DNA of 64,000 bases, from positions 1,426,001-1,490,000 of the forward strand of contig CANMVD010000001.1 of assembly GCA_947501275.1 (NCBI GenBank), read 5' to 3'. Of this stretch, positions 1 to 64,000 are shown piece after piece (position 1 is the first letter of the stretch; each line of letters starts with the position of its first letter). The stretch comes from an uncultured Tateyamaria sp. Its GTDB lineage: Bacteria > Pseudomonadota > Alphaproteobacteria > Rhodobacterales > Rhodobacteraceae. The notes under the pieces were generated by a model. That model made no database searches, was not told the DNA's origin, and saw only the letters and a program-made list of their open reading frames with translations. The position numbers were made by a program, and so were the translations under genes.

Positions 1-2199
1 TGTGAGATCGATTTTTTCGTTTCCGTTGTTGGCATTGAAGTCGGTGATGACATCATCGCCGTGGCTTGCACCAAAGATGAACAGATCGGCATCGCTTCCC
101 CCTGTTAGAGTATCATCGCCATAGCCGCCGTTCAGACGATCGGACTGATTGCCGCCATAAAGCGCGTCGCGCCCTTTGCCACCCAGCAGATAATCTGCGT
201 CTTCGCCGCCGCGCAGCACGTCGTTGCCCTGACCTCCGCGCAGATGATCTTGCCCGCGCATACCCTCAAGGGAATCGTGGCCCGTGTTGCCTTCCAAACG
301 GTCGCGGCCCTTGCCTCCGTCAAGCGTGTCATTCCCGTCTTCACCACGCAGAAGATCACGGTCTGATCTGCCCCGCAAAAAGTCGTCTCCCGCACCGGCA
401 TCAAAATAGTTGCGGCCGTGATCGCCAGAGATTGTGTCTCCCATCACCGTGCCGACAACACCTTCGATGGAAATCAGGACGTCATCCGACAATTCGCCAG
501 CATTGCGTTCTGGAAACAGAAGGTCGAGCTTTACGGCTTCGCTGAAACTCTCAAAGGTGATTGAATCCGTGTTCTCGCCGCCATCCAGAACATCCGCCCC
601 TGCAGACGCAAAGAACATGTCGATCGTCACATCTCCGATAAGTTCATCGTCTCCGTTGGTGCCAAAGAATGACACAACTTCGTTCGGATCAGGTGGCGCG
701 ATGGTTACAACGCTGTGGTTCAAGTCGATCTTGATCGCGGCCAGCAATTGTTCTTCGGTCAGACCCGGTGTGTCAGGATAATAGACGCTGACATTCACGT
801 CACCCCAGTTGATGACGTAGCGGGCGGACAGCGCTGTGATTTCCAGTTGGCTGGCTTGGTAAAGAAAGCTCCACCCCGAAAGGTCGATCACGTCCTTGGT
901 GTGGTCAAAGTCGAGAATGCGCACCTTGTTCGTAGCGCCGCCCAGCACAAATACGTCTTCGCCACTGCCGCCGGTCAGGCTGTCGTCGCCAGATCCTGCG
1001 ACAAGAATGTCGTCCCCATTGCCGCCGATCAGGTGGTCATTGCCGCCCTCACCGCCCCAGATCACGTCATGCCCGCCCGTGCCGTTCAAGGTATCGTTGG
1101 CGGTGCCGCCCGCGATGACATCACCTGTCGCGCCGAGCGTGAATTCCAGCTGGCCGATACCGGCTTCGGCTTCGCTTGAGACAAAAACCTGTAGCTTGTT
1201 GCCGTCCAGCGTGCCCACAAGGCCCGACACATTTTGCAACGGAATGTCCAGTTGATCTTCGACGGATCCGTGATGGTAGAGCCGACCATCAGGCAGCAAT
1301 TCAAGCAACGTGATCCCATCGTCCGACCCGGCCGCAAGGACAAAGGCACGTTCTTCGGCCAGCACAATGCTGACCTCACTGGCGCCTGCGAAACGTGTGG
1401 CTAACCCATCAAACACATGATCCGTCAGGGTTAGTGCACCGTCGTCTGCGATACGAAAGACTGATAGCGAACTTGTCCCGCTCGCGGCCAAAATACCGTA
1501 TTGGACACCATCCAGTGTCACCACATCAATCTGACCTTGGAGATAAACGGCCAACCCGTCTGTTGCCGTCAGTGCATCAACAAGGGTCAGGGTGCCATCC
1601 GGGTTCATGCGATAGGATTGTACGGTCTGACCAGTGGCGTCCGATACCAGCAAAATGTTGTTGTCACCCGGTTTGGTGATCGCAACATCCGCGACGGTGC
1701 CGCCTGTGTCGATGTTCTGGTGAAACCCAACCGCCAGATCGCTGCCCAGTGTCTGCACAGTAAGGCCCGTCTGCCCATATTGCGCCGTGATAACAAAGCT
1801 GCCCTGCGCCGTGTTGGCCGACGCAGCCGATGTTATTGCGCTGTAAAAGCCACTCGCGGGCGTGAAATCGATCGCAGTGGAAAAATTACCGGCATTTTGC
1901 ACGCGATAAGCACTGAAGTCAGATACGGACATGCCCGTGAGTACCGCGTGTACTCCATCCGGTGTGTCGATCAGGTCCAAACCACTTGAAGGCAGACTCC
2001 CGCCGCCAATGGTGCGCGCGGCCTCAAGAGTCGGAGTGGCACCATCCAGCACCTCATATGTCAAGATGCGGCCTGAAACCCGATCTACGGCATATAGCTG
2101 CAAGGCGCTACCCGTCTGCAACAGTGTCAGATCCGACACTCCCCACAGGGCGTCTCCTCCACTGTCAGCAAAGACGTTTGTTGAAGTCAGTTGATACAT
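1..2199 (-). CDS. RTX-type calcium-binding secreted protein (3' end outside window)
   Basis: The open frame starts at an ATG at 2199 and runs off the left edge after 733 codons, so the C-terminus is missing. The first ~350 residues have no signal peptide and repeat blade-like units of the kind 'VDRVSGRILTYEVL' and 'MNPDGTLTLVDALT', which suggests a beta-propeller. Glycine/aspartate nonapeptide repeats (GGxGxDxLx) follow in three blocks, near residues 360-420, 510-545 and 585-715. The visible end (DADLFIF, then DVITDF) is typical of the last RTX segment, so probably only a short tail is lost. Such proteins are exported by type I secretion through a C-terminal signal and fold on binding calcium outside the cell. 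No secretion genes are in view. The substrate or ligand of the propeller part is unknown. Confidence 0.85.
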   Translation of the reverse strand, partial: MYQLTSTNVFADSGGDALWGVSDLTLLQTGSALQLYAVDRVSGRILTYEVLDGATPTLEAARTIGGGSLPSSGLDLIDTPDGVHAVLTGMSVSDFSAYRVQNAGNFSTAIDFTPASGFYSAITSAASANTAQGSFVITAQYGQTGLTVQTLGSDLAVGFHQNIDTGGTVADVAITKPGDNNILLVSDATGQTVQSYRMNPDGTLTLVDALTATDGLAVYLQGQIDVVTLDGVQYGILAASGTSSLSVFRIADDGALTLTDHVFDGLATRFAGASEVSIVLAEERAFVLAAGSDDGITLLELLPDGRLYHHGSVEDQLDIPLQNVSGLVGTLDGNKLQVFVSSEAEAGIGQLEFTLGATGDVIAGGTANDTLNGTGGHDVIWGGEGGNDHLIGGNGDDILVAGSGDDSLTGGSGEDVFVLGGATNKVRILDFDHTKDVIDLSGWSFLYQASQLEITALSARYVINWGDVNVSVYYPDTPGLTEEQLLAAIKIDLNHSVVTIAPPDPNEVVSFFGTNGDDELIGDVTIDMFFASAGADVLDGGENTDSITFESFSEAVKLDLLFPERNAGELSDDVLISIEGVVGTVMGDTISGDHGRNYFDAGAGDDFLRGRSDRDLLRGEDGNDTLDGGKGRDRLEGNTGHDSLEGMRGQDHLRGGQGNDVLRGGEDADYLLGGKGRDALYGGNQSDRLNGGYGDDTLTGGSDADLFIFGASHGDDVITDFNANNGNEKIDLT

Positions 2200-2381
2200 T
2201 TACCCAGCTCAGAAACAAAAAACACTTGTGTACTGGCGGTAAGATCGGGGTGAATGGGATCAAGGGCGTGAAGACATTGCGGCGCAGCCGTGACGCTCGC
2301 GGCGAACTTTCTGCAATTTTTCTGCGTCCGCGAAAGGCTTTGATAACAAAGTTAATGCTGGCGCGTGGATTTAACGCCTTG

Positions 2382-3089
2382 TTAAACAGATACTGCCGCG
2401 TGGAGCACATCGCGCTCCATCTCGGCGGCGGTCCCGCTAAGTTTTTCAGCTCCACGTTCCAGAACGACAAATCGATCCCCAAGTTCGAACGCAAAGTCAA
2501 AGAACTGTTCGACAAGCACAATCGCCATGTCGCCACGTTCGCGCAGTTGCGAGATGACCGTACCGATTTGTTTGATGATGTTGGGCTGGATGCCCTCGGT
2601 CGGTTCATCCAGCAATAGCAATTTAGGGCGCGTGATCAGGGCACGGGCAATGGCGAGTTGTTGCTGTTGCCCACCGGACAGATCTCCACCGCGGCGGGCC
2701 AGAAAGTCTTTGAGGATCGGGAACAACTCAAAAATCTCGTCCGGGATGTGGCGTTGGTCCCACGGCAGACATGCAAATCCAGTTTCAAGATTTTCGCGGA
2801 CGGTCAGAAATGGAAAAATCTCGCGCCCCTGGGGGACATAGGCGACACCTTTTTGTGCGAGCGTATTGGCGCTGACTTTGCCGATGTCTTCGCCATCAAG
2901 CACGTAGCGACCACCCGAACGCGGATGCGTTCCCGAGATCGCCTTGAGCAAGCTCGTCTTGCCCACACCATTGGTACCCATGACACAGGTCACTTCGCCT
3001 TGCGCCGCCGCCAGGTTGACCCCATTCAGAATCTGGCTGCCGCCATAGTGCAGCGTCAGCGCTTCGATGTTCAGCAGGTTATCGGCCAA
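2382..3089 (-). CDS. urtE: Urea ABC transporter ATP-binding subunit UrtE
   Basis: One of two ATPases that power the urea importer UrtABCDE at the inner face of the cytoplasmic membrane. The 235-residue protein has Walker A (GTNGVGKTS, about residues 38-46), the ABC signature LSGGQQQQLAIARAL and Walker B followed by DEPTEG. The TEGIQPNII stretch is characteristic of UrtE within the branched-chain amino-acid transporter type of ATPase. The ATG lies inside urtD (11-nt overlap), so the two are translationally coupled. It is the last gene of the urt operon. About 180 bases without a convincing terminator separate it from the RTX gene downstream. Confidence 0.95.
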   Translation of the reverse strand: MADNLLNIEALTLHYGGSQILNGVNLAAAQGEVTCVMGTNGVGKTSLLKAISGTHPRSGGRYVLDGEDIGKVSANTLAQKGVAYVPQGREIFPFLTVRENLETGFACLPWDQRHIPDEIFELFPILKDFLARRGGDLSGGQQQQLAIARALITRPKLLLLDEPTEGIQPNIIKQIGTVISQLRERGDMAIVLVEQFFDFAFELGDRFVVLERGAEKLSGTAAEMERDVLHAAVSV

Positions 3090-3819
3090 GGTAGACCTCG
3101 ATCACTTTGTCATCATTGGTTACGTGGTCCAGTGAACCTTCGGCGAGGACTGAACCCTCGTGCAGAACTGTCACTTTGCAATTGAGGCGGCGCACGAATT
3201 CCATGTCATGTTCAACAACCACAACAGCGCGGGTCTTGGCCGCTTCGACCAGCAGGGCAGTGGTGTGTTCACGCTCGGCCGGGGTCATGCCCGCCGCGGG
3301 TTCGTCGACCAGCAGCAACTTGGGGTCCTGCGCCAGAAGCATCCCGATCTCCAGCCACTGCTTTTGACCGTGGCTGAGTTCGCCTGACTTACGGTGCAGT
3401 GCGTCACTCAATCCGATACGGTCTGCCATATCTGCAACCGCTGCATGGTCGTCGCGTTCAGGGCGAAATCGCAAAACCGACAACGGGCCGCGTGGCTTTT
3501 GCAGGGCGAGCATCAGATTTTCCGCTACGCTTTGATCTTCAAAGACGGTTGGGCGTTGGAATTTGCGACCGACACCGGCTTGGGCGATCTGGCTTTCAGA
3601 CAGTGCAAGCAGAGAGGTTGATTTGTCCCCCCACAGCACGCGCCCCTCATTGGGTTTCGTCTTGCCGGTGATGATGTCCATAAAGGTGGTCTTGCCTGCT
3701 CCGTTGGGTCCGATAACGGCACGCATTTCGGCCTTTCCGATCTGGAACGACAGATTGTTGATCGCCTTGAAGCCGTCAAATGAGACCGAGACGCCAGAGA
3801 CTTCGAGAAGCACGCTCAC
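3079..3819 (-). CDS. urtD: Urea ABC transporter ATP-binding subunit UrtD
   Basis: Second ATPase of the urea importer (246 residues). Walker A is GPNGAGKTT near residue 37, the signature is LSHGQKQWLEIGM, and Walker B leads into DEPAAGMTPAERE; the LSHGQKQWLEIGM form is typical of UrtD. The start codon overlaps the urtC stop by four bases (ATGA) and its end overlaps urtE, giving tight coupling. It is expected to pair with UrtE as a heterodimer beneath UrtB and UrtC. Confidence 0.95.
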   Translation of the reverse strand: MSVLLEVSGVSVSFDGFKAINNLSFQIGKAEMRAVIGPNGAGKTTFMDIITGKTKPNEGRVLWGDKSTSLLALSESQIAQAGVGRKFQRPTVFEDQSVAENLMLALQKPRGPLSVLRFRPERDDHAAVADMADRIGLSDALHRKSGELSHGQKQWLEIGMLLAQDPKLLLVDEPAAGMTPAEREHTTALLVEAAKTRAVVVVEHDMEFVRRLNCKVTVLHEGSVLAEGSLDHVTNDDKVIEVYLGR

Positions 3820-5111
3820 GTGTCAGCCTCCTTTTCGCGCAAGGCACCTGCGTCGGGACCAAGGTCTGCACCGTGGCGTTCAGGGGTGCGGCGGTTTTCA
3901 ATCAGATCAAACAAACCACCAATGCCACGCGGCGCAAACAGGGTGACAGCCACAAATGACAGCCCCAAAAGGATGGTCCACCAGTCGACCCACTGGATTG
4001 TGTAGACCCCAAGGTTGATGTCCGGGGCCTGCCCGCCGGTGAACCACGTCGACAACAACGAGACGAATGCGGCCCCGATCACGGCACCATAAAGGCGTCC
4101 GCGCCCGCCAATGGCGACCCAGACCGCAAGATAGATAGATGCGATGGGGGCGATTTCGGCCGGGTTCACGATGCCGGCTTGTGGATAATAAAGCGCCCCG
4201 GCAATCGCCGCGAGGATGGCCGTGAACGTGAAGATGGTGAGCTTGTACGCTTCAACGGAATAGCCAAGGAACCGCACGCGGGCTTCATCGTCGCGAATGG
4301 CGCGAAGAACCGAGCCGAATTTCCCCGAAACCATCCAGGCACACAGGACATACCCTCCACCCAAGGCAATGGCCGCTCCCCAGAAAAACCAAAGTGACAC
4401 GATAGCTTGTGGTACTGCGTCCAGTCCCGGCAGGTTTTGCAATCCCGAAAGCCCGTTGTTGCCACGCAGTCCGCTGTCATTTTGAAAGAGGTAGAGCGAC
4501 AGCGCCAACGTCATCGCTTGCGTCAGTATCGACAGATAGACACCAGTCACGCGACTGCGAAAGGCAAGCCAGCCAAACACAAAGGCGATGAGCCCCGGTA
4601 CGAGTACGGCGGCAAGCAACTGCAGGGGCAACGAATGCGCGACAGCCCAAATTGACGGGAATTCAGACGCGCCCACAACGCCAAAGATCTGTGTCGCAAT
4701 CCCGTCGGATATCTCTTGGGATGTTGGGGGCAGGGGCGCTTGGCTGAGGCTTTCGACTACGATCAGCTCTGTGCGCGCATACATCAACCACATGCCGATG
4801 GCGTAGCCGCCAATCCCGAAGAAAGCCATATGGCCAAGGCTCAGAATGCCTGTATATCCCCAGACCAGATCCATCGCGAGTGCGACAAGACACAGGCAGA
4901 GCGTCTTACCCAGAGTCTTGACGAATGAGGTTGAGATCACACCAATGCCAAATCCTTCGGCCAGCACCGTGACGCAAAGCGTAAAGAGCGCGAGGCTGGC
5001 GATGAAGATCAGGACCGAGGGATTGCGTGCGATGAAGCTTCGGGACTGGAGGCCAGCCTCCAGACCTCCGGGGCTTTTCTTGAACAGAGAAGAAGAGGTG
5101 GCGTCAGTCAT
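3816..5111 (-). CDS. urtC: Urea ABC transporter permease UrtC
   Basis: Inner-membrane permease of the LivM type, 431 residues, with about ten hydrophobic segments after a cytoplasmic N-terminal extension of ~35 residues. The conserved loop containing SGKFGSVLRAIRDDEARVRFLGY is where family permeases contact the ATPases. It forms the urea channel together with UrtB. urtB ends three bases upstream and urtD overlaps its stop, so it is firmly inside the operon. The length agrees with UrtC rather than with the shorter LivM amino-acid permeases. Confidence 0.93.
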   Translation of the reverse strand: MTDATSSSLFKKSPGGLEAGLQSRSFIARNPSVLIFIASLALFTLCVTVLAEGFGIGVISTSFVKTLGKTLCLCLVALAMDLVWGYTGILSLGHMAFFGIGGYAIGMWLMYARTELIVVESLSQAPLPPTSQEISDGIATQIFGVVGASEFPSIWAVAHSLPLQLLAAVLVPGLIAFVFGWLAFRSRVTGVYLSILTQAMTLALSLYLFQNDSGLRGNNGLSGLQNLPGLDAVPQAIVSLWFFWGAAIALGGGYVLCAWMVSGKFGSVLRAIRDDEARVRFLGYSVEAYKLTIFTFTAILAAIAGALYYPQAGIVNPAEIAPIASIYLAVWVAIGGRGRLYGAVIGAAFVSLLSTWFTGGQAPDINLGVYTIQWVDWWTILLGLSFVAVTLFAPRGIGGLFDLIENRRTPERHGADLGPDAGALREKEADT

Positions 5112-5114
5112 CGG

Positions 5115-7070
5115 TTATGCCTCTGCCGCCCGGCCTTTGAGCGCGATGATGCCGCGCGGCCGGAATTGGATGAACAGGATGATGAACAGGATCATGTAGG
5201 TTTGCGCTGCCAATGTGTTCGACGGGTTCAGCCATTCGATCCCCTTTTGGGTAAAGCCGACCATCGTTGCACCGAGCAGTGTGCCCCAGATGTTTCCGAC
5301 GCCGCCGACAACTACTGTCATGAAGGATTGCACAATATAGTCGGAGCCCATTTCCGAGGTGACTTTGGCGTAAAGCCCGATGGCAACGCCTGCGATCCCC
5401 GCAATACCGGAGCCAAACCCGAACGTGAGCATGTTGATCTTGTCCGGGTTGATCCCCATGGATGCGGCCATGCGCGGGTTTTGTGTCACTGCGCGGACCT
5501 CAAGCCCCAACCGGGTGCGGTTCATCACCACCCAGAACAAGGCCAGAAACAGCAGGGCGAGCACAAAGATCGCGATCCGGATGTAGCTGATCGAGACGAT
5601 GTCGTTGATTGCCCATGACCCATCAAGCCAGCCGGGAGCCGTAAGTGGGCGGGCTTGTGTGCCAAAGATGTTTTTGGCCAGTTGTTGTAGCGCAATGGAG
5701 ACCCCAAACGTGGCAAGAAGCGTTTCAAGCGGACGGTGGTAAAGCCAGCGGATCACAAGCCGTTCCATGGCAACTCCGGCCCCGAACGTGACGGCAAAAG
5801 CAAGTGGGATCGCGACAAGGATCGACACAGTGTAGTCGGGCACAAACAACTGCACCACATACCCTGTATAGGCCCCCATCATGATGAACTCACCATGGGC
5901 CATATTGATCACGCCCATGACGCCGAAGGTGATGGCAAGCCCAATGGCTGCGAGGAAGTAAATCGAGGCCAGTGACAGCCCGTCCAGAACCAGATCCACG
6001 CTTTGGTTCAGTGCGACCTTGGCTTCGATGTCTTGCAGGACGGTGCGTGCTGCAAGTGCAACTTGGGGCGACGCACCGGTGAACACCTCAAAAAACGCAA
6101 AGGAGGAGAGAGCGGTATCCATGTCCGCGTCTGTGACGACGGGTTGAGCCGCTCCACTTCGGCTCAACGCTGCGTAGGCCTCAAGGCGGGCAGCATCCGT
6201 GTCCAAGGCGGCGATTTGAACACCTGCAACGGTTGTCCCGTCGATGTTGGCAATCAGGGTCTGACGGATCGTGTCGTTGTCAATCCGTGGCGGGGCCAGA
6301 TCAGCAGCCACCAGTTGCGCATAGGCGGCCTCGCGCGACAGGGCCTCAGAGCCGACCGCGACTTCTATTGCGCCCTCGGGCAGGGTTTCGGCCACTTCGA
6401 TCCGCGTGGCGACCAGTGGGTTCAGCGTGGCACGCACGTCCACCCCCAGATCACCCGCGAAGGCCTTGATGGCGGCGATGCGTTCATTGTCATCTTCGCC
6501 AAATCGGATGGTCAGCACCCGCTCGATCCGCATCTTGCGCTCTTTTAAGGCCGCGTCATCCTCGTTATCGATCGCAGCGCGCAGGGCCGGGAGGTGCGAT
6601 GGCTCGGCATCCCGCTCAATCGCAGCCAGCGCCGTGGCCCGGGCACGTGGATCCGGGTCGGACAGTTGGAATTGAACCAACGCGGCGGCGATCAGGCCGC
6701 GAATACCGGAGTTGGGCTTGAGTTGTTTGTAGGCTTTGGCCTCGGCCAGGCCAATTTCAGACCCGTCGGCCACATCAAACAGTCGCAGCATCCGGTCGGG
6801 TGCTTTTTCGGCAAATACAAACAGTGTGGTGTCCTTGGCATACCACATGTCTTTGTCTTGCCAGCGTTGCATGACGGTTTGCGCCTCCGGCAATCCACTC
6901 GACGCAAGCGCATCAATGGCTGGCTGGATCGTCTTGCGGGACGATTTTGCGATTATGTCGGCATGGGTTTGCAGAAGTTGCTGGATGGGCGCGTCGACCT
7001 GTTGGGCCCTGAGCCCAAAGGGAGCGATCACAAGCAGACACGCCATTAGGATCTGGAGGAGAGGTCGCAT
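5115..7070 (-). CDS. urtB: Urea ABC transporter permease UrtB (long form)
   Basis: LivH-type permease, 651 residues. Residues 1-22 form a signal-like segment. Residues ~25-340 are a hydrophilic alpha-helical part with HEAT-like spacing (for example ARATALAAIERDAEPSHLPAL), expected in the periplasm. The membrane domain starts near residue 360 and carries the family loop with LGLEVRAVTQNPRMAASMGI. Urea UrtB proteins commonly have this periplasmic extension while amino-acid LivH proteins do not, which supports urea as substrate. It follows urtA after an 86-bp gap holding a strong hairpin, which may keep its expression below that of urtA. Confidence 0.92.
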   Translation of the reverse strand: MRPLLQILMACLLVIAPFGLRAQQVDAPIQQLLQTHADIIAKSSRKTIQPAIDALASSGLPEAQTVMQRWQDKDMWYAKDTTLFVFAEKAPDRMLRLFDVADGSEIGLAEAKAYKQLKPNSGIRGLIAAALVQFQLSDPDPRARATALAAIERDAEPSHLPALRAAIDNEDDAALKERKMRIERVLTIRFGEDDNERIAAIKAFAGDLGVDVRATLNPLVATRIEVAETLPEGAIEVAVGSEALSREAAYAQLVAADLAPPRIDNDTIRQTLIANIDGTTVAGVQIAALDTDAARLEAYAALSRSGAAQPVVTDADMDTALSSFAFFEVFTGASPQVALAARTVLQDIEAKVALNQSVDLVLDGLSLASIYFLAAIGLAITFGVMGVINMAHGEFIMMGAYTGYVVQLFVPDYTVSILVAIPLAFAVTFGAGVAMERLVIRWLYHRPLETLLATFGVSIALQQLAKNIFGTQARPLTAPGWLDGSWAINDIVSISYIRIAIFVLALLFLALFWVVMNRTRLGLEVRAVTQNPRMAASMGINPDKINMLTFGFGSGIAGIAGVAIGLYAKVTSEMGSDYIVQSFMTVVVGGVGNIWGTLLGATMVGFTQKGIEWLNPSNTLAAQTYMILFIILFIQFRPRGIIALKGRAAEA

Positions 7071-7102
7071 GGCATGTCCTGAGAAGATTTATTGAAGAAG
7101 GA

Positions 7103-7140
7103 TGCCCGGGCAGTGTGAGGGAGGAATGACTGCCCGGGCA
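7103..7140 (-). promoter_or_regulatory. Intercistronic hairpin between urtA and urtB
   Basis: A perfect 12-bp inverted repeat, TGCCCGGGCAGT at 7103-7114 and ACTGCCCGGGCA at 7129-7140, with a 14-base loop. It lies directly after the urtA stop and before urtB on the transcribed strand. No run of T follows, so it is less likely a full terminator than a partial attenuator or a 3' barrier that stabilises urtA mRNA. That arrangement is common where a binding protein must be made in excess of its permease. Each arm also contains the self-complementary CCCGGG, so other folds are possible. Confidence 0.7.
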
Positions 7141-7156
7141 GGTCTATGCGATCAGA

Positions 7157-8434
7157 TCAGTAGTTGGATTTGATCTGTACGCATGTGCTTGTTTCAGTGT
7201 TGTACATACCACAGCCCAACTCGGCCCAGTCGGACTTGAGCACGGCACTTTCTGGCAGGAAGTCTGTCCAAGCATCACCCGGTACTTCAGCCGTTTGACT
7301 GATGATGTCGAACTGACCGTCTTCTTGGATTTCACCGATCAGGACTGGTTTGGCCAAGTGGTGGTTGGGAAGCATTACGGCTGTACCACCGGTCAGGTTC
7401 GGGAACTCCTGACCGTACATCGCAGTGCGAACCGCATCGACATCCGTTGTGCCGGCAGCTTCGGCCGCGTTCACCCACATGTTGAACCCAATATAGTGAG
7501 CTTCCATTGGGTCATTGGTCACGCGCTCTTCACCCATGCGGGCTTTCCACGCGTCCACCCACGCCTCGTTGGCCTCGGATTCGGCAGATTGGAAGTAGTT
7601 CCATGCAGCCAGGTGCCCAACAAGGTTGGATGTGTCCAGACCGGCAAGCTCTTCTTCGCCGACCGAGAAGGCCACAACGGGGATGTCATCGGCCGAGATA
7701 CCAGCGGCTGCCAGTTCCTTGTAAAATCCGACGTTTGCATCGCCGTTAATGGTTGAAATCACGCCAACCTTTTTGCCATCCGCACCCAGTGCCACTACGT
7801 CAGCAACGATCTTGGACCAGTCGGAGTGACCGAAAGGCGTGTAGTTCACGAAGATGTCTTCGGCTGCGATGCCTTTGTCCTTCAAGTAAGCCTCAAGGAT
7901 GTTGTTTGTGGTGCGTGGATAGACATAGTCGGTCCCCAGGAGTGCGAATTTCTCGACCTCAAGCTCTTCGAGGAAGTAGTCCGTGGCGGGGATTGCCTGC
8001 TGGTTAGGAGCAGCACCGGTGTAAAAGACGTTTTTGGAGCTTTCTTCGCCCTCGTATTGCACGGGATAGAACAGCAGGCCGTTCAGCTCTTCGATCACGG
8101 GCAGTACAGATTTCCGCGACACAGATGTCCAGTTGCCAAAGATCACGTCGACTTCGTGCACGGTTAGCAGCTCGCGTGCTTTTTCAGCAAACAGCGGCCA
8201 GTCAGAGGCAGGGTCGACCACAACAGCTTCCAACTCGCAGCCCAGCACACCGCCAGCCGCGTTTTGCTGTTCAACCAACATTTCCATGGTGTCTTTGAGC
8301 GTCGTTTCAGAAATTGCCATTGTCCCGGACAGCGAGTGCAGGACGCCGACCTTAATCGGGGCATCGCATGCGTAGGCGGCGCCAGTGCCAGCGAGAAGTA
8401 CAGCGGCAGTACTGGAAAGGAGTTTACGTGTCAT
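7157..8434 (-). CDS. urtA: Urea ABC transporter substrate-binding protein UrtA
   Basis: Periplasmic urea-binding protein, 425 residues, first gene of the urt operon. The N-terminus is a Sec signal peptide with likely cleavage after AAYA. The mature protein begins with the family pattern IKVGVLHSLSGTMAISE and continues with the Peripla_BP fold typical of urea and short-amide binders (GNWTSVSRKSVLPV and FYPVQYEGEE are recognisable UrtA stretches). A ribosome-binding site (AGGACT) precedes the ATG. In this group urt operons are usually induced by nitrogen limitation, but I could not find a convincing sigma-54 or NtrC site in the 292 bases upstream. Confidence 0.95.
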   Translation of the reverse strand: MTRKLLSSTAAVLLAGTGAAYACDAPIKVGVLHSLSGTMAISETTLKDTMEMLVEQQNAAGGVLGCELEAVVVDPASDWPLFAEKARELLTVHEVDVIFGNWTSVSRKSVLPVIEELNGLLFYPVQYEGEESSKNVFYTGAAPNQQAIPATDYFLEELEVEKFALLGTDYVYPRTTNNILEAYLKDKGIAAEDIFVNYTPFGHSDWSKIVADVVALGADGKKVGVISTINGDANVGFYKELAAAGISADDIPVVAFSVGEEELAGLDTSNLVGHLAAWNYFQSAESEANEAWVDAWKARMGEERVTNDPMEAHYIGFNMWVNAAEAAGTTDVDAVRTAMYGQEFPNLTGGTAVMLPNHHLAKPVLIGEIQEDGQFDIISQTAEVPGDAWTDFLPESAVLKSDWAELGCGMYNTETSTCVQIKSNY

Positions 8435-8726
8435 CTTCAGTCCTCAGTTGTGACGCGTGGCTCTCTTGTGCAGGCATTGAAAATTGCCCATACGCGACCC
8501 GCGCATTCATTTGCGTGGTGCGGTGGGTTTATGGTTTGCAGGCCGAGCCCATCGCACATCTTTTCATCGAGCAAGTATCGCTCGGACACCGGGTTAGGCA
8601 TTGTGCGTTCAGTGCAGGAGTCGATTTGCCGCAAAAGATGGCTTTTGTCGGAGTGGCCGCCCAAAAAATCAGCGCGTTTGATGATTCAGCCCAAAACTTG
8701 TGCGATGATCTGCTGTGCTGCCGCTG

Positions 8727-9110
8727 CTAGCTGTCCAAGAGCAAAGCGCGGCATTGGCTAACGAGCCGCTCTGCCCGCCTTTGAGCGTGACGGCTGCGCG
8801 TTGGCGTCGTGCCGAAACTTGCGGTCGTCAGCAACGACGCGTGGGCCATCTTGGTGTCCACGCGCACGATCAGCGCTTCGCGTTCACGCCCCGCCGGAGT
8901 GACGGCGTCCAGCAATGAAATGAATGTCATGCGTTGCGCTTTCAGCTTATCAGCACTTTCAGTGTTGAGCAGCCAAGCGTGCTCCATCTCGGCCGACATG
9001 CGTCCGACGCAACCGGCGAAGGTTTTGAACAACCCATCGCTCGCGGCTGCCTCTGTCACGCTGACTGCTGATATAACGCCTGCCAGCAGGTATGTTTTTA
9101 TTCTGCTCAC
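8727..9110 (-). CDS. Small secreted protein of unknown function
   Basis: 127 residues from a GTG start, with a clear Sec signal peptide (hydrophobic core LLAGVISAVSVTEA, likely cleavage after AAA). The mature part is mostly helical, with two cysteines (the CVGRM and CRALL contexts) that could form a disulphide. I do not recognise a family. It is transcribed toward urtA with a 292-base gap. It may therefore be a separate unit or the leader gene of the urt transcript. The GTG start has only a weak ribosome-binding site. Confidence 0.6.
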   Translation of the reverse strand: MSRIKTYLLAGVISAVSVTEAAASDGLFKTFAGCVGRMSAEMEHAWLLNTESADKLKAQRMTFISLLDAVTPAGREREALIVRVDTKMAHASLLTTASFGTTPTRSRHAQRRAERLVSQCRALLLDS

Positions 9111-9324
9111 ATATGCAGCATCTAACTAAAAAAATCGCCTGACAAGTGTGCAGAATGAAAAGTCTTAGTAATTTCACCTATAGGTGGCGCGCCCAAACGC
9201 TGCTGGATGGTGCCTTGGCGCATCGTCATGTTAAAAACCGATTTTGGGGTTCGCTGTTCCGTTTGATCGATTTTTCTTCGTATAGTGCAGCCTGCAACAC
9301 ATTTGGAATGAGACGCGTTTGATT

Positions 9325-10023
9325 ATGGCTGCCAGTGACACGACTTTTGCGCAGGACAAGACCGGGACAACCGTGTCGATCACACAACAAGTCTATGGCA
9401 AACTGCGTGACCAGATTGTAACGGGCGCTTTGCCGCCCGGAGAAAAGTTGAAAGTTGACACGCTCAAGGAGCGCTTGGCAGTAGGTGCGTCGCCCATCCG
9501 TGAGGCGTTGAGCTTGCTGACCTCGGATCAGCTGGTTGAGCGTCTGGATCAGCGCGGATTTCGCGTGGCCAGCGCGAGCGGTGCGGAATTTGCGGAGATT
9601 TTGAAGTTACGGTGCGCGCTCGAAGATATGGCACTGCGTGAAAGCCTCGCGGCGTCTACGTCGGAATGGGAAGAAGCGCTGGTGCTGGCCCATCACCGTC
9701 TCGTGCGCGCATCACGCGATGATGTCGCCACATTCGAAGCGCACCACAAGGCGTTCCATATGGCACTGCTGAGCGCAGCGACATCTCCCATTCTATTGCG
9801 ATTTTGCGACAGGCTTTATGATCTGAACATCCGCTATCGGTATCTTGCCGGCCGTACGGACAGTTATCAGGCCCGCGATGTCAGCAGCGAACACGCAGAT
9901 ATTCTGGCTGCTGCCCTGGAACGCGATGCGGATGCGACGTCGCAAGTTCTGCTGATGCATTATCGCCGGACAGGTCAGTACCTGTCCGAGCGTTTGGAGA
10001 ACGCGGACTTCTCCCGCGTTTAG
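9325..10023 (+). CDS. GntR-family transcriptional regulator (FCD domain)
   Basis: 232 residues. The winged-helix DNA-binding domain spans about residues 15-80 (typical GntR pattern: VYGKLRDQIVTGALPPGEKL, then LAVGASPIREAL). An all-helical FCD ligand/metal-binding domain covers about 90-220, with the usual acidic and histidine positions (HHKAFHMAL, SSEHADIL). FCD regulators mostly sense organic acids and repress adjacent catabolic genes. It is convergent with the YCII gene (the stop codons overlap) and is the best candidate regulator of the catabolic cluster to 16367. ATG 9325 is preferred; a TTG at 9319 is an alternative. Confidence 0.9.
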   Translation: MAASDTTFAQDKTGTTVSITQQVYGKLRDQIVTGALPPGEKLKVDTLKERLAVGASPIREALSLLTSDQLVERLDQRGFRVASASGAEFAEILKLRCALEDMALRESLAASTSEWEEALVLAHHRLVRASRDDVATFEAHHKAFHMALLSAATSPILLRFCDRLYDLNIRYRYLAGRTDSYQARDVSSEHADILAAALERDADATSQVLLMHYRRTGQYLSERLENADFSRV

Positions 10024-10406
10024 CTCAGCTTGACCGTGCCCGAAGACAGGCCCACAGACATCGACAGGTTGCCTTCGTTGATCAACCAGCGGCGCAATTC
10101 ATAGGCTTTGACGCCAGCGACGTGCATCGGGTCTGCGTCAGCAAAGGCTTTGGCCGCTTCCCAACTTTCAGCGCGCCAGACTTGAAACCCGATGCCCGAC
10201 ATTTCAATCCCTGCTTCGTCTGACAATGGGCCGGACATGACCAAGTTCCCGGATGCCTCCTGAGAGGTCATGTAAGCGACGTGCTCCTTGAGGTGTTCAA
10301 ACATGGCTTCAGGGTCACCCACGGGGCGGCTGGTCACGACAAAAACCTCAAAGGCGAGTGCGCCGCGGTCGCGGGCAATTCCCTTGTATTCGGCGAATGT
10401 AGGCAT
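10020..10406 (-). CDS. YCII-related domain protein
   Basis: 128 residues with the dimeric alpha/beta-barrel YCII fold: FEVFVVTSRP at the start, a central SGPLSDEAG, and the ending MHVAGVKAYELRRW. The family is related to muconolactone isomerase. Members often sit in degradation clusters as small isomerases, lactonases or dehalogenase-like enzymes, but the activity here is not known. ATG 10406 is chosen because AAGGACT lies seven bases upstream; the frame is open to 10448. It is divergent from the FAH gene across an 87-base spacer with a palindrome. Confidence 0.85.
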   Translation of the reverse strand: MPTFAEYKGIARDRGALAFEVFVVTSRPVGDPEAMFEHLKEHVAYMTSQEASGNLVMSGPLSDEAGIEMSGIGFQVWRAESWEAAKAFADADPMHVAGVKAYELRRWLINEGNLSMSVGLSSGTVKLS

Positions 10407-10426
10407 GGTTGAGTCCTTTACGGCAA

Positions 10427-10440
10427 AAATATCGATATTA
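10427..10440. promoter_or_regulatory. Candidate operator in divergent promoter region
   Basis: AATATCGATATT at 10428-10439 is a perfect 12-bp palindrome, and the match continues imperfectly outward with CAAA on the left and TTTG on the right. It sits between the divergent YCII (start 10406) and FAH (start 10494) genes. Its AT-rich dyad form suits a winged-helix dimer such as the GntR protein encoded at 9325. The assignment to that regulator is inference. Confidence 0.5.
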
Positions 10441-10493
10441 TTTGACATGAAGTCAGATTACCGTCAAAAATTCAAGAAACGAGGAGACGTTTG

Positions 10494-11378
10494 ATGCGAT
10501 TCATGGTGGGGAGTGGGGCAAACGGCTCGGCTGTTTATTTGGTGAATGGTGAGGTGGCGGTGAACCTGACTGCGCTTGAGCCCGGCCTTGGCACCGATCT
10601 AATGCCCCTCGTGGACGGCCAATTTGATGCGGAGTCTCTTTCGGCGCGCGCGGTTGACGCCCCTAGCGAACCGGTTGCCAACATCACCCCGATGCTGCCA
10701 ATCGCCCGTCCGGGCAAGATCGTGTGCCTTGGTTTGAACTATGTCGACCATATCAAGGAAGGCGGATACGAGATCCCGACCTACCCTGCGCTGTTCATGC
10801 GATCTAGTACGTCCATGATTCCTGCCGGGGCACCGATGGTCCGTCCGTCTTGCTCGGAGCAGTTGGATTATGAGGCCGAGTTGATGTTGATCATTGGCAA
10901 GGGCGGCAAACATATCGCCGAAGCAGATGCGTTGGACCACGTCTTTGGCTACACAATCTTTAATGATGGGTCCGTGCGTGAGTACCAACGCAAGACGCAT
11001 CAGTGGACACCCGGAAAGAATTTTGACGCAACCGGCCCCATCGGTCCCATGGTTGTGACCCCGGACGAATTGCCCGCCGGTGCACAGGGTCTCAAGATCG
11101 AAAGCCGCGTGGGCGATGAGATCCTGCAAAGCGCTGTGACGTCCGATATGCTGTGGACCGTGGAGCGCACAATCGCTGCGATTTCGGAGTATTCCACACT
11201 GGAGCCTGGCGACATGATCGCCATGGGCACGCCCCCCGGTGTAGGCCACGCGAAAAAGCCCAAACCGCGCTGGTTGCGCCCTGGCGAGGTCGTCGAGATC
11301 GAGATTGAAGGCATTGGCATTTGCGCCAACCCGATTGTGGCCGAAGAAGATATGGCCGCCGGAAAGGCCGCTGAATGA
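10494..11378 (+). CDS. Fumarylacetoacetate hydrolase family protein
   Basis: 294 residues. The N-terminal ~70 residues form the small domain. The FAH catalytic domain follows, with KIVCLGLNYVDHIKE, the metal-binding LDYEAELMLIIG and GYTIFNDGSVREYQ, and the closing GTPPGVG and LRPGEVVEIEIEG. The family hydrolyses or isomerises 2-oxo acids and acylpyruvates, typically at the end of aromatic-ring degradation (HpcE/HpaG, ureidoglycolate lyase-like). The ATG follows GAGGAGA by seven bases. It is the first gene of the plus-strand operon and ends in an ATGA overlap with the nitroreductase gene. Substrate not determined. Confidence 0.9.
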   Translation: MRFMVGSGANGSAVYLVNGEVAVNLTALEPGLGTDLMPLVDGQFDAESLSARAVDAPSEPVANITPMLPIARPGKIVCLGLNYVDHIKEGGYEIPTYPALFMRSSTSMIPAGAPMVRPSCSEQLDYEAELMLIIGKGGKHIAEADALDHVFGYTIFNDGSVREYQRKTHQWTPGKNFDATGPIGPMVVTPDELPAGAQGLKIESRVGDEILQSAVTSDMLWTVERTIAAISEYSTLEPGDMIAMGTPPGVGHAKKPKPRWLRPGEVVEIEIEGIGICANPIVAEEDMAAGKAAE

Positions 11379-12040
11379 ACGTGATGAGCGATCAGGAGCA
11401 GGCCGCAGTCCGTGCTGCTGCCCAAGAGGGGTTTCGTGATCTCAAGACCCGACTGTCTGAGCTGGATGCTGACGGAATTGACCTGATCCTGCGCGATGCA
11501 CGCTCGCACTATGCGTGGAAAGACACACCGGTGTCAGACGATTTGTTACGTCAGATCTACGAGATCACGGCGCAGGGCCCCACCAGCATGAACACCTGCC
11601 CTGCGCGGTTCACCTTTGTGCGGTCTCAGGCGGGCAAGGAGCGTTTGGCCAAGGCTTTGAAACCCGCGAACGTGCCCAAGGTCATGGGCGCGCCGGTGAC
11701 GGCTATCATTTCCTATGACACCGCGTTTTGGACCCATCTGCCGTTTCTTTTCCCACACGAGGATCGTCGCCACTTCTTTGAGGGCAAAACGGCACATATC
11801 GAGGATACGGCATTCCGCAATTCAACCCTGCAAGGGGCGTATTTCATGATCGCTGCACGCGCGGTTGGTCTGGACGTGGGGGCGATCTCGGGTTTTGACA
11901 ACGCGATTGTTGATGCCGAATTCTTTGCCGACACCAGCTTCAAATCCAACTTTCTGTGCAACATTGGCCATGCCGATGAAAACGCGCTTTTTCAAAAGTT
12001 GCCACGCTTTGGGTTTGAAGATGTCTGCGAGGTTATCTGA
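11375..12040 (+). CDS. Nitroreductase family protein, RutE/malonic semialdehyde reductase-like
   Basis: 221 residues of the FMN-dependent nitroreductase fold. The SHYAWKDTPVSDDLLRQIYE opening, the ITAQGPTSMNTCPARFTFV stretch and the AFRNSTLQGAYFMIAARAVGLDVGAISGF core resemble RutE-type reductases, which reduce small semialdehydes with NAD(P)H, more than classical nitroarene reductases. Here it lies between an FAH hydrolase and an OsmC protein with overlapping starts, so it should act in the same pathway, perhaps reducing a ring-cleavage product. A second ATG at 11384 is possible. Confidence 0.82.
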   Translation: MNVMSDQEQAAVRAAAQEGFRDLKTRLSELDADGIDLILRDARSHYAWKDTPVSDDLLRQIYEITAQGPTSMNTCPARFTFVRSQAGKERLAKALKPANVPKVMGAPVTAIISYDTAFWTHLPFLFPHEDRRHFFEGKTAHIEDTAFRNSTLQGAYFMIAARAVGLDVGAISGFDNAIVDAEFFADTSFKSNFLCNIGHADENALFQKLPRFGFEDVCEVI

Positions 12041-12498
12041 TGGCAGATGTCAAAATGAAAACCACCGTCAAGTTGCGCGCCAAGGCCAAAGGGACAAGCC
12101 ATTCGCGCACTGACGTTGCCATCCGCGACCTAACCGCCGTGATCGACGAACCTACCGAACGGGCCGGAACGAACGCTGGGCCGACGCCGACGGATACGGC
12201 CCTTGCGGCCTTGGCCGGTTGCACCAACGTGATTTCCAACAAGGTTGCGGCCAAGATTGGGGCAGATTTGGGTCACCTTGATATTGATCTTGTCTGCGAC
12301 TTTGATCGCCGCGGCGTGACGCTGGAAGAAGAAATTGATGTGCCTTTCGTGGCCATGACGCAAACCGTCACAGCGCATGGCACACTCAGCACCGAACAAT
12401 TGAACGAGGTGGCCGCAGAAGTCGCCAAATACTGCCCGCTGTCCAAGCTGTTTGAGCAGGCGGGTACCGCATTGGAAACGATCTGGCGCAAAGCCTGA
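12040..12498 (+). CDS. OsmC family protein
   Basis: 152 residues with the OsmC/Ohr fold. The two family cysteines are present: Cys61 in LAGCTNV and Cys132 in KYCPLSKLF. In Ohr proteins such a pair reduces organic hydroperoxides with thiol recycling. This member is of the broader OsmC group, for which other thiol chemistry is also known. It overlaps the preceding stop by one base (TGATG), so it is cotranslated. In a dioxygenase cluster it could protect against peroxide by-products. Confidence 0.85.
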   Translation: MADVKMKTTVKLRAKAKGTSHSRTDVAIRDLTAVIDEPTERAGTNAGPTPTDTALAALAGCTNVISNKVAAKIGADLGHLDIDLVCDFDRRGVTLEEEIDVPFVAMTQTVTAHGTLSTEQLNEVAAEVAKYCPLSKLFEQAGTALETIWRKA

Positions 12499-12529
12499 AC
12501 ACAGGCGCGCCGAAATGGGAGGATTGAAC

Positions 12530-13612
12530 ATGATCGCACAAAACATGCGCCGCCTGGCATTGGGCGTGGCATTGGCAGGTTTGACTGCATTGCCCGCGCT
12601 GGCCACAGAAACCATCCGTGCCGTTGTCATTGACGGCTACCCGGCGCGCGCGCTTTGGGTCAAGGAATTCACTGGTTTCTTCATCCCGGAGGTCGACAAG
12701 CGTCTCGCTGAAAGCGGCAACTATAAAATGGACTGGCAAGAAAGCTATGGTGGCTCCATCGTGAAACCCAAGGGCGTGCTCGAAGGGGTGGAGTTGGGTC
12801 TTGGTGATATCGGCATCGTCACCACGATTTTCCACAGCTCCAAGCTGCCAAGTCAGGCTATTTCAGCAGTCACGCCATTTATTGCAGCTGACGCGCGGGC
12901 GGTGGCCAAGGCCGTTGACGAGATCGCCAAAGAATACCCGACAATGCAGAACGAGTTTGCGGCCCAGAACCAGGTCTATCTCGCAACAGGTGTGGTGCTT
13001 GACACCTATCAAGTGTTTTCCAAGCAGCCCATCAACGCGCTGTCGGACATGGAAGGCGGCAAGGTCGCTGGTGCGGGCATGAACCTGCGCTACCTTGAGG
13101 GCATCGAAGGTGCTGCCGGTGTCCGCGGCGGTCTGACGGACTTTTACAACATGCTCCAGACCGGGCTTGTGGATCACGCGATGCTGTGGCCAGAGGCTGC
13201 CAAGACCTTCAAGATCGCTGAGGTTGCACCCTACATGTTGCGCGTTGATCTGGGGGCCGTGAACTCCAAAACCGTGACCGTGAACAAAGACTACTGGGAT
13301 GGTTTGCCCGATGAGGTCAAAGGCGTGCTGCAAGAGGTGGCTGTACTGTACCGTGACCATGTTGCCGGTCTTGCCATGGACCGGGCAGAAGCCAGCCGTC
13401 AGGCCTATGTCGATGGTGGAGGTACAATTGTCGACATGGATGCGGATCAGCGTGCCGCGTGGGCCAATGCCATGCCCAATATAGCTGCCGAGTGGGCCGC
13501 AAATCTGGACGGCAAGGGCGAGCCAGGCACCGAGATGCTGAACGCTTACCTCGCCAAGTTGGCAGCAGCCGGCTTTACGCCTGTACGTGATTGGACAGCG
13601 GCCACGAACTGA
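12530..13612 (+). CDS. TRAP transporter substrate-binding protein (DctP family)
   Basis: 360 residues with a Sec signal peptide ending ALPALA. The mature protein (TIRAVVIDGYPARALWVKEF) has the DctP two-lobe fold, with the conserved region around LTDFYNMLQTGLVDHAMLWPEAAK. It captures an organic acid in the periplasm for the DctQM membrane pair. ATG 12530 is preceded by GGGAGGA. Longer reading frames upstream lie inside the OsmC gene and are rejected. The gene order suggests that the cargo feeds the ring-cleavage and FAH enzymes on either side, so an aromatic or cyclic carboxylate is a reasonable guess. Confidence 0.88.
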   Translation: MIAQNMRRLALGVALAGLTALPALATETIRAVVIDGYPARALWVKEFTGFFIPEVDKRLAESGNYKMDWQESYGGSIVKPKGVLEGVELGLGDIGIVTTIFHSSKLPSQAISAVTPFIAADARAVAKAVDEIAKEYPTMQNEFAAQNQVYLATGVVLDTYQVFSKQPINALSDMEGGKVAGAGMNLRYLEGIEGAAGVRGGLTDFYNMLQTGLVDHAMLWPEAAKTFKIAEVAPYMLRVDLGAVNSKTVTVNKDYWDGLPDEVKGVLQEVAVLYRDHVAGLAMDRAEASRQAYVDGGGTIVDMDADQRAAWANAMPNIAAEWAANLDGKGEPGTEMLNAYLAKLAAAGFTPVRDWTAATN

Positions 13613-13646
13613 TCGCGGCCGGTCCTCAATAGGAGCCCGCGACGCC

Positions 13647-14183
13647 ATGAACGCAGCCCTGAATGCGCTTTCGCGCCTGACCCACGGCATCGCCATTTCG
13701 GCCAATGCCGTGGGAACCCTTGTTGTGCTGGGCCTCGTGGCGATCGTGAACTACGACGCCATCGCCCGGAGCCTGTTCAACGCGCCCTTCCTTGGTGCGG
13801 TTGAGGTGGTTCAGTTTTCCATGGTCCTGATTGTGTTTCTGCAATTGCCGGACGTATGCCGCGTCAATCGTCTGACGCGTTCGGATGGTTTCTTGCTGGT
13901 GATCGGCGGCAAATACCCCGGCGTTGCACGGGCCATGCGGTTTTTCATCAACGGGATTTCGGCGGCATTCATGACGCTGGTGGCCGTTGCGATTTTCCCT
14001 GAGTTCCTCAAGATGGTCGAAACGCAGGACTTCTTTGGTGTGCCGGGAGTCTTTACCGCGCCATGGTGGCCGATCAAATTGGTCATCTTTGCAAGCGCCG
14101 TACTGTGTGTGTGCATCTTTGTGCTCAAGATCCTTGAAGGGCGTGATACGGATAGCGACGCCACCAAAGGAGACAGCGCGTGA
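13647..14183 (+). CDS. TRAP transporter small permease (DctQ)
   Basis: 178 residues with four predicted membrane helices (NAVGTLVVLGLVAIV, VEVVQFSMVLIVFLQLP, FFINGISAAFMTLVAVAIF and the last near IKLVIFASAVLCVCIFVL). This is the usual DctQ layout. It joins DctM to form the membrane part of the Na+-coupled importer. The start at 13647 has AGGAG eleven bases upstream. Its stop overlaps the GTG of dctM (GTGA). Confidence 0.88.
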   Translation: MNAALNALSRLTHGIAISANAVGTLVVLGLVAIVNYDAIARSLFNAPFLGAVEVVQFSMVLIVFLQLPDVCRVNRLTRSDGFLLVIGGKYPGVARAMRFFINGISAAFMTLVAVAIFPEFLKMVETQDFFGVPGVFTAPWWPIKLVIFASAVLCVCIFVLKILEGRDTDSDATKGDSA

Positions 14184-15487
14184 GCCCGGTTGAAATCGGC
14201 GCTTTGTCCGTCGTCGCCATCGTCTTCCTTGTCTATATGGGCCTCTATATCCCCATCGCTCTGGGCATTGTCAGTTTCGTGTCGATCTGGCTGATGCGGG
14301 ACAACTTCGATCTGGCCATGAATCTGCTGAAAATCGCCGTGGGCGACAGCGTCATGGAATATACGTTCGCTACCGTGCCGCTGTTCACCTTCATGGGGCT
14401 CATCGTGTCCAAGGCGGGGTTGGGCGCGGACATCTACGAGGTGATGAACTCGGGCTTTCGCAAAGTCAAAGGCGGCATTGGCATGGCCACGGTCGGGGCC
14501 AATGCGGTCTTTGCCGCCGTGACGGGCTCGTCCATCGCTTCGGCATCGGTCTTTTCCAAAGTGTCCGTGCCGCAGATGTTGAGTTACGACTATAACCCGC
14601 GCTTTGCCGTTGGTGTTGTTGCAGGCAGTTCGGTGCTGGGCATGATCATTCCGCCCTCTGCGATGCTGATCATCTATTCATTCGTGGCGGAACAGTCGGT
14701 GGGCGAGATGTTCCTCGCGGGTGTTGTGCCGGGCATTTTGCTGGCCATCGCCTATGTCGTCGCCATCTGGGCCATGGGCCGCTTTGCGCCCTCATATGTC
14801 GGCGGTCGCTCTGGCGAGGATATGGAGTGGATGACCCCGGCAGAGATCGCGGGCAAGACGCTGCCGACACTCTCTTTGATCGCTGTGGTTCTGGGGGGCA
14901 TATATACCGGCTGGCTGACGCCGGTTGAAGCAGGGGCGGCGGGTGCCTTGTTGGGCCTCATCATTGCAGTGTTGAGAGGTCGGATGAACCTGCGCGGGTT
15001 CTGGGAGGCACTGCTGGAGACAGGACACATCACAGCGGCCATTCTGTTCCTGATTACTGCCGCTTCGATCTACAGCCGTATGCTGGGCCTTGCCGGTCTG
15101 CCCAATCAGTTGGGCGATATGCTGGGGTCAAGCCAACTCAGCTTTTTCTGGATCATGTTTGTCTACGTGCTTTTGATGATCTTTCTGGGCACGCTGCTTG
15201 ATACGGCATCCATCATCCTGATTGTGGTGCCGCTGTTCTTGCCGTTGATCGAGCCGATGGGCCTGTCGCTGGTCTGGTTTGGTATCGTGACCGTTGTGGG
15301 GGCCGAGATTGGATTGTTGACACCACCCCTCGGGATCAGTTGTTTTGTGATCAAGGCCACGCTGGATGATGACCGCATATCGCTCAAGGACGTCTTTATC
15401 GGTGCCTTCCCGTTTGCCCTTGTCATGCTGGTGGTCCTGATCCTGTTGATCCGCTTCCCGTCGCTCAGCACGGCCATTTTGCCTTAG
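14180..15487 (+). CDS. TRAP transporter large permease (DctM)
   Basis: 435 residues, about twelve membrane helices. Typical DctM stretches are AVTGSSIASASVFSKVSVPQ, PRFAVGVVAGSSVLGMIIPPS and the C-terminal TPPLGISCFVIKA. This subunit carries the substrate and the sodium ions across the inner membrane. The GTG start overlaps dctQ by four bases. The dioxygenase gene follows after only ten bases with its own GGAG site, so the transporter and ring-cleavage enzyme are in one transcript. Confidence 0.92.
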   Translation: MSPVEIGALSVVAIVFLVYMGLYIPIALGIVSFVSIWLMRDNFDLAMNLLKIAVGDSVMEYTFATVPLFTFMGLIVSKAGLGADIYEVMNSGFRKVKGGIGMATVGANAVFAAVTGSSIASASVFSKVSVPQMLSYDYNPRFAVGVVAGSSVLGMIIPPSAMLIIYSFVAEQSVGEMFLAGVVPGILLAIAYVVAIWAMGRFAPSYVGGRSGEDMEWMTPAEIAGKTLPTLSLIAVVLGGIYTGWLTPVEAGAAGALLGLIIAVLRGRMNLRGFWEALLETGHITAAILFLITAASIYSRMLGLAGLPNQLGDMLGSSQLSFFWIMFVYVLLMIFLGTLLDTASIILIVVPLFLPLIEPMGLSLVWFGIVTVVGAEIGLLTPPLGISCFVIKATLDDDRISLKDVFIGAFPFALVMLVVLILLIRFPSLSTAILP

Positions 15488-15497
15488 GAGAAAACTC

Positions 15498-16367
15498 ATG
15501 CGCACTGTCACCAAAGACAACATCACCGATGTTTTCATGGGCTATTTTGGCGAAGATACCGATCCGCGCCTGCGCGAGGTCATGCAAAGCCTTGCATCCC
15601 ATCTGCATGCCTTTGCCAAGGAGGTGAATCTGACCCATGCCGAGTGGCAAAAGGGGATCGAGTTTCTGGAATTCGCAGGTCGTATCTCCGATGAGCACCG
15701 CCATGAATTTGTGCTGCTGTCAGATGTGCTTGGCCTGTCTTCGCTGGTCGACATGGTGAACTCGGTGCCTGAAGGCACGTCTTCGTCTGTGCTTGGACCC
15801 TTCCACATCTCGGGTGCGCCGCCGATTGAATTTGGTGCTGACATGAAGGGTGAATACGAGGGGCAGGTGCTGCTGGCCTGTGGACGTGTAACAGACCCCG
15901 ATGGCAACCCGATTGAAGGGGCAGAGATCGACATCTGGCAAACAGCGCCCAACGGTCTGTATTCCAGTCAGGACCCCGATCAGGACATCTATTCCTTCCA
16001 TGGTATCCAGACCACGGGTGCGGATGGCCGCTATGGCTTTACCACCGTCAAACCTGTCAGCTACACTGTGCCGACGGATGGACCGGTTGGGGAAATCCTG
16101 CGCGCGACAGGCCGCCACCCATGGCGCCCCTCGCATCTTCATTACATCATCAAGGCGCCGGGTTTCCGGCCCCTCGTGACCGAAATTTTCCCGGATGATG
16201 ATCCCTACCTCGACGAAGACACGGTCTTTGGTGTGCGCAGTGATCTGGTGATGAAATATGTCGAATGCCAGCCCGGTGATTTCCCCGATGGCTATGTGCT
16301 GAGCGGCAAAGTCAATGACACGTTCCTGCGCGCAGACTTTGATCTGAAACTGGTGCCGGAAGGCTAG
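15498..16367 (+). CDS. Intradiol ring-cleavage dioxygenase, hydroxyquinol 1,2-dioxygenase-like
   Basis: 289 residues. Residues ~20-95 form the catechol-dioxygenase N-terminal helical domain (LGLSSLVDMVNS resembles hydroxyquinol enzymes). The beta-sandwich catalytic domain follows. The non-haem Fe(III) ligands are all visible at expected spacing: Tyr155 (PNGLYSS), Tyr189 (PVSYTVP), and His213 and His215 (PSHLHY). It opens catechol- or hydroxyquinol-type rings between the hydroxyls using O2. Chlorocatechol as substrate cannot be excluded. Last gene of the operon; the transglycosylase gene converges six bases away. No maleylacetate reductase or muconate cycloisomerase gene is nearby. Confidence 0.88.
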   Translation: MRTVTKDNITDVFMGYFGEDTDPRLREVMQSLASHLHAFAKEVNLTHAEWQKGIEFLEFAGRISDEHRHEFVLLSDVLGLSSLVDMVNSVPEGTSSSVLGPFHISGAPPIEFGADMKGEYEGQVLLACGRVTDPDGNPIEGAEIDIWQTAPNGLYSSQDPDQDIYSFHGIQTTGADGRYGFTTVKPVSYTVPTDGPVGEILRATGRHPWRPSHLHYIIKAPGFRPLVTEIFPDDDPYLDEDTVFGVRSDLVMKYVECQPGDFPDGYVLSGKVNDTFLRADFDLKLVPEG

Positions 16368-16373
16368 GGAGCC

Positions 16374-17522
16374 TCAGCCAAGGCTGGCGAGCAGCGCAAG
16401 CGACGGATCCCCTGTCGCGGGCAATCCTTGGCTCTTTTGATAAGCCTCAATCGCTTTGCGGCTGTTGGGCCCGATCACTCCATCAGCACCGCCGGTGTCA
16501 TAACCGCGGGCCGTCAGACGTTGCTGCAGGCGAATACGATCGACTTTCTTCAGCCCGTATTCGTCTGGGGGGAATTCGGCACGTATGGGCCCGCCTCCGG
16601 TGATCCGATCGGCCAGATGGCCCACCCCAATCGCGTAGCTGTCAGAGTTGTTGTAGCGTTTGATCACGTTGAAGTTGGAGGTGACGTTGAAACGCGGCCC
16701 GCCGGGTTGAGGTTGGAGTGTGCGCCCGGATGGCGCGCCGTTGCCGACTTCTCCGCCCCATTTGACACCTTTGGACCAGCCGTTGCGTGACAGGTATGCG
16801 GCGGTCGACGCCAGCGAATCTGCGGGGTCATCCGACCAGATGTCGCGCCGTCCGTCGCCTGTGAAATCAACGGCAAAGGCTTGGTATGATGTTGGAATGA
16901 ACTGTGTGTGCCCCATCGCACCAGCCCATGAACCTGTTAGTTTGGCCGGGGTGATATCCCCGCTTTGCAGGATTTTCAGGGCTGCGATCAACTGCTTTTC
17001 AAAGAACGCGCCACGCCGCCCATCAAAAGCAAGGGTGGATGTGGCGGAAATCACAGGTACGTTGCCCCGACGTTCTCCGTAAAAGCTCTCTAGCCCCCAG
17101 ATCGCGGTCACGATGTTCGCTGGCACACCGTAGCGTGCTTCGACAGCGGCCAGTGTGGCACGGTGCCGATTATAGGCTGCACGCCCCTTGGACACACGTT
17201 CGTCAGATGCGGCGATGGACAGGTAGTCTTCCAAAGTGCGCGTGAATTCGGTCTGGTTGCGGTCGCGTTTGACGACACCCGGCAGGTAGCCTGTGCCACG
17301 AAATGCGGCGGTTAGCGTCGTGTTCGAAATCCCCTGGGCGCTGGCCCGTGCGCGAAAGCTGCGGACCCAGGCGTCGTAGGCTGCGTTTGGTGCGGGCCGC
17401 AGATCGGCGGGAAGGCCGGTGGATCCTGCCGCGCGTGTGCGTGTTGGCGGGGTCGCGCCGCTACAGGCGACGAGACCGAAGGCGGATATACTGAAGATGG
17501 CTGCTCGGCGTGTGAGGGTCAT
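16374..17522 (-). CDS. Lytic murein transglycosylase, MltB-like lipoprotein
   Basis: 382 residues. The N-terminus has a lipoprotein signal with Cys20 (GLVACS). The SLT_2/MltB catalytic domain spans ~45-310, with catalytic Glu145 in AIWGLESFYGE and the downstream AMGHTQFIPTSY. The C-terminal ~60 residues are a peptidoglycan-binding domain (IRLQQRLTARGYDTGGADGV). It cleaves peptidoglycan glycan strands in the periplasm. ATG 17522, with GGAG upstream, is preferred over a GTG at 17534 whose ribosome-binding site would be too close. Confidence 0.92.
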   Translation of the reverse strand: MTLTRRAAIFSISAFGLVACSGATPPTRTRAAGSTGLPADLRPAPNAAYDAWVRSFRARASAQGISNTTLTAAFRGTGYLPGVVKRDRNQTEFTRTLEDYLSIAASDERVSKGRAAYNRHRATLAAVEARYGVPANIVTAIWGLESFYGERRGNVPVISATSTLAFDGRRGAFFEKQLIAALKILQSGDITPAKLTGSWAGAMGHTQFIPTSYQAFAVDFTGDGRRDIWSDDPADSLASTAAYLSRNGWSKGVKWGGEVGNGAPSGRTLQPQPGGPRFNVTSNFNVIKRYNNSDSYAIGVGHLADRITGGGPIRAEFPPDEYGLKKVDRIRLQQRLTARGYDTGGADGVIGPNSRKAIEAYQKSQGLPATGDPSLALLASLG

Positions 17523-17615
17523 GTGGCCTGTCACTCCGTTTTTTTATCACACCCAGCGTACCCCGAGACACCGGGGTGCGCAAAGCGTGATTTTTGAACG
17601 CAGTGCGGTCCTGCG

Positions 17616-19664
17616 CTATTTGCCGCCGCGTGGTTTGGCGGGCTTGCGCGAAGGATAGCCGCTGCCGCGCTGTTTGGCTGCAGCCGCCTGACGGGCGCGG
17701 TTTTTCTTGCTCGACGGTTTTCCAACTGGCGGTTTTGGGCCGCGCGAGACGTTGTCGTCCCTATGCGCGTGTTTGGGTTTACCTGCGCCTGTCGGCTTGC
17801 CCGCGCTGTTCGGCTTGCCGGTGCGGGGCTTGCGCGCCTTGTGTACGGCCGGGTCGGACGGCGCGGCTGGTTTGGCCCACTTCTTGGCGGCAGGTTTGGC
17901 ACCGGCCTTTGGTTTTCTGGTGCGCGGTGCCGGATCGTCATTCCAGTCCACGGGTCTGGTTGTGCCGGGGCGGTTGCCTTTCGGGCGCTCTGTCTTGGGA
18001 CGGTCAGCTTTCGGAGGCTTTGGGGTATCGTCGCGTGCGAAGGGTTTCTTGTCCGTTGTGCGCGGCGAGTTTGTTCGGTGCGGTGCGCGTTCAAATGTCG
18101 GCACGCCTTGCAAGCGCGTCAGCGCAGCACCATCCTCGACTGTCATGGCCGGACCAACGGCAGCCAGAAAGCCATCAACAGCCGCTTCGCGAATTTCGAC
18201 AAGGGATACATCCGGCTGGATACGGATCGCGCCAATATCATCCCGCGACACATCACCCGCCTTGCACAACATCGGCAACAGTCGGCGTGGTTCGGCCCCA
18301 ACAGCCCGCCCACCCGCAACCGAGAACCAGACGCTTGGGCCAAAGGCGACGCGGGGCTTGGGGGCTTCGTTTACGTCCGACAGTTCTTCAGGCGCAGTGT
18401 GGCGTTCGCGGTAGAGACGCAGATAGGCGGCGGCAATCTGGTCGGGCGTGAACGTGGTGGTAAGCGTGTCGACCGTCGATTTGTCATCTTCCGAGACGGC
18501 TTCGTGCCAGTCTGGGCTTGCCAGCATGCGTTCTTCGTCGCGGGCCATGACATCTTCGGCGCTTGGCGCATCGGCCCATTCCGCGCTCAGTTTTGCCCAG
18601 CCCAGAAGGCGCTGTGCCTTTTTCAAGACGGCAGGCGTGGCAATCATCACACTGACGCCACTGCGTCCGGCACGGCCTGTACGGCCCGAGCGGTGCAGCA
18701 GTGTTTCCTGATTGCTGGGCAGTTCCGCGTGGATCACCAGATCGAGGTTGGGCAGGTCAATGCCACGCGCCGCGACATCTGTGGCCACACAGACCCGGGC
18801 GCGTCCATCGCGCATGGCTTGCAGCGCATTTGTGCGCTCGCCTTGCGTCAATTCTCCTGACAAGGCGACAACCGAAAACCCTCGATTGGACAGACGTGTT
18901 GTGAGGCGGTTCACCATGGCGCGGGTGTTGCAGAACACGATTGCATTGGGCGCTTCATAATAGCGCAGTACGTTGATGATGGCGTTTTCTCCATCGCGGC
19001 CAGACACGCGCAAGGCGCGGTAGGTGATGTCGGCGTGCTGCTTTTCGCCACTGGTTGTTGCAATGCGGATGGCGTCGCGCTGATAGCTTTTGGCGAGCTT
19101 GGCAATCGCGGCGGGGACTGTGGCCGAGAACAACAGTGTTTGCCGTTCAGACGGCGCGCTTTCGAGGATGAATTCGAGGTCTTCGCGAAAGCCAAGATCG
19201 AGCATCTCGTCTGCTTCATCCAGCACAACGGCCTTCAATGCGTTGAGGTCAATCGAGCCGCGCATGATGTGGTCGCGCAGGCGGCCGGGCGTGGCCACGA
19301 CGATATGCGCACCACGTGCCAGCGCACGGCGTTCATCGCGCATATCCATGCCACCGACCGTCGAGGCCACAACCGCTCCGGCTTTTTCAAAAAGCCATGC
19401 CAATTCGCGTTTGACCTGCAAGGCCAGTTCGCGGGTCGGCGCGATCACGAGGGCAAGCGGTGCATCCGCACCATCAAAGACATCCGCCTCACCAAGCAGG
19501 TTGGGCGCAATCGCAAGGCCAAAACCCAATGTCTTGCCCGATCCGGTTTGGGCTGAAACCAACAAATCCTTGCCCACTGTTTCCGGGGCAATCACCGCCT
19601 CTTGCACGGCAGTGAGGGTGGTGTAGCCACGCGCGTCCAGCGCATCTGCGAGGGTTTTCTTCAC
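17616..19664 (-). CDS. DEAD-box ATP-dependent RNA helicase (DeaD-like)
   Basis: 682 residues from a GTG start. The core has Walker A SAQTGSGKT (~residue 36), DEAD in VVLDEADEMLDLGF, the SAT motif (LLFSATVP) and HRSGRTGRAG in the second RecA-like domain. A DbpA/CsdA-type RNA-binding domain follows (~470-545: GAIRIQPDVSLVEI). The last ~130 residues are a low-complexity Lys/Arg/Pro tail likely to bind RNA loosely. Such enzymes help ribosome assembly and RNA decay, often in the cold. The basic tail is much richer in Pro and Lys than the core. Confidence 0.93.
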   Translation of the reverse strand: MKKTLADALDARGYTTLTAVQEAVIAPETVGKDLLVSAQTGSGKTLGFGLAIAPNLLGEADVFDGADAPLALVIAPTRELALQVKRELAWLFEKAGAVVASTVGGMDMRDERRALARGAHIVVATPGRLRDHIMRGSIDLNALKAVVLDEADEMLDLGFREDLEFILESAPSERQTLLFSATVPAAIAKLAKSYQRDAIRIATTSGEKQHADITYRALRVSGRDGENAIINVLRYYEAPNAIVFCNTRAMVNRLTTRLSNRGFSVVALSGELTQGERTNALQAMRDGRARVCVATDVAARGIDLPNLDLVIHAELPSNQETLLHRSGRTGRAGRSGVSVMIATPAVLKKAQRLLGWAKLSAEWADAPSAEDVMARDEERMLASPDWHEAVSEDDKSTVDTLTTTFTPDQIAAAYLRLYRERHTAPEELSDVNEAPKPRVAFGPSVWFSVAGGRAVGAEPRRLLPMLCKAGDVSRDDIGAIRIQPDVSLVEIREAAVDGFLAAVGPAMTVEDGAALTRLQGVPTFERAPHRTNSPRTTDKKPFARDDTPKPPKADRPKTERPKGNRPGTTRPVDWNDDPAPRTRKPKAGAKPAAKKWAKPAAPSDPAVHKARKPRTGKPNSAGKPTGAGKPKHAHRDDNVSRGPKPPVGKPSSKKNRARQAAAAKQRGSGYPSRKPAKPRGGK

Positions 19665-19779
19665 GGGAAGCGGTCCTTTGGGTCAAAACGCACGGCCTAA
19701 GTGGGGCGCAAGGTGGCGGCTCTACGCGGTTGGGACAGTGTTGTCGAGGCGTCAAAGATGCATGGCTGCCTTGCTGTGC

Positions 19780-20457
19780 TCAGGCTTTGACCCGCCGAAA
19801 CGCAACCAACGCCCCGCGCGAGGGGCCAGGATCGTAGGTCAGGCCACTTTGTGACATGCGGTCAAATATCTTTTTGACCACCGCGCTGCTGTAGAGCCGT
19901 GGATGCAATTCCATGATCACATGCCAGACGTAACGTGGCCATTTTTGCTCGAACAGGTACTTTTCTGCCCCTTCGACGTCCATGATGACGACATCGGGAC
20001 GATGCAGGTTGAGCAGTTCGAAAACGCTGATCAGGGGCACTTCCACCAGCTCTTTGGGGTTGCTTGTCGCGTCGGCAATGGAAGAGCCCCAAAACGCCTT
20101 GCCGGCACGAAACAACACACTCTCTCCCTCCGCGGCGTCGCCTGCCACTGCTGCATGAACGATCTTGGTCGTTTGCGCTCCGTTGAGATCGAGGTTGTTG
20201 CGGATGATGGGCAGCGTGGCGGGATTGGCCTCGACGGTCAGGATATTGGACGGGTCCGTGATCTGGGCGCACACCGAACTGATGTAGCCAACGCCTCCAC
20301 CGAGTTCTAAAACGCGGTGCCCACGCTTGACCCGCATCCGCGCAGCCCGCGCCTCAGAGGATTCATAGCTGCCCTCGGACATCTTTTTCGTCAGATGCGC
20401 ATTCAGCAACTCGTCTGGGATGTCCAGTACGACATCTTTGATTTCAAATCGGGGCAT
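19780..20457 (-). CDS. FkbM-family SAM-dependent methyltransferase
   Basis: 225 residues with the SAM-binding motif I VLELGGGVGYIS (~residues 50-61), the acidic motif TVEANP, and the FkbM-type C-terminal region MDVEGAEKYLFEQ with ELHPRLY. The family O-methylates small molecules or sugars; the acceptor is unknown. The start at 20457 follows AGGAGG by three bases; upstream in-frame ATG 20514 lacks such a site. It lies 75 bases after the reductive dehalogenase gene on the same strand, so it could share its transcript. A different ancestry is equally possible. Confidence 0.82.
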   Translation of the reverse strand: MPRFEIKDVVLDIPDELLNAHLTKKMSEGSYESSEARAARMRVKRGHRVLELGGGVGYISSVCAQITDPSNILTVEANPATLPIIRNNLDLNGAQTTKIVHAAVAGDAAEGESVLFRAGKAFWGSSIADATSNPKELVEVPLISVFELLNLHRPDVVIMDVEGAEKYLFEQKWPRYVWHVIMELHPRLYSSAVVKKIFDRMSQSGLTYDPGPSRGALVAFRRVKA

Positions 20458-20532
20458 GGGCCTCCTCGGACCGGGGACAGCCGTCTTGTTGCATCTTCGG
20501 GCTGTGTGCAGCATCGGGTAGGGTGCATATAC

Positions 20533-23500
20533 TCACAGGTCGATCTCAATCACGCCGTTTGCATCTTTGGCGCGCGATTGGCACAGGATGATCCCGGTTT
20601 TGCGCTGTGCCTTGGACAATACGAAATCCCGGTGTTCGACATCGCCTGACACAAGGCCGCATTTACACACGCCGCAAATCCCGTCCGAACACTTGAGGTC
20701 CACAGCATAGCCATTTTCGATCAAGACATCGGCCGCAGTATTGTCGGCTGGCACTGTGAAGGTCTTGTTTGATCGCGCAAGACGCAAGGTAAAGTCAAAG
20801 TTCTCATATTCGGGCTGCTCGGGGACAGAGAAATACTCCAAATGCTGCGCATCCTCCGGGATGCCCGCGCGGGTCGCGGCAGTTGTCACGCTGCTCATGT
20901 AGTGGTCGGCTCCACAGGTGTACACGTGCCATCCCGGCTGATGACGCGACATGATTGCATCCATGTCTGCACGCGATCCTTCATCCGAGATGTGCAACTC
21001 AACCTTGTCCGCCCATGGGAAAGAGGACAGATCGTTCAGGAACCCCATCTTGGCCCGTGTGCGCCCCGAATAGTGTACCTCAAAGGATGCGCCTTTGGCA
21101 TGGAGTTCATGTGCCATTGCAAGCATCGGCGTAATGCCGATACCGCCCCCCATCAGGACGGAATGTGTGGCATCAGGCGCAAGCGGGAAGTGATTGATCG
21201 GACGCGAGACAAAGACGCGCCGCCCTTCATTGAAAATGCGGTGCATCAGTTTGGAGCCACCCCGCCCCTCGTCTTCGCGCAGCACAGCGATCTGGAAGTG
21301 TGAGCGATCTGCTGGATCGCCAGACAGGGAGTACTGCCGCAGGAAATCAGGTGCGACAACGATATCAAGATGCGCGCCCGCAGTCCAAACCGGCAGAGGT
21401 TGACCGTCGATGGGGGTGAATTCATATTTTGTAAGACCATCGCCCATGATCTCCGCTTTGGAGACGATGACCTGCAATACGGGGCTGTCCCCGTCGGCAG
21501 TATAGCGGTGCAACACTGGGTCGAGCGTGCCAGCGGCTGCACGGGCCTGATATTCCTCTGCCGTGATCAGTGCCTGATAGGCTTCGATACCCGCCTCGCG
21601 GTCCATGTGGAATGGATAGGGATGTGGATGCGGTGCCAGCGGAGCGGGGTAGACCGCAAGTGTCTGATCTTCGTATTTGAGATCGAGATCCTTTTGCAAC
21701 GAACGGGCGTTTACCGGAATACGTGTTGGACGGTAGCCACCTGCCTCGGTGATTTCCAGATCCCACCACCACTTCTTGACCGGGTTCAACGTGCCGTTTT
21801 CGACGTAATCGTCCAGCTTGGCCAGCAGAGGAGCGGCAGACGGCATATTCATCGCTGCCCACCGAAACGGCTTTTCGGCAAACAGGCCCTCAAGATTCCA
21901 CGGGCACGTTTTCATGCACCGCCCACACATAGCGCCACCGGGGGTCGTGATGCGGTAGGTGGTGCATTTCTGGCTGTCGGACTTCCAGATCTCGTAGCCG
22001 TTGAACATCAGCTTTGGCCCGGCCGTGATCGCACCCGAAGGACACTCGCGCGCGCACTTGTTGCAGGACTCGCAGAACTTTTGCAGGCCAAAGTCGATAG
22101 GTTTGTCGTGGGTCATCGGCAGGTCCGTGGTCACCACGCCCGACTTGAGGCGTGGCCCGAGGAACGGGTTCAGGATCACCTCGCCAATGCGGCTCACTTC
22201 TCCGAGGCCGGACAGCAGCAACAAGGGCGGTTGCAGTACTTCGCCGTCCAGCACCGTGTGAGCCTTGGCGCTATAGCCCAGATTGCGAATTTGTTTGGCA
22301 ATCACGCCGCCCAGCAAAGAGAACCGCAAGTAGGCACGCATGGATTGCGCAACTGCGATCCAATCGTCCCCCGACGACCCCTCCATGGTCTCATATCCCT
22401 GATCGATCAGCATCGAGATGGCGTGATCATGGGGCGGGTCCAACACTTCGCCACGCGCATCATGGCTGTACCATGCCCACTCGGGGCATCGCGAAATTCC
22501 TGCGGCGTCGATGCCCAGATAATAGCATGTCGCCTTGATCAGCGCGGCCGCGTCGTCGGGATCCACACAGGTTTTTTGCGGGGCGGGTTCACCGTCTTGC
22601 AGCAGCACAAATGCACCAAGCGCACGGCGTTGTGCAGCCGAAGGCGCCGCTTTGCGCACGTAGTATCCGCCGCGTGCAGCATCTTGCAGGTGTTTTCCCA
22701 TGTCTCCAAATGTCGCCCGCGCAAACATATCGGTGCGCTTGGGGACCCGGGCGACATTGGCCTCATCGATGTACGTTGTTGGGGTGTCGACCCGCTTGAG
22801 TGTCTCAAAAGGATGGGCACCATCGACAAAGCGCCGATCCTTGAAGGGCAGTGCGTTGCCAGCGTTCTTTGCAAACCCCTTGCCCATTTTCCACTGCAGT
22901 CCAAAGGCGGATTTGGGCTGATGTGAAAGCGCGGCAAGCGGTGCATCCGGCGCAACTTCAAACGTCGTGGTGATTGCGGCCAGTCCAAAGCGTGTGCCAA
23001 TGTAGGGGTGGGACAACTCGCCATTTTCCACCGTTGCAAGCCCTGCGGCGACAGCCAACCGATTGAGATCAACGTCGGAGGCCGAGACCGTGTGCCCACG
23101 GGCATCGAACCCCAAAACCCGCAGGTAATTGGACAGAACGATGGCGGTTTCTGCCGCCAGCAATCCGGCGCGATGGGCCTGTGCATCGTTGATCCAGTCC
23201 GCACCGGGTTCATCCGGTTGCGGGTCGCGTGGGTTTTCGTACAGTAAAACAATGGCGTGCGTGTGCGCATCGATGCCCGTAGGTGCAGCTTCCATCGATT
23301 CCTTGAGGTCCGCCATTGTCAGATCAATGCCGGCAGCCAAAGTCTTGGTCTGGCGGGTCTTCAAATCCTGCGCCAGACGGTCCACGTCCGGGTTCTTGTA
23401 CGGGCCATCCAGCACAGCCTCGCGTGGTAAAAGGCAAGTGCCGGTCAGGGCTGCATCACAGAAGTAGGAAAATGCCTTGAGATGTTCTGCGCGCTGCGTT

Positions 23501-23745
23501 GGATCGGCAGGGCATTCGGCGCGTTCGTCGTTGATCAACCCGTCGCGGATGGCATCCAGCATGGCCTGATGTTCGCGCATCGCATTCACGATAGAGTGGG
23601 GATCTTTGGCCCGCGTGAAAGACAGAGGTTGATGCGGTGGGACGGCATCGAGTCTCGCGGGTCCGGGCTGTCTGGCCAGCAATTCGGTTGGATACCTGCC
23701 CATGTGCACCGGGCGTGATTTGTCAGAAAAAAATCTGGCGGTCAT
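20533..23745 (-). CDS. Self-sufficient reductive dehalogenase (corrinoid/4Fe-4S RdhA fused to NAD(P)H:ferredoxin reductase and 2Fe-2S ferredoxin)
   Basis: 1070 residues. Residues ~1-690 form the reductive dehalogenase part. It has two 4Fe-4S motifs, Cys558/561/564/568 followed by Pro, and Cys594 with Cys607/610/614 (C-x12-C-x2-C-x3-CP). Upstream of these lie the family stretches NLGYSAKAH, LSGLGEVSRIGEV and TTDLPMTHDKPIDFG. The C-terminal part is a phthalate-dioxygenase-reductase type module: flavin site RQYSLSG (803-809), nucleotide site MGGGIGITPM (865-874), then a plant-type ferredoxin with Cys1019, 1024, 1027 and 1055. There is no Tat signal or membrane anchor, so the enzyme should be cytoplasmic and driven by NAD(P)H. 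This matches the catabolic, oxygen-tolerant class represented by NpRdhA and BhbA, which remove halogens from halophenols. Tyr426 and Lys484 are candidates for the catalytic pair by position only. Substrate unknown. Confidence 0.9.
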   Translation of the reverse strand: MTARFFSDKSRPVHMGRYPTELLARQPGPARLDAVPPHQPLSFTRAKDPHSIVNAMREHQAMLDAIRDGLINDERAECPADPTQRAEHLKAFSYFCDAALTGTCLLPREAVLDGPYKNPDVDRLAQDLKTRQTKTLAAGIDLTMADLKESMEAAPTGIDAHTHAIVLLYENPRDPQPDEPGADWINDAQAHRAGLLAAETAIVLSNYLRVLGFDARGHTVSASDVDLNRLAVAAGLATVENGELSHPYIGTRFGLAAITTTFEVAPDAPLAALSHQPKSAFGLQWKMGKGFAKNAGNALPFKDRRFVDGAHPFETLKRVDTPTTYIDEANVARVPKRTDMFARATFGDMGKHLQDAARGGYYVRKAAPSAAQRRALGAFVLLQDGEPAPQKTCVDPDDAAALIKATCYYLGIDAAGISRCPEWAWYSHDARGEVLDPPHDHAISMLIDQGYETMEGSSGDDWIAVAQSMRAYLRFSLLGGVIAKQIRNLGYSAKAHTVLDGEVLQPPLLLLSGLGEVSRIGEVILNPFLGPRLKSGVVTTDLPMTHDKPIDFGLQKFCESCNKCARECPSGAITAGPKLMFNGYEIWKSDSQKCTTYRITTPGGAMCGRCMKTCPWNLEGLFAEKPFRWAAMNMPSAAPLLAKLDDYVENGTLNPVKKWWWDLEITEAGGYRPTRIPVNARSLQKDLDLKYEDQTLAVYPAPLAPHPHPYPFHMDREAGIEAYQALITAEEYQARAAAGTLDPVLHRYTADGDSPVLQVIVSKAEIMGDGLTKYEFTPIDGQPLPVWTAGAHLDIVVAPDFLRQYSLSGDPADRSHFQIAVLREDEGRGGSKLMHRIFNEGRRVFVSRPINHFPLAPDATHSVLMGGGIGITPMLAMAHELHAKGASFEVHYSGRTRAKMGFLNDLSSFPWADKVELHISDEGSRADMDAIMSRHQPGWHVYTCGADHYMSSVTTAATRAGIPEDAQHLEYFSVPEQPEYENFDFTLRLARSNKTFTVPADNTAADVLIENGYAVDLKCSDGICGVCKCGLVSGDVEHRDFVLSKAQRKTGIILCQSRAKDANGVIEIDL

Positions 23746-23844
23746 ATTGTGTGCTCAGGCCCGGGAAAAGAGGATTCGCAAGGCTTGGAGTTTAGGACAG
23801 TTGTCAGCCAGCGCGACCAAATTCTCTGTGTTCTGCCCTGAGGG

Positions 23845-23857
23845 TTGGCTTTGCCAA
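23845..23857. promoter_or_regulatory. Candidate LysR-type operator upstream of the reductive dehalogenase
   Basis: TTGGC-TTT-GCCAA is a perfect 5-bp dyad with the T-N11-A form of LysR-type regulators. It lies 100 bases before the dehalogenase start, in the 167-base gap after the tRNA-Gln gene. No LysR gene is in the window, so the regulator would be encoded elsewhere. A short dyad of this kind can also occur by chance. Confidence 0.3.
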
Positions 23858-23912
23858 ATACAACAAAATGCCACCAGCGACGGAGCATCATAGCAAAATG
23901 ATTTTTGAGAAG

Positions 23913-23988
23913 TGGCTGGGACGGTAGGACTCGAACCTACAACCTACTGTACCAAAAACAGTTGATCTACCAATTGATCTACGTCCCA
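23913..23988 (-). tRNA. tRNA-Gln (anticodon UUG)
   Basis: The 76-base cloverleaf can be folded by hand. The 7-bp acceptor stem TGGGACG/CGTCCCA is fully paired, the D stem is GATC/GATC, and the anticodon stem ACTGT/ACAGT encloses the loop TTTTGGT with anticodon TTG. The T stem GTAGG/CCTAC has loop TTCGAGT. The discriminator is G and CCA is encoded. The gene is only about 47 percent GC (36 of 76), lower than the surrounding DNA. Its 3' end faces the reductive dehalogenase gene. Confidence 0.93.
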
Positions 23989-24066
23989 ACGTGAGCGGGG
24001 TCATACGCCGGGCGCGCGCATCGTTCAAGACCGATTCTGTCAAAAAATTACATGACATGCGTTGCG

Positions 24067-25395
24067 CTACTCTTGCTGCATGCTTTCGCGGTTCAGAAGG
24101 TCATCCTCCCCACGTTCTTCACGTTCTTGATTGATGATGCGTTCCAGCGCGGCCTCGTCCGTGGCCTGCACATCCTGTGCGGCCAGATCAGCCGACGGTG
24201 TGGCCTTGACCGGTGCGGGCGTTGGCGTGGTGGCATCAGAGGGCTGCGGCGCGCCAACACCCAGCACGCGCAACGTGTTTTCCGGCATCACAATGCCCGC
24301 ATTGTCAAAGGCCGCCAAAGACAGCCGCCATGCCTCGCTGCGCGCCTTGAGAAAGCTGGTCTCGTGCTGTGCAATCCACGCGGCGACATTGATGATGACT
24401 GCGCTGTCCCCAAGTTCTTCGATCCAGACGGATGGTTCGGGTGCGTCCAGCACAAATGGCAGGCTGCGTACGGTTTCCAGCGCGAGCGCCTGCGCGGCGG
24501 CCAGATCCGTGTCATAAGCTACGCCCAGCCCAATCAGAAAACGGCGTTCGTCGTTTCGTGTGTAGTTCACGATCCGGCTTTTGAAGACGGTAGAGTTGGG
24601 GATGCGGATATGGTTGCCATCAAAGCTGAGCAGGATGGTTGCCCGGCTTGTCAGGCGAATGACTTTGCCGATGTCGCCTTCGATCTCGACTGTGTCATTG
24701 GGCATGAAGGGTTGGCGAATGGACAGCATGATCGACGCGATAAAGTTCTCGACCGTATCCTTGACCGCAAAACCGATGGCCAGACCGACGATCCCTGCCG
24801 CCCCTAAGATCGTCCCAAGCAAGGCCGTCGCCCCGAGTATATCGAGCGCGATGACAATGCCGCCCACAAGAAACAACAGGCGCACGACCTGCCGGTAGAT
24901 GTCCGCGATAAATGCATTGGGCGCGAGCCGGTCCCAAGGGTAGCGCATGCGCGCCAGCACAAATCCCAGCACAGTCACAAGGACGAAGGCCAGAATAGCA
25001 ACTGTCGCCAAAGGCAGCAGGGCGATCATCTGCATCATGCGATCGCGGAACCGTTCGACAGCGGGGTTCAACCGTGCCACCACGTCCGTCGTTTCCGTCA
25101 CCTCGTTTTCGATGGCCACTACGCCTTCGACCCGGCCTGCCAAATCGTTGAGGCGCGTGGCGGTGGCCGCGTCTACTGTGGTCCCGCGCAGGGTCACGAT
25201 CCCTGATGAGACGGTCACCGTGACTTCTTCGTAGCCCTCCAGTTCGGACAGAATGTTGCGAATGCGTACCGCGATGGCTGCATCTTGGGTGGCGCTGTCG
25301 TCGACGGCGATGGTGCCTTGAGGCTGGTCGGTTGTCTGTTGCGCCGCCAGAGGAGAGGCGAGCAACAAGGCAATGAGGATCAGCGCGCGGATCAT
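24067..25395 (-). CDS. MscS-family mechanosensitive channel with N-terminal BON domain
   Basis: 442 residues. A Sec signal peptide (ending PLAAQ) precedes a BON domain at ~35-105 (LEGYEEVTVTVSSGIVTLRG, then GVVAIENEV). Membrane helices follow near 120-210, including the pore-lining glycine/alanine helix GAAGIVGLAIGFAVKD. The MscS beta domain starts with FMPNDTVEIEGDIGKV. The last ~60 residues are low-complexity and acidic. BON domains bind phospholipid or peptidoglycan at the envelope, so this channel may sense the periplasm or outer layers as well as tension. It overlaps the upstream quinone-reductase-like gene by four bases. Confidence 0.9.
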   Translation of the reverse strand: MIRALILIALLLASPLAAQQTTDQPQGTIAVDDSATQDAAIAVRIRNILSELEGYEEVTVTVSSGIVTLRGTTVDAATATRLNDLAGRVEGVVAIENEVTETTDVVARLNPAVERFRDRMMQMIALLPLATVAILAFVLVTVLGFVLARMRYPWDRLAPNAFIADIYRQVVRLLFLVGGIVIALDILGATALLGTILGAAGIVGLAIGFAVKDTVENFIASIMLSIRQPFMPNDTVEIEGDIGKVIRLTSRATILLSFDGNHIRIPNSTVFKSRIVNYTRNDERRFLIGLGVAYDTDLAAAQALALETVRSLPFVLDAPEPSVWIEELGDSAVIINVAAWIAQHETSFLKARSEAWRLSLAAFDNAGIVMPENTLRVLGVGAPQPSDATTPTPAPVKATPSADLAAQDVQATDEAALERIINQEREERGEDDLLNRESMQQE

Positions 25396-26384
25396 GTGCG
25401 CACATCCAGCAAAATGGCCCCGTCCCGCCCGCCACGCGCGACAGCATCATGGGCCAGATGGCAATCGGACAGGGCAAGGATATCGGCGATAGGACAGGTC
25501 AGCGCGCCTTGGCTCAATGCGTCGTGCAGATAGGCAATGGCTGCGTCCCGCGCCGGTTTTGGCAGAATGTAGATCAGCAGTATGTCCAGTGTTACGGCCT
25601 TGAACAGCATCGGCCCAAATGGAATGTGTGGTGTCATATCAAGGGCCGAACCATATGCGGCGATTGTGCCATTGGGCGCAATCACCTCTGCGTCCGTCGC
25701 GGCGTTCAGACCGTATTCGACTTCGACAATGCGGTCATAGAACGCGCCTTTGTTTGCAGCCAACAGTGCTTCGGCCGAGTTGGGTGCAGAAAAGTCGATG
25801 ACTTGATGTGCTCCGGCGTTTTGTGCCGCCTCGATTCCTGTTCCGCGTGCGGTGGCCACGACATGGGCGCCACCCCAGCGAGCCAACTGAACCGCCAGCA
25901 ATCCGACAGTGCCCGCACCGCCCTGGATCAAAAGGGATTGCCCCGCAACTGGACCATTGCCAAAGACAGCTTGGGCTGCCGTCAGTCCCGGAATCCCAAG
26001 CGTTGCACCGGTTTGTTCTGATACTCCTTCAGGCAGTGTCACGGCCTGTTCACTGGGCAGGCAGATATGGGTTGCAGCAGTGCCAAAGGGGCGTTGCCAT
26101 TGCCCGTTCCAAATCCACACGCGTTGCCCGATCCGCGCATCATCCACACCGTGTCCGACGGCTGTGATCACTCCGGCTCCATCGCTATGTGGGACAATGC
26201 GGGGAAACGGCGGGGCCGTTACACCGGGGCGTGCACCGCTGCGCGCCTTGACGTCGGACGGGTTGACGCCTGAATAATGCATTTCAACCAGAACTTCGTC
26301 GGCGGCAGGGGACGGGGTGGGCAGATCAATGGCTTCCAGAACGTCGCTTGCTGCGCCAAAACGGGTGTAGGATATGGCCCGCAT
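25392..26384 (-). CDS. NADPH:quinone reductase-like zinc-independent MDR oxidoreductase
   Basis: 330 residues of the medium-chain dehydrogenase/reductase superfamily. The N-terminal GroES-like domain has MHYSGVNPSDVKARSG. The nucleotide-binding fold includes LLIQGGAGTVGLLAVQLARW with a GAGTVG dinucleotide motif. The Cys/His zinc ligands of alcohol dehydrogenases are absent, as in quinone oxidoreductases (QOR/zeta-crystallin group). ATG 26384 has GAGG nine bases upstream; a GTG at 26399 is the alternative. It is divergent from the haloalkane dehalogenase across ~100 bases and could reduce enones or quinones. Confidence 0.85.
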   Translation of the reverse strand: MRAISYTRFGAASDVLEAIDLPTPSPAADEVLVEMHYSGVNPSDVKARSGARPGVTAPPFPRIVPHSDGAGVITAVGHGVDDARIGQRVWIWNGQWQRPFGTAATHICLPSEQAVTLPEGVSEQTGATLGIPGLTAAQAVFGNGPVAGQSLLIQGGAGTVGLLAVQLARWGGAHVVATARGTGIEAAQNAGAHQVIDFSAPNSAEALLAANKGAFYDRIVEVEYGLNAATDAEVIAPNGTIAAYGSALDMTPHIPFGPMLFKAVTLDILLIYILPKPARDAAIAYLHDALSQGALTCPIADILALSDCHLAHDAVARGGRDGAILLDVRT

Positions 26385-26487
26385 CTCAAGTAACCTCACA
26401 ACGTGTAAATGCTTGGTTCTCTGCGTATCCTATCCGTGCGATCTCGGTAAGATACCAAATGCGATGCTCATCAAAGGAGTCTGAGAA

Positions 26488-27411
26488 ATGGACACCCTAC
26501 GTACCCCCGACGATGCATTCGCGCACCTTTCGGGTTACACATTTGCGCCGCATTATATCGACGTAGACGACACCGAAGGTGGGACGTTGCGCGTACATTA
26601 CCTTGACGAAGGACCGCGGGGCGCCGCCCCCATCCTGTGTATGCACGGGGAGCCGACATGGAGTTACCTCTATCGTAAGATGATCCCGGTCTTTACGGCC
26701 GAGGGTCATCGGGTGATCGCGCCGGACCTAGTGGGGTTTGGTAAATCCGACAAACCCACGGCACGGACGGATTACACTTATGCACGGCATGTCGCGTGGA
26801 TGAGCGATTGGCTGCGCAAGGTTGATCTGCAGGGCATCACCTTGGTGTGTCAGGATTGGGGTGGGCTGATTGGATTGCGCCTGCTTGCAGCGTTTCCCGA
26901 GCGGTTTGCACGATTGGTGGTGGCCAATACTGCACTGCCGACAGGGAGCCAACCGATGGGCCCGGCATTTGAGGCGTGGCGTGAGTACTCTCAGACGGTT
27001 GAGGATTTCAATGCGGGCCGAATTGTCTACGGCGGGACCACACGCAAGATCTCTGAGGACGAAGTCGCGGCTTATAACGCGCCGTTCCCGGATGATCGCT
27101 ACAAGGCGGGGGCACGACAATTTCCGACATTGGTGCCAGCCTCGCCCGATGATCCGGAGGCCCCGGCCAATCGCGCAGCGTGGCAGGTGCTTGACCGGTT
27201 GGAACTGCCTGTGCTGACCGCCTTTGGCGCGGATGACACGATCATGGCGGGTGTCGATACGGTGTTTCAAAAGCGCATGACCGGCGCCGCGGGACAGGCG
27301 CATACCGTGCTGCCCGATGCGGGCCATTTCCTGCAGGAAGACGTGGGACCGGAGCTTGCCGAAGTAGTTCTAAAGTTTATCGACGCAACAAAGGGCCAGG
27401 GCAGTACCTGA
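26488..27411 (+). CDS. Haloalkane dehalogenase (subfamily I type)
   Basis: 307-residue alpha/beta hydrolase that would cleave carbon-halogen bonds with water, releasing halide and an alcohol. The oxyanion motif HGEPTW (53-58) and the nucleophile elbow CQDWGG with Asp123 and halide-binding Trp124 identify the family. Trp164 in the cap is a second candidate halide ligand, and the acid and base are likely Asp250 (GADD) and His280 (AGHF). A strong AAAGGAGT site lies eight bases before the ATG. Epoxide hydrolases share the fold, but the E-P-T-W and D-W pairs argue for a dehalogenase. Natural substrate unknown. Confidence 0.9.
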   Translation: MDTLRTPDDAFAHLSGYTFAPHYIDVDDTEGGTLRVHYLDEGPRGAAPILCMHGEPTWSYLYRKMIPVFTAEGHRVIAPDLVGFGKSDKPTARTDYTYARHVAWMSDWLRKVDLQGITLVCQDWGGLIGLRLLAAFPERFARLVVANTALPTGSQPMGPAFEAWREYSQTVEDFNAGRIVYGGTTRKISEDEVAAYNAPFPDDRYKAGARQFPTLVPASPDDPEAPANRAAWQVLDRLELPVLTAFGADDTIMAGVDTVFQKRMTGAAGQAHTVLPDAGHFLQEDVGPELAEVVLKFIDATKGQGST

Positions 27412-27486
27412 TCGATCTGCCTCATCCGACGTTGCCGAACATCGGAGAAATCAAGGCATGTTGTGATGACCAACTTCTGGAAACGC

Positions 27487-28008
27487 TCAGTCGCGCACCT
27501 CATCCATGTGCACACCCCACAAGCGTGCCTTGGGGGCCCAGCCACGATAGCCTCCAGAGCTTAGGCGGCACCATTCGATGTCGCAGTCACCCAGCCGTGC
27601 AATCACACCTGCCTCTAGCGCAACTGTGACCGGGGCGTCCGCCTCTGGGCGCGCGCGCAGCGTCAGCATATCTTGTTCCACAATCACGGTCCGCGTGCCG
27701 GACAGCAGGGAATAGTGTACCCAGCCACCCATACCATCCCGATCTTCAACGCGGCGCCAATGGCCATGCTCGGCGGTGATCCGCAGGGGCATGTCACGGC
27801 GCTGAAAAACCCAATCAATCCTGTGTGTCAGGGACGGGCCACGACGCACATTGCCTTCTGCGGCCTTCAGCGACACAAAACGCGGCAATGGCAGGTTGGT
27901 CACCGGACCCGTGTCACGCGCCACAACAGGCCCCGCCAAAGCGGCTAAAATCAGCGCAAAGCTGCACAGCTTGCGCAAGTCACCCCAATTTCGGACTGGT
28001 CCACTCAT
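27487..28008 (-). CDS. Secreted bacterial SH3-domain protein
   Basis: 173 residues. After a short cytoplasmic segment, a signal-like helix (LCSFALILAALAGPVVA) leads to two SH3-like units: ~50-110 (KAAEGNVRRGPSLTHRIDWV, GHWRRVEDRDGMGGWVHYS) and ~115-170 (LTLRARPEADAPVTVALEAG, IEWCRLSSGGYRGWAPK). The GWV and GW endings are typical of bacterial SH3 domains that bind peptidoglycan peptides. ATG 28008 has GAGG upstream. A longer frame to 28275 runs into the divergent dehydrogenase gene and is rejected. Confidence 0.87.
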   Translation of the reverse strand: MSGPVRNWGDLRKLCSFALILAALAGPVVARDTGPVTNLPLPRFVSLKAAEGNVRRGPSLTHRIDWVFQRRDMPLRITAEHGHWRRVEDRDGMGGWVHYSLLSGTRTVIVEQDMLTLRARPEADAPVTVALEAGVIARLGDCDIEWCRLSSGGYRGWAPKARLWGVHMDEVRD

Positions 28009-28105
28009 CTCTCGCCTCTTGATATGGCTGAGGTTCTTGTGCCTCATGCTCACATCCGCCACCATGACGCTAAATGGCGTGCGCGCCAAGACCGGGGAGG
28101 GTTTC

Positions 28106-29092
28106 ATGCCGAAGGAACGTCTGAGTGTTGTCGTTACGCGACGGTTACCCGCCGAGGTGGAAACGCGCCTGAGCGAATTGTTTGACGTACGGTTGCGGGA
28201 TGAAGACATCCCTATGAGCCGGGCCGATATTGTCGAAGCGATGAAAAGCGCCGATGTTCTGGTGCCCACGATCACGGATACGGTTGATGCGGCGATGATT
28301 GGGCAGGCCGGAGGCCGCCTGAAACTGATTGCGAACTACGGGGCGGGTGTCGACAACATCGACGTATCCACGGCGCGGCAACGCGGCATTCTTGTCTCCA
28401 ATACGCCTGGCGTTCTGACAGATGATACGGCCGATATGACGATGGGCCTGCTTTTGGCAGTGAGCCGTCGCATTCCCGAAGGCCTTGCCGCCATGCAGTC
28501 AGGTGACTGGTCTGGTTGGGCGCCAACTGCGTTTCTGGGCGGGCGCATCGCAGGCAAGCGTTTGGGCATCTTGGGTATGGGGCGCATTGGTCAGGCTGTT
28601 GCGAAACGGGCCACAGCATTCGGGATGCAAGTGCACTATCACAACCGTCGTCGTTTGCGCCCCGAGGTCGAGGATGATCTAGAGGCAACGTGGTGGGAAA
28701 GCCTTGATCAGATGGTTGCCCGCATGGATGTTCTGAGTATCAATTGCCCCCACACACCGTCTACCTTCCATCTTATGAACGCGCGTCGTTTGAAACTGAT
28801 GAAGCCGGACGCAGTCATCGTGAACACGTCCCGTGGTGAAGTGATCGACGAAAATGCCCTGACGCGGATGTTACGGTCAGGAGAGATCGCGGGGGCTGGT
28901 CTGGATGTGTACGAGCAAGGTCGTGAGGTGAATCCGCGTCTGCGTGAATTGCCCAATGTCGTCTTGCTGCCCCACATGGGGTCGGCCACGCGCGAAAGCC
29001 GGGTCGAGATGGGAGAAAAAGTGATCATCAATATCAAGACTTTTGATGACGGCCACCGCCCGCCTGATCAGGTGGTCCCGTCCATGTTGTGA
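28106..29092 (+). CDS. D-2-hydroxyacid dehydrogenase (glyoxylate/hydroxypyruvate reductase type)
   Basis: 328 residues. The catalytic domain has LIANYGAGVDNIDV. The NAD(P)-binding fold shows LGILGMGRIGQAVAKRA, with HNRRR after the second strand; basic residues there favour NADPH. Catalytic Arg is in NTSRGEVID, the Glu lies near EQGREV, and His is in LLPHMGS. It interconverts 2-oxo acids such as glyoxylate with D-hydroxy acids. ATG 28106 is chosen because GGGAGG lies five bases upstream and family members begin near this point. It heads a plus-strand run through ggt to the spondin gene. Confidence 0.9.
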   Translation: MPKERLSVVVTRRLPAEVETRLSELFDVRLRDEDIPMSRADIVEAMKSADVLVPTITDTVDAAMIGQAGGRLKLIANYGAGVDNIDVSTARQRGILVSNTPGVLTDDTADMTMGLLLAVSRRIPEGLAAMQSGDWSGWAPTAFLGGRIAGKRLGILGMGRIGQAVAKRATAFGMQVHYHNRRRLRPEVEDDLEATWWESLDQMVARMDVLSINCPHTPSTFHLMNARRLKLMKPDAVIVNTSRGEVIDENALTRMLRSGEIAGAGLDVYEQGREVNPRLRELPNVVLLPHMGSATRESRVEMGEKVIINIKTFDDGHRPPDQVVPSML

Positions 29093-29171
29093 CTGAACCA
29101 ACCGGAAAATAGTGCATTTTCCAACGAAGGCTTTGATCCTCAAAGCCTTGCGCGCGCCAGAGGAGGACCCG

Positions 29172-30953
29172 ATGCGTTTTTGCCTGACTGTTGCCTTTTC
29201 CCTGATTTCCACCGCTGCCCTTGCGCAGCAAACCGCAGATGCAGTGCAACCCGAAGCTACCACATCCGGTACGGCCCAAGCATTGTCAGAAGCTGCGCAA
29301 GCGGCGATGGCGGCCAAGGCCGACGGAAGGCCAGTTGAGGCGGCGAATTACATGGTTGCTGCGGCAAACCCTCTGGCTGTTGAGGCAGGCGTTGCCGTTT
29401 TGGCCGAGGGCGGCACGGCTGCGGATGCGTTGGTGGCCGTTCAGACGGTTCTGGGTCTGGTCGAGCCGCAATCCTCCGGTCTTGGGGGCGGTGCGTTTCT
29501 GGTGTGGTACGATGCGGCCACACAAACACTGACGACAATGGATGGGCGGGAAACGGCCCCCCTGGCAGCGACACCGCGCCTGTTTCAGGACGATAATGGC
29601 GAGCCGATGGGCTTTTTCGACGCGGTTGTCGGGGGGCGTTCGGTTGGCACGCCCGGCACGCCTGCCTTGCTTGAGGCGGCGCACAAACGTTGGGGCACGC
29701 AGCCCTGGGCGGGTCTGTTTGATGCAGCAATTGATCTGGCTGACGGGGGTTTTTCCGTCTCTCCGCGTCTTGCAGGACTTGTTGAGCGCGACGCCGAGCG
29801 TCTGAGCACCTTTGAGGCAACAGCCAGCTATTTCCTGCCGGGCGGGACGCCTTTGCAGGTCGGCGATACGCTGGTCAATCCCGACTATGCCAAGACCTTG
29901 CGGGCCATGGCCGTGAGCGGGGCAGATGCGATCTACACAGGACAGATCGCGGAAGACATCGTGGCGACAGTGCAAAACGCGCCGGGCAATCCGGGCGTCT
30001 TGTCCACGCTTGATCTGGCCATCTACGAGGCGAAAGAGCGCCCGGCAGTCTGCGCGACCTACCGTGCCCACGATGTGTGCGGGATGGGGCCACCTTCGTC
30101 CGGTGCGCTGACCGTGGGGCAAATTCTGGGAATGATGGACAGCTATGATCTGGCTGCGTTGGGTCCTGACAGTGCCGAAGCATGGCGATTGATCGGAGAT
30201 GCGTCACGCTTGGCCTTTGCTGACCGGGGCCGGTTTATGGCGGACAGCGATTATGTGCCGATGCCGACAGCAGGCTTGGTTGATCAGGCCTATCTGGCAG
30301 AGCGGGCAGCATTGTTGTCGGGGGACGCGGCGCTGGGCGAAGTGGAACCTGGGTCGCCCGCATTTGACCATGCATTGCATTGGGCAGACGACGACAGCAT
30401 CGAACTGCCCTCGACCTCGCATATCTCGATTGTGGATTCACATGGCAACGTGGCGTCCATGACAACGACCATCGAAAACGCCTTTGGGTCGCGGTTGATG
30501 GTGCATGGGTTCCTGTTGAACAACGAGCTGACCGACTTCAGCTTTCGCACGCAACGCGATGGTGTTCCGATTGCCAATGCTTTGGCACCGGGCAAGCGTC
30601 CTCGGTCCTCCATGTCGCCGACGATTGTGATGAAGGATGGCGCGCCTGTTCTGGCCATTGGCTCCCCCGGGGGTAGCCGGATCATTGGGTACACGGCAAA
30701 GTCGATTATTGCCTATCTGGATTGGGGAATGGATGTTCAACAAGCGGTCAGTTTGCCTCATGCGGTCAACCGCTTTGGCACTTATGACCTTGAGGAAGGC
30801 ACAAGCGCCACCGATCTGGGGCCAGCCCTTGAAGGTATGGGGTTTGAAGTGAATGTGCGCGGTCTGAATTCCGGTCTGCACGCGATTGCCATTGGTGATG
30901 GGTTGCAGGGTGGTGCGGATCCACGCCGCGAGGGTATTGCGCTCGGCGACTAG
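29172..30953 (+). CDS. ggt: Gamma-glutamyltransferase
   Basis: 593-residue precursor with a Sec signal peptide (ending STAALAQ). It matures by self-cleavage before the nucleophile Thr415 in STSHISIVDSHGNVASMTT, which fits the family signature. The large chain includes GGGAFLVWYDA and the small chain PGKRPRSSMSPTIV and GSPGGSRII. The enzyme transfers or hydrolyses the gamma-glutamyl group of glutathione and related peptides in the periplasm. AGAGGAGGA precedes ATG 29172. It lies 79 bases after the hydroxyacid dehydrogenase and 26 before the FAD oxidase. Confidence 0.93.
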   Translation: MRFCLTVAFSLISTAALAQQTADAVQPEATTSGTAQALSEAAQAAMAAKADGRPVEAANYMVAAANPLAVEAGVAVLAEGGTAADALVAVQTVLGLVEPQSSGLGGGAFLVWYDAATQTLTTMDGRETAPLAATPRLFQDDNGEPMGFFDAVVGGRSVGTPGTPALLEAAHKRWGTQPWAGLFDAAIDLADGGFSVSPRLAGLVERDAERLSTFEATASYFLPGGTPLQVGDTLVNPDYAKTLRAMAVSGADAIYTGQIAEDIVATVQNAPGNPGVLSTLDLAIYEAKERPAVCATYRAHDVCGMGPPSSGALTVGQILGMMDSYDLAALGPDSAEAWRLIGDASRLAFADRGRFMADSDYVPMPTAGLVDQAYLAERAALLSGDAALGEVEPGSPAFDHALHWADDDSIELPSTSHISIVDSHGNVASMTTTIENAFGSRLMVHGFLLNNELTDFSFRTQRDGVPIANALAPGKRPRSSMSPTIVMKDGAPVLAIGSPGGSRIIGYTAKSIIAYLDWGMDVQQAVSLPHAVNRFGTYDLEEGTSATDLGPALEGMGFEVNVRGLNSGLHAIAIGDGLQGGADPRREGIALGD

Positions 30954-30979
30954 GTCGGCGCATCGAGGGAGAGAGTGAT

Positions 30980-32395
30980 ATGGTTCAGGCGACGGACTTG
31001 CCGCGCAACGAAACAGGTATTTCGACCGCATTGGGGGTGTTGAAGCAGCGGTTTGGCGACCGGTTCCATACCGGGCAGGCGATGCGGGACCAGCACGCCC
31101 ACACAACCACGTGGATTCGCCCGCAAGCGCCTGATGCGGTCGTCTTTCCCTCGTCGACCCAGGACGTGTCAGAGATCGTCAAGATCTGTGCCACTCACGA
31201 GGTGCCGATCATTCCTTTTGGCACGGGTACATCGCTGGAGGGGCATGTGAATGCGCCTGCGGGCGGTGTGTCGGTGGATTTGAGCCAGATGAACAAGATT
31301 CTTGCGGTGCATGCCGAAGATCTGGATTGCGTGGTGCAGCCCGGCGTGACCCGAGAGGACCTGAATGTGTATCTGCGCGATCGGGGACTGTTCTTTCCCA
31401 TCGATCCCGGTGCGAACGCGTCCCTTGGTGGGATGGCTTCGACCCGGGCGTCTGGCACCAACGCGGTGCGTTACGGAACAATGAAAGACAATGTGCTGAG
31501 CCTTGAGGCCGTGATGGCGGATGGCCGTGTGATCCGGACTGCACAGCGGGCAAAGAAAACTTCTGCCGGGTACGACATGACGCGGTTGCTGGTCGGATCC
31601 GAAGGGACCTTGGGATTGATCACGGAAATCACGTTGAAACTGCAGGGCATTCCCGAAGCGATCCGCGCCGCGCGTATGTCGTTCCCGTCCATTGACGCGG
31701 CTTGTCAGGCCGTGATGTCGACCATCCAGTACGGCATTCCGGTGGCGCGGATCGAGTTGATGGATGAATTGAATGTGCGGGCGGCCAATGCCTATGCGGG
31801 ACTGTCTTTGCCTGAAACGCCGCTGTTGTTGCTGGAATTTCACGGGTCGGATCAAAGCGTGATCGAACAGGCGGAGATGTTTGGAGCCATTGCCGAGGAT
31901 GCGGGGGGGCATGATTATGCGGCGACCTCCACGGCGGAAGAACGCAACAAACTGTGGAAGGCGCGCCATGATCTATATTGGGCGACCTTGCAATTGCGCC
32001 CCGGTGCGCAAGGCATTTCGACAGATGTGTGCGTGCCGATCTCGCGCTTGGCTGAGGCCGTGACGGGCGCACAGGCCAAGGCGGCTGAACTGGATCTGCT
32101 GGCACCGATTGTTGGACATGTCGGGGATGGGAACTTTCACTCGCTTGTGTTGATCGACATGGACAACGCCGACGAAGTGGCGCGGGCGGAAGAATTCACC
32201 GCTTATCTGGCGGATGAGGCCATTGCGATGGATGGCACGTGCACCGGCGAGCACGGCATCGGGCAGGGCAAACAGCCCTACCTGATCAAGGAACTGGGCG
32301 CGACAACCGAGTTCATGGCGGCGATCAAGGGTGCGCTTGATCCGTTGAACATCATGAACCCGGGCAAGATTTTCAGTGCATCTGCGCGTGGTTAG
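30980..32395 (+). CDS. FAD-linked D-lactate-type dehydrogenase (GlcD/DLD family)
   Basis: 471 residues. The FAD-binding PCMH domain covers ~50-230 (VPIIPFGTGTSLEGHVN; FFPIDPGANASLGGMASTRASG). The C-terminal FAD-oxidase cap ends with the typical VGHVGDGNFHSL and GTCTGEHGIGQGK. The family oxidises D-2-hydroxy acids such as D-lactate or 2-hydroxyglutarate and passes electrons to cytochrome c or quinone. The exact acid is not evident. Together with the D-2-hydroxyacid dehydrogenase two genes upstream, it could form a hydroxy-acid interconversion module. Confidence 0.9.
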   Translation: MVQATDLPRNETGISTALGVLKQRFGDRFHTGQAMRDQHAHTTTWIRPQAPDAVVFPSSTQDVSEIVKICATHEVPIIPFGTGTSLEGHVNAPAGGVSVDLSQMNKILAVHAEDLDCVVQPGVTREDLNVYLRDRGLFFPIDPGANASLGGMASTRASGTNAVRYGTMKDNVLSLEAVMADGRVIRTAQRAKKTSAGYDMTRLLVGSEGTLGLITEITLKLQGIPEAIRAARMSFPSIDAACQAVMSTIQYGIPVARIELMDELNVRAANAYAGLSLPETPLLLLEFHGSDQSVIEQAEMFGAIAEDAGGHDYAATSTAEERNKLWKARHDLYWATLQLRPGAQGISTDVCVPISRLAEAVTGAQAKAAELDLLAPIVGHVGDGNFHSLVLIDMDNADEVARAEEFTAYLADEAIAMDGTCTGEHGIGQGKQPYLIKELGATTEFMAAIKGALDPLNIMNPGKIFSASARG

Positions 32396-32402
32396 GATGC
32401 AC

Positions 32403-33023
32403 ATGGTACGGGCCTTGATCTTGTGTTTTTGCGTCTTGGCCACCCCGCTTTGGGCTGACGCAACATATCGTGTCACCGTCAGTTTTGACTGGCAGCAACC
32501 CGAGTTGGAAGATCCACACTGGTCGCGTTTGATCGCGTTCGCCCACACGCCCCGTTACAACCTGTTTGCGGATGGTCAGACGGCCTCCAGCGGACTTGGG
32601 CTGGTGGCGACAAATGGTCGGGTGACTGTGTTGCAGGCCGAGCTTGACGAGGGGCAGCGCCGTGGACGTGTAGGTGCGCGCAAAGTGGTGCCGGGCCTGG
32701 AAACCGGACGTGGGCAGTTTGTTTTGGAGTTGGAGGTGTCGCAGGAACATTACCTTGTGTCTTTTGCGACGATGCTAGCGCCCAGTCCGGATTGGTTCAG
32801 TGGCGCGGCGGGTGTGGATCTGCGCGATGCTGAGGGGTGGGTGGATGAGCTGACCCGGCCGTTGTGGGTGTGGGATGCAGGTGTGGACAGTGGCGCAGCA
32901 TTTGTGTCTTCGAACGCGCCAACGCAACCTCGGGAATCTGTTCGATTGTTGGTGCATGGTGCGTTCCTGACAGAAACAGGCATGACCCCCATCGGTCATG
33001 TCCGGTTTGAGCGGTTGCGCTGA
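32403..33023 (+). CDS. Secreted spondin-domain protein
   Basis: 206 residues with a Sec signal peptide (LILCFCVLATPLWA, cleavage before DATYRV). The mature protein matches the Spondin_N layout: TVSFDWQQPELEDPHWSRL, then SFATMLAPSPDWFSGAAGVDL, WVWDAGVDSGAAFVSSN and PIGHVRFERL. Spondin-N domains are best known from animal extracellular matrix proteins but also occur as stand-alone secreted bacterial proteins of unknown role. The asparagine and aspartate positions suggest calcium binding. ATG 32403 has AGG six bases upstream; 32397 is an alternative. It follows the FAD oxidase by seven bases. Confidence 0.8.
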   Translation: MVRALILCFCVLATPLWADATYRVTVSFDWQQPELEDPHWSRLIAFAHTPRYNLFADGQTASSGLGLVATNGRVTVLQAELDEGQRRGRVGARKVVPGLETGRGQFVLELEVSQEHYLVSFATMLAPSPDWFSGAAGVDLRDAEGWVDELTRPLWVWDAGVDSGAAFVSSNAPTQPRESVRLLVHGAFLTETGMTPIGHVRFERLR

Positions 33024-33074
33024 TCCCAAGGACGCCTTGCGGCGACATGATGTTTTTGCGCTTGCCGCGCGGGC

Positions 33075-33130
33075 TCAAAGGGGGCGTTGCCCCCTTTGAA
33101 AACCCCCATGGTATTTTTGGTCAGAAGAAA
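33075..33130 (+). repeat. Dispersed GGGGGC-NNN-GCCCCC element, copy A
   Basis: CAAAGGGGGC and GCCCCCTTTG (33076-33085 and 33089-33098) form a perfect 10-bp hairpin with loop GTT. CCCCC-ATGG-TATTTTT and CAGAAGAA follow. A second copy with the same order of parts lies at 52131-52188. From general knowledge, such elements are frequent between genes in Rhodobacterales genomes. Here it follows the spondin gene and may act as its transcription terminator. Confidence 0.7.
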
Positions 33131-33237
33131 CCGTGGCGGCAAAGCGTCGTTTTCTTGCTGTGAGGGGTCGGCCTGTTGGCGCGTGTTTTGTGCGGGTTTT
33201 CTAGAACAGGCTTGGACCTATGTCGGGGAGTCGGGAC

Positions 33238-35739
33238 ATGAAAACGCAAGTCAAAGCGCTGGTTGTGGGTGGCGGCGCTGTTGGAACATCAATTGCCTAT
33301 CATCTGGCGCGCGCTGGCTGGGACGATGTGATGTTGTTGGAGCGGGACGAATTGACCTCTGGGTCGACCTGGCACGCGGCGGGTTTGCTCCCCCTTTTCA
33401 ACATGTCTTATGCGACTACCCATATTCATCAGTATTCCGTCGATTTTTACAAGACGCTTGAGGAAGAGACGGGTTTGAATGCCGGTTTTGCCGTGGTGGG
33501 CAATTTGCGCATGGCCCAGACGCCGGAGCGCATGGATGAGTACATGCTCTATGCATCTACGGCTGAAACCTGTGGGGTGCCTTATGAATTTCTGACCCCC
33601 GATGAGATCAAGGCGCGCTGGCCGTTGATCCGGACCGAGGATCTGGAAGGCGCGATTTATCACGAGACTGATGGCTATATTAACCCGGCAGATGTCACCA
33701 TGGCGATGGCCAAAGGGGCGCGTCAGCGCGGTGTTATGATCGAGCGCAAATGGCAGGCGGATGCGTTTCGCTGGACCGGTGAAGCGTGGGAGGTCACGGT
33801 CACCAAAATGGTGGAGAAGGGTGGCAACCTGATCCCGTCGGACGAGCAGGTGGTGATTACGGCCGAGCATGTCGTGACGGCCAGCGGCAACCATGCGCAG
33901 CGCACCGCGCAGATGCTGGGCATCAAGATGCCCGCCATCCCGGTTGAGCACCAGTTTATCGTGATGGAACAGGACCCTGCGCTTGTTGCCTATCGTGGTG
34001 AGGGCCATGGCGAGCATCCTGTTATTCGTGATGCAGACGCGCAATCTTATGTGCGCGAAGAGCGGGGTGGCTGGATCCTTGGTGTCTATGAAAAGAACGC
34101 GCCTGCCCGTTTCGAATACGGTGTGCCGGACAGTTTCCGGGCGGATCTGTTCCAGTTGGATCTGGAGCGGATCGAAGAGCAGTACATGGCGATGATCCAC
34201 CGTGTGCCGTCTTGCGAAGAGAGTGGGCTGAAGGACGATTTCAACGGTCCGATTTGTTATACACCCGATGGCAATCCATTGGTCGGACCAGCACCGGGTT
34301 TGCAGAACATGTGGCTGGCCGAGGGTTTTTCCTTTGGCATCACGGCGGCCGGTGGCACGGGGTATTACCTTGCTCAGATGATGGTGGAGGGAGAGGCCGA
34401 GATCGACATGGCGTCGCTGGATCCCAAGCGCTACGGTGATTGGATGACCACCGAATATGCGGCGCGCAAGAACGAAGAATGCTATGAGCATGTCTATATT
34501 CTGCACCATCCAGACGAGGAACGCCCCGCCTGCCGCCCCTTACGCACGGCCCCAGCCTATGACCGCCAAAAGGCGGCAGGCGCGCAGTTTGGGCAGGTCA
34601 ATGGCTGGGAAAGACCCAACTATTACGGTCCCTTGGATGCACCCGACAGTTTTGATCACGATGCCCGGTCCTTCCGTCGTGGCGCGTGGTGGCAATATGC
34701 CGAGGCCGAGGCGCGGGCGGTGCGCGAAGGGGTTGGCTTGATCGACGCGACCGCCTTTGCCAAACACCGCATTTCTGGCCCCGGCGCGACGGCCTTTCTG
34801 GATTGGTTCACCTGCAACAAGTTGCCCAAGGTGGGGCGGATCAATCTGACCTATGCGTTGACGGCGGCAGGAACGACGCGCACCGAATACACCATCGTGC
34901 GGATTGCGGAAGACGACTATTACCTTGTTTCCGCTGGGGGGTGGCACGCCTATGACGAGGATTACCTGTACAAGGCGATCATGGAGAAGGAGCCGGAATT
35001 TGGCCGCATCAACGAAGAGGATGTGACAACCAAGTGGGGTGTTTTTGCCATTGCGGGGCCAAAGTCGCGGGATGTTTTGAATGCATTGGTGAAAGATTCA
35101 GATCCCGACACAGTGCTGTCAAACAAGCGGTTCCCGTGGCTGTCATGTCGCAACATTGAACTGGGGATGTGCCCGGTTCGGGCGATCCGTGTGGCCTATA
35201 CCGGTGAGTTGGGGTGGGAGTTGCATCACCCGATCGAGATGCAGAATTACCTTTGGGATCAACTGATTGCCGCGGGTGAACCTCATGGGATGAAGTTGGT
35301 TGGGGCGCGGGCGCAGAATTGGTTGCGGCAGGAGAAATCCTATCGTGCGTTTGGGACTGAGCTGGGTCGTGATGCCACGCCGATCGAAGCTGATTTGCCG
35401 CGTTTTGTGGACCTGTCCAAGGACTTTCATGGCAAAGCCGCGATGGAGGCGATTGGCGTGCGCTCAAAATGTGTGACGTTGTTGATCGATGGGCCGGAGG
35501 GCGCGGATCCGTGGGGCCGTGAGGCACTTTATGATGGGGATACCCGTGTGGGCCGCTTGACCTCGGGCGGGTATTCCGTGGCCTTTGGGAAGTCGATCGG
35601 GATGGGTTATGTCCGGCCCGAATTGGCAGTGACCGGAACACGGTTGAAAGTGCGGATGTTTGATGCGCTTTGGGACTGCGAGATAGTAGAGGACAGCCCA
35701 TACGATCCCGGTAATACGGTTATTCGACTGGATGGGTGA
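33238..35739 (+). CDS. FAD-dependent oxidoreductase with GcvT domain (dimethylglycine/sarcosine dehydrogenase family)
   Basis: 833 residues. The N-terminal DAO-type FAD domain (ALVVGGGAVGTSIAYHLARAG) contains GSTWHAAGL, whose His46 is the residue that carries covalent FAD in relatives. From ~430 onward come the FAO_M linker and the aminomethyltransferase (GcvT) domains (AYTGELGWELHHPIEM; SYRAFGTELGRDATPIEADL). It should oxidatively demethylate an N-methylated glycine derivative and transfer the one-carbon unit to tetrahydrofolate. ATG 33238 with GGGGAG upstream is preferred to 33220. It stands alone, about 200 bases after the spondin gene and the repeat element. Confidence 0.9.
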   Translation: MKTQVKALVVGGGAVGTSIAYHLARAGWDDVMLLERDELTSGSTWHAAGLLPLFNMSYATTHIHQYSVDFYKTLEEETGLNAGFAVVGNLRMAQTPERMDEYMLYASTAETCGVPYEFLTPDEIKARWPLIRTEDLEGAIYHETDGYINPADVTMAMAKGARQRGVMIERKWQADAFRWTGEAWEVTVTKMVEKGGNLIPSDEQVVITAEHVVTASGNHAQRTAQMLGIKMPAIPVEHQFIVMEQDPALVAYRGEGHGEHPVIRDADAQSYVREERGGWILGVYEKNAPARFEYGVPDSFRADLFQLDLERIEEQYMAMIHRVPSCEESGLKDDFNGPICYTPDGNPLVGPAPGLQNMWLAEGFSFGITAAGGTGYYLAQMMVEGEAEIDMASLDPKRYGDWMTTEYAARKNEECYEHVYILHHPDEERPACRPLRTAPAYDRQKAAGAQFGQVNGWERPNYYGPLDAPDSFDHDARSFRRGAWWQYAEAEARAVREGVGLIDATAFAKHRISGPGATAFLDWFTCNKLPKVGRINLTYALTAAGTTRTEYTIVRIAEDDYYLVSAGGWHAYDEDYLYKAIMEKEPEFGRINEEDVTTKWGVFAIAGPKSRDVLNALVKDSDPDTVLSNKRFPWLSCRNIELGMCPVRAIRVAYTGELGWELHHPIEMQNYLWDQLIAAGEPHGMKLVGARAQNWLRQEKSYRAFGTELGRDATPIEADLPRFVDLSKDFHGKAAMEAIGVRSKCVTLLIDGPEGADPWGREALYDGDTRVGRLTSGGYSVAFGKSIGMGYVRPELAVTGTRLKVRMFDALWDCEIVEDSPYDPGNTVIRLDG

Positions 35740-35855
35740 GGTCGGTGCGCAGCTCTGTTCGCCTTTGGCAAATGCGTTTTAGCCTCTGCAAAGCAGGCGC
35801 GTCACCCGGCAGCGTGGCCTTTGCCCCCGCGAGATGGCGCCCACCGACCCTTTGA

Positions 35856-36629
35856 CTAGCGGATGCTGCGGGCTGCTTTCCAGCTTTCCCAGTCGCTTTG
35901 GCTGCCATTGAAGGCGTTGATGTCGATGGCGCCTGGCGTGTTGGGCAGTGTCCCCGTCGAGGTGTATTGCCAGAACGTCCAGCGTTGTCCCGGGAACGCC
36001 TCGCGCGGGGTTTTGGCTGTTGTACGCAGCCAGAATTCGTAGCCTTTCAAGCGGTTTAGCTCGTTTTCCTTGTAAAAGCGCGGTGTGGTGTAGATGACCG
36101 GGCGTTGTCCGTAATGGGCTGTGACCAGATCCATCCAGCGGCGCATTTCATCTCGTACCGTAGCGCCGTCGGGGCGTCTTTGGCAGGTGGGTGAGAACGG
36201 ATTCCATTCCATGTCGAGCACGGGAGGCAGGGTGCCTTTTGTACGTGGAACGGTGTTGATGAAGAACTTGGCCTGTACCTCGGGCGCGGTGCAGAAATAG
36301 TAGAAATGATAGGCGCCGCGCGCGATACCGGCCCGACCAGCGCCGCGCCAGTGATCCCTGAATTTGACATCCAGCAAATCGCCGCCTTCGGTGGCTTTGA
36401 GGAACACGAATTCAATACCGACTGCCTTGGCGCGGACCCAGTCGACGGATGTCTGGAACCGTGCCGCGTCCATGCCGCGCACCGGGAATGTGCTGGGTTG
36501 GCGTCCATTGAACCGCACCGGGTCGGTGTCACCGATCACCATGGGCCCGGAGAAAGGGGCCGGTCCGGAGGTGGGGCCGCATCCGCTAATCAGGAGCGCA
36601 AGTGCCAGAGTGAGGGCGTATTTGAACAT
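35856..36629 (-). CDS. GH25-family lysozyme-like lipoprotein
   Basis: 257 residues. A lipoprotein signal ends LISGC (Cys17). The GH25 muramidase fold follows, with RGMDAARFQTSVDWVRAK replacing the usual GIDVS-type opening, then FVFLKATEGGD, GAYHFYYF, and the catalytic D-x-E pair Asp139/Glu141 in LDMEWNP. The end WQYTSTGTLPN, DINAFNG is typical. It would hydrolyse peptidoglycan at the envelope. It follows the FAD oxidase gene by 19 bases on the same strand. Confidence 0.9.
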   Translation of the reverse strand: MFKYALTLALALLISGCGPTSGPAPFSGPMVIGDTDPVRFNGRQPSTFPVRGMDAARFQTSVDWVRAKAVGIEFVFLKATEGGDLLDVKFRDHWRGAGRAGIARGAYHFYYFCTAPEVQAKFFINTVPRTKGTLPPVLDMEWNPFSPTCQRRPDGATVRDEMRRWMDLVTAHYGQRPVIYTTPRFYKENELNRLKGYEFWLRTTAKTPREAFPGQRWTFWQYTSTGTLPNTPGAIDINAFNGSQSDWESWKAARSIR

Positions 36630-36648
36630 GGCGGTCTATTGCCCCTTT

Positions 36649-37704
36649 TCAGAACCGGGAGGGTGAGAGTGAAGTTATTGTTTTTGCGTCTATTTCCGGG
36701 CTGTGCCCCATCACGAGATCTGCCAGCAACTGGCTGGCGGCTGGGGCTGTCTGAAAGCCATAGCCCCCTTGCCCGGCACACCAGACAAAGTCGGGATCTG
36801 TGGCGTCACGCCCCAAAACCAATGTGCGATCCGGGGCAAAGCTGCGCAAGCCTGCCCATGTGGTTTCCACCCGCGTGACCTCTTGCGTGACATGTGCACT
36901 GTACCGGTCCAGCCCCTCTGCTATCACCATGTCGTCTGCCCATGCATCCATGGGTGCGACGGGGTCTTCTTCGGCGGGAGAGACAAGCAGTTTGCCAGCG
37001 TCGGGTTTAGCATACCACGCTTCGTTCACTCCGAAAAAGATCGGCCAAGTCGAAATCTCGTAACCGCCGGGGGCGGGCAGGCGCGCCATGGAGCGCCGCA
37101 TGGGCTGAAGTCCGATTGGGTTCACCCCTGCCATCTGGGCGATTTGATCCGCCCACGCGCCCGCGGCATTCACCAGCGTATGGGCGCTGAATTCTTCCTG
37201 ACCACAGCGCACAGTCCATGCATCCGTTTTTTCGATCGTGCTGACCTGTTTGCCGGTCATAACGCGTCCGCCATTTGCCCGGACGGTTTTTGCAAAATCC
37301 TGGATCATGCGGTGTGTGTCGATGTCCATGGCGTCGGGATGGTAGGCGGCGCGGGTGACAGAGGCGTTCAGGATCGGGACATGTCTGCGCGCTTCGTCCA
37401 GCGAAATTTCCGGACACTTCAAGTTTTTGGCATCGGCTTCGAACCCGTCATCTTCTCCCTCTCGCCCAACCAGAAGGAAGCCGCGAGGGGAAAGGTAGGG
37501 TTGATGGAAGGCGGCGCTCGCCTTGTTGAGCGTTATCACCGACGGCAGACCATAGTTCTGTTCAAACAAGGCTGCTGAACGCCCGGAGGCGTGATACCCA
37601 AGAGCGGTTTCCGCTTCGAGAACGCTGACTTCAGCATGTGCAGAAAGCCGCGCGGCCGCGGATATTCCAGCAATGCCGCCCCCTATGACGATGATATCGC
37701 TCAT
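36649..37704 (-). CDS. FAD-dependent D-amino-acid/amine oxidase-type oxidoreductase (DAO family)
   Basis: 351 residues. The dinucleotide motif IIVIGGGIAGISAAARL opens the protein, and GYHASGRSAALFEQNYG with GAWADQIAQMAGV are family landmarks. The C-terminal VWCAGQGGYGFQTAPA closes the FAD site. It is a cytoplasmic flavoprotein that oxidises an amine or amino acid. The small substrate domain resembles glycine oxidase or D-amino-acid dehydrogenase, but the substrate is not evident. The start overlaps the aldo/keto reductase stop by four bases (ATGA). Confidence 0.88.
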   Translation of the reverse strand: MSDIIVIGGGIAGISAAARLSAHAEVSVLEAETALGYHASGRSAALFEQNYGLPSVITLNKASAAFHQPYLSPRGFLLVGREGEDDGFEADAKNLKCPEISLDEARRHVPILNASVTRAAYHPDAMDIDTHRMIQDFAKTVRANGGRVMTGKQVSTIEKTDAWTVRCGQEEFSAHTLVNAAGAWADQIAQMAGVNPIGLQPMRRSMARLPAPGGYEISTWPIFFGVNEAWYAKPDAGKLLVSPAEEDPVAPMDAWADDMVIAEGLDRYSAHVTQEVTRVETTWAGLRSFAPDRTLVLGRDATDPDFVWCAGQGGYGFQTAPAASQLLADLVMGHSPEIDAKTITSLSPSRF

Positions 37705-38627
37705 GCCTCTTCGATGCGGTCTGTGGCGGGAGGCGGTGTCAGGCTGAACCCGGTGATCTGCTCATAGAGGTCGGCCGTCATGTCGATCTTGAGCGCGTCG
37801 AGGGACGGGGCGAGTTGGTCGGCAGAGCGGGCGGAAACAATGGGACGGGGACGTGCCGGATGTGCGGCTGCCCACGCCACGGCGAGCGTGGCGGGATGCG
37901 TGCCCATGCCGGATGCCAATGCTGTCAGATCAACGGCGGCCTGCCGCATCCATTCGACGTTATAGCGCGTGGCGTAGCGGTCGTCTTCAGTCAGGCGCCC
38001 TGTGCCTCCGGCGGCATATTTGCCTGTCAGTAGGCCGCCCCCAAGCGGAGAATAGGGTGCGATTTCAATGCCGTGGTCAACCGCCATGGGAAATATTTCG
38101 ACCTCGGCCTGACGTTTGACGAGGCTGTGCATGGGCTGGATGATGTCGATGCGCACATCGAAGCTTGCGGCGATGACCTGGGCCTTGACCACTTGCCAGG
38201 CGGCAAAGTTCGATACGCCGATATGTCGGATTCTCCCTTCGTGTTTCAATGTGGCCAACGCGTCAAAAGTTTCCTGTAGCGGCGTCTCATCGTCAAAGCG
38301 ATGGAGGTAGAGAATGTCGATCACATCCATCTGCAGCCGTTGTTGCGATGTGGCAAATCCATTCAGGATATTGTCGCGTCCGGAGCCGCCATCATACGCA
38401 GCTTTGGTGGCGATGATCAGGCTGTCGCGCTCTGCCTGTGCCATCTCGCCCAAAAGGGTTTCGGAGGCTCCGCCTGTATAGACATATGCCGTATCAAAAT
38501 GGGTGATTCCGGCTGCACGGGCAGCATCGAACATGGCGCGACTTTCGCTGGCATCTGCACGTCCTCCGAACTGCATGGTGCCAAAGGTCAGACGTGAAAG
38601 CGGGGTGCCGTTTAAGGAGGTAATCAT
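37701..38627 (-). CDS. Aldo/keto reductase
   Basis: 308 residues of the TIM-barrel aldo/keto reductase family. The catalytic Asp-Tyr-Lys-His tetrad is visible as FDTAYVYTGG (Asp, Tyr), ATKAAYD (Lys) and ILYLHRFDD (His). HIGVSNFAAWQ and YSPLGGGLLTGKY are typical of the subfamily related to pyridoxal reductases and potassium-channel beta subunits. It reduces carbonyl groups with NADPH. First gene of a three-gene operon with the FAD oxidase and the GH25 protein. Confidence 0.92.
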   Translation of the reverse strand: MITSLNGTPLSRLTFGTMQFGGRADASESRAMFDAARAAGITHFDTAYVYTGGASETLLGEMAQAERDSLIIATKAAYDGGSGRDNILNGFATSQQRLQMDVIDILYLHRFDDETPLQETFDALATLKHEGRIRHIGVSNFAAWQVVKAQVIAASFDVRIDIIQPMHSLVKRQAEVEIFPMAVDHGIEIAPYSPLGGGLLTGKYAAGGTGRLTEDDRYATRYNVEWMRQAAVDLTALASGMGTHPATLAVAWAAAHPARPRPIVSARSADQLAPSLDALKIDMTADLYEQITGFSLTPPPATDRIEEA

Positions 38628-38732
38628 GCCTCAATTCGTGCCACGGAGGCCGCGTACACGCAACGCTTATTGGTCGGAATAGGCTAGGGCGCCTTTGGCA
38701 TCTTACTTTTATGGGCTTGGTGGGGTCACAGC

Positions 38733-38769
38733 CGGTGCATCCCGCGCGCGCTGCTTCGGCAGCGGATGC
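38733..38769. other. UUCG-capped hairpin in a divergent spacer
   Basis: CGCTGC-TTCG-GCAGCG (38749-38764) is a 6-bp stem with a stable UUCG tetraloop. The outer arms GCATCC and GGATGC extend the pairing past an unpaired CGCGCG on the 5' side. It lies in the 253-base gap between the aldo/keto reductase (-) and the DUF2461 gene (+). It is not at the 3' end of a known gene. It could be part of a 5' leader or of a small RNA, or simply a structured repeat. Confidence 0.4.
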
Positions 38770-38880
38770 CCTAAAAACAAGGCGCGCGGTGTGATTTGTT
38801 GCCAATAGGCCAATCGCACTCGTCCGCTTTGGCGCGCGTGCTATTCTTGGGGCTAGAGCTGAGGCGAGGAGGACCGGTCG

Positions 38881-39546
38881 ATGGCAGATGGGTTTGAGAA
38901 CATGGTAGAGGAAGCGCTGACCTTTTTCACCAAGTTGGAGCAGAACAACACCAAAGATTGGTTTGAGCCGCACAAGGCCCATTACAAGGATGCGATTGCC
39001 GGTCCTGCGTCTTTCTTTGCCGACCTGACGGCTGAGGATCTGGCTCGCCTGACGGGTAAAGCTCACAGCCCTAAAGTCTTCCGAATCTATCGAGATGTGC
39101 GATTTTCCAAGGACAAGACCCCGTTGAACACCCATCTGCATGTGATGTGGTCTCCGGCGGACAAGGACGTTCTGGCCCCGTCGTGGTTCTGGGGTCTGTC
39201 ACCATCCTATTTCATAGTCGGTATGGGCGTTATGGGATTGCAGGCCGACAGCCTGACCCGCTACCGCGCCTTCGTCGACAGTTGGGGCAGTGGCCTGCAA
39301 GAGGCGCTGGATGGGGCCCGGGCCAGTGTCGGTGCAGAGTTAAGCGATTGGGGGCCAGAGCCGTTGAAACGTGTCCCTAAACCGTATGACCCGGAACATC
39401 CTCAGGGTGATCTGCTGCGCCGCAAGGCCCTGGCAATTAGCGCACCGATGGGAGAGGCGTGGCGATCAGACGGGGTGATCAAGGCGACGGTGGCCAACAT
39501 GCGTGGCCTGTTGCCAGTTTGGGAGATGTTTGACCGCCACCTGTGA
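38881..39546 (+). CDS. DUF2461 (TIGR02453 family) protein
   Basis: 221 residues. Family landmarks are LEQNNTKDWFEPHKAHY near the start, VFRIYRDVRFSKDKTPLNTHL in the middle and a C-terminal RGLLPVWEMFD. It has no signal peptide or membrane segment. The molecular function is not established. It lies 82 bases upstream of the polyphosphate kinase on the same strand; a separate promoter for the kinase is possible. Confidence 0.88.
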   Translation: MADGFENMVEEALTFFTKLEQNNTKDWFEPHKAHYKDAIAGPASFFADLTAEDLARLTGKAHSPKVFRIYRDVRFSKDKTPLNTHLHVMWSPADKDVLAPSWFWGLSPSYFIVGMGVMGLQADSLTRYRAFVDSWGSGLQEALDGARASVGAELSDWGPEPLKRVPKPYDPEHPQGDLLRRKALAISAPMGEAWRSDGVIKATVANMRGLLPVWEMFDRHL

Positions 39547-39628
39547 TCCGGTCGCCCACTTGATACGGATCAAGGACGGGCCTGTGTTGTCCTGATTAGG
39601 TGAGTCTCAACCAGACAGGAGTTGAGAC

Positions 39629-40504
39629 GTGTCAGACACCACCAGTGCCGCTATCGCCCCTGTCGTGTCACCACAGGAATTTGACACGGCAGATTATCCC
39701 TATGCCAAGCGAATGAGCCGATCAGAATACGAAGCCCAGAAGGCGGCTTTGCAAGTTGAATTGTTGAAGGTCCAGCTGTGGGTTCAGGAAACGGGCCAGC
39801 GTCACGTACTGCTGTTTGAGGGCCGTGATGCTGCGGGCAAGGGAGGGGCGATCAAGCGTTTTACCGAGCATCTGAACCCGCGCGCAGCCCGAGTTGTTGC
39901 GCTCAACAAACCCACAGATGAAGAACGCGGACAGTGGTTTTTCCAGCGCTACATCAAGCATTTGCCCACGAGTGGCGAAATCGTCTTGTATGATCGGTCA
40001 TGGTACAACCGGGCCGGTGTGGAACGTGTGATGGAGTTTTGCGCGCCCGGCGACTATCTCGAATTCATGCGCCAGACGCCGGAGTTCGAGCGGATGCTGA
40101 CGCGGTCCGGCATTCATCTGTTCAAGTATTGGTTTTCGGTCACGCAAGACGAGCAGCGCCGCCGATTTGATGCCCGCGAAACGGATCCGTTGAAACAGTG
40201 GAAGCTGTCGCCCATTGATCGCGCCAGCCTGAACAAGTGGGATGACTATACCGAGGCCAAAGAGGCCATGTTCTTTTACACGGATACAGCGGACGCGCCT
40301 TGGACGGTCATCAAGTCAAATGACAAAAAACGCGCTCGCATCAACTGTATGCGTCACTATCTGGCGTCTCTGGATTATCCCAAGAAGGATCATGGTGTTG
40401 TCGCAACCCCTGATCCGTTGATCGTGCATTGTGCGGACCGGGTGGTGCATGACGCCGATCACATTCTCGCCGCCTCGCTGCATCCCAAATCCCGCAAGCG
40501 CTGA
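39629..40504 (+). CDS. ppk2: Polyphosphate kinase 2
   Basis: 291 residues, class I PPK2 size. Walker A is FEGRDAAGKGG (~residue 65), Walker B is VLYDRSWYNRAGVE, and the lid/basic region includes KPTDEERGQWFFQRY. The C-terminal LSPIDRASLNKWDDYTEAKE is a strong family signature. It transfers phosphate between polyphosphate and nucleoside diphosphates, mainly making NTP from polyphosphate. The start is GTG with an AGGAG site upstream. It sits just before a small YdcH gene. Confidence 0.94.
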   Translation: MSDTTSAAIAPVVSPQEFDTADYPYAKRMSRSEYEAQKAALQVELLKVQLWVQETGQRHVLLFEGRDAAGKGGAIKRFTEHLNPRAARVVALNKPTDEERGQWFFQRYIKHLPTSGEIVLYDRSWYNRAGVERVMEFCAPGDYLEFMRQTPEFERMLTRSGIHLFKYWFSVTQDEQRRRFDARETDPLKQWKLSPIDRASLNKWDDYTEAKEAMFFYTDTADAPWTVIKSNDKKRARINCMRHYLASLDYPKKDHGVVATPDPLIVHCADRVVHDADHILAASLHPKSRKR

Positions 40505-40542
40505 ACCTGCTCTTGTCCCATTTGCTTTTAAAGGACCCTGAT

Positions 40543-40779
40543 ATGGCCCACACACCCCACGAATTGGCTGAAGACTTTCCGGAACATGCACACAGGATTT
40601 CAGAACTGCGCCAGTTGGATGCTCATTTTGCCCGCCTGGTTGAATCCTACCACACTGTGAATGGCGAGGTGCATCGCGCCGAGTCCGATGTTGAACCCGT
40701 TTCGGATGCGCACATGGCTGATATCCGCAAGAAACGGATGAGCCTGAAGGACGCAATTTATGCAGCTTTGACGCGTTAG
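40543..40779 (+). CDS. YdcH/DUF465 family small protein
   Basis: 78 residues, helical and charged (DAHFARLVESYHTVNGEVHR, then KKRMSLKDAIYAAL). This matches the short coiled-coil YdcH family found through Proteobacteria; its function is unknown. AAGGA lies seven bases before the ATG. The gap of 38 bases after the polyphosphate kinase gene suggests cotranscription. Confidence 0.87.
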   Translation: MAHTPHELAEDFPEHAHRISELRQLDAHFARLVESYHTVNGEVHRAESDVEPVSDAHMADIRKKRMSLKDAIYAALTR

Positions 40780-41044
40780 CTTCAACGTGTTCTGATCCAA
40801 CACTGCTCTGGTACGTGCGCGACTTTTGGCGGCATCTGCGGGCGGACAGTGCATCCTTCCGGGTGGGCAAAGCAAAGACGTGAGTTTTGGACGAGGCACC
40901 CAGTGCGCTGATGTGTGGTGCGATGTCGGGTGGTGCAGTGCATTTTAGCTAAAGTGTTGGAAGACCGATCGTTCCGGGCAAGATCCTGTCAACCAGTGCC
41001 ATGTCATATCCGCGACAACGCGAGGATTTCAGAACGGAGTTGGC

Positions 41045-41812
41045 ATGCGTTTGATCAAAGGTCTTGGGACTGGTGTTGTTGCAGTGGGGGTATTGAGCGC
41101 AAGTGCCGCCCTCGCCGAATTGTTCCCGATGGCGAACCGTGCCAGCCTGCTACCTGCCGTGTCTCAAGCGCCCGGTGACGCCGTCCTGACAGCGCGTGCG
41201 CCGTCTGCCTCAAGCCTATTTGCAGGTAAATCCAGTGGCAGCCTGTTTGCTCCTGTGGCCTTGCCACGGGCCGTTCCGGACAACAATGACATGGGGCTTG
41301 GCGCGTTGGCATTGCCGAACGTCCTGACCGATGGCGGTCCCATTGCCAATCTGCGCAATCTGATCGCAAAGGCCGAGGCCGGGGCCAAAGGATATGATGC
41401 CGTTCAATACGGCGCGACGATCAAACCTGTTGCACCGCCTACGGCGATGAGTGTTCAGCAAATTTATGATTGGATCGATGCCACCCCCGGCCAACCTCAT
41501 GCCATCGGCCGCTATCAGTTTATTCCGGCTACCTTGCGGCGCTTGGTCAAGCGGGCGGGTCTTGATCCAAAGGTGCGGTTTTCGCCGCAGGTGCAAGATG
41601 TACTTGCCGATTTGTTGCTGGCCGATGCAGGGATTGAGGATTTCCTTGCGGGAAAACTGCCGCGTCACAGTTTCATGAACAATCTGGCGAAGATCTGGGC
41701 CGGATTGCCTAACCACACCGGCCAATCGCACTACCATGGTTACGCAGGGAACAAGGCAACCATGACCTGGGCGACGTTCGATGCTGCGATGGTTCGCATA
41801 TTCTCCGGGTGA
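41045..41812 (+). CDS. Secreted lysozyme-like (muramidase fold) protein
   Basis: 255 residues with a Sec signal peptide (GVVAVGVLSASAALA). A variable region of ~70 residues follows. The C-terminal ~160 residues have a lysozyme-like pattern: LRNLIAKAEAGAKGYDAVQYG with a candidate catalytic Glu, then MSVQQIYDWI, AIGRYQFIPATLRRLV, and a final NNLAKIWAGLPN. The GRYQFIP motif is shared by phage-type muramidases and glycoside hydrolases of the same fold. The 265 bases upstream show no other gene that I can support; GGAG lies directly upstream of the ATG. Confidence 0.75.
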   Translation: MRLIKGLGTGVVAVGVLSASAALAELFPMANRASLLPAVSQAPGDAVLTARAPSASSLFAGKSSGSLFAPVALPRAVPDNNDMGLGALALPNVLTDGGPIANLRNLIAKAEAGAKGYDAVQYGATIKPVAPPTAMSVQQIYDWIDATPGQPHAIGRYQFIPATLRRLVKRAGLDPKVRFSPQVQDVLADLLLADAGIEDFLAGKLPRHSFMNNLAKIWAGLPNHTGQSHYHGYAGNKATMTWATFDAAMVRIFSG

Positions 41813-41945
41813 CGAGGACGTGCATGTTCGTTGCGATTGCGCACGGCGGCGCAAACGGATGGGTGCCACAGCCCGTGCGCGTCAGGGTTTCCATCGTGCA
41901 GGGAGGGCCAATTGCGCCTGAGGTATAAAACAGGTTGGGCTGCCG

Positions 41946-42689
41946 TTAATCTGACAGCACTTCGTCTTCGGTGTAGAAGCGCCAGATTGCATCAAGCGTG
42001 CCATCTGCGCGCATGTCTTCAACGGCACTGCGATAGCTGTCGGCCACATCTTCGCGCAACGCCGTGCTCGCCACCAGATAGATGGGAACTTCGCGCGCAA
42101 TCTCTCCCAAGGACAGAGTGGTAGTGATCCCGAGTCGGTTCCAAACCTGTCGCATGTTTTCTTCGGCTTGGAACCACGCATCAACACGGCCCGCCGCCAG
42201 CATCCGCGCGCTGGATTCAGGCGAAACGGTCAAGACAGTGTTGTCGTACCCCAGCTCGCTCAGCATCGCCTCAGCCGTAGTGCCGCTTTCAATGGCAATG
42301 CGCGTCAAGCGGCGCGCATCTTCAATGTTTACAATCTGTCCGTCAGAGGTTGCAAAACGAAGACGAGCACGCTGAATTTCCACAAGCCACTGAAATTGGT
42401 CGTTGTGTTTTTTGCCAAAGAACAAGGCGGGCATTATGACGTCAGTTTCTGTGCGCAACGCCAGCATGGCGCGCTCAAACGGCATGAATGTTATTTCGAC
42501 CTCACGACCTTCACGGCGGGCCGCTTCCTGCAACACCTCGATGGCATATCCGGGTTTTGCGTCATTGGCTGCGATCATCAAGGGTGGATAATGCGCGGCA
42601 ACCACGGTGTCTGTTGACTGTGCCAACAAGGTAGACGCCCCCGAAGCGATAACCAGACATGCGGCGGCAAGACTATGTGCGAAGCCCAT
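41946..42689 (-). CDS. Orphan solute-binding protein (SBP_bac_3 type)
   Basis: 247 residues with a Sec signal peptide (cleavage after TLLAQ). The type 3 extracellular solute-binding fold is indicated by YPPLMIAANDAKPGYAIEVLQ near the start and SYRSAVEDMRADGTLDAIWR at the end. Such proteins bind amino acids or feed sensory systems. No permease or ATPase gene adjoins it, so it either serves a transporter encoded elsewhere or acts as a sensor. It has its own start region in the 286-base gap that also holds the terminator of the purine operon. Confidence 0.82.
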   Translation of the reverse strand: MGFAHSLAAACLVIASGASTLLAQSTDTVVAAHYPPLMIAANDAKPGYAIEVLQEAARREGREVEITFMPFERAMLALRTETDVIMPALFFGKKHNDQFQWLVEIQRARLRFATSDGQIVNIEDARRLTRIAIESGTTAEAMLSELGYDNTVLTVSPESSARMLAAGRVDAWFQAEENMRQVWNRLGITTTLSLGEIAREVPIYLVASTALREDVADSYRSAVEDMRADGTLDAIWRFYTEDEVLSD

Positions 42690-42919
42690 CTGATGTTCCC
42701 TTGTGCGGCAGTTCTAGTCGTGGTTGTGCGTCTTTGTGACCGTGGTTTTGCAAATATAAACACCAAAAGCCAATGGTTTGTTAACGGCTGGGCCAAACAG
42801 CTGCGTCCTTCGGTGGTAAAATAGTACATAATTTCGCAGTAATTTGTATTATTTTTGAGGGGCTTCTGGCCTTCGAAGGGGATGTTGACTGGACGGGTCA
42901 CAGTTTTGGATTGGACCAC

Positions 42920-42948
42920 AAAAAAAAGGCCCTGCGTAGTGCAGGGCC
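42920..42948 (-). terminator. Rho-independent terminator of the purine operon
   Basis: GGCCCTGC (42928-42935) and GCAGGGCC (42941-42948) pair perfectly over 8 bp with a five-base loop. On the minus strand the stem is followed at once by eight U residues (A run 42920-42927 on the plus strand). It lies 28 bases after the stop of the BMP gene and should end the xdh-transporter transcript. Confidence 0.92.
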
Positions 42949-42975
42949 TGATCTGTATCGCGTGTGAGAGGCAGA

Positions 42976-44058
42976 TTACTGCGGGATTTCGCCTTCGATG
43001 CCTTCGACATAGAAGTTCATGCCTGCGAGTGTGCCGTCATCAGCTGTTTCACCTTCGGCCAGGAAGGGCGAGCCGTCTTGCTTGTTCAGTGGGCCAGTGA
43101 AGGCGTGGTAGGATCCATCTGCAAGGGCCGTTTTGAGTGCCAGTGCTTCGGCTTTGACATCCGCAGGCACTGCGTCGGAAATTTCACCGATGCCTACCAT
43201 GCCCGGCCCGATGCCGTCCCATGTGTCTTTCTGCTCCCATGTGCCTTCCATCACAGCGCGCGTGCGCTCGATGTAGTAGGGCGCCCAGTCGTCAATGATC
43301 GAGGAGACGCGTGGGAAGGGCGCGTACTGGCCCATGTCAGAGGCTTGGCCGAACGTCACAACGTTGCCTGCTTCCTGAGCGGCCGCTTGCGGCGCTGTAG
43401 AATCGGTGTGTTGCAAAACCACGTCCGCGCCCTGTTCGATCAGAACCTTGGCGGCGTCTGCTTCTTTGGCTGGGTCGAACCATGTGTAGACCCAGATTAC
43501 CTTGAATTCGACGTCAGGGTTCACTTTGGCCGCGTGGATATAAGCCGAGTTGATGCCCCGGATCACTTCGGGGATCGGGAAGGACCCGATATAGCCGATG
43601 ATGTTCGACTTTGTCATGTTCCCGGCGATGTGCCCTTGGATCGCGCGCCCTTCATAAAAACGAGCCGAATACGTCGACACGTTCGGGTGCAGGCGCTTGT
43701 AGCCTGTGGCGTGCTCGAATTTCACGTCCGGGAACTTGGCCGCGACGTTGTTCGTCGGGTCCATATAGCCAAAGGAGGTGGTAAAGATCAGGTCCGCACC
43801 GTCCAGCGCCATCTGTGTCATGACCCGCTCGGAATCCGGGCCTTCGGCCACGTTTTCGACGAATACGGTTTCGACCTTGTCGCCAAATTCCGCTTCGACC
43901 GCGAGGCGGCCCTGATCGTGTTCGTAGGTCCAGCCGCCGTCGCCGACAGGGCCGACATAGACAAAACCAACCTTGGTTTTTTCGTGGCCGTCGGCATAGG
44001 CAGCGCCGCCGACTCCCAGTGCCAGCACAGCGCCAGCAAGCAGTTTTCCGAATTTCAT
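42976..44058 (-). CDS. BMP-family ABC transporter substrate-binding protein (purine/nucleoside type)
   Basis: 360 residues with a Sec signal peptide (GVGGAAYA, then DGHEKT). The Bmp/PnrA-like fold is shown by VGFVYVGPVGDGGWTYEHD, TSFGYMDPTNNVAAKFPDV, AGNMTKSNIIGYIGSFPIPEV and VVLQHTDSTAPQ. Related proteins bind nucleosides or nucleobases in the periplasm. Its place as the last gene of the operon with xanthine dehydrogenase supports a purine base such as xanthine or hypoxanthine as ligand. Confidence 0.9.
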   Translation of the reverse strand: MKFGKLLAGAVLALGVGGAAYADGHEKTKVGFVYVGPVGDGGWTYEHDQGRLAVEAEFGDKVETVFVENVAEGPDSERVMTQMALDGADLIFTTSFGYMDPTNNVAAKFPDVKFEHATGYKRLHPNVSTYSARFYEGRAIQGHIAGNMTKSNIIGYIGSFPIPEVIRGINSAYIHAAKVNPDVEFKVIWVYTWFDPAKEADAAKVLIEQGADVVLQHTDSTAPQAAAQEAGNVVTFGQASDMGQYAPFPRVSSIIDDWAPYYIERTRAVMEGTWEQKDTWDGIGPGMVGIGEISDAVPADVKAEALALKTALADGSYHAFTGPLNKQDGSPFLAEGETADDGTLAGMNFYVEGIEGEIPQ

Positions 44059-44089
44059 GAGTGGATAAACCCCCCGGTTTTATTGGCCT

Positions 44090-45010
44090 CTAACTTGAGG
44101 CGTGGAATGTGCGCCCCAGTGAGCCGGGGGCGCGCGATTTGTCCGCGCTTAGAATCACCAGAACGATGATCGTCACGATGTAGGGCGACATTGCCAAATA
44201 CTCGACAGGAATGGCAACGCCTGCCCCTTGCAGGTTTAGCTGTAACTGAGTGATTCCGCCAAAAAGATAGGCACCCAGCAACACCCGCCAAGGCTTCCAC
44301 GAGGCAAATACCACCAGGGCGAGAGCAATCCATCCGACACCAGCCGTCATCCCTTCGGTCCATTGGGGCACCCGGACGAGGCTGATATAGGCTCCGCCCA
44401 AGCCGGCGCAGGCGCCACCGAACATGATGGCGGCGGTCCGTATCCGTTTGACCTTGTACCCAAGCGCGTGTGCGGCATCGTGGTTTTCCCCGACCGCACG
44501 CAGCACGAGGCCCGCGCGGGTGAAGGTCAGCGTGGCCCAAGTGCCTGCAACGATGGCCAGCCCAAGGTAGACCAGCAGGTCATGCCCAAAGACGATGGGC
44601 CCGATCACCGGGATATCGGCCAGAGCACCCAGTGGCGTGGCTTCGGTACGAGGTGGTTTGATGCCCACATAGCTTTGACCCATCAGCGCCGACAGGCCCA
44701 GCCCGAACAGAGTCAGAGCAAGCCCGGAGGCGACTTGATTGGCGAGCGCCACTTGCGTCAGGAATGCGAAAAGCAACGACAGCACCGCCCCACCGACGGC
44801 AGCGGCGATGAACCCAAGCGCAGGCGAGCCTGTGTTGACGGCGATGATGAACCCGCAGACAGCGCCTGTGATCATCATCCCCTCAACCCCAAGGTTGAGT
44901 ACGCCCGCCCGCTCGACCACCAGCTCTCCGATAGCGGCAAGCAGAATGGGTGTAGCCGCAGCGATCATGGCGGCGATCAGCAGAATGGGATTGATAGCGG
45001 AGAGGTCCAT
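44090..45010 (-). CDS. ABC transporter permease (nucleoside/purine importer, second subunit)
   Basis: 306 residues, about eight to nine membrane segments, of the BPD_transp_2 family. ERAGVLNLGVEGMMITGA near residue 33 and AVGENHDAAHALGYKVKRIR are family hallmarks, as in NupQ-type permeases. It pairs with the permease encoded at 45416 to form the inner-membrane channel. It starts one base before the stop region of the small secreted protein gene, keeping the operon continuous. Confidence 0.9.
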   Translation of the reverse strand: MDLSAINPILLIAAMIAAATPILLAAIGELVVERAGVLNLGVEGMMITGAVCGFIIAVNTGSPALGFIAAAVGGAVLSLLFAFLTQVALANQVASGLALTLFGLGLSALMGQSYVGIKPPRTEATPLGALADIPVIGPIVFGHDLLVYLGLAIVAGTWATLTFTRAGLVLRAVGENHDAAHALGYKVKRIRTAAIMFGGACAGLGGAYISLVRVPQWTEGMTAGVGWIALALVVFASWKPWRVLLGAYLFGGITQLQLNLQGAGVAIPVEYLAMSPYIVTIIVLVILSADKSRAPGSLGRTFHASS

Positions 45011-45011
45011 G

Positions 45012-45416
45012 TCAGGCCCCTTCCGTTGGCAAGCATCGGATCATCAAAGGTTCCTCGCTATCACTGCGATCCACGTTCAGGATCATTACGTCATCATTGG
45101 AGAATACCGCGCGACCGCGCCATTTGGCACGGGCCGTCTCTGCCCAAAAGTCCCCGGCCAATTGCAAGGCGCCTTCAAAATGTGTCCACGTGCCGCGCCA
45201 ACTCAAGTGTCGGAAATCTCGGCCATCGAACGCAAATCCCTGCCCGCCGAAAGCGCTTGAAGGGCCATTATCGGCAAGTGTCAGTCGAAAAGAGAATTCG
45301 GGATGGGGCAGCGCATCGACAGCGTCCGCATTGATCATGGGAGCAACACAATGGTGGTAGGAATTGGCCAAGGCGGGCTGGGTTGTCAGTGCAAAAAAAA
45401 GAGCCATCACGCGCAT
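45012..45416 (-). CDS. Small secreted protein inside the purine importer operon
   Basis: 134 residues. A signal peptide (MALFFALTTQPALA) precedes a mature part with two cysteines (HHCVAP near the start and IRCLPTEGA at the end), which could be joined. The centre is aromatic-rich beta-type sequence (FRHLSWRGTWTHFEGALQLAGDFW). I recognise no family. The ATG overlaps the stop of the upstream permease by one base (TGATG), so it is cotranslated with the transporter and probably acts in the periplasm. A longer frame to 45890 is an overlap with the permease gene and is rejected. Confidence 0.75.
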   Translation of the reverse strand: MRVMALFFALTTQPALANSYHHCVAPMINADAVDALPHPEFSFRLTLADNGPSSAFGGQGFAFDGRDFRHLSWRGTWTHFEGALQLAGDFWAETARAKWRGRAVFSNDDVMILNVDRSDSEEPLMIRCLPTEGA

Positions 45417-46498
45417 CACGCCACCTCTGCCCGGCCAAACCGTACGCGGTAGTTGGCCAGCACATCCAGTGCCAGCAGGAAAAACAAGAGCATACCCTGA
45501 AACACCTGAATGGCCGAGGCGGGCAGACCCAACTGACTTTGGGCGATGTCGCCGCCGATATAGGTCAGCGCCATGAGCAGCCCGGCAAAGACGATGCCGA
45601 TGGGATTGAGGCGGCCAAGGAAGGCGACGATGATCGCGGTGAACCCATAGCCGACGTTGAAATCGATGCTGATCTGGCCGGAGGGGCCTGCGACTTCGAA
45701 CATGCCCGCAAGGCCCGCCAGCAGGCCGGACATGCCAAGGCAAAACAGGATCAGGCGGGCCGGGTTCACGCCACCGAATTTGGCCGCACGCGGGGCCTCG
45801 CCCGTGACCCGTATGGCAAAGCCAAGGCGATGGCGCGTCAGCAGGACATAGGCAAAGATCACGGCAATCAGCGCGGCCACAACACCCCAATGCATGCCTG
45901 TGTTGGCGATCAGTTCAGCGTTATGGGCCGACGGATATTGTTGCAGGTTGCGCGAGCCAGGAAAGCCAAATCCTTCAGGGTTTTTCAGCAACCCCAATGA
46001 CATGGAGGCCAATAACTGCTCGGCCACATAAACGAGCATGAGCGACACCAAAATCTCGTTGGTGCCGAATTTTACCTTCAAAACGCCCGGTATCATGGCC
46101 CATGCCCAGCCGCCCAAAGCCCCAGCCGCGACCATGATTGGAAAGATGAAAACACTCTCGGTCGGGTAAAAAGCAAGCCCCGCACCTGCGCCACAAATGG
46201 CGCCCACAATGTATTGCCCCTCGGCGCCGATGTTCCAGATCCCGGCGCGAAAGCCCAAGGCAAGGCCGATGGCGATCAACACCAAAGGCGCGCCCTTGAT
46301 CAGCAATTGGGGGCGATAAAAGAACGAAAACTCGCCAAAGATCGGCTCCCAAAAGATAGTGAGAATGGCTTGGATCGGGTCCTTTCCGAGGATGGCAAAC
46401 AAGACCCCGCCAAAGATCATGGTCAACACAACCGCTAACACAGGCGTGGCATAGGCCATCACCTGCGACGGCTGCGGACGCGCCTCAAGCCGGATCAT
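45416..46498 (-). CDS. ABC transporter permease (nucleoside/purine importer, first subunit)
   Basis: 360 residues, about ten membrane segments, BPD_transp_2 family. Landmarks are GFRAGIWNIGAEGQYIVGAI near residue 82 and IRVTGEAPRAAKFGGVNPAR, the loop that contacts the ATPase. This is the longer, NupP-type partner. It lies 54 bases after the ATPase gene. It forms a heterodimer with the permease at 44090. Confidence 0.9.
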   Translation of the reverse strand: MIRLEARPQPSQVMAYATPVLAVVLTMIFGGVLFAILGKDPIQAILTIFWEPIFGEFSFFYRPQLLIKGAPLVLIAIGLALGFRAGIWNIGAEGQYIVGAICGAGAGLAFYPTESVFIFPIMVAAGALGGWAWAMIPGVLKVKFGTNEILVSLMLVYVAEQLLASMSLGLLKNPEGFGFPGSRNLQQYPSAHNAELIANTGMHWGVVAALIAVIFAYVLLTRHRLGFAIRVTGEAPRAAKFGGVNPARLILFCLGMSGLLAGLAGMFEVAGPSGQISIDFNVGYGFTAIIVAFLGRLNPIGIVFAGLLMALTYIGGDIAQSQLGLPASAIQVFQGMLLFFLLALDVLANYRVRFGRAEVA

Positions 46499-46552
46499 GG
46501 GCGCATCCCCCGGTTTCTTCTGACCAAAAGCACCACCCCCGGAGGGCCCATA

Positions 46553-48070
46553 TCACACATGCGCCACCTCCATGCCGTGCGCGCCGCCCAGCATCAATCC
46601 GATCTGTTCCACATCAAGGCCCGCTGTCGGCACAGGCGCGCTCAGTCGGCCTTCGTTCAGGGCTGCAAACCGGTCCGAGATTTCCATCAATTCATCCAGA
46701 TCCTGCGAGATCACCACAAGTGCCGCACCACCCGCTGCCAGATCAAGCAAGGCCTGCCGGATTGACGCCGCAGCCGCCGCATCCACGCCCCAAGTAGGCT
46801 GGTTCACGACCAGCACTTCCGGGCGTTGCAACACTTCGCGACCGATCACGAATTTCTGCAAATTTCCGCCGGACAAGGACCGCGCTGCATTTTCTGGCCC
46901 GGGCGTGCGCACATCAAATTCCGCGATGATGCGCTCGGCAAAGGCACGGGTTTTGGTCCAGTTGAGCAGGCCACGTGACGCCAGTCCTTCGCGTGCGGCC
47001 CCAGTCAGCATCGCGTTCTCTGTCAGTGACATGTTGGGGGCGGCGGCATGACCCAACCGCTCCTCGGGCGCAGCCAGCACACCCAAGATACGCCGTGCAT
47101 CTGGCCCATCGCGCGCCAGATCGCGCCCGTCGCATGTGACCATTCCCACCGCACATGGCAATTCGCCTGACAGCACGCTCAGCAATTCGTCCTGCCCGTT
47201 GCCCGCGACACCGCCAATACCCAGCACTTCACCTGTATGGACTTCGAAACTGACATCGCGCAGCGGCATTCCAAAGGCAGATGGGGACGCAATGGATAGC
47301 CCCTCAACTGCCAATTTCACGTTGCCCACATCATGAGCGCGTGCCTTGGGTGTAGCAAGCGAACTGCCCACCATCATTTCCGCCATATCACGTGCCGATC
47401 GCTCTCGCGGAACCGCATGCCCGACGACCTTGCCGCCGCGCAGAATAGTGGCAGCGTCGCACAAGGCTCGGATCTCTTCCAACTTGTGCGAAATATACAG
47501 GATCGACGTGCCCTCGGCACTCAGTTTCCTCAGTGTTTCAAACAAGATATCAACCTCTTGCGGCGTCAGCACGCTGGTGGGTTCGTCCATGATCAGCAGC
47601 GAAGGTTCCTGTAAAAGACAGCGGATGATCTCAACCCGTTGCCGCTCGCCTGCCGACAAATCCCCCACCACCCGGTCGGGTGACAGGGGCAGGCCATAGG
47701 TTTCGGACACCGCCCGGATTTGGTCCGCCAGCGCCCGCATGGGCGGCGGTGTTTCCATGCCCAGGGCGATGTTTTCGGCAACGCTGAGAGCGTCGAACAG
47801 GGAAAAATGTTGAAATACCATGCCAACGCCTGCACCGCGCGCGGCCCGTGGGTCCACCGGGGCAAAGGCCTCGCCGTGCATCTGCATCTCGCCTGCATCC
47901 GGTTTGACAAGGCCGTAGATCATCTTGACCAACGTGGACTTGCCAGCCCCGTTTTCGCCCAGCAAAGCATGGATTTCGCCGGATGCAATGGTCAGACTCA
48001 CGCCGTCATTTGCGATCACGCCGGGATAGGCCTTGGTCAGGCCTTCGAGGTGCAAAAGGGGCGTGTTCAT
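46553..48070 (-). CDS. ABC transporter ATP-binding protein with two ATPase domains (nucleoside/purine importer)
   Basis: 505 residues holding two ABC domains, as in ribose and nucleoside importers. Domain one (1-~245) has Walker A GENGAGKST, signature LSAGERQRVEIIRCL and DEPTSVLTP. Domain two has a shortened Walker A region (GGVAGNGQDELL), signature LSGGNLQKFVIGREVL, and VVNQPTWGVDAAAA in place of a standard DEP Walker B, a usual feature of this family. It energises the two permeases. The ATG overlaps the xdhC stop by four bases. Confidence 0.93.
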   Translation of the reverse strand: MNTPLLHLEGLTKAYPGVIANDGVSLTIASGEIHALLGENGAGKSTLVKMIYGLVKPDAGEMQMHGEAFAPVDPRAARGAGVGMVFQHFSLFDALSVAENIALGMETPPPMRALADQIRAVSETYGLPLSPDRVVGDLSAGERQRVEIIRCLLQEPSLLIMDEPTSVLTPQEVDILFETLRKLSAEGTSILYISHKLEEIRALCDAATILRGGKVVGHAVPRERSARDMAEMMVGSSLATPKARAHDVGNVKLAVEGLSIASPSAFGMPLRDVSFEVHTGEVLGIGGVAGNGQDELLSVLSGELPCAVGMVTCDGRDLARDGPDARRILGVLAAPEERLGHAAAPNMSLTENAMLTGAAREGLASRGLLNWTKTRAFAERIIAEFDVRTPGPENAARSLSGGNLQKFVIGREVLQRPEVLVVNQPTWGVDAAAAASIRQALLDLAAGGAALVVISQDLDELMEISDRFAALNEGRLSAPVPTAGLDVEQIGLMLGGAHGMEVAHV

Positions 48071-48978
48071 GCCCGGATCTCCGATCGTTCTGCGCTGCCA
48101 AAGCGGGTATGGGCCAGTTCATGCGTCACGCCAAGCGCAATCAGGTGTGGGTGCTTGCCCAAACTCGGGTTGCCAATGGGGCATGTGATGCGGGCGATGT
48201 CTGCCTCGCTGTGCCCCAAAGCGGCAAGTCGCTTGCGAAACCGCGCCCATTTTGTTGCAGACCCAATCAACCCGCATGTGCCAAACCCATGTGTCAGGGC
48301 GGCATGGCACAAAGCAAGGTCCAGATCGTGCGCGTAGGTCAGGATCAGGTGATCCGCCTCACGCGGTGCATGGGGCATCAGCCGGGTTGGATCTGCAGAG
48401 GCGATGTCGGTGACGCCTGTCGGTATCTTCTCCGGAAAGCGATTTGACGCAGTATCCACCCAAGTCACGGCATGGCCCGGCAGGTGTTGCATCAGATCGA
48501 CCAACGCGCGGCCCACATGGCCAGCCCCCCAAATCCAGATGTCGCGGTCTTGTGGCTTGACCGGTTCGATCATCCAGCCTTCCAGCATCCTGGCGCTGTT
48601 GACCTGCCCGGTCTTAAGGGCCCGCTTGACCGACAGCGGCATAGTGCCTGGGCCACGGGCGATGACGTCCAATGGCACGGCTTCTGCCCGCGACAGGTCA
48701 TAAACTTCTGACAGGATCTCAACCGCACCGCCACAGCATTGCCCAAAGGCGGGTCCAAGCGCGTGGCGGCTCAGCGCATCCTGCGCCAGACGGCGTGATG
48801 CGCGGGCCACTTCATATTCCAGTGCGCCGCCTCCGATGGTGCCGGATTGTCCCGTTCCCCACACCAACATAGCCGCACCGACCTCGCGCGGGGCGGAGCC
48901 CTGAACACTGGCAACAACGACGCGCACAACTCGTCCTTCGGCGCGGCATGCAGCGATCAGCGCGTCCCGATCAAACAT
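48067..48978 (-). CDS. xdhC: Xanthine dehydrogenase accessory protein XdhC
   Basis: 303 residues. The N-terminal XdhC_CoxI domain has VVASVQGSAPREVGAAMLV and GTIGGGALEYEVARAS. The C-terminal Rossmann-like domain has IWIWGAGHVGRALVDLM and the end pattern ARITCPIGNPSLG. It binds molybdenum cofactor, delivers it to XdhB and aids sulphuration. ATG 48978 lies eight bases inside xdhB. The longer frame to 49074 has no family N-terminus and is rejected. Confidence 0.93.
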   Translation of the reverse strand: MFDRDALIAACRAEGRVVRVVVASVQGSAPREVGAAMLVWGTGQSGTIGGGALEYEVARASRRLAQDALSRHALGPAFGQCCGGAVEILSEVYDLSRAEAVPLDVIARGPGTMPLSVKRALKTGQVNSARMLEGWMIEPVKPQDRDIWIWGAGHVGRALVDLMQHLPGHAVTWVDTASNRFPEKIPTGVTDIASADPTRLMPHAPREADHLILTYAHDLDLALCHAALTHGFGTCGLIGSATKWARFRKRLAALGHSEADIARITCPIGNPSLGKHPHLIALGVTHELAHTRFGSAERSEIRA

Positions 48979-51295
48979 CACCACGCGCCTTTTTGACTGC
49001 CCGCAATACCGCTTCGCCTGTGGCGGGCGCATGCAGGTCCGGATAGGATGGTCCACAAGCAGCGGCCGCATCACTCAGCGCAAGAAACGCGGAGATCCCT
49101 AGCATCAGTGGCGGCTCCCCGACCGCTTTGGATTTATAGATGGTGTCCGCGTGGTTCTCGCCGTCCCACAAGGCGACGTTGAAGATGTCGGGGCGGTCAG
49201 CGCAGGCGGGGATCTTGTAGGTCGAGGGCGCATGGGTGCGCAACGCGCCGCTGTCGTCCCAGACCAGTTCCTCGGTGGTCAGCCAGCCTGCACCCTGCAC
49301 ATAGCCTCCCTCGATCTGGCCGATATCCAGCGCCGGGTTCAGCGACGCACCGGCATCATGCAGGATGTCGGCGCGTAAAATACGGTTCTCGCCAGTCAGC
49401 GTGTCGATGACAACTTCGGTCACCGCGGCACCGTAGGCAAAATAATAAAACGGTCGGCCGTGCCCCTTGATACGGTCCCACTGGATGTCCGGTGTCTTGT
49501 AAAAGCCGGTCGCGGACAAGCTGATGCGGGCCTGATGGCACAGGGCCGCAACCTCGGCAAAGCTGTATTCCCCCGCGCCCGCCTGCACGCGTCCGTCATA
49601 AAAGACAACGGCATCAGGGTGGCATTGATGCATTTCAGACAGATGTTCAACCATACGGCTGCGAATGGTATCACAGGCGGCCTTGACCGCCATGCCGTTC
49701 AAATCGCTGCCCGAAGAGGCTGCGGTTGCCGATGTATTGGGCACCTTGGCCGTGTCGGTTGCGGTGATCTTGACGAGGTCCATTGGGACGCCAAAGCGGC
49801 TGGCGGCCACTTGGGCCACTTTCTGGAACAAGCCCTGGCCCATTTCCGTGCCACCATGGTTCAGGTGGATCGAGCCGTCCATGTAGACATGCACCAGGGC
49901 CCCGGCCTGATTGAGGTGGGTTAGGGTAAAGCTGATGCCGAATTTGACGGGCGACAGGGCAATGCCCTTTTTCAGAACGGGATTGGCGGCATTCCAGTCG
50001 GTAATTGCTGCACGGCGTGCATCGTAATCGGCACTGCGGCGCAATTGCGTCACGAGATCATCCAGAATGAAATCCTGAACCGGCTGGCCATAAGGCGTGG
50101 TCTGCACAGAGGCGTCCGACGCATCCGCAGTCTCTGTTCCCGAAAAGTCCCCGCCGGAGGCATAAAAGTTTTTCTCGCGCACGCTCAGCGGATCAAGCCC
50201 GAGAGTCGCGGCCACATGATCCACGATCCGCTCCATCCCGATCATACCCTGTGGCCCGCCAAATCCGCGAAAAGCGGTTGCGGATTGCGTGTTGGTGCGC
50301 AGCCGATGACTTTCGATGCGGACATGCGGCAGGAAATAGCCGTTGTCAGCATGCAGCATCGCGCGGTCAGCGACGGGCAGGCTCAGATCCATCGCCCAGC
50401 CGCACCGTGTGTAGTGACGCACATCAAGCGCCGTAATCAGTCCCGTCTCATCAAATCCCACATCGTAATCGATGCGGAAATCGTGACGCTTGCCAGTGAT
50501 GATCATGTCGTCATCTCGGTCATAGCGCATTTTGCAGGCCACGCCCGTCAGACGGGCTGCAACTGCGCAAGCGACGGCCAGGGCGTTGCCCTGGCTTTCC
50601 TTGCCGCCGAACCCACCGCCCATGCGACGGGTTTCGACACGCACGGCATGCATGGGCAGGCCGATGGCATCTGCCACCTTGTGCTGAATTTCCGTTGGGT
50701 GCTGCGTGGACGAGACGATATGCACATCGCCATCCTCACCGGGCAAGGCCAGCGCGGCCTGACCTTCGAGGTAGAAATGCTCCTGACCCCCAATGTGAAA
50801 TTGCCCTGAAATGCGATGGTCCGCCACCTGCAACAGGGCCAAGGCATCGCCGCGCGCATAGATGCGTGGCCCATCCTCAAACCGCGCATTGGCCGCCAGC
50901 GCGTCCTCGATCGACAGGATCGGTGTGCTCTCTGCGATCTCTATCCTGGCCTGCCTTGCGGCGTAGCGTGCGGCAAGGTGACTGCGTGCAATCACCAGAA
51001 AAATAGGTTGCCCGACATAATGCACCGCCCCGTCCGCCAGCAATGGCTCGTCGTGGACCGACGGCGACACATCATTGGCAAAGGGCAGGTCCTTTGCGAC
51101 GAGCACAGCCACAACATCCGGAGCTGCGTGCACGGCGCTCAGGTCAAGATGCGTGATGTGCCCGCTGGCTTTGGGGCTGGTCCCGAACGCCAGGTGCAAT
51201 GCCGTATCGGGCAACGGTGTGTCATCCACGTAACGCGCGGCACCGGTTACATGCAGGTGGGCCGTGTCGTGGGGCAGGGGTTTGGCAACGCTCAT
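48971..51295 (-). CDS. xdhB: Xanthine dehydrogenase molybdopterin-binding subunit XdhB
   Basis: 774 residues. The aldehyde-oxidase/xanthine-dehydrogenase a/b hammerhead ([20 protein letters not shown]) begins the protein. Molybdopterin-binding motifs [13 protein letters not shown] and [14 protein letters not shown] follow, and the catalytic Glu lies in [14 protein letters not shown] near the C-terminus. It oxidises hypoxanthine and xanthine to urate together with XdhA. ATG 51295 overlaps the xdhA stop by four bases. A long upstream frame to 51589 is the shadow of xdhA. Confidence 0.94.
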
Positions 51296-52674
51296 GCCTG
51301 CACTTCCAGCACATTTGCAGCCTGTCCCTGATCTTCCAGCCAGGCGCGCAGCAGCATGTTTTGCGCCACTTCCATGCGATACTCTGCCGAGGCGCGCATG
51401 TCGGACAGGGGGGTGAAATCTTCGGCCATGGCTTGCATCGCCGCACCGACGGTTGTGTCGGTCCATGGCTGGCCAATCAATGCGGCTTCGGCTTTGGCAG
51501 CACGCATCGGCGTGCCTGCCATGCCACCAAAAGCTAGGCGCGCCGTTGCAATGACCCCATCGTTTTGCTCGATCCACAAACATCCACACACAGCAGAAAT
51601 GTCCTGATCAAACCGTTTTGACAGCTTGTAGCACCGCAGGTGGTCTGCCTGTTTTGGGATCGTGATGGCTTCGACAAATTCGTTGTCTGCCCGGTCCTGT
51701 TGGCCATAGGCGATAAAGAAGTCTTCGAGAGGCATAGTTCGTGTGCCGTTCACGCTGCGTAGATGCAGCGTTGCGCCAAGTGCAATGAGTGCAGGCGGGC
51801 CATCCCCGATGGGGGAGCCGTTTGCGATATTGCCCCCGATGGTGGCCGCATTGCGCACTTGTTGCGACCCATAACGCCGGATCAACTCGGCAAAGCCGGG
51901 GTGCAAGGGGGCGATGGCACTGTGCAGCTCTGTCAGTGTCGTCGTCGTCCCAATGCGGATCGTGTCCCCGTTGTCAGTGATCCCTGCGAGGTCGGGAATG
52001 CGGTTGAGGAAGACGACGGGTCCGAGATCGCGGAAATCCTTGGTCACCCAAAGCCCGACATCAGTGGCCCCCGCGATGAGCGTCCCATCCGGGTTTTCAT
52101 TCAGCCACGTAGCGAGATCTTCCGGGGTTGTTGGGGGCTCTGCCCCCGTCCTTGCGGACTCCCCCGGGATTTTTAGGGGACATAGAAGATCTGCGTCGCG
52201 CACATGATCGGGGACGGGCGCCTTTTCAGCAGCCTTGGCGGCGCGGATGATGGGCGCATATCCAGTGCAGCGACACAGGTTTCCGGCCAGTTGCGTGTCG
52301 TAATCCGTGGCGCCATTCAGGTGTGCGGTCGCCATTGTGGCAATGAAACCGGGTGTGCAGAAACCACATTGCGAGCCATGGTGGTCGATCATCGCCTGCT
52401 GCACCGGATGCAGCGTGCCGTCCGGCGCACTCATCCCTTCGACCGTACGCACTGCCTTGCCCGCCAGCTGGGGCATGAACAAAATGCAAGCATTCAGCGC
52501 GCACGCGCCGGAGTCGTCCGTCACCATGACCGAGCAGGCGCCGCAATCGCCCTCGTTGCACCCTTCCTTGGTGCCAGTGAGGTGCTGTGTCTCGCGTAAC
52601 CAATCAAGCAATGTGGTTGTGGGCGTGGTGTCCGCCGTGATCTCGCTTCCGTTCAGAAGAAAGGTCGTGCGCAT
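51292..52674 (-). CDS. xdhA: Xanthine dehydrogenase small subunit XdhA (2Fe-2S and FAD)
   Basis: 460 residues. The plant-type 2Fe-2S domain has Cys39, 44 and 47 ([12 protein letters not shown]) and Cys59 or Cys63. The second cluster domain has CGFC (103-106) and CRC (134-136). The FAD domain begins near 185 and includes the nucleotide-binding [17 protein letters not shown]. Electrons pass from XdhB through the clusters to FAD and NAD+. Residues ~164-182, between the iron-sulphur and FAD parts, are encoded by a copy of a dispersed repeat. It is the promoter-proximal gene of the purine operon. Confidence 0.94.
52131..52188 (+). repeat. Dispersed GGGGGC-NNN-GCCCCC element, copy B, in frame within xdhA
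   Basis: GGGGGC-TCT-GCCCCC (52133-52147) forms a 6-bp hairpin. GTCC-TTGC-GGAC (52148-52159) forms a second small hairpin, and CCCCC-GGG-ATTTTT and ATAGAAG follow. The order of parts matches copy A at 33075. The whole element lies inside xdhA and is read without a stop or frameshift, giving the linker [18 protein letters not shown]. Confidence 0.75.
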
Positions 52675-52802
52675 ATGGGTTTGCCTGCCGCGTTACCGTC
52701 GCCCGCGTGATGCCCCCCGTCGATGCGGCGTAGACAGGTGGGCGGGCCGCTGACGTGCAGAGTAGGCGACGGTTTCACCGCTTGGCAAGCCAGTGCGGGC
52801 TG

Positions 52803-53267
52803 TCAGGCGCTCAATTTTGCAGCAAGTGCTTCGAGATTGGTCAATCCGCCCTCCCAGCCTGCCTGAAATTCATCCAGACCCTCAGGGCCAACAAAGGAAG
52901 ACACTGCCACTGCAACATCGAGCCGTGTGCCCGTGTCCTGTGGCGTTAGGCGATATGTGACCAATGTGGTGGCCATTGTTGCGCCCTCTGCGTGCACAGT
53001 TTCGGTGAACACAGCATCCTGTGGTGCGTCGATCCGGTACCATCTGGTGTCAACGGTAAACTCCGGAGCTTCAGCAGGTCCGCAATGATGGGTCTCTTGC
53101 CCACCCACGCGAAAGTCCTCTTTCTCCGCCTCAAGCACCATATCCGGGCCCGGTGCATTCCATGTGCCGCGCATGGTGGCATCCGTCATGACGTGCCACA
53201 AACGTTCCGGACTCAGCGCGAAGGTGCGGGTCAGGGTGAAATTGCCTGTATCGGTTTCGGTACTCAT
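52803..53267 (-). CDS. SRPBCC/AHSA1-domain protein
   Basis: 154 residues of the START-like AHSA1 fold: FALSPERLWHVMTDATMRGTW at the start, a central TWYRI-type strand and the C-terminal LDEFQAGWEGGLTNLEALAAKL. It has no signal peptide. These proteins bind small hydrophobic ligands, or help Hsp90 in eukaryotes; the bacterial ligand is unknown. Its start overlaps the stop of the ArsR gene, a very common pairing in which the ArsR protein controls the AHSA1 gene. Confidence 0.88.
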   Translation of the reverse strand: MSTETDTGNFTLTRTFALSPERLWHVMTDATMRGTWNAPGPDMVLEAEKEDFRVGGQETHHCGPAEAPEFTVDTRWYRIDAPQDAVFTETVHAEGATMATTLVTYRLTPQDTGTRLDVAVAVSSFVGPEGLDEFQAGWEGGLTNLEALAAKLSA

Positions 53268-53593
53268 GTGCGGGTCCTTTCCAATTGGTCCGCAAGGCGG
53301 GACAGACGATCAAGCCGACCCTCCCAAGCCATGCGATATGTGTCGATCCACGCCGTGCCTTGGACCAAAGCATCCGGATGCAGGCGGACGGTGCGTACGC
53401 GCCCTTTCTTGGCGCTGGTGACCAATCCGCCATCTTCGAGCACCTTGAGGTGTCGCAGAAATGTCGGCAGCGCCATGTCGTGGCGTGCGTGCAGCGCGCT
53501 GACCGGGGCGGGCCCCTTGGTCAGATCCTCAACCACGGCTCGGCGTGTTGGATCGGCAAGTGCTGAGAAGAAGCTGTCGAGATAGTTAGTCAT
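53264..53593 (-). CDS. ArsR-family transcriptional regulator
   Basis: 109 residues with a winged helix: FFSALADPTRRAVVEDLTKG, the recognition helix MALPTFLRHLKVLEDGGLV, and the wing KKGRVRTVRL. It lacks the CxC motif of metal-sensing members, so it is the type paired with AHSA1 proteins. ATG 53593 is preferred because the family N-terminus begins here. The frame to 53731 enters dnaE upstream DNA. It probably represses its own promoter between itself and dnaE. Confidence 0.88.
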   Translation of the reverse strand: MTNYLDSFFSALADPTRRAVVEDLTKGPAPVSALHARHDMALPTFLRHLKVLEDGGLVTSAKKGRVRTVRLHPDALVQGTAWIDTYRMAWEGRLDRLSRLADQLERTRT

Positions 53594-53631
53594 ATGGCTA
53601 GGTAATACAAGGCAAGGGTTCGAGTCAAGAC

Positions 53632-53651
53632 ACTTAGCAGTTAAGCTAAGT
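53632..53651. promoter_or_regulatory. Candidate ArsR operator
   Basis: ACTTAGC and GCTAAGT form a perfect 7-bp inverted repeat with a six-base spacer, 39 bases upstream of the ArsR start and 64 bases upstream of dnaE. The AT-rich dyad and its position fit autorepression by the ArsR protein. Because the region also contains the dnaE 5' side, it might affect dnaE as well. Confidence 0.45.
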
Positions 53652-53715
53652 AATGAGCTGTGGATAACAGCCACTGGGGCTTTCCGCTGAGCGAGCCACG
53701 ACATATGGTCAGGCC

Positions 53716-56700
53716 ATGACAGATGCCCCACGATTCATTCACCTGCGCACCCATTCCGAATATTCGCTGCTGGAGGGGGCTATGCGCCTCAAAAAGCTGC
53801 CCGGTTTCGTGCGTGACGCAGGGATGCCTGCCATCGCCCTGACAGACACGAACAATATGTTCGCGGCCCTTGAGTTCTCGGTTGGAATGGCAGGGGCCGG
53901 GGTTCAGCCGATCATCGGCTGTCAGGTCGATGTTCAATACGTTGCCCCGCGTCCGGGCGAGCGCCCGCGTGATCCTGCTCCGGTGGTTTTGCTGGCCCAG
54001 AGTGAAGCAGGTTACGAGAACCTGATGAAGCTGAACTCGTGCCTGTATCTGCGCGAGGGGTCAGAGTTGCCCCATGTCACGGTCGAGGAATTGGCGGCGC
54101 TGTCTGGTGATGTGATCTGTTTGACCGGTGGTCCGAATGGACCTGTCGGGAAGTTGTTGCAGACATCACAGCGGCCAGCCGCACAATCCCTGATGGACCG
54201 GTTGAAGGCAGTGTTTGCGGATCGTCTATACGTGGAATTGCAGCGCCATCCCGGCGAGGCTGGCCAGCCAGAAGCAGAGCGCCTGACCGAGCGTCCTTTG
54301 ATTGAGATGGCCTATGCGATGGATTTGCCGTTGGTGGCGACCAACGATGTCTACTTCCCTAAGCCGGATATGTATGAGAGCCATGATGCGCTGATCTGCA
54401 TTGCCGAAGGGGCCTATGTAGACCAGCAGGAACCGCGCCGCCGGTTGACGGCTCAGCACTATTTCAAAAGCCAGGCCGAGATGGTCACCTTGTTTGCCGA
54501 CCTGCCGGAGGCGATTGAGAACACGGTGGAAATTGCGCAGCGCTGCGCGTTTATGGCCTATCGCCGTGACCCGATCTTGCCCAAATTTGCCGATGACGAG
54601 GTTGAGGAACTGCGCAAACAGGCCAATGCGGGTTTGGTGGAGCGCCTCAAGGTCATTCCACACGCCGCCAGCGTTGAAGAGTATCAGAAACGCCTCGATT
54701 TTGAGTTGGACATCATCGAGGGCATGGGCTTTCCCGGCTACTTCCTGATCGTTGCGGATTTCATCAAGTGGGCCAAGGATCACAACATTCCGGTTGGGCC
54801 GGGCCGTGGGTCGGGAGCGGGATCCCTTGTGGCCTATGCCTTGACGGTCACGGACCTTGATCCGCTGCGCTATGCCCTGCTGTTTGAGCGGTTTTTGAAC
54901 CCTGAGCGGGTGTCGATGCCCGACTTTGATATCGACTTTTGCATGGATCGCCGCGAAGAGGTCATTCGCTACGTTCAGGAAAAGTATGGCCGCGACAAGG
55001 TGGGGCAGATCATCACCTTTGGTGCGCTTTTGTCCAAGGCCGCGGTACGCGACATTGGTCGTGTCTTGCAGATGCCATACGGGCAGGTGGATCGCCTGTC
55101 GAAACTGATCCCCGTCGAAGGCGTCAAACCCGTCAGCATCGAAAAGGCGCTGGCGGATGAACCGCGCCTGCGTGAAGAGGCGAAATCAGAAGAGGTCGTA
55201 GCCCGACTGTTGGAATACGGCCAGCAGGTTGAGGGGCTGTTGCGCAATGCCTCCACCCACGCGGCCGGTGTGGTGATTGGCGACCGTCCTCTGGACGCGC
55301 TGGTGCCTCTTTATCAGGATCCGCGGTCAGACATGCCAGCCACGCAGTTCAACATGAAATGGGTGGAACAGGCGGGGCTGGTCAAGTTCGACTTTCTTGG
55401 TCTGAAAACGCTGACAGTGATCCAGAACGCCGTGGAGCAGATCCTTGGGTCAGGCCGCCCACTGCATGTGGCAGCCGATGGCACGGAACTTTACGCGCCT
55501 GCGGACGGGATGGAGAACGATATTGGCGGCATCCCGCTGGATGATGAGCCGTCCTACAAACTCTATGCGGCGGGCAAGACGGTTGCGGTGTTTCAGGTGG
55601 AAAGCTCGGGCATGATCGACGCTCTCAAGCGGATGAAGCCGGACTGTATCGAGGACATCATCGCACTTGTGGCTCTGTACCGACCCGGCCCGATGGAAAA
55701 TATTCCCAAGTTCTGCGAGGTCAAGAACGGGCTGAGTGAGCGCGAACAGCTGCATCCCACCATTGATCACATTCTGGACGAGACCCAAGGGATCATCGTT
55801 TACCAGGAACAGGTTATGCAGATCGCGCAGGAAATGGCGGGCTACAGCCTCGGCGGGGCCGACCTGTTGCGGCGCGCGATGGGTAAGAAGATTCAGGAAG
55901 CGATGGACGCCGAACGCCCCAAATTCCTGAAAGGCGCGGCTGAAAACGGGGTGGACGAGCCCAAGGCGATCGAGGTTTGGAACCTTCTGGACAAGTTTGC
56001 CAACTACGGATTCAATAAATCTCATGCGGCGGCGTATGCTGTTGTCAGCTATCAGACAGCATGGCTGAAGGCGAACCATCCGGTCGAATTTATGGCCGGG
56101 GTGATGAACTGCGATATTCATCTGACCGACAAGCTGGCCGTCTATTTCGAGGAGGTCCGCAAGGGGTTGGATCTGCCATGGGTGCCTCCGTGTGTGAACC
56201 GGTCAGATGCGACATTCAAGGTGGTCGAAGGGGCGTTGGTCTATGCATTGGGGGCGTTGAAAAACGTCGGCGTTGAGGCGATGCGTCTGGTGGTTGAAGG
56301 CCGTCGTGCAGACCCGAACGATGCTGGCAGCCCAGACAAGCCGTTTGTGAACCTGTTCGACTTTGCCCGCCGGGTGGATTTGAAAAAAGTCGGCAAGCGC
56401 CCGCTTGAGATGTTGACGCGGGCTGGGGCCTTTGATCAGCTTGATCCGAACCGGCGGCGTGTGTTTGACGCGCTTGATGCGCTGAGTGCCTATTCTGCGG
56501 CGATCCACGATCAAAAGGCCTCCAATCAGGTGTCGCTGTTTGGCGAAGCGGGTGATGACCTGCCCGAGCCGCGCCTGATGCCCGTCGATGATTGGTTGCC
56601 CGCTGAGCGTCTGGGTGAAGAGCACAAGGCGGTTGGATTCTACCTGTCTGGCCATCCGCTTGATGACTACATGGGGCCGTTGAAACGCAAAGGTGTGATC

Positions 56701-57243
56701 ACACTGGATGAGGTGACTGCGAAAGCCGAGAACCAGCCCTTGATTGCAAAACTGGCGGGGGTGGTGTCGGGATTGCAGATCCGCAAATCTGCGCGTGGCA
56801 ACCGCTTTGCTTTTTGCCAGATGTCCGACACGACAGGGGCTTATGAGGTTACTCTATTCTCCGAAAGCCTGGAGAAGGCGCAAGACCATTTAGAAACTGG
56901 TGCCAAGGTCATTGTGACCGTCGAAGCGACAATGGAATCTGAACAATTGAAGCTGTTGGGGCGCTCTGTGGCCCCGATCGACACGGTGGTTGCCGAAGTG
57001 GGCGGCATGGGTTTGCGGATCTATGTGGACGAGGCTGCAGCGATGGCGGCCGTCGCATCGGTGTTGGAAGGCGCGGTCAAGGCAGCACAGGGGACTGGGC
57101 GCGGGCCGATTTCGGTCTGTTTGATGGATGACAGTTTGCCGGGAGAGGTCGAAATGGATCTGGGTGCTGAATTCCCGGTGACGCCACAAATTAAGGGCGC
57201 CATCAAATCGCTTTCCGGGGTGGTTGAAGTAGAAGAGATGTAG
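53716..57243 (+). CDS. dnaE: DNA polymerase III alpha subunit
   Basis: 1175 residues, the normal DnaE1 size. The PHP domain starts with FIHLRTHSEYSLLEGAMRLK. The catalytic aspartates of the Pol3 core are in MPDFDIDF (Asp403 and Asp405), with VGPGRGSGAGSLVAYAL before them. The helix-hairpin-helix region and the OB fold (KLAGVVSGLQIRKSARG) follow. It is the replicative polymerase of the chromosome. It is monocistronic here, divergent from the ArsR gene. This gene anchors the window as chromosomal. Confidence 0.97.
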   Translation: MTDAPRFIHLRTHSEYSLLEGAMRLKKLPGFVRDAGMPAIALTDTNNMFAALEFSVGMAGAGVQPIIGCQVDVQYVAPRPGERPRDPAPVVLLAQSEAGYENLMKLNSCLYLREGSELPHVTVEELAALSGDVICLTGGPNGPVGKLLQTSQRPAAQSLMDRLKAVFADRLYVELQRHPGEAGQPEAERLTERPLIEMAYAMDLPLVATNDVYFPKPDMYESHDALICIAEGAYVDQQEPRRRLTAQHYFKSQAEMVTLFADLPEAIENTVEIAQRCAFMAYRRDPILPKFADDEVEELRKQANAGLVERLKVIPHAASVEEYQKRLDFELDIIEGMGFPGYFLIVADFIKWAKDHNIPVGPGRGSGAGSLVAYALTVTDLDPLRYALLFERFLNPERVSMPDFDIDFCMDRREEVIRYVQEKYGRDKVGQIITFGALLSKAAVRDIGRVLQMPYGQVDRLSKLIPVEGVKPVSIEKALADEPRLREEAKSEEVVARLLEYGQQVEGLLRNASTHAAGVVIGDRPLDALVPLYQDPRSDMPATQFNMKWVEQAGLVKFDFLGLKTLTVIQNAVEQILGSGRPLHVAADGTELYAPADGMENDIGGIPLDDEPSYKLYAAGKTVAVFQVESSGMIDALKRMKPDCIEDIIALVALYRPGPMENIPKFCEVKNGLSEREQLHPTIDHILDETQGIIVYQEQVMQIAQEMAGYSLGGADLLRRAMGKKIQEAMDAERPKFLKGAAENGVDEPKAIEVWNLLDKFANYGFNKSHAAAYAVVSYQTAWLKANHPVEFMAGVMNCDIHLTDKLAVYFEEVRKGLDLPWVPPCVNRSDATFKVVEGALVYALGALKNVGVEAMRLVVEGRRADPNDAGSPDKPFVNLFDFARRVDLKKVGKRPLEMLTRAGAFDQLDPNRRRVFDALDALSAYSAAIHDQKASNQVSLFGEAGDDLPEPRLMPVDDWLPAERLGEEHKAVGFYLSGHPLDDYMGPLKRKGVITLDEVTAKAENQPLIAKLAGVVSGLQIRKSARGNRFAFCQMSDTTGAYEVTLFSESLEKAQDHLETGAKVIVTVEATMESEQLKLLGRSVAPIDTVVAEVGGMGLRIYVDEAAAMAAVASVLEGAVKAAQGTGRGPISVCLMDDSLPGEVEMDLGAEFPVTPQIKGAIKSLSGVVEVEEM

Positions 57244-57317
57244 GCGGGGGCCCGCCGCCGCGCTGGACGCAGTTGCGCGGATTCGCTACACCTCCTGAAA
57301 CCGGGGGGATGCCGTCC

Positions 57318-58526
57318 ATGCGCAAGTCATTGTTTGTACTGCCAGTCATGGTCACGCTTGCCGCTTGTGGTGATCCCTTGTCAGGTATCGAACGGGTGTC
57401 CGAACTGCCCGAAGGCCTGCCAGCCTCAAGCAGCGCTGCTGCTCTGCCGACCCAAGCTGAAATAGACAATCGTGAACCCATTTTTGCGGGGCTGTTTCGT
57501 CGAAACCCACCAAGGGAAGATCCCGCTGTCGAAGCCGCTGTAAGCGAGGCCATCACAGGCGAAGTACCGCAGATCGCACCTTCTGAAGCTGCTGATGACG
57601 TCGTTGTTGCCTCATTGGATACGACAGAAGTTGAAGCGGCGTCCGTTGAAACGGCCCGTGCGGATCCTGCCATCGCAAGTCCGGCGGATGCCGTAGTGGC
57701 TGCTCCTGATCAACGCCCGCAACGCGGAGGTGTTCTGACATGGTTGCGCCGTGCTGCGCAGACCGTCCCGGATGCAGGCGCGACCGGCGAGGGCACGCCT
57801 GAACCAATCGTCGCTTCGCTGGACGTCGATGCAGACGGGGACACGCCCGAAAATTTGGCTACTGTTGCCCCTGTCGCCTCACCTCTGGTCACTGTGGATG
57901 CTGAAAAAGCAGCCACAATCGTCGCATCAACATCCGTGGCAGAAACGGCGCGCGTTGCACCTGAACCTCAGAAAAGGCGCGGCCTGTTCGGGGGCCGAAC
58001 GCCTGTTGCCTTGTCTGCCTCACGCAATGGTCCAGACGCGCGCGATGTGCCAGTGGGAACGGTGTTGCCGTTTGGCGAAGTCGCCCGCGTGTGCGATGCG
58101 CGCCCTGCGAGCATGGCAAAGATAGTGGAGAAGGCGGCGGGCAAGGGGCGCGGCTATGTTCTCTATGACAGCGCGCCGGACACAGCCAGCCCGCGCACTT
58201 TCTACGTGACCGGATTTGACGACAACTGCCCGCGCCAATTCACTGCCGCATTGGCCCTGTTTGGCACTGCCGAATTGCACGAACAGCTGCGCTATGGACT
58301 GCCCGCCAAGGAGTATCCTTACTCCACAACGGACGAAGCTTATGAGAAGGTGAAGGCCAAAGTGTGCAATGTCGGGCGTTCCAAGCCATGCGGTGCACGC
58401 ATCGGCCGGTTGGAAAAAACAACCGTATTTGTCAGTGTCTATGAGAACTTTGGTGAAAACGCTCGCTGGGCCGACCTGCTTCTGCACGACGGAACTGTTC
58501 TGGCGGCTGCGTTAAAAACACCCTGA
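57318..58526 (+). CDS. Lipoprotein of unknown function
   Basis: 402 residues. The N-terminus is a lipoprotein signal ending VTLAACG (Cys17). Residues ~40-240 are low-complexity, rich in Ala, Val, Pro and acidic residues, and look disordered. The last ~155 residues are folded, with four to five cysteines (VCDAR, NCPRQF, VCNVGRSKPCG) and the pattern FYVTGFDDNCPRQFTAALAL, DYSTTDEAY-type stretch, and VYENFGENARW. I know no named family, though similar proteins seem common in Rhodobacterales. ATG 57318 has GGGGG seven bases upstream; 57309 is an alternative. Confidence 0.8.
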   Translation: MRKSLFVLPVMVTLAACGDPLSGIERVSELPEGLPASSSAAALPTQAEIDNREPIFAGLFRRNPPREDPAVEAAVSEAITGEVPQIAPSEAADDVVVASLDTTEVEAASVETARADPAIASPADAVVAAPDQRPQRGGVLTWLRRAAQTVPDAGATGEGTPEPIVASLDVDADGDTPENLATVAPVASPLVTVDAEKAATIVASTSVAETARVAPEPQKRRGLFGGRTPVALSASRNGPDARDVPVGTVLPFGEVARVCDARPASMAKIVEKAAGKGRGYVLYDSAPDTASPRTFYVTGFDDNCPRQFTAALALFGTAELHEQLRYGLPAKEYPYSTTDEAYEKVKAKVCNVGRSKPCGARIGRLEKTTVFVSVYENFGENARWADLLLHDGTVLAAALKTP

Positions 58527-58579
58527 ACTTGGTGTTGTCGGAGGCTCCTCAGATTTGCCGAAGGGGCCGGATTTGCGGT

Positions 58580-58774
58580 TCAGTAGTGTGGCGGCTGCTC
58601 ATCTCCGATGACCACGCCCCCCCCGCCTTGCGCCTCGCGCGCACCTTCACGCTCCATCAACAGTTGAACCCGCCGGGTGAGCAGGGCGATCTCGCGATCC
58701 TGTCGCGCTACGATGTCCGATAGGTCGTCCACTTGGCGCATGAGGTGCGCCATCCGTTCTTCCATGTCCTGCAT
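58580..58774 (-). CDS. slyX: SlyX-like small coiled-coil protein
   Basis: 64 residues. Most of the protein is a heptad-type coiled coil (MEERMAHLMRQVDDLSDIVA, then LTRRVQLLMERE) and it ends in GDEQPPHY. The end P-P-H-Y is the hallmark of SlyX proteins. Function unknown. AAAGGAAC lies six bases before ATG 58774. The frame to 59308 is antisense to hisS and is rejected. It converges with the lipoprotein gene (53-base gap). Confidence 0.85.
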   Translation of the reverse strand: MQDMEERMAHLMRQVDDLSDIVARQDREIALLTRRVQLLMEREGAREAQGGGGVVIGDEQPPHY

Positions 58775-58909
58775 GTCGTTCCTTTCGCGCATCACGTGAT
58801 CGTTCACGTGCCACATGGGCCACATGGGTGTGCAACGCAAGGCGTGGCGCACCTTGCTCCCTTTGTCCGCCTGCGATATCCCGCGCTCGAATGCTGATCG
58901 GAGCACGTT

Positions 58910-60385
58910 ATGGCCAAGCCAAAAAAGACCCCCCGCCCCAAGGCACAGACGCCCAAGGGTTTTACCGATTATTTCGGCAGCGATGTCACCGATCGCGCAG
59001 ACATGCTGCGCGCCATCGCCGGGGTCTATCATCGCTATGGTTTTGATGCGTTGGAAAGCAGCGCGGTCGAGACTGTCGAGGCGTTGGGCAAGTTCCTGCC
59101 GGACGTAGATCGCCCGAATGAGGGTGTGTTTGCATGGCAGGAAGAGGACGGCGATTGGCTGGCGTTGCGCTATGATATGACGGCCCCTTTGGCCCGGGTT
59201 TATGCCCAGTACCGCAATGATCTGCCCAGCCCCTATCGCCGCTACACGATGGGTCCCGTTTGGCGCAATGAAAAGCCGGGACCGGGCCGTTTTCGTCAGT
59301 TTTATCAATGCGATGCGGATACGGTTGGCACCGCGTCCATGGCTGCGGATGCGGAGATTTGTGCAATGCTGTCGGACACGTTAGAGGCCGTTGGCATTGC
59401 CCGTGGCGACTATGTCATTCGCATCAACAACCGCAAGGTTTTGAACGGGGTGATGGAGGTCGCGGGCCTTGCAGGCGAGGACAAAGCGGCGGCCCGTGGC
59501 ATCGTGTTGCGCGCCATTGATAAATTGGACCGTTTGGGTTCGGACGGCGTGCGTGCTTTGTTGGGTACGGGTCGTAAGGATGACAGTGGAGACTTCACTG
59601 ACGGTGCCGGTTTATGTGACGCTGACGCGGATGTCGTCATGGGCTTTGTGGATGCGCGTCGTGACACGGGTGCACAGACTGTCGCTCGGTTGCGTGAGCT
59701 GGTTTCTGGCTCCGATATTGGGGCCAAAGGTGTGGATGAACTGGAAGAGATCGCTGCTCTTCTAGACGCAGGCGGTTATGGCCCGGACCGCATCATCATC
59801 GACCCGTCCGTTGTCCGTGGTCTTGGCTACTACACCGGTCCCGTCTATGAGGCTGAACTGACCTTTGATGTGCAAAACGAGAAGGGGCAGACTGTCCAGT
59901 TTGGCTCCGTTGCAGGTGGGGGGCGCTATGACGATCTGGTCAAGCGCTTTACCGGCCAAGAGGTGCCCGCCACGGGTGTGTCCATCGGGGTTGATCGGCT
60001 GCTGGCCGCGTTGCGGGCCACCAAGCGCATCGGAACCGAGGTGCAGGGCCCTGTGGTTGTGACCGTCATGGACCGCGACCGTATGGCCGATTATCAGGCC
60101 ATGGTGGCCGAATTGCGTGGGGCGGGTATCCGCGCAGAGGTCTACCTGGGCAACCCCAAGAACTTTGGTAACCAGTTGAAATACGCGGATAAACGCGGCT
60201 CCCCGGTGGCAATCATCGAGGGTGGCGACGAGAAAGAACGTGGCGTGGTGCAGATCAAGGACCTCATCCTCGGGGCCAAGATTGCAGAAACCGCGACCCA
60301 TGAGGAATGGAAAGATCGCCCCAGCCAGTTTGAAGTCCCGCGCAGCGAGATGCTGGCCAAGGTGCGTGAGATCCTGGGGACATGA
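58910..60385 (+). CDS. hisS: Histidyl-tRNA synthetase
   Basis: 491 residues, class II synthetase. Motif 2 is [27 protein letters not shown], shortened here to its core [15 protein letters not shown]. The histidine-specific loop is [16 protein letters not shown] and motif 3 is [15 protein letters not shown]-terminal anticodon-binding domain ([18 protein letters not shown]) completes it. It charges tRNA-His in the cytoplasm. Together with hisZ and hisG it forms an operon that ties histidine supply and use together. GGAG lies six bases before the ATG. Confidence 0.96.
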
Positions 60386-61446
60386 GCCGCGCCCGCGCCC
60401 TTGCCCTGCGCGACGGATTTGTCAGCGCGGGCGCGACGGTTGTTGAACCGCCGATCCTGTTGGATGCCGACGTGCTTTTGGACCTGTATGGCGAGGACAT
60501 TCGAGGCCGCGCCTACATCACCACGGACGCCTTGCGCGGAGAGCAGATGCTGCGCCCGGACTTTACTGTACCCGTGGTCCAGATGCATGTGGCGGGTGGG
60601 CAGGAACCTGCACGCTATACCTATGCCGGCGAAGTGTTTCGCCGTCAGGACGACGATCCCGAAAGGGCCAATGAGTACCTGCAGGTTGGGTTTGAGGTGT
60701 TTGAACGTGACGATGTGGCAGGCGCGGATGCAGAGGTGTTTTATCAGGTTTCCCAAGCGGTTGGTCACCTGAACCTGCGTGCCGCCATGGGCGACATCGG
60801 TGTGTTGATGGCTGCCGTCAGTGGGTTGCGCACAAGTGAGAGGCGCAAGGCAGCCTTGCGTCGTCATATCTGGCGACCACGTCGGTTCCGCGCCTTGCTG
60901 GACCGCTTTGGCGGGCGCACCCTTGTGCCGCAGAGCCGCGCGGCGGTTTTGGCTGGCACAGCGCGGGCAAGTGGACCGTTGACTGGTGTGCGCAGTCAGG
61001 CCGAGATTGATGCCCGCGTTGCAGCCTTGCGCGCAGATGCCGAAGAAGGCCCAATAAGCGGGGCCGAGATGGAGGGATTTGACGCCCTGTTGGCGGTGCG
61101 TGAAACGCTGCCATTTGCGGTCCGGCAGTTGCGTGATCTGAGTGTGGATCTGCCCGCCATTGCAGCGGCAGTGCGGCGCATTGATGCGCGGGCAGAAGCG
61201 CTGTCAGCCAAGGGTATTGATGTCGAAGCACTTGAATTCGAAGCAAGCTTTGGCCGCACGTCGATGGAGTACTACGACGGGTTTGTTTTTGGCTTTTATG
61301 CCGCGCGCCGTCCTGATCTTCCGCCCGTCGCCAGCGGAGGGCGTTATGATGCGTTGACTGAGCGCCTCGGCGGTGCAGGCGCGTGCCCGGCCGTGGGTGC
61401 TGTCATCCGCCCTGGTCTGGTTGCCGAATTGGAGGCCTCGCCATGA
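60382..61446 (+). CDS. hisZ: ATP phosphoribosyltransferase regulatory subunit HisZ
   Basis: 354 residues, resembling the catalytic core of HisS ([40 protein letters not shown]) but without a C-terminal anticodon-binding domain. In organisms with short-form HisG, HisZ assembles with it and gives histidine feedback control. The start overlaps the hisS stop by four bases and the end overlaps hisG, so all three are cotranslated. The final [20 protein letters not shown] matches family sequences. Confidence 0.94.
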
Positions 61447-62132
61447 CCCTCAAGCTGGGTGTTCCGTCCAAGGGGCGGCTTATGGAGAAGACGTTCGAGT
61501 GGTTTGCCAAGCGGGGTGTGACGCTGTCTCGCACCGGGTCGGATCGCGAATATGCAGGGGCGGTTGCAGGGGTCGAAGGCGTGTCGCTTGTGTTGCTGTC
61601 CGCGGGAGAGATCCCGCGCGAACTGGCAGCGGGTCGCATCCACTTGGGTGTCACAGGTACGGATCTTGTTCACGAAAAGTTACCGCTTTGGGAACAACAA
61701 GTTGAGCCCGTTGAAGAGATGGGTTTTGGTCATGCGGATCTGATCATTGCGGTCCCTGCGGCTTGGGTCGATGTGGACCTGACGGACGATCTGGATGCGG
61801 CGGCGGCGGCCTTTCGCGAGACCCACGGATTTCGGTTGCGCATTGCCACCAAATATCACCGGTTGGTACGGGAATTTTTGCGTGATGCGGGAGTCGCAGA
61901 TTACGCTCTGGTCGACAGTCAGGGCGCGACAGAAGGTACCGTTGCCAATGAAACGGCTGAGGCGATTGCGGATATCACCAGCAGTGGTGAAACGCTGCGC
62001 GCCAATCACCTCAAGATCCTGTCTGATGGGTTGATTTTGGCGTCGCAGGCGACGTTGTGGCGTAGCCGAACGGCACCTTTGGACGAGGCGGATCGGGCGG
62101 CGCTGCGCGCGTTATTGGCACAACTGGGCTGA
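61443..62132 (+). CDS. hisG: ATP phosphoribosyltransferase, short form
   Basis: 229 residues, the short HisG type that lacks the C-terminal regulatory domain. LGVPSKGRLMEKTFEWF opens the protein; GRIHLGVTGTDLVHEKL and the phosphoribosyl-binding VDSQGATEGTVANET are visible. It condenses ATP and PRPP in the first step of histidine synthesis and needs HisZ. The ATG overlaps the hisZ stop (ATGA). The other his genes are not in the window. Confidence 0.95.
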   Translation: MTLKLGVPSKGRLMEKTFEWFAKRGVTLSRTGSDREYAGAVAGVEGVSLVLLSAGEIPRELAAGRIHLGVTGTDLVHEKLPLWEQQVEPVEEMGFGHADLIIAVPAAWVDVDLTDDLDAAAAAFRETHGFRLRIATKYHRLVREFLRDAGVADYALVDSQGATEGTVANETAEAIADITSSGETLRANHLKILSDGLILASQATLWRSRTAPLDEADRAALRALLAQLG

Positions 62133-62185
62133 GTGGATCTGTGCCCTGCACCTGACATTTCTCAGCAATTGCAGACATCTCGACG

Positions 62186-62210
62186 CGGCGCGTTTGCACC
62201 ACACGCGCCG
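62186..62210. terminator. Possible bidirectional terminator between hisG and rhaA
   Basis: CGGCGCGT and ACGCGCCG form an 8-bp GC-rich stem with a nine-base loop, in the 142-base gap between the convergent hisG and rhaA genes. No run of T follows on either side, so termination would be weak or would need other factors. Confidence 0.35.
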
Positions 62211-62274
62211 TGCGCAGCAATGGGCCGGAGGCTGACTTTGGAGCGGGTGCCAGCCCAAGTCTGATGGCGGACGC

Positions 62275-63513
62275 CTACCCGCGGTCAGCCACGCTGCTTT
62301 GGTAGCGGTCAAGTTCCTTGATCAGCCTTTGCCCATTGGGCGTGCTCGACCGTGCCGTAAATTCATTCCAGACCGCGCCAAAAGGCATGTCCTTGAATTC
62401 CTCGGTCACGGTAAGTCGTGTTGTAAAATCCAGAGCGGATTCAGCGGATCTGAGCGTGTCTAGCGGCATTAAGAGCGCGCGTAGCAGGGCCTTTTGCATG
62501 TTGCGCGTGCCGATAACCCACGCGGCTGTCCGGCTGATCGTTGCGTCAAAGAAATCGAGCCCGATATGGGTGCGGCCAAGCAGGTCGGCGCTGACCAGTT
62601 CCTGAGCCATTTGCAGGATGTCATCGCTGAGCAGGATCACGTGATCGCTGTCCCAACGCATCGGGCGCGAGACGTGCAGCAGGATTTCGTCCAGTGACAA
62701 GGCTACAGCGCTGAGTTTGTCTGCGATGTTTTCTGTGGGATGGAAGTGGCCCATATCGAGGCACAGCAATGTCCCTTTGCGGATGGCGTAACCCATATAG
62801 AATTCATGGCTGCCGACTGTGCAGGCCTCGACCCCGATGCCAAACAACTTGCTTTCAACCGCGTCCAGCATGTGCGCCTTGTTGTGCGGATCCGCAAGCA
62901 TGGTGTCCAGAGATGCCTCAAGACGTGCGCGTGCAGCCATGCGGTCAATGGGGGTGTCCTTGTATCCGTCTGGTACCCAGATGTTGTTGATGCAGGATGT
63001 CCCCAGGGCTTCCCCCATTTGTGCGGCAATCTCGCGGCTGCGTTTGCCGTGCTCGATCCAGAAGTCGCGGATGCCTTGATCCGGGTGGCTAAGCGTCAGA
63101 TTGTCATCAGCCTTCGCGTGGGCAAAGAAGGTCGGGTTGAAGTCCAGCCCGATGCCCTGATCCTTGGCCCAGTCGATCCATGGCGTGAAATGCGCCACCT
63201 CGATTTCGTCACGGTCCGGCGTGGCGTTTGTGTCCAGATACATGGCGTGCAGGTTCAGCCGGTGCGTGCCGGGGATCATGCTGTAGGCAAATTCGAGATC
63301 AGCGCGCAATTCGTCGGGTGTACGCGCCCGCCCGGGGTGGTTGCCGGTGGCCTGAATGCCGCCGCCTGATGATCCGGAGCGGGTTTCAAACCCCACTACA
63401 TCATCGCCTTGCCAGCAGTGCATGGAGATTGGGATGCTGTTGAGCCGAGTCAGGGCGGTTTCTGTGTCTACGCCCCATTCGGCAAAGGCGGCGCGTGCGG
63501 AGTCATAGCTCAT
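62275..63513 (-). CDS. rhaA: L-rhamnose isomerase
   Basis: 412 residues, close to the usual ~419. Typical stretches are SIPISMHCWQGDDVVGFE near the start, LNLHAMYLD, SCINNIWVPDGYKD, and LDMGHFHPTENIADK with the metal-binding Asp/His positions (also MRWDSDHV). It converts L-rhamnose to L-rhamnulose in the cytoplasm using a divalent metal. It begins nine bases after the stop of the upstream dehydrogenase/aldolase gene, so both belong to a rhamnose operon that continues beyond the right edge. Confidence 0.94.
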   Translation of the reverse strand: MSYDSARAAFAEWGVDTETALTRLNSIPISMHCWQGDDVVGFETRSGSSGGGIQATGNHPGRARTPDELRADLEFAYSMIPGTHRLNLHAMYLDTNATPDRDEIEVAHFTPWIDWAKDQGIGLDFNPTFFAHAKADDNLTLSHPDQGIRDFWIEHGKRSREIAAQMGEALGTSCINNIWVPDGYKDTPIDRMAARARLEASLDTMLADPHNKAHMLDAVESKLFGIGVEACTVGSHEFYMGYAIRKGTLLCLDMGHFHPTENIADKLSAVALSLDEILLHVSRPMRWDSDHVILLSDDILQMAQELVSADLLGRTHIGLDFFDATISRTAAWVIGTRNMQKALLRALLMPLDTLRSAESALDFTTRLTVTEEFKDMPFGAVWNEFTARSSTPNGQRLIKELDRYQSSVADRG

Positions 63514-63522
63514 GATCTGCCC

Positions 63523-64000
63523 CTACCGTGTGAAGGCCTGGACGTTGCCAGCATCCACATTGATGATGTTGCCCGTCGATTTGGATGAAGTGTCAGCCGC
63601 GAAAAAGTAGCAGGCCTCGGCGATGTCTTCGGGCAGGACCGAGCGTTTGAGCATGGAGCGTTGGCGGTACATTTCTTCGAGCCCGTCCTTGTCGGTGCCA
63701 TAGGTGTCGGCGCGTTGCTCCAGCCAGTCGCCTTCCCAAATCTTGGAGCCGCGCAAAACGGCGTCTGGGTTGACGACGTTGACCCGTATTCCGGTCTCGG
63801 CCCCTTCGAGGGCAAGGCAGCGGGCAAGGTGGATCTCAGCGGCTTTGGCTGTGCAATAGGCGGCTGCGTTGGGCGAAGCGGCCAGCCCGTTCTTGGACGC
63901 CACAAAGACAACAGCGCCGCCGATATCCTGTATGCGCATCACGCGGAATGCCTCGCGGCTGACGAGGAAATAACCGGTCGACAGGATGTCCATGTTCTTG
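63523..64000 (-). CDS. C-terminal part of bifunctional rhamnulose-1-phosphate aldolase/short-chain dehydrogenase (5' end outside window)
   Basis: 158 in-frame residues are visible before the TAG at 63523; the gene enters from the right edge. The visible part is the end of a Rossmann short-chain dehydrogenase, with VVFVASKNGLAAS, the Tyr-x-x-x-Lys catalytic pair in AAYCTAKAAEIH, and the ending TGNIINVDAGNVQAF. In the bifunctional RhaD/RhaE type, an N-terminal aldolase splits rhamnulose-1-phosphate and this domain oxidises lactaldehyde. The aldolase half is inferred from context with rhaA. An independent dehydrogenase is the alternative. Confidence 0.82.
   Translation of the reverse strand, partial: KNMDILSTGYFLVSREAFRVMRIQDIGGAVVFVASKNGLAASPNAAAYCTAKAAEIHLARCLALEGAETGIRVNVVNPDAVLRGSKIWEGDWLEQRADTYGTDKDGLEEMYRQRSMLKRSVLPEDIAEACYFFAADTSSKSTGNIINVDAGNVQAFTR

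Follow-up and report, generated by a model that had tools for sequence, protein, structure and literature searches.

A fused, probably NAD(P)H-linked reductive dehalogenase in a Tateyamaria genome, of a type common in its bacterial family

Introduction

A gene in a 64,000-nucleotide stretch of DNA from an uncultured Tateyamaria sp. (the window) appears to encode a reductive dehalogenase (RdhA) joined to its own reductase, which raises the questions of what kind of RdhA this is, what it might act on and whether such an enzyme is exceptional. An earlier, sequence-only reading regarded it as a rare catabolic enzyme of the NpRdhA/BhbA type. The analysis presented here leads to the conclusion that the window gene truly belongs to an enzyme type previously purified from a marine bacterium, of which it is an unremarkable representative, and that its product is very probably an NAD(P)H-driven, vitamin-B12-dependent enzyme that removes bromine or iodine from phenols. 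The individual gene contributes one more member of a known enzyme type, and it lends further weight to the view that reductive dehalogenation is more than an anaerobic speciality.

Domain architecture and known counterparts

The protein comprises, from the N-terminus, a degenerate RdhA copy, an RdhA core for a corrinoid and two [4Fe-4S] clusters, a phthalate-dioxygenase-reductase-like module and a [2Fe-2S] ferredoxin (Table 1), which bears out the earlier description of one 1070-residue chain joining a dehalogenase to a flavin reductase and a ferredoxin. It matches NpRdhA (4ras) with 516.4 bits (E = 1.4e-153, best stretch residues 160-736) and phthalate dioxygenase reductase (2pia) with 195.7 bits over residues 760-1067, while a Pfam domain scan places Fer4_7 at residues 558-617 and Fer2 at 990-1060. 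Because these four matches are joined by one to the reductive dehalogenase profile TIGR02486, chance resemblance can be excluded. The degenerate copy corresponds to a second, weak TIGR02486 match (25.4 bits over profile positions 5-199, with a genome-wide E of 1.8e-5), and the N-terminal stretch can also be aligned to NpRdhA. The RQYSL and GGGIGITP motifs of the reductase module were examined across homologues as well.

Table 1. Features of the fusion gene and its surroundings (window coordinates)
Feature	Position	Strand	Remarks
rdhA-PDOR fusion gene	20533..23745	minus	ATG start, 1070 aa; predicted self-sufficient reductive dehalogenase
Vestigial duplicate RdhA domain	22936..23505	minus	residues about 81-270; second TIGR02486 match
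52-residue stretch 108-159	23269..23424	minus	NpRdhA has about 10 residues here (gap between two aligned blocks)
Y472, proton donor (NpRdhA Y426)	22330..22332	minus	mapped by NpRdhA alignment; 84/84
K534, phenol-binding/catalytic lysine (NpRdhA K488)	22144..22146	minus	mapped by NpRdhA alignment; 84/84
R598, phenol-binding arginine (NpRdhA R552)	21952..21954	minus	mapped by NpRdhA alignment; 84/84
Two [4Fe-4S] motifs, C558/561/564/568 and C594/607/610/614	21895..22074	minus	Fer4_7 match and homologue alignment
FMN/NAD(P)H reductase module, phthalate dioxygenase reductase-like	20821..21477	minus	residues about 757-975; 2pia match; RQYSL and GGGIGITP motifs
[2Fe-2S] ferredoxin domain, C1019/1024/1027/1055	20536..20793	minus	Fer2 8e-10 and homologue alignment
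FkbM-type methyltransferase ORF	19780..20514	minus	starts 18 bases past the rdhA stop
tRNA-Gln(TTG)	23913..23988	minus	upstream of rdhA; borders a segment that differs in a same-genus genome
TRAP/hydroxyquinol-dioxygenase cluster	9319-16367	opposite to rdhA	three unrelated genes between

Of the two counterparts named earlier, BhbA holds as a match over the full length (51.3%), while the likeness to NpRdhA is confined to the RdhA part; since NpRdhA is described as having no fused reductase (PMC10463259), it is BhbA and JtRdhA that match the window protein in architecture. JtRdhA of Jhaorihella thermophila, published in 2023, is a functional enzyme of the RdhA-PDOR architecture, and is reported to debrominate and deiodinate phenols in an NADPH-dependent manner, aerobically or anaerobically, with 1:1 coupling (PMC10463259). 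By its published description it resembles the window protein in having no Tat signal, a duplicated RdhA domain, two [4Fe-4S] motifs, a fused PDOR and the Y/K/R residues (PMC10463259), but JtRdhA is known biochemically, whereas the window enzyme is known from sequence alone. BhbA, which belongs to the bromoxynil pathway of Comamonas sp. 7D-2 (plasmid pBHB), shares the domains, a near-equal insert length, the catalytic triad and the cluster cysteines; it differs in its substrate pocket (F340, S362, S465 and A498), and bhbA adjoins protocatechuate 4,5-dioxygenase genes, its plasmid being typed as conjugative. NpRdhA of Nitratireductor pacificus pht-3B (PDB 4RAS, 6ZXU) has the same triad, two clusters and, as described in PMC10463259, a vestigial duplicated domain too, but about 42 residues fewer between two aligned blocks. 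The stretch concerned (108-159) measures 51-52 residues in 84/84 sequences, the window's included, and may correspond to an insert that is reported for JtRdhA as specific to the fused enzymes. Finally, the Ros_A3X954 debrominase of Roseobacter sp. MED193 is likewise a Tat-less RdhA, from a marine Roseobacter, which debrominates 2,6-dibromophenol, but it is a distinct enzyme with cluster motifs at residues 283-345, and the available text on it mentions no fused reductase (PMC13101508). MED193 also encodes a homologue of the window fusion (L067, 70% identity).

Prevalence

The claim of rarity has to be withdrawn. A near-full-length copy is present in at least 145 of 394 genomes sampled from the host's bacterial family, and relatives at E <= 1e-3, some of them not full length, are encoded in 533 stretches of the genome collection. 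Prevalence, like architecture, cofactor ligands, catalytic residues and family membership, is here a reading of sequence. Genes were called at 87 loci, namely the window and L005-L090, of which L035 (cut by a contig end) and L043 yielded no rdhA call and L090, where the match lay in two pieces, gave the wrong gene; the tree, the pocket comparison and the residue counts therefore refer to 84 proteins, the window's included, and neighbour clusters were counted over 85 loci. This NAD(P)H-driven type is common in the family and may take part in natural organobromine recycling.

Catalytic residues and proposed mechanism

All twelve cluster cysteines, which the earlier reading had listed as intact, are present in the window protein and kept in 84/84 sequences (window and 83 homologues); the sole deviating row among 85 aligned is L090, for which the gene caller had picked the wrong gene. 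The catalytic pair was less well placed. Neither Tyr426 nor Lys484 falls on a catalytic residue, and position 484 is variable (K in 39/84), but alignment with NpRdhA, whose active-site roles are described in PMC7565698, locates the equivalents at Y472, K534 and R598, a triad that is intact.

The route of the electrons, the mechanism, the binding of cofactors, the tolerance of oxygen and the substrate class are proposed by analogy with JtRdhA and NpRdhA, with cobalamin binding in the core predicted from homology to a cobalamin-bound structure. The C-terminal reductase would transfer a hydride from NAD(P)H to FMN, and single electrons would then pass from the [2Fe-2S] domain via both [4Fe-4S] clusters to the base-off cobalamin of the RdhA core. 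The substrate, a phenol halogenated in the ortho position, would lie with its halogen on cobalt, and S468, K534 and R598 would hold the phenolic oxygen; Y472 would donate a proton, and halide and phenol would be released. Taken as a whole, the proposal of an NAD(P)H-fed fused RdhA that dehalogenates ortho-halophenols can be held with high confidence. The likeliest substrates are ortho-bromo or ortho-iodo 4-hydroxyaryl acids (bromo-4-hydroxybenzoate, bromo-4-hydroxyphenylacetate) together with simple bromophenols, and the products could enter the 4-hydroxybenzoate and homogentisate routes of the cell. The same genome encodes PobA (667.4 bits) and HmgA (625.2 bits), and the cobalamin chelatase CobN is found over its cut-off (1003 bits with its neighbours in frame).

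Genomic neighbourhood and physiological role

Among the adjacent ORFs of the window, no recognised catabolic or regulatory gene lies directly beside rdhA. The nearest regulator among the scanned proteins is a GntR gene at 9319, over 10 kb away, and the nearest ring-cleavage dioxygenase cluster is about 4 kb from rdhA on the opposite strand. The TRAP/hydroxyquinol-dioxygenase cluster was rejected as a dedicated pathway on account of its strand, the intervening genes and its dioxygenase, which shares no cluster with any other locus. The FkbM gene is possibly co-transcribed with rdhA; as a conserved operon partner it was dismissed, its own cluster holding no gene from any other locus compared. 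The gene does not stand out as foreign in base composition, with 57.7-58.9% GC in the 2-kb windows that cover it and 56.6-62.5% across 12000-34000, and a scan for consensus promoters and terminators returned numbers similar to those of shuffles (2 vs 1.7, 5 vs 4.6).

The earlier remark that regulatory genes are missing nearby is valid for the window, but some relatives have a MarR or LysR gene beside rdhA. To survey the relatives, 137 of 155 flanking proteins were scanned, the 18 omitted being mostly from near-duplicate Ruegeria loci or very long ORFs; these unrelated proteins were put in one alignment solely for joint scanning. Their neighbourhoods are very variable, with 135 Pfam families among the 137 proteins. 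A minority of relatives adjoin MarR, TRAP-transporter or 4-hydroxybenzoate hydroxylase genes, with MarR_2 counted 8 times, DctM 6, 4-hydroxybenzoate 3-monooxygenase 5, and HpaH and maleylacetoacetate isomerase 2 each, as raw frequencies uncorrected for background, and as lower bounds since flank size differs between loci (contig ends). Families with no aromatic link are about as frequent as PobA (GerE 5, LamB/YcsF 4, glycosyltransferase 4, SelO 3). A PobA-like cluster occurs in 8/85 loci; the cluster labels PobA, HmgA, MhpA, MarR and LysR were assigned by eye, and the domain scan confirms PobA, MarR, LysR and DctM among the directly adjoining proteins that it covered. The PobA and transporter genes beside some relatives supply a substrate hypothesis.

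The same enzyme might serve to detoxify bromophenols, or another halo-aromatic, rather than to support growth, in which case the dehalogenated phenol need not be used. MarR-type regulators are often tied to phenolic stress, and the MarR-type genes adjoining several relatives, along with the solitary locus in the window, where rdhA has no catabolic gene directly beside it, point in this direction. The genes that adjoin some relatives, namely those for PobA, HpaH, maleylacetoacetate isomerase and TRAP transporters, argue against it, as does the location of BhbA and of the OM-1 homologue within ring-cleavage clusters, which leaves detoxification a serious contender that nevertheless falls somewhat short of being probable.

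Substrate pocket

Two pocket signatures can be distinguished among the fused enzymes. BhbA and one relative carry F/F/S/S/A at positions 340/341/362/465/498, whereas the other 82 of 84 sequences, the window's included, carry M340/F341/Y362/V465/V498 or close variants. This testable split between BhbA-type pockets and all others was not found in the published literature searched. M340, Y362, V465 and V498 differ from both NpRdhA and BhbA, and because the pocket departs from these enzymes at several positions, the substrate may differ too. A shift away from ortho-halophenols altogether, within the same architecture, would make sense of a residue set that is common to 82/84 sequences and unlike either characterised pocket, but it is improbable: the residues binding the phenol oxygen and the one acting as proton donor are invariant in the 84, and JtRdhA, likewise fused and likened here by its published architecture, acts on bromo- and iodophenols (PMC10463259).

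With dehalogenation of ortho-halophenols retained as the preferred activity, a broader picture can be offered tentatively, as one that is more doubtful than likely. The fused RdhA of largely marine Alphaproteobacteria and Granulosicoccaceae may constitute a distinct pocket subtype that has been passed between bacterial classes; it could be a major aerobic sink for natural bromo- and iodophenols, for instance on algal surfaces, and the valine at its second-halogen site may tune the enzyme toward mono-halogenated 4-hydroxyaryl acids. The titles of some sequence records are suggestive of a possible macroalgal association. The main text of a paper on halogen metabolism in the macroalgal microbiome contains neither 'reductive dehalogenase' nor 'RdhA' (PMC10919026).

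Relation to respiratory dehalogenases and QueG

Judged from its sequence, the window protein is a catabolic-type RdhA that is soluble and self-sufficient, like BhbA and JtRdhA, and the earlier statements that it is catabolic and lacks a Tat signal and a membrane-anchor gene were upheld by motif inspection and hydropathy. No RR (Tat) motif was found in the first 40 residues, no 19-residue hydropathy mean exceeds 1.34, and no convincing RdhB-like ORF was detected among ORFs of 45-160 aa in 19300-24200, where the one ORF above the RdhB threshold, of 98 aa and scoring 1.63, is contained within rdhA on the same strand in another frame. A respiratory enzyme serving as terminal reductase, for which the homology to PceA across the core (99.9 bits) could be invoked, is thus very improbable, as membership of that type is marked by a Tat signal peptide together with RdhB; the internal duplication and the fused NAD(P)H reductase likewise speak against it. 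RdhA versus QueG had been named beforehand among the comparisons that could refute the earlier reading, and an epoxyqueuosine reductase or QueG-derived enzyme is scarcely conceivable: QueG and RdhA are placed in one class of cobalamin enzymes (PMC10463259) and the protein has a weak match to TIGR00276 (QueG), but at 23.5 bits this is far below the cut-off of 200, while TIGR02486 reaches 188.7 bits, above its curated cut-off of 160.35, and the same genome encodes a separate QueG elsewhere (341 aa, 421.4 bits).

Identity and architecture of the dehalogenase

The enzyme is real and ordinary within its bacterial family, and its architecture is already known. The sequence-only reading rightly recognised the fusion product as a reductive dehalogenase, since it scores 188.7 bits against the NCBIfam reductive dehalogenase profile TIGR02486 (cut-off 160.35) and only 23.5 bits against the QueG profile TIGR00276 (cut-off 200); a separate QueG gene lies elsewhere in the host genome. 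The best solved-structure match is NpRdhA of Nitratireductor pacificus pht-3B (4ras, 516 bits; residues 160-736, second stretch 4-107), and for residues about 760-1067 the best structures are P450-fused reductases and phthalate dioxygenase reductase (PDOR; 2pia, 196 bits). TIGR02486 also matches a second time, weakly (25.4 bits, E 1.8e-5), at residues about 81-270, the place of the vestigial duplicate in catabolic RdhAs. Together with the domain matches, these results give a chain that begins with a degenerate RdhA copy, continues with the RdhA core, two [4Fe-4S] clusters and the FMN/NAD(P)H reductase, and ends in [2Fe-2S].

Features of the window and of the fusion protein
Feature	Position	Strand	Detail
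rdhA-PDOR fusion ORF	20533-23745	minus	1070 residues
4Fe-4S pair	residues 558-617		Pfam
2Fe-2S domain	residues 990-1060		Pfam
rdhA-FkbM segment	19780-23988		by tRNA-Gln
DhlA-type haloalkane dehalogenase	26488-27411	plus	2.7 kb from rdhA
Possible aromatic-catabolism cluster	9319-16367	plus

This architecture, termed 'full-length/self-sufficient' in PMC10463259, is described there as shared by most catabolic RdhAs, and the members named include proteins of Ruegeria pomeroyi and Tropicibacter phthalicicus; every defining feature that can be judged from sequence is present in the window protein. The Jhaorihella thermophila enzyme JtRdhA removes bromine and iodine from phenols in an NADPH-dependent manner, both anaerobically and aerobically, and the chlorinated compounds tested were inhibitors only (PMC10463259). 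Roseobacter sp. MED193 bears a homologue of the window fusion (L067) besides its debrominase, which is a different, oxygen-sensitive enzyme (PMC13101508), so oxygen tolerance is not to be assumed for every Tat-less RdhA.

The proposed lack of a Tat signal and of a membrane-anchor gene is borne out: there is no twin-arginine motif at the N-terminus, all stretches of RdhA stay below membrane-like hydropathy, and a search of 19300-24200 gave no convincing RdhB-like ORF, the sole small ORF over the threshold there being inside rdhA, out of frame.

Catalytic residues and substrate pocket

By position in the structure alignment, NpRdhA Y426, K488, R552, S422 and M423, with roles as described in PMC7565698, correspond to Y472, K534, R598, S468 and M469 of the window protein, and the K488Q structure 6zy0, matched in that search too, confirms the lysine equivalence. 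These residues and the twelve cluster cysteines, correctly called intact before, are conserved in 84/84 sequences including the window's (85 rows were aligned, the sole deviating one, L090, being a wrongly picked gene). Tyr426 and Lys484 had been named for the catalytic check; Tyr426 is conserved but occupies another position than the catalytic tyrosine (Y472), and Lys484 is variable (K in 39/84), the catalytic lysine being K534.

Eleven pocket positions, chosen via the NpRdhA alignment, were compared over the 84 sequences. They read FFSVSSMYAKR in BhbA of Comamonas sp. 7D-2 and the Nitratireductor OM-1 protein, and MFYVVSMYVKR (49) or close variants (33) in the remaining 82, to which an Aminobacter plasmid protein of only 58% identity belongs; the phenol-binding and proton-donating positions are invariant. 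No description of this split was found in the literature searched, mostly without subscription papers, which is weak evidence of novelty. V465 occupies the position of NpRdhA A419, which adjoins the second bromine, and methionine at 419 shifts relative preference towards mono-halogenated substrates without higher activity on them (PMC7565698). By analogy, V465-type enzymes may lean to mono-halogenated substrates; JtRdhA favours a dibrominated acid (PMC10463259). Our best guess for the natural substrate is ortho-bromo/iodo 4-hydroxyaryl acids or simple bromophenols.

Prevalence and transfer

The enzyme had been called rare, which does not hold. A single scan of the genome collection turned up 533 stretches coding for a relative at E <= 1e-3, from which the best 80 loci were kept for comparison. 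In at least 145 of the 394 host-family genomes, that of the host among them, one match extends across 1000 or more of the 1070 residues (a lower bound from the matches listed), and in eight of 72,556 plasmid records a match spans no less than 80% of the protein, BhbA on pBHB being one of these. At E <= 1e-50, partial matches included, 192/394 family genomes match; G240, the one other genome marked as the same genus among the rows listed, has no match. A 2018 survey had already put the share of Alphaproteobacteria with RDase genes at 7.8% (PMC6299228). The match is split in two pieces in one of the eight plasmid records, from Yoonia; this Yoonia sp. SS1-5 homologue (L090, 12001-15208) has no annotated gene beneath it and is probably a broken frame.

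A tree of 84 proteins, built by a quick method and midpoint-rooted only for drawing, places the window protein with proteins of Marinovum algicola and a Planktomarina MAG (support 99; identity up to 80%). Seven sequences of Granulosicoccaceae (Gammaproteobacteria), all from MAGs or uncultured isolates, are nested among alphaproteobacterial ones, which requires four label changes, three of them forced by well-supported branches; this suggests, short of proof as the tool warns, transfer of rdhA-PDOR between Alphaproteobacteria and Granulosicoccaceae. BhbA and the OM-1 protein form a separate pair; the BhbA, OM-1 and Aminobacter branches are long and, by the tool's warning, may join falsely.

Genomic neighbourhood

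The gene is solitary in the host genome, with tRNA-Gln and an MscS channel upstream and an FkbM methyltransferase ORF 18 bases downstream. In same-genus G240 the tRNA-Gln and MscS genes keep the same order but another segment follows the tRNA, so the stretch beside it is variable. At the same-genus locus L111 other genes come after the tRNA, and the rdhA-FkbM segment is missing from that spot.

Neighbours of rdhA vary greatly among relatives. Among the 137 flanking proteins scanned (of 155 found), raw counts were MarR_2 8, TRAP DctM 6, 4-hydroxybenzoate 3-monooxygenase 5, HpaH 2 and maleylacetoacetate isomerase 2, and unrelated families were about equally frequent (GerE 5, LamB/YcsF 4, glycosyltransferase 4, SelO 3). 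Within the flanks covered, a PobA-like cluster lies near rdhA in 8/85 loci, an association for which the literature searched, again mostly without subscription papers, held no description (weak evidence of novelty). Ring-cleavage genes accompany the BhbA and OM-1 genes; the host genome has PobA, HmgA and CobN away from rdhA. The host homogentisate cluster (L113, 5787-13174) comprises an MhpA-like FAD monooxygenase, FAH, maleylacetoacetate isomerase and HmgA, the last identified by a sequence search and the others by eye, and HmgA-cluster and MhpA-cluster genes, labelled by eye, flank rdhA in several relatives.

The DhlA-type protein (NF002043, 474 bits vs cut-off 265; 6f9o, 400 bits) has QDWGG at the presumed nucleophile, and its gene and rdhA encode two unrelated dehalogenases near each other. 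The possible aromatic-catabolism cluster contains a GntR regulator, an FAH-family hydrolase, a malonic semialdehyde reductase-like nitroreductase, OsmC, a TRAP transporter and a hydroxyquinol 1,2-dioxygenase-like enzyme (PnpC 253 bits, 1tmx 240 bits).
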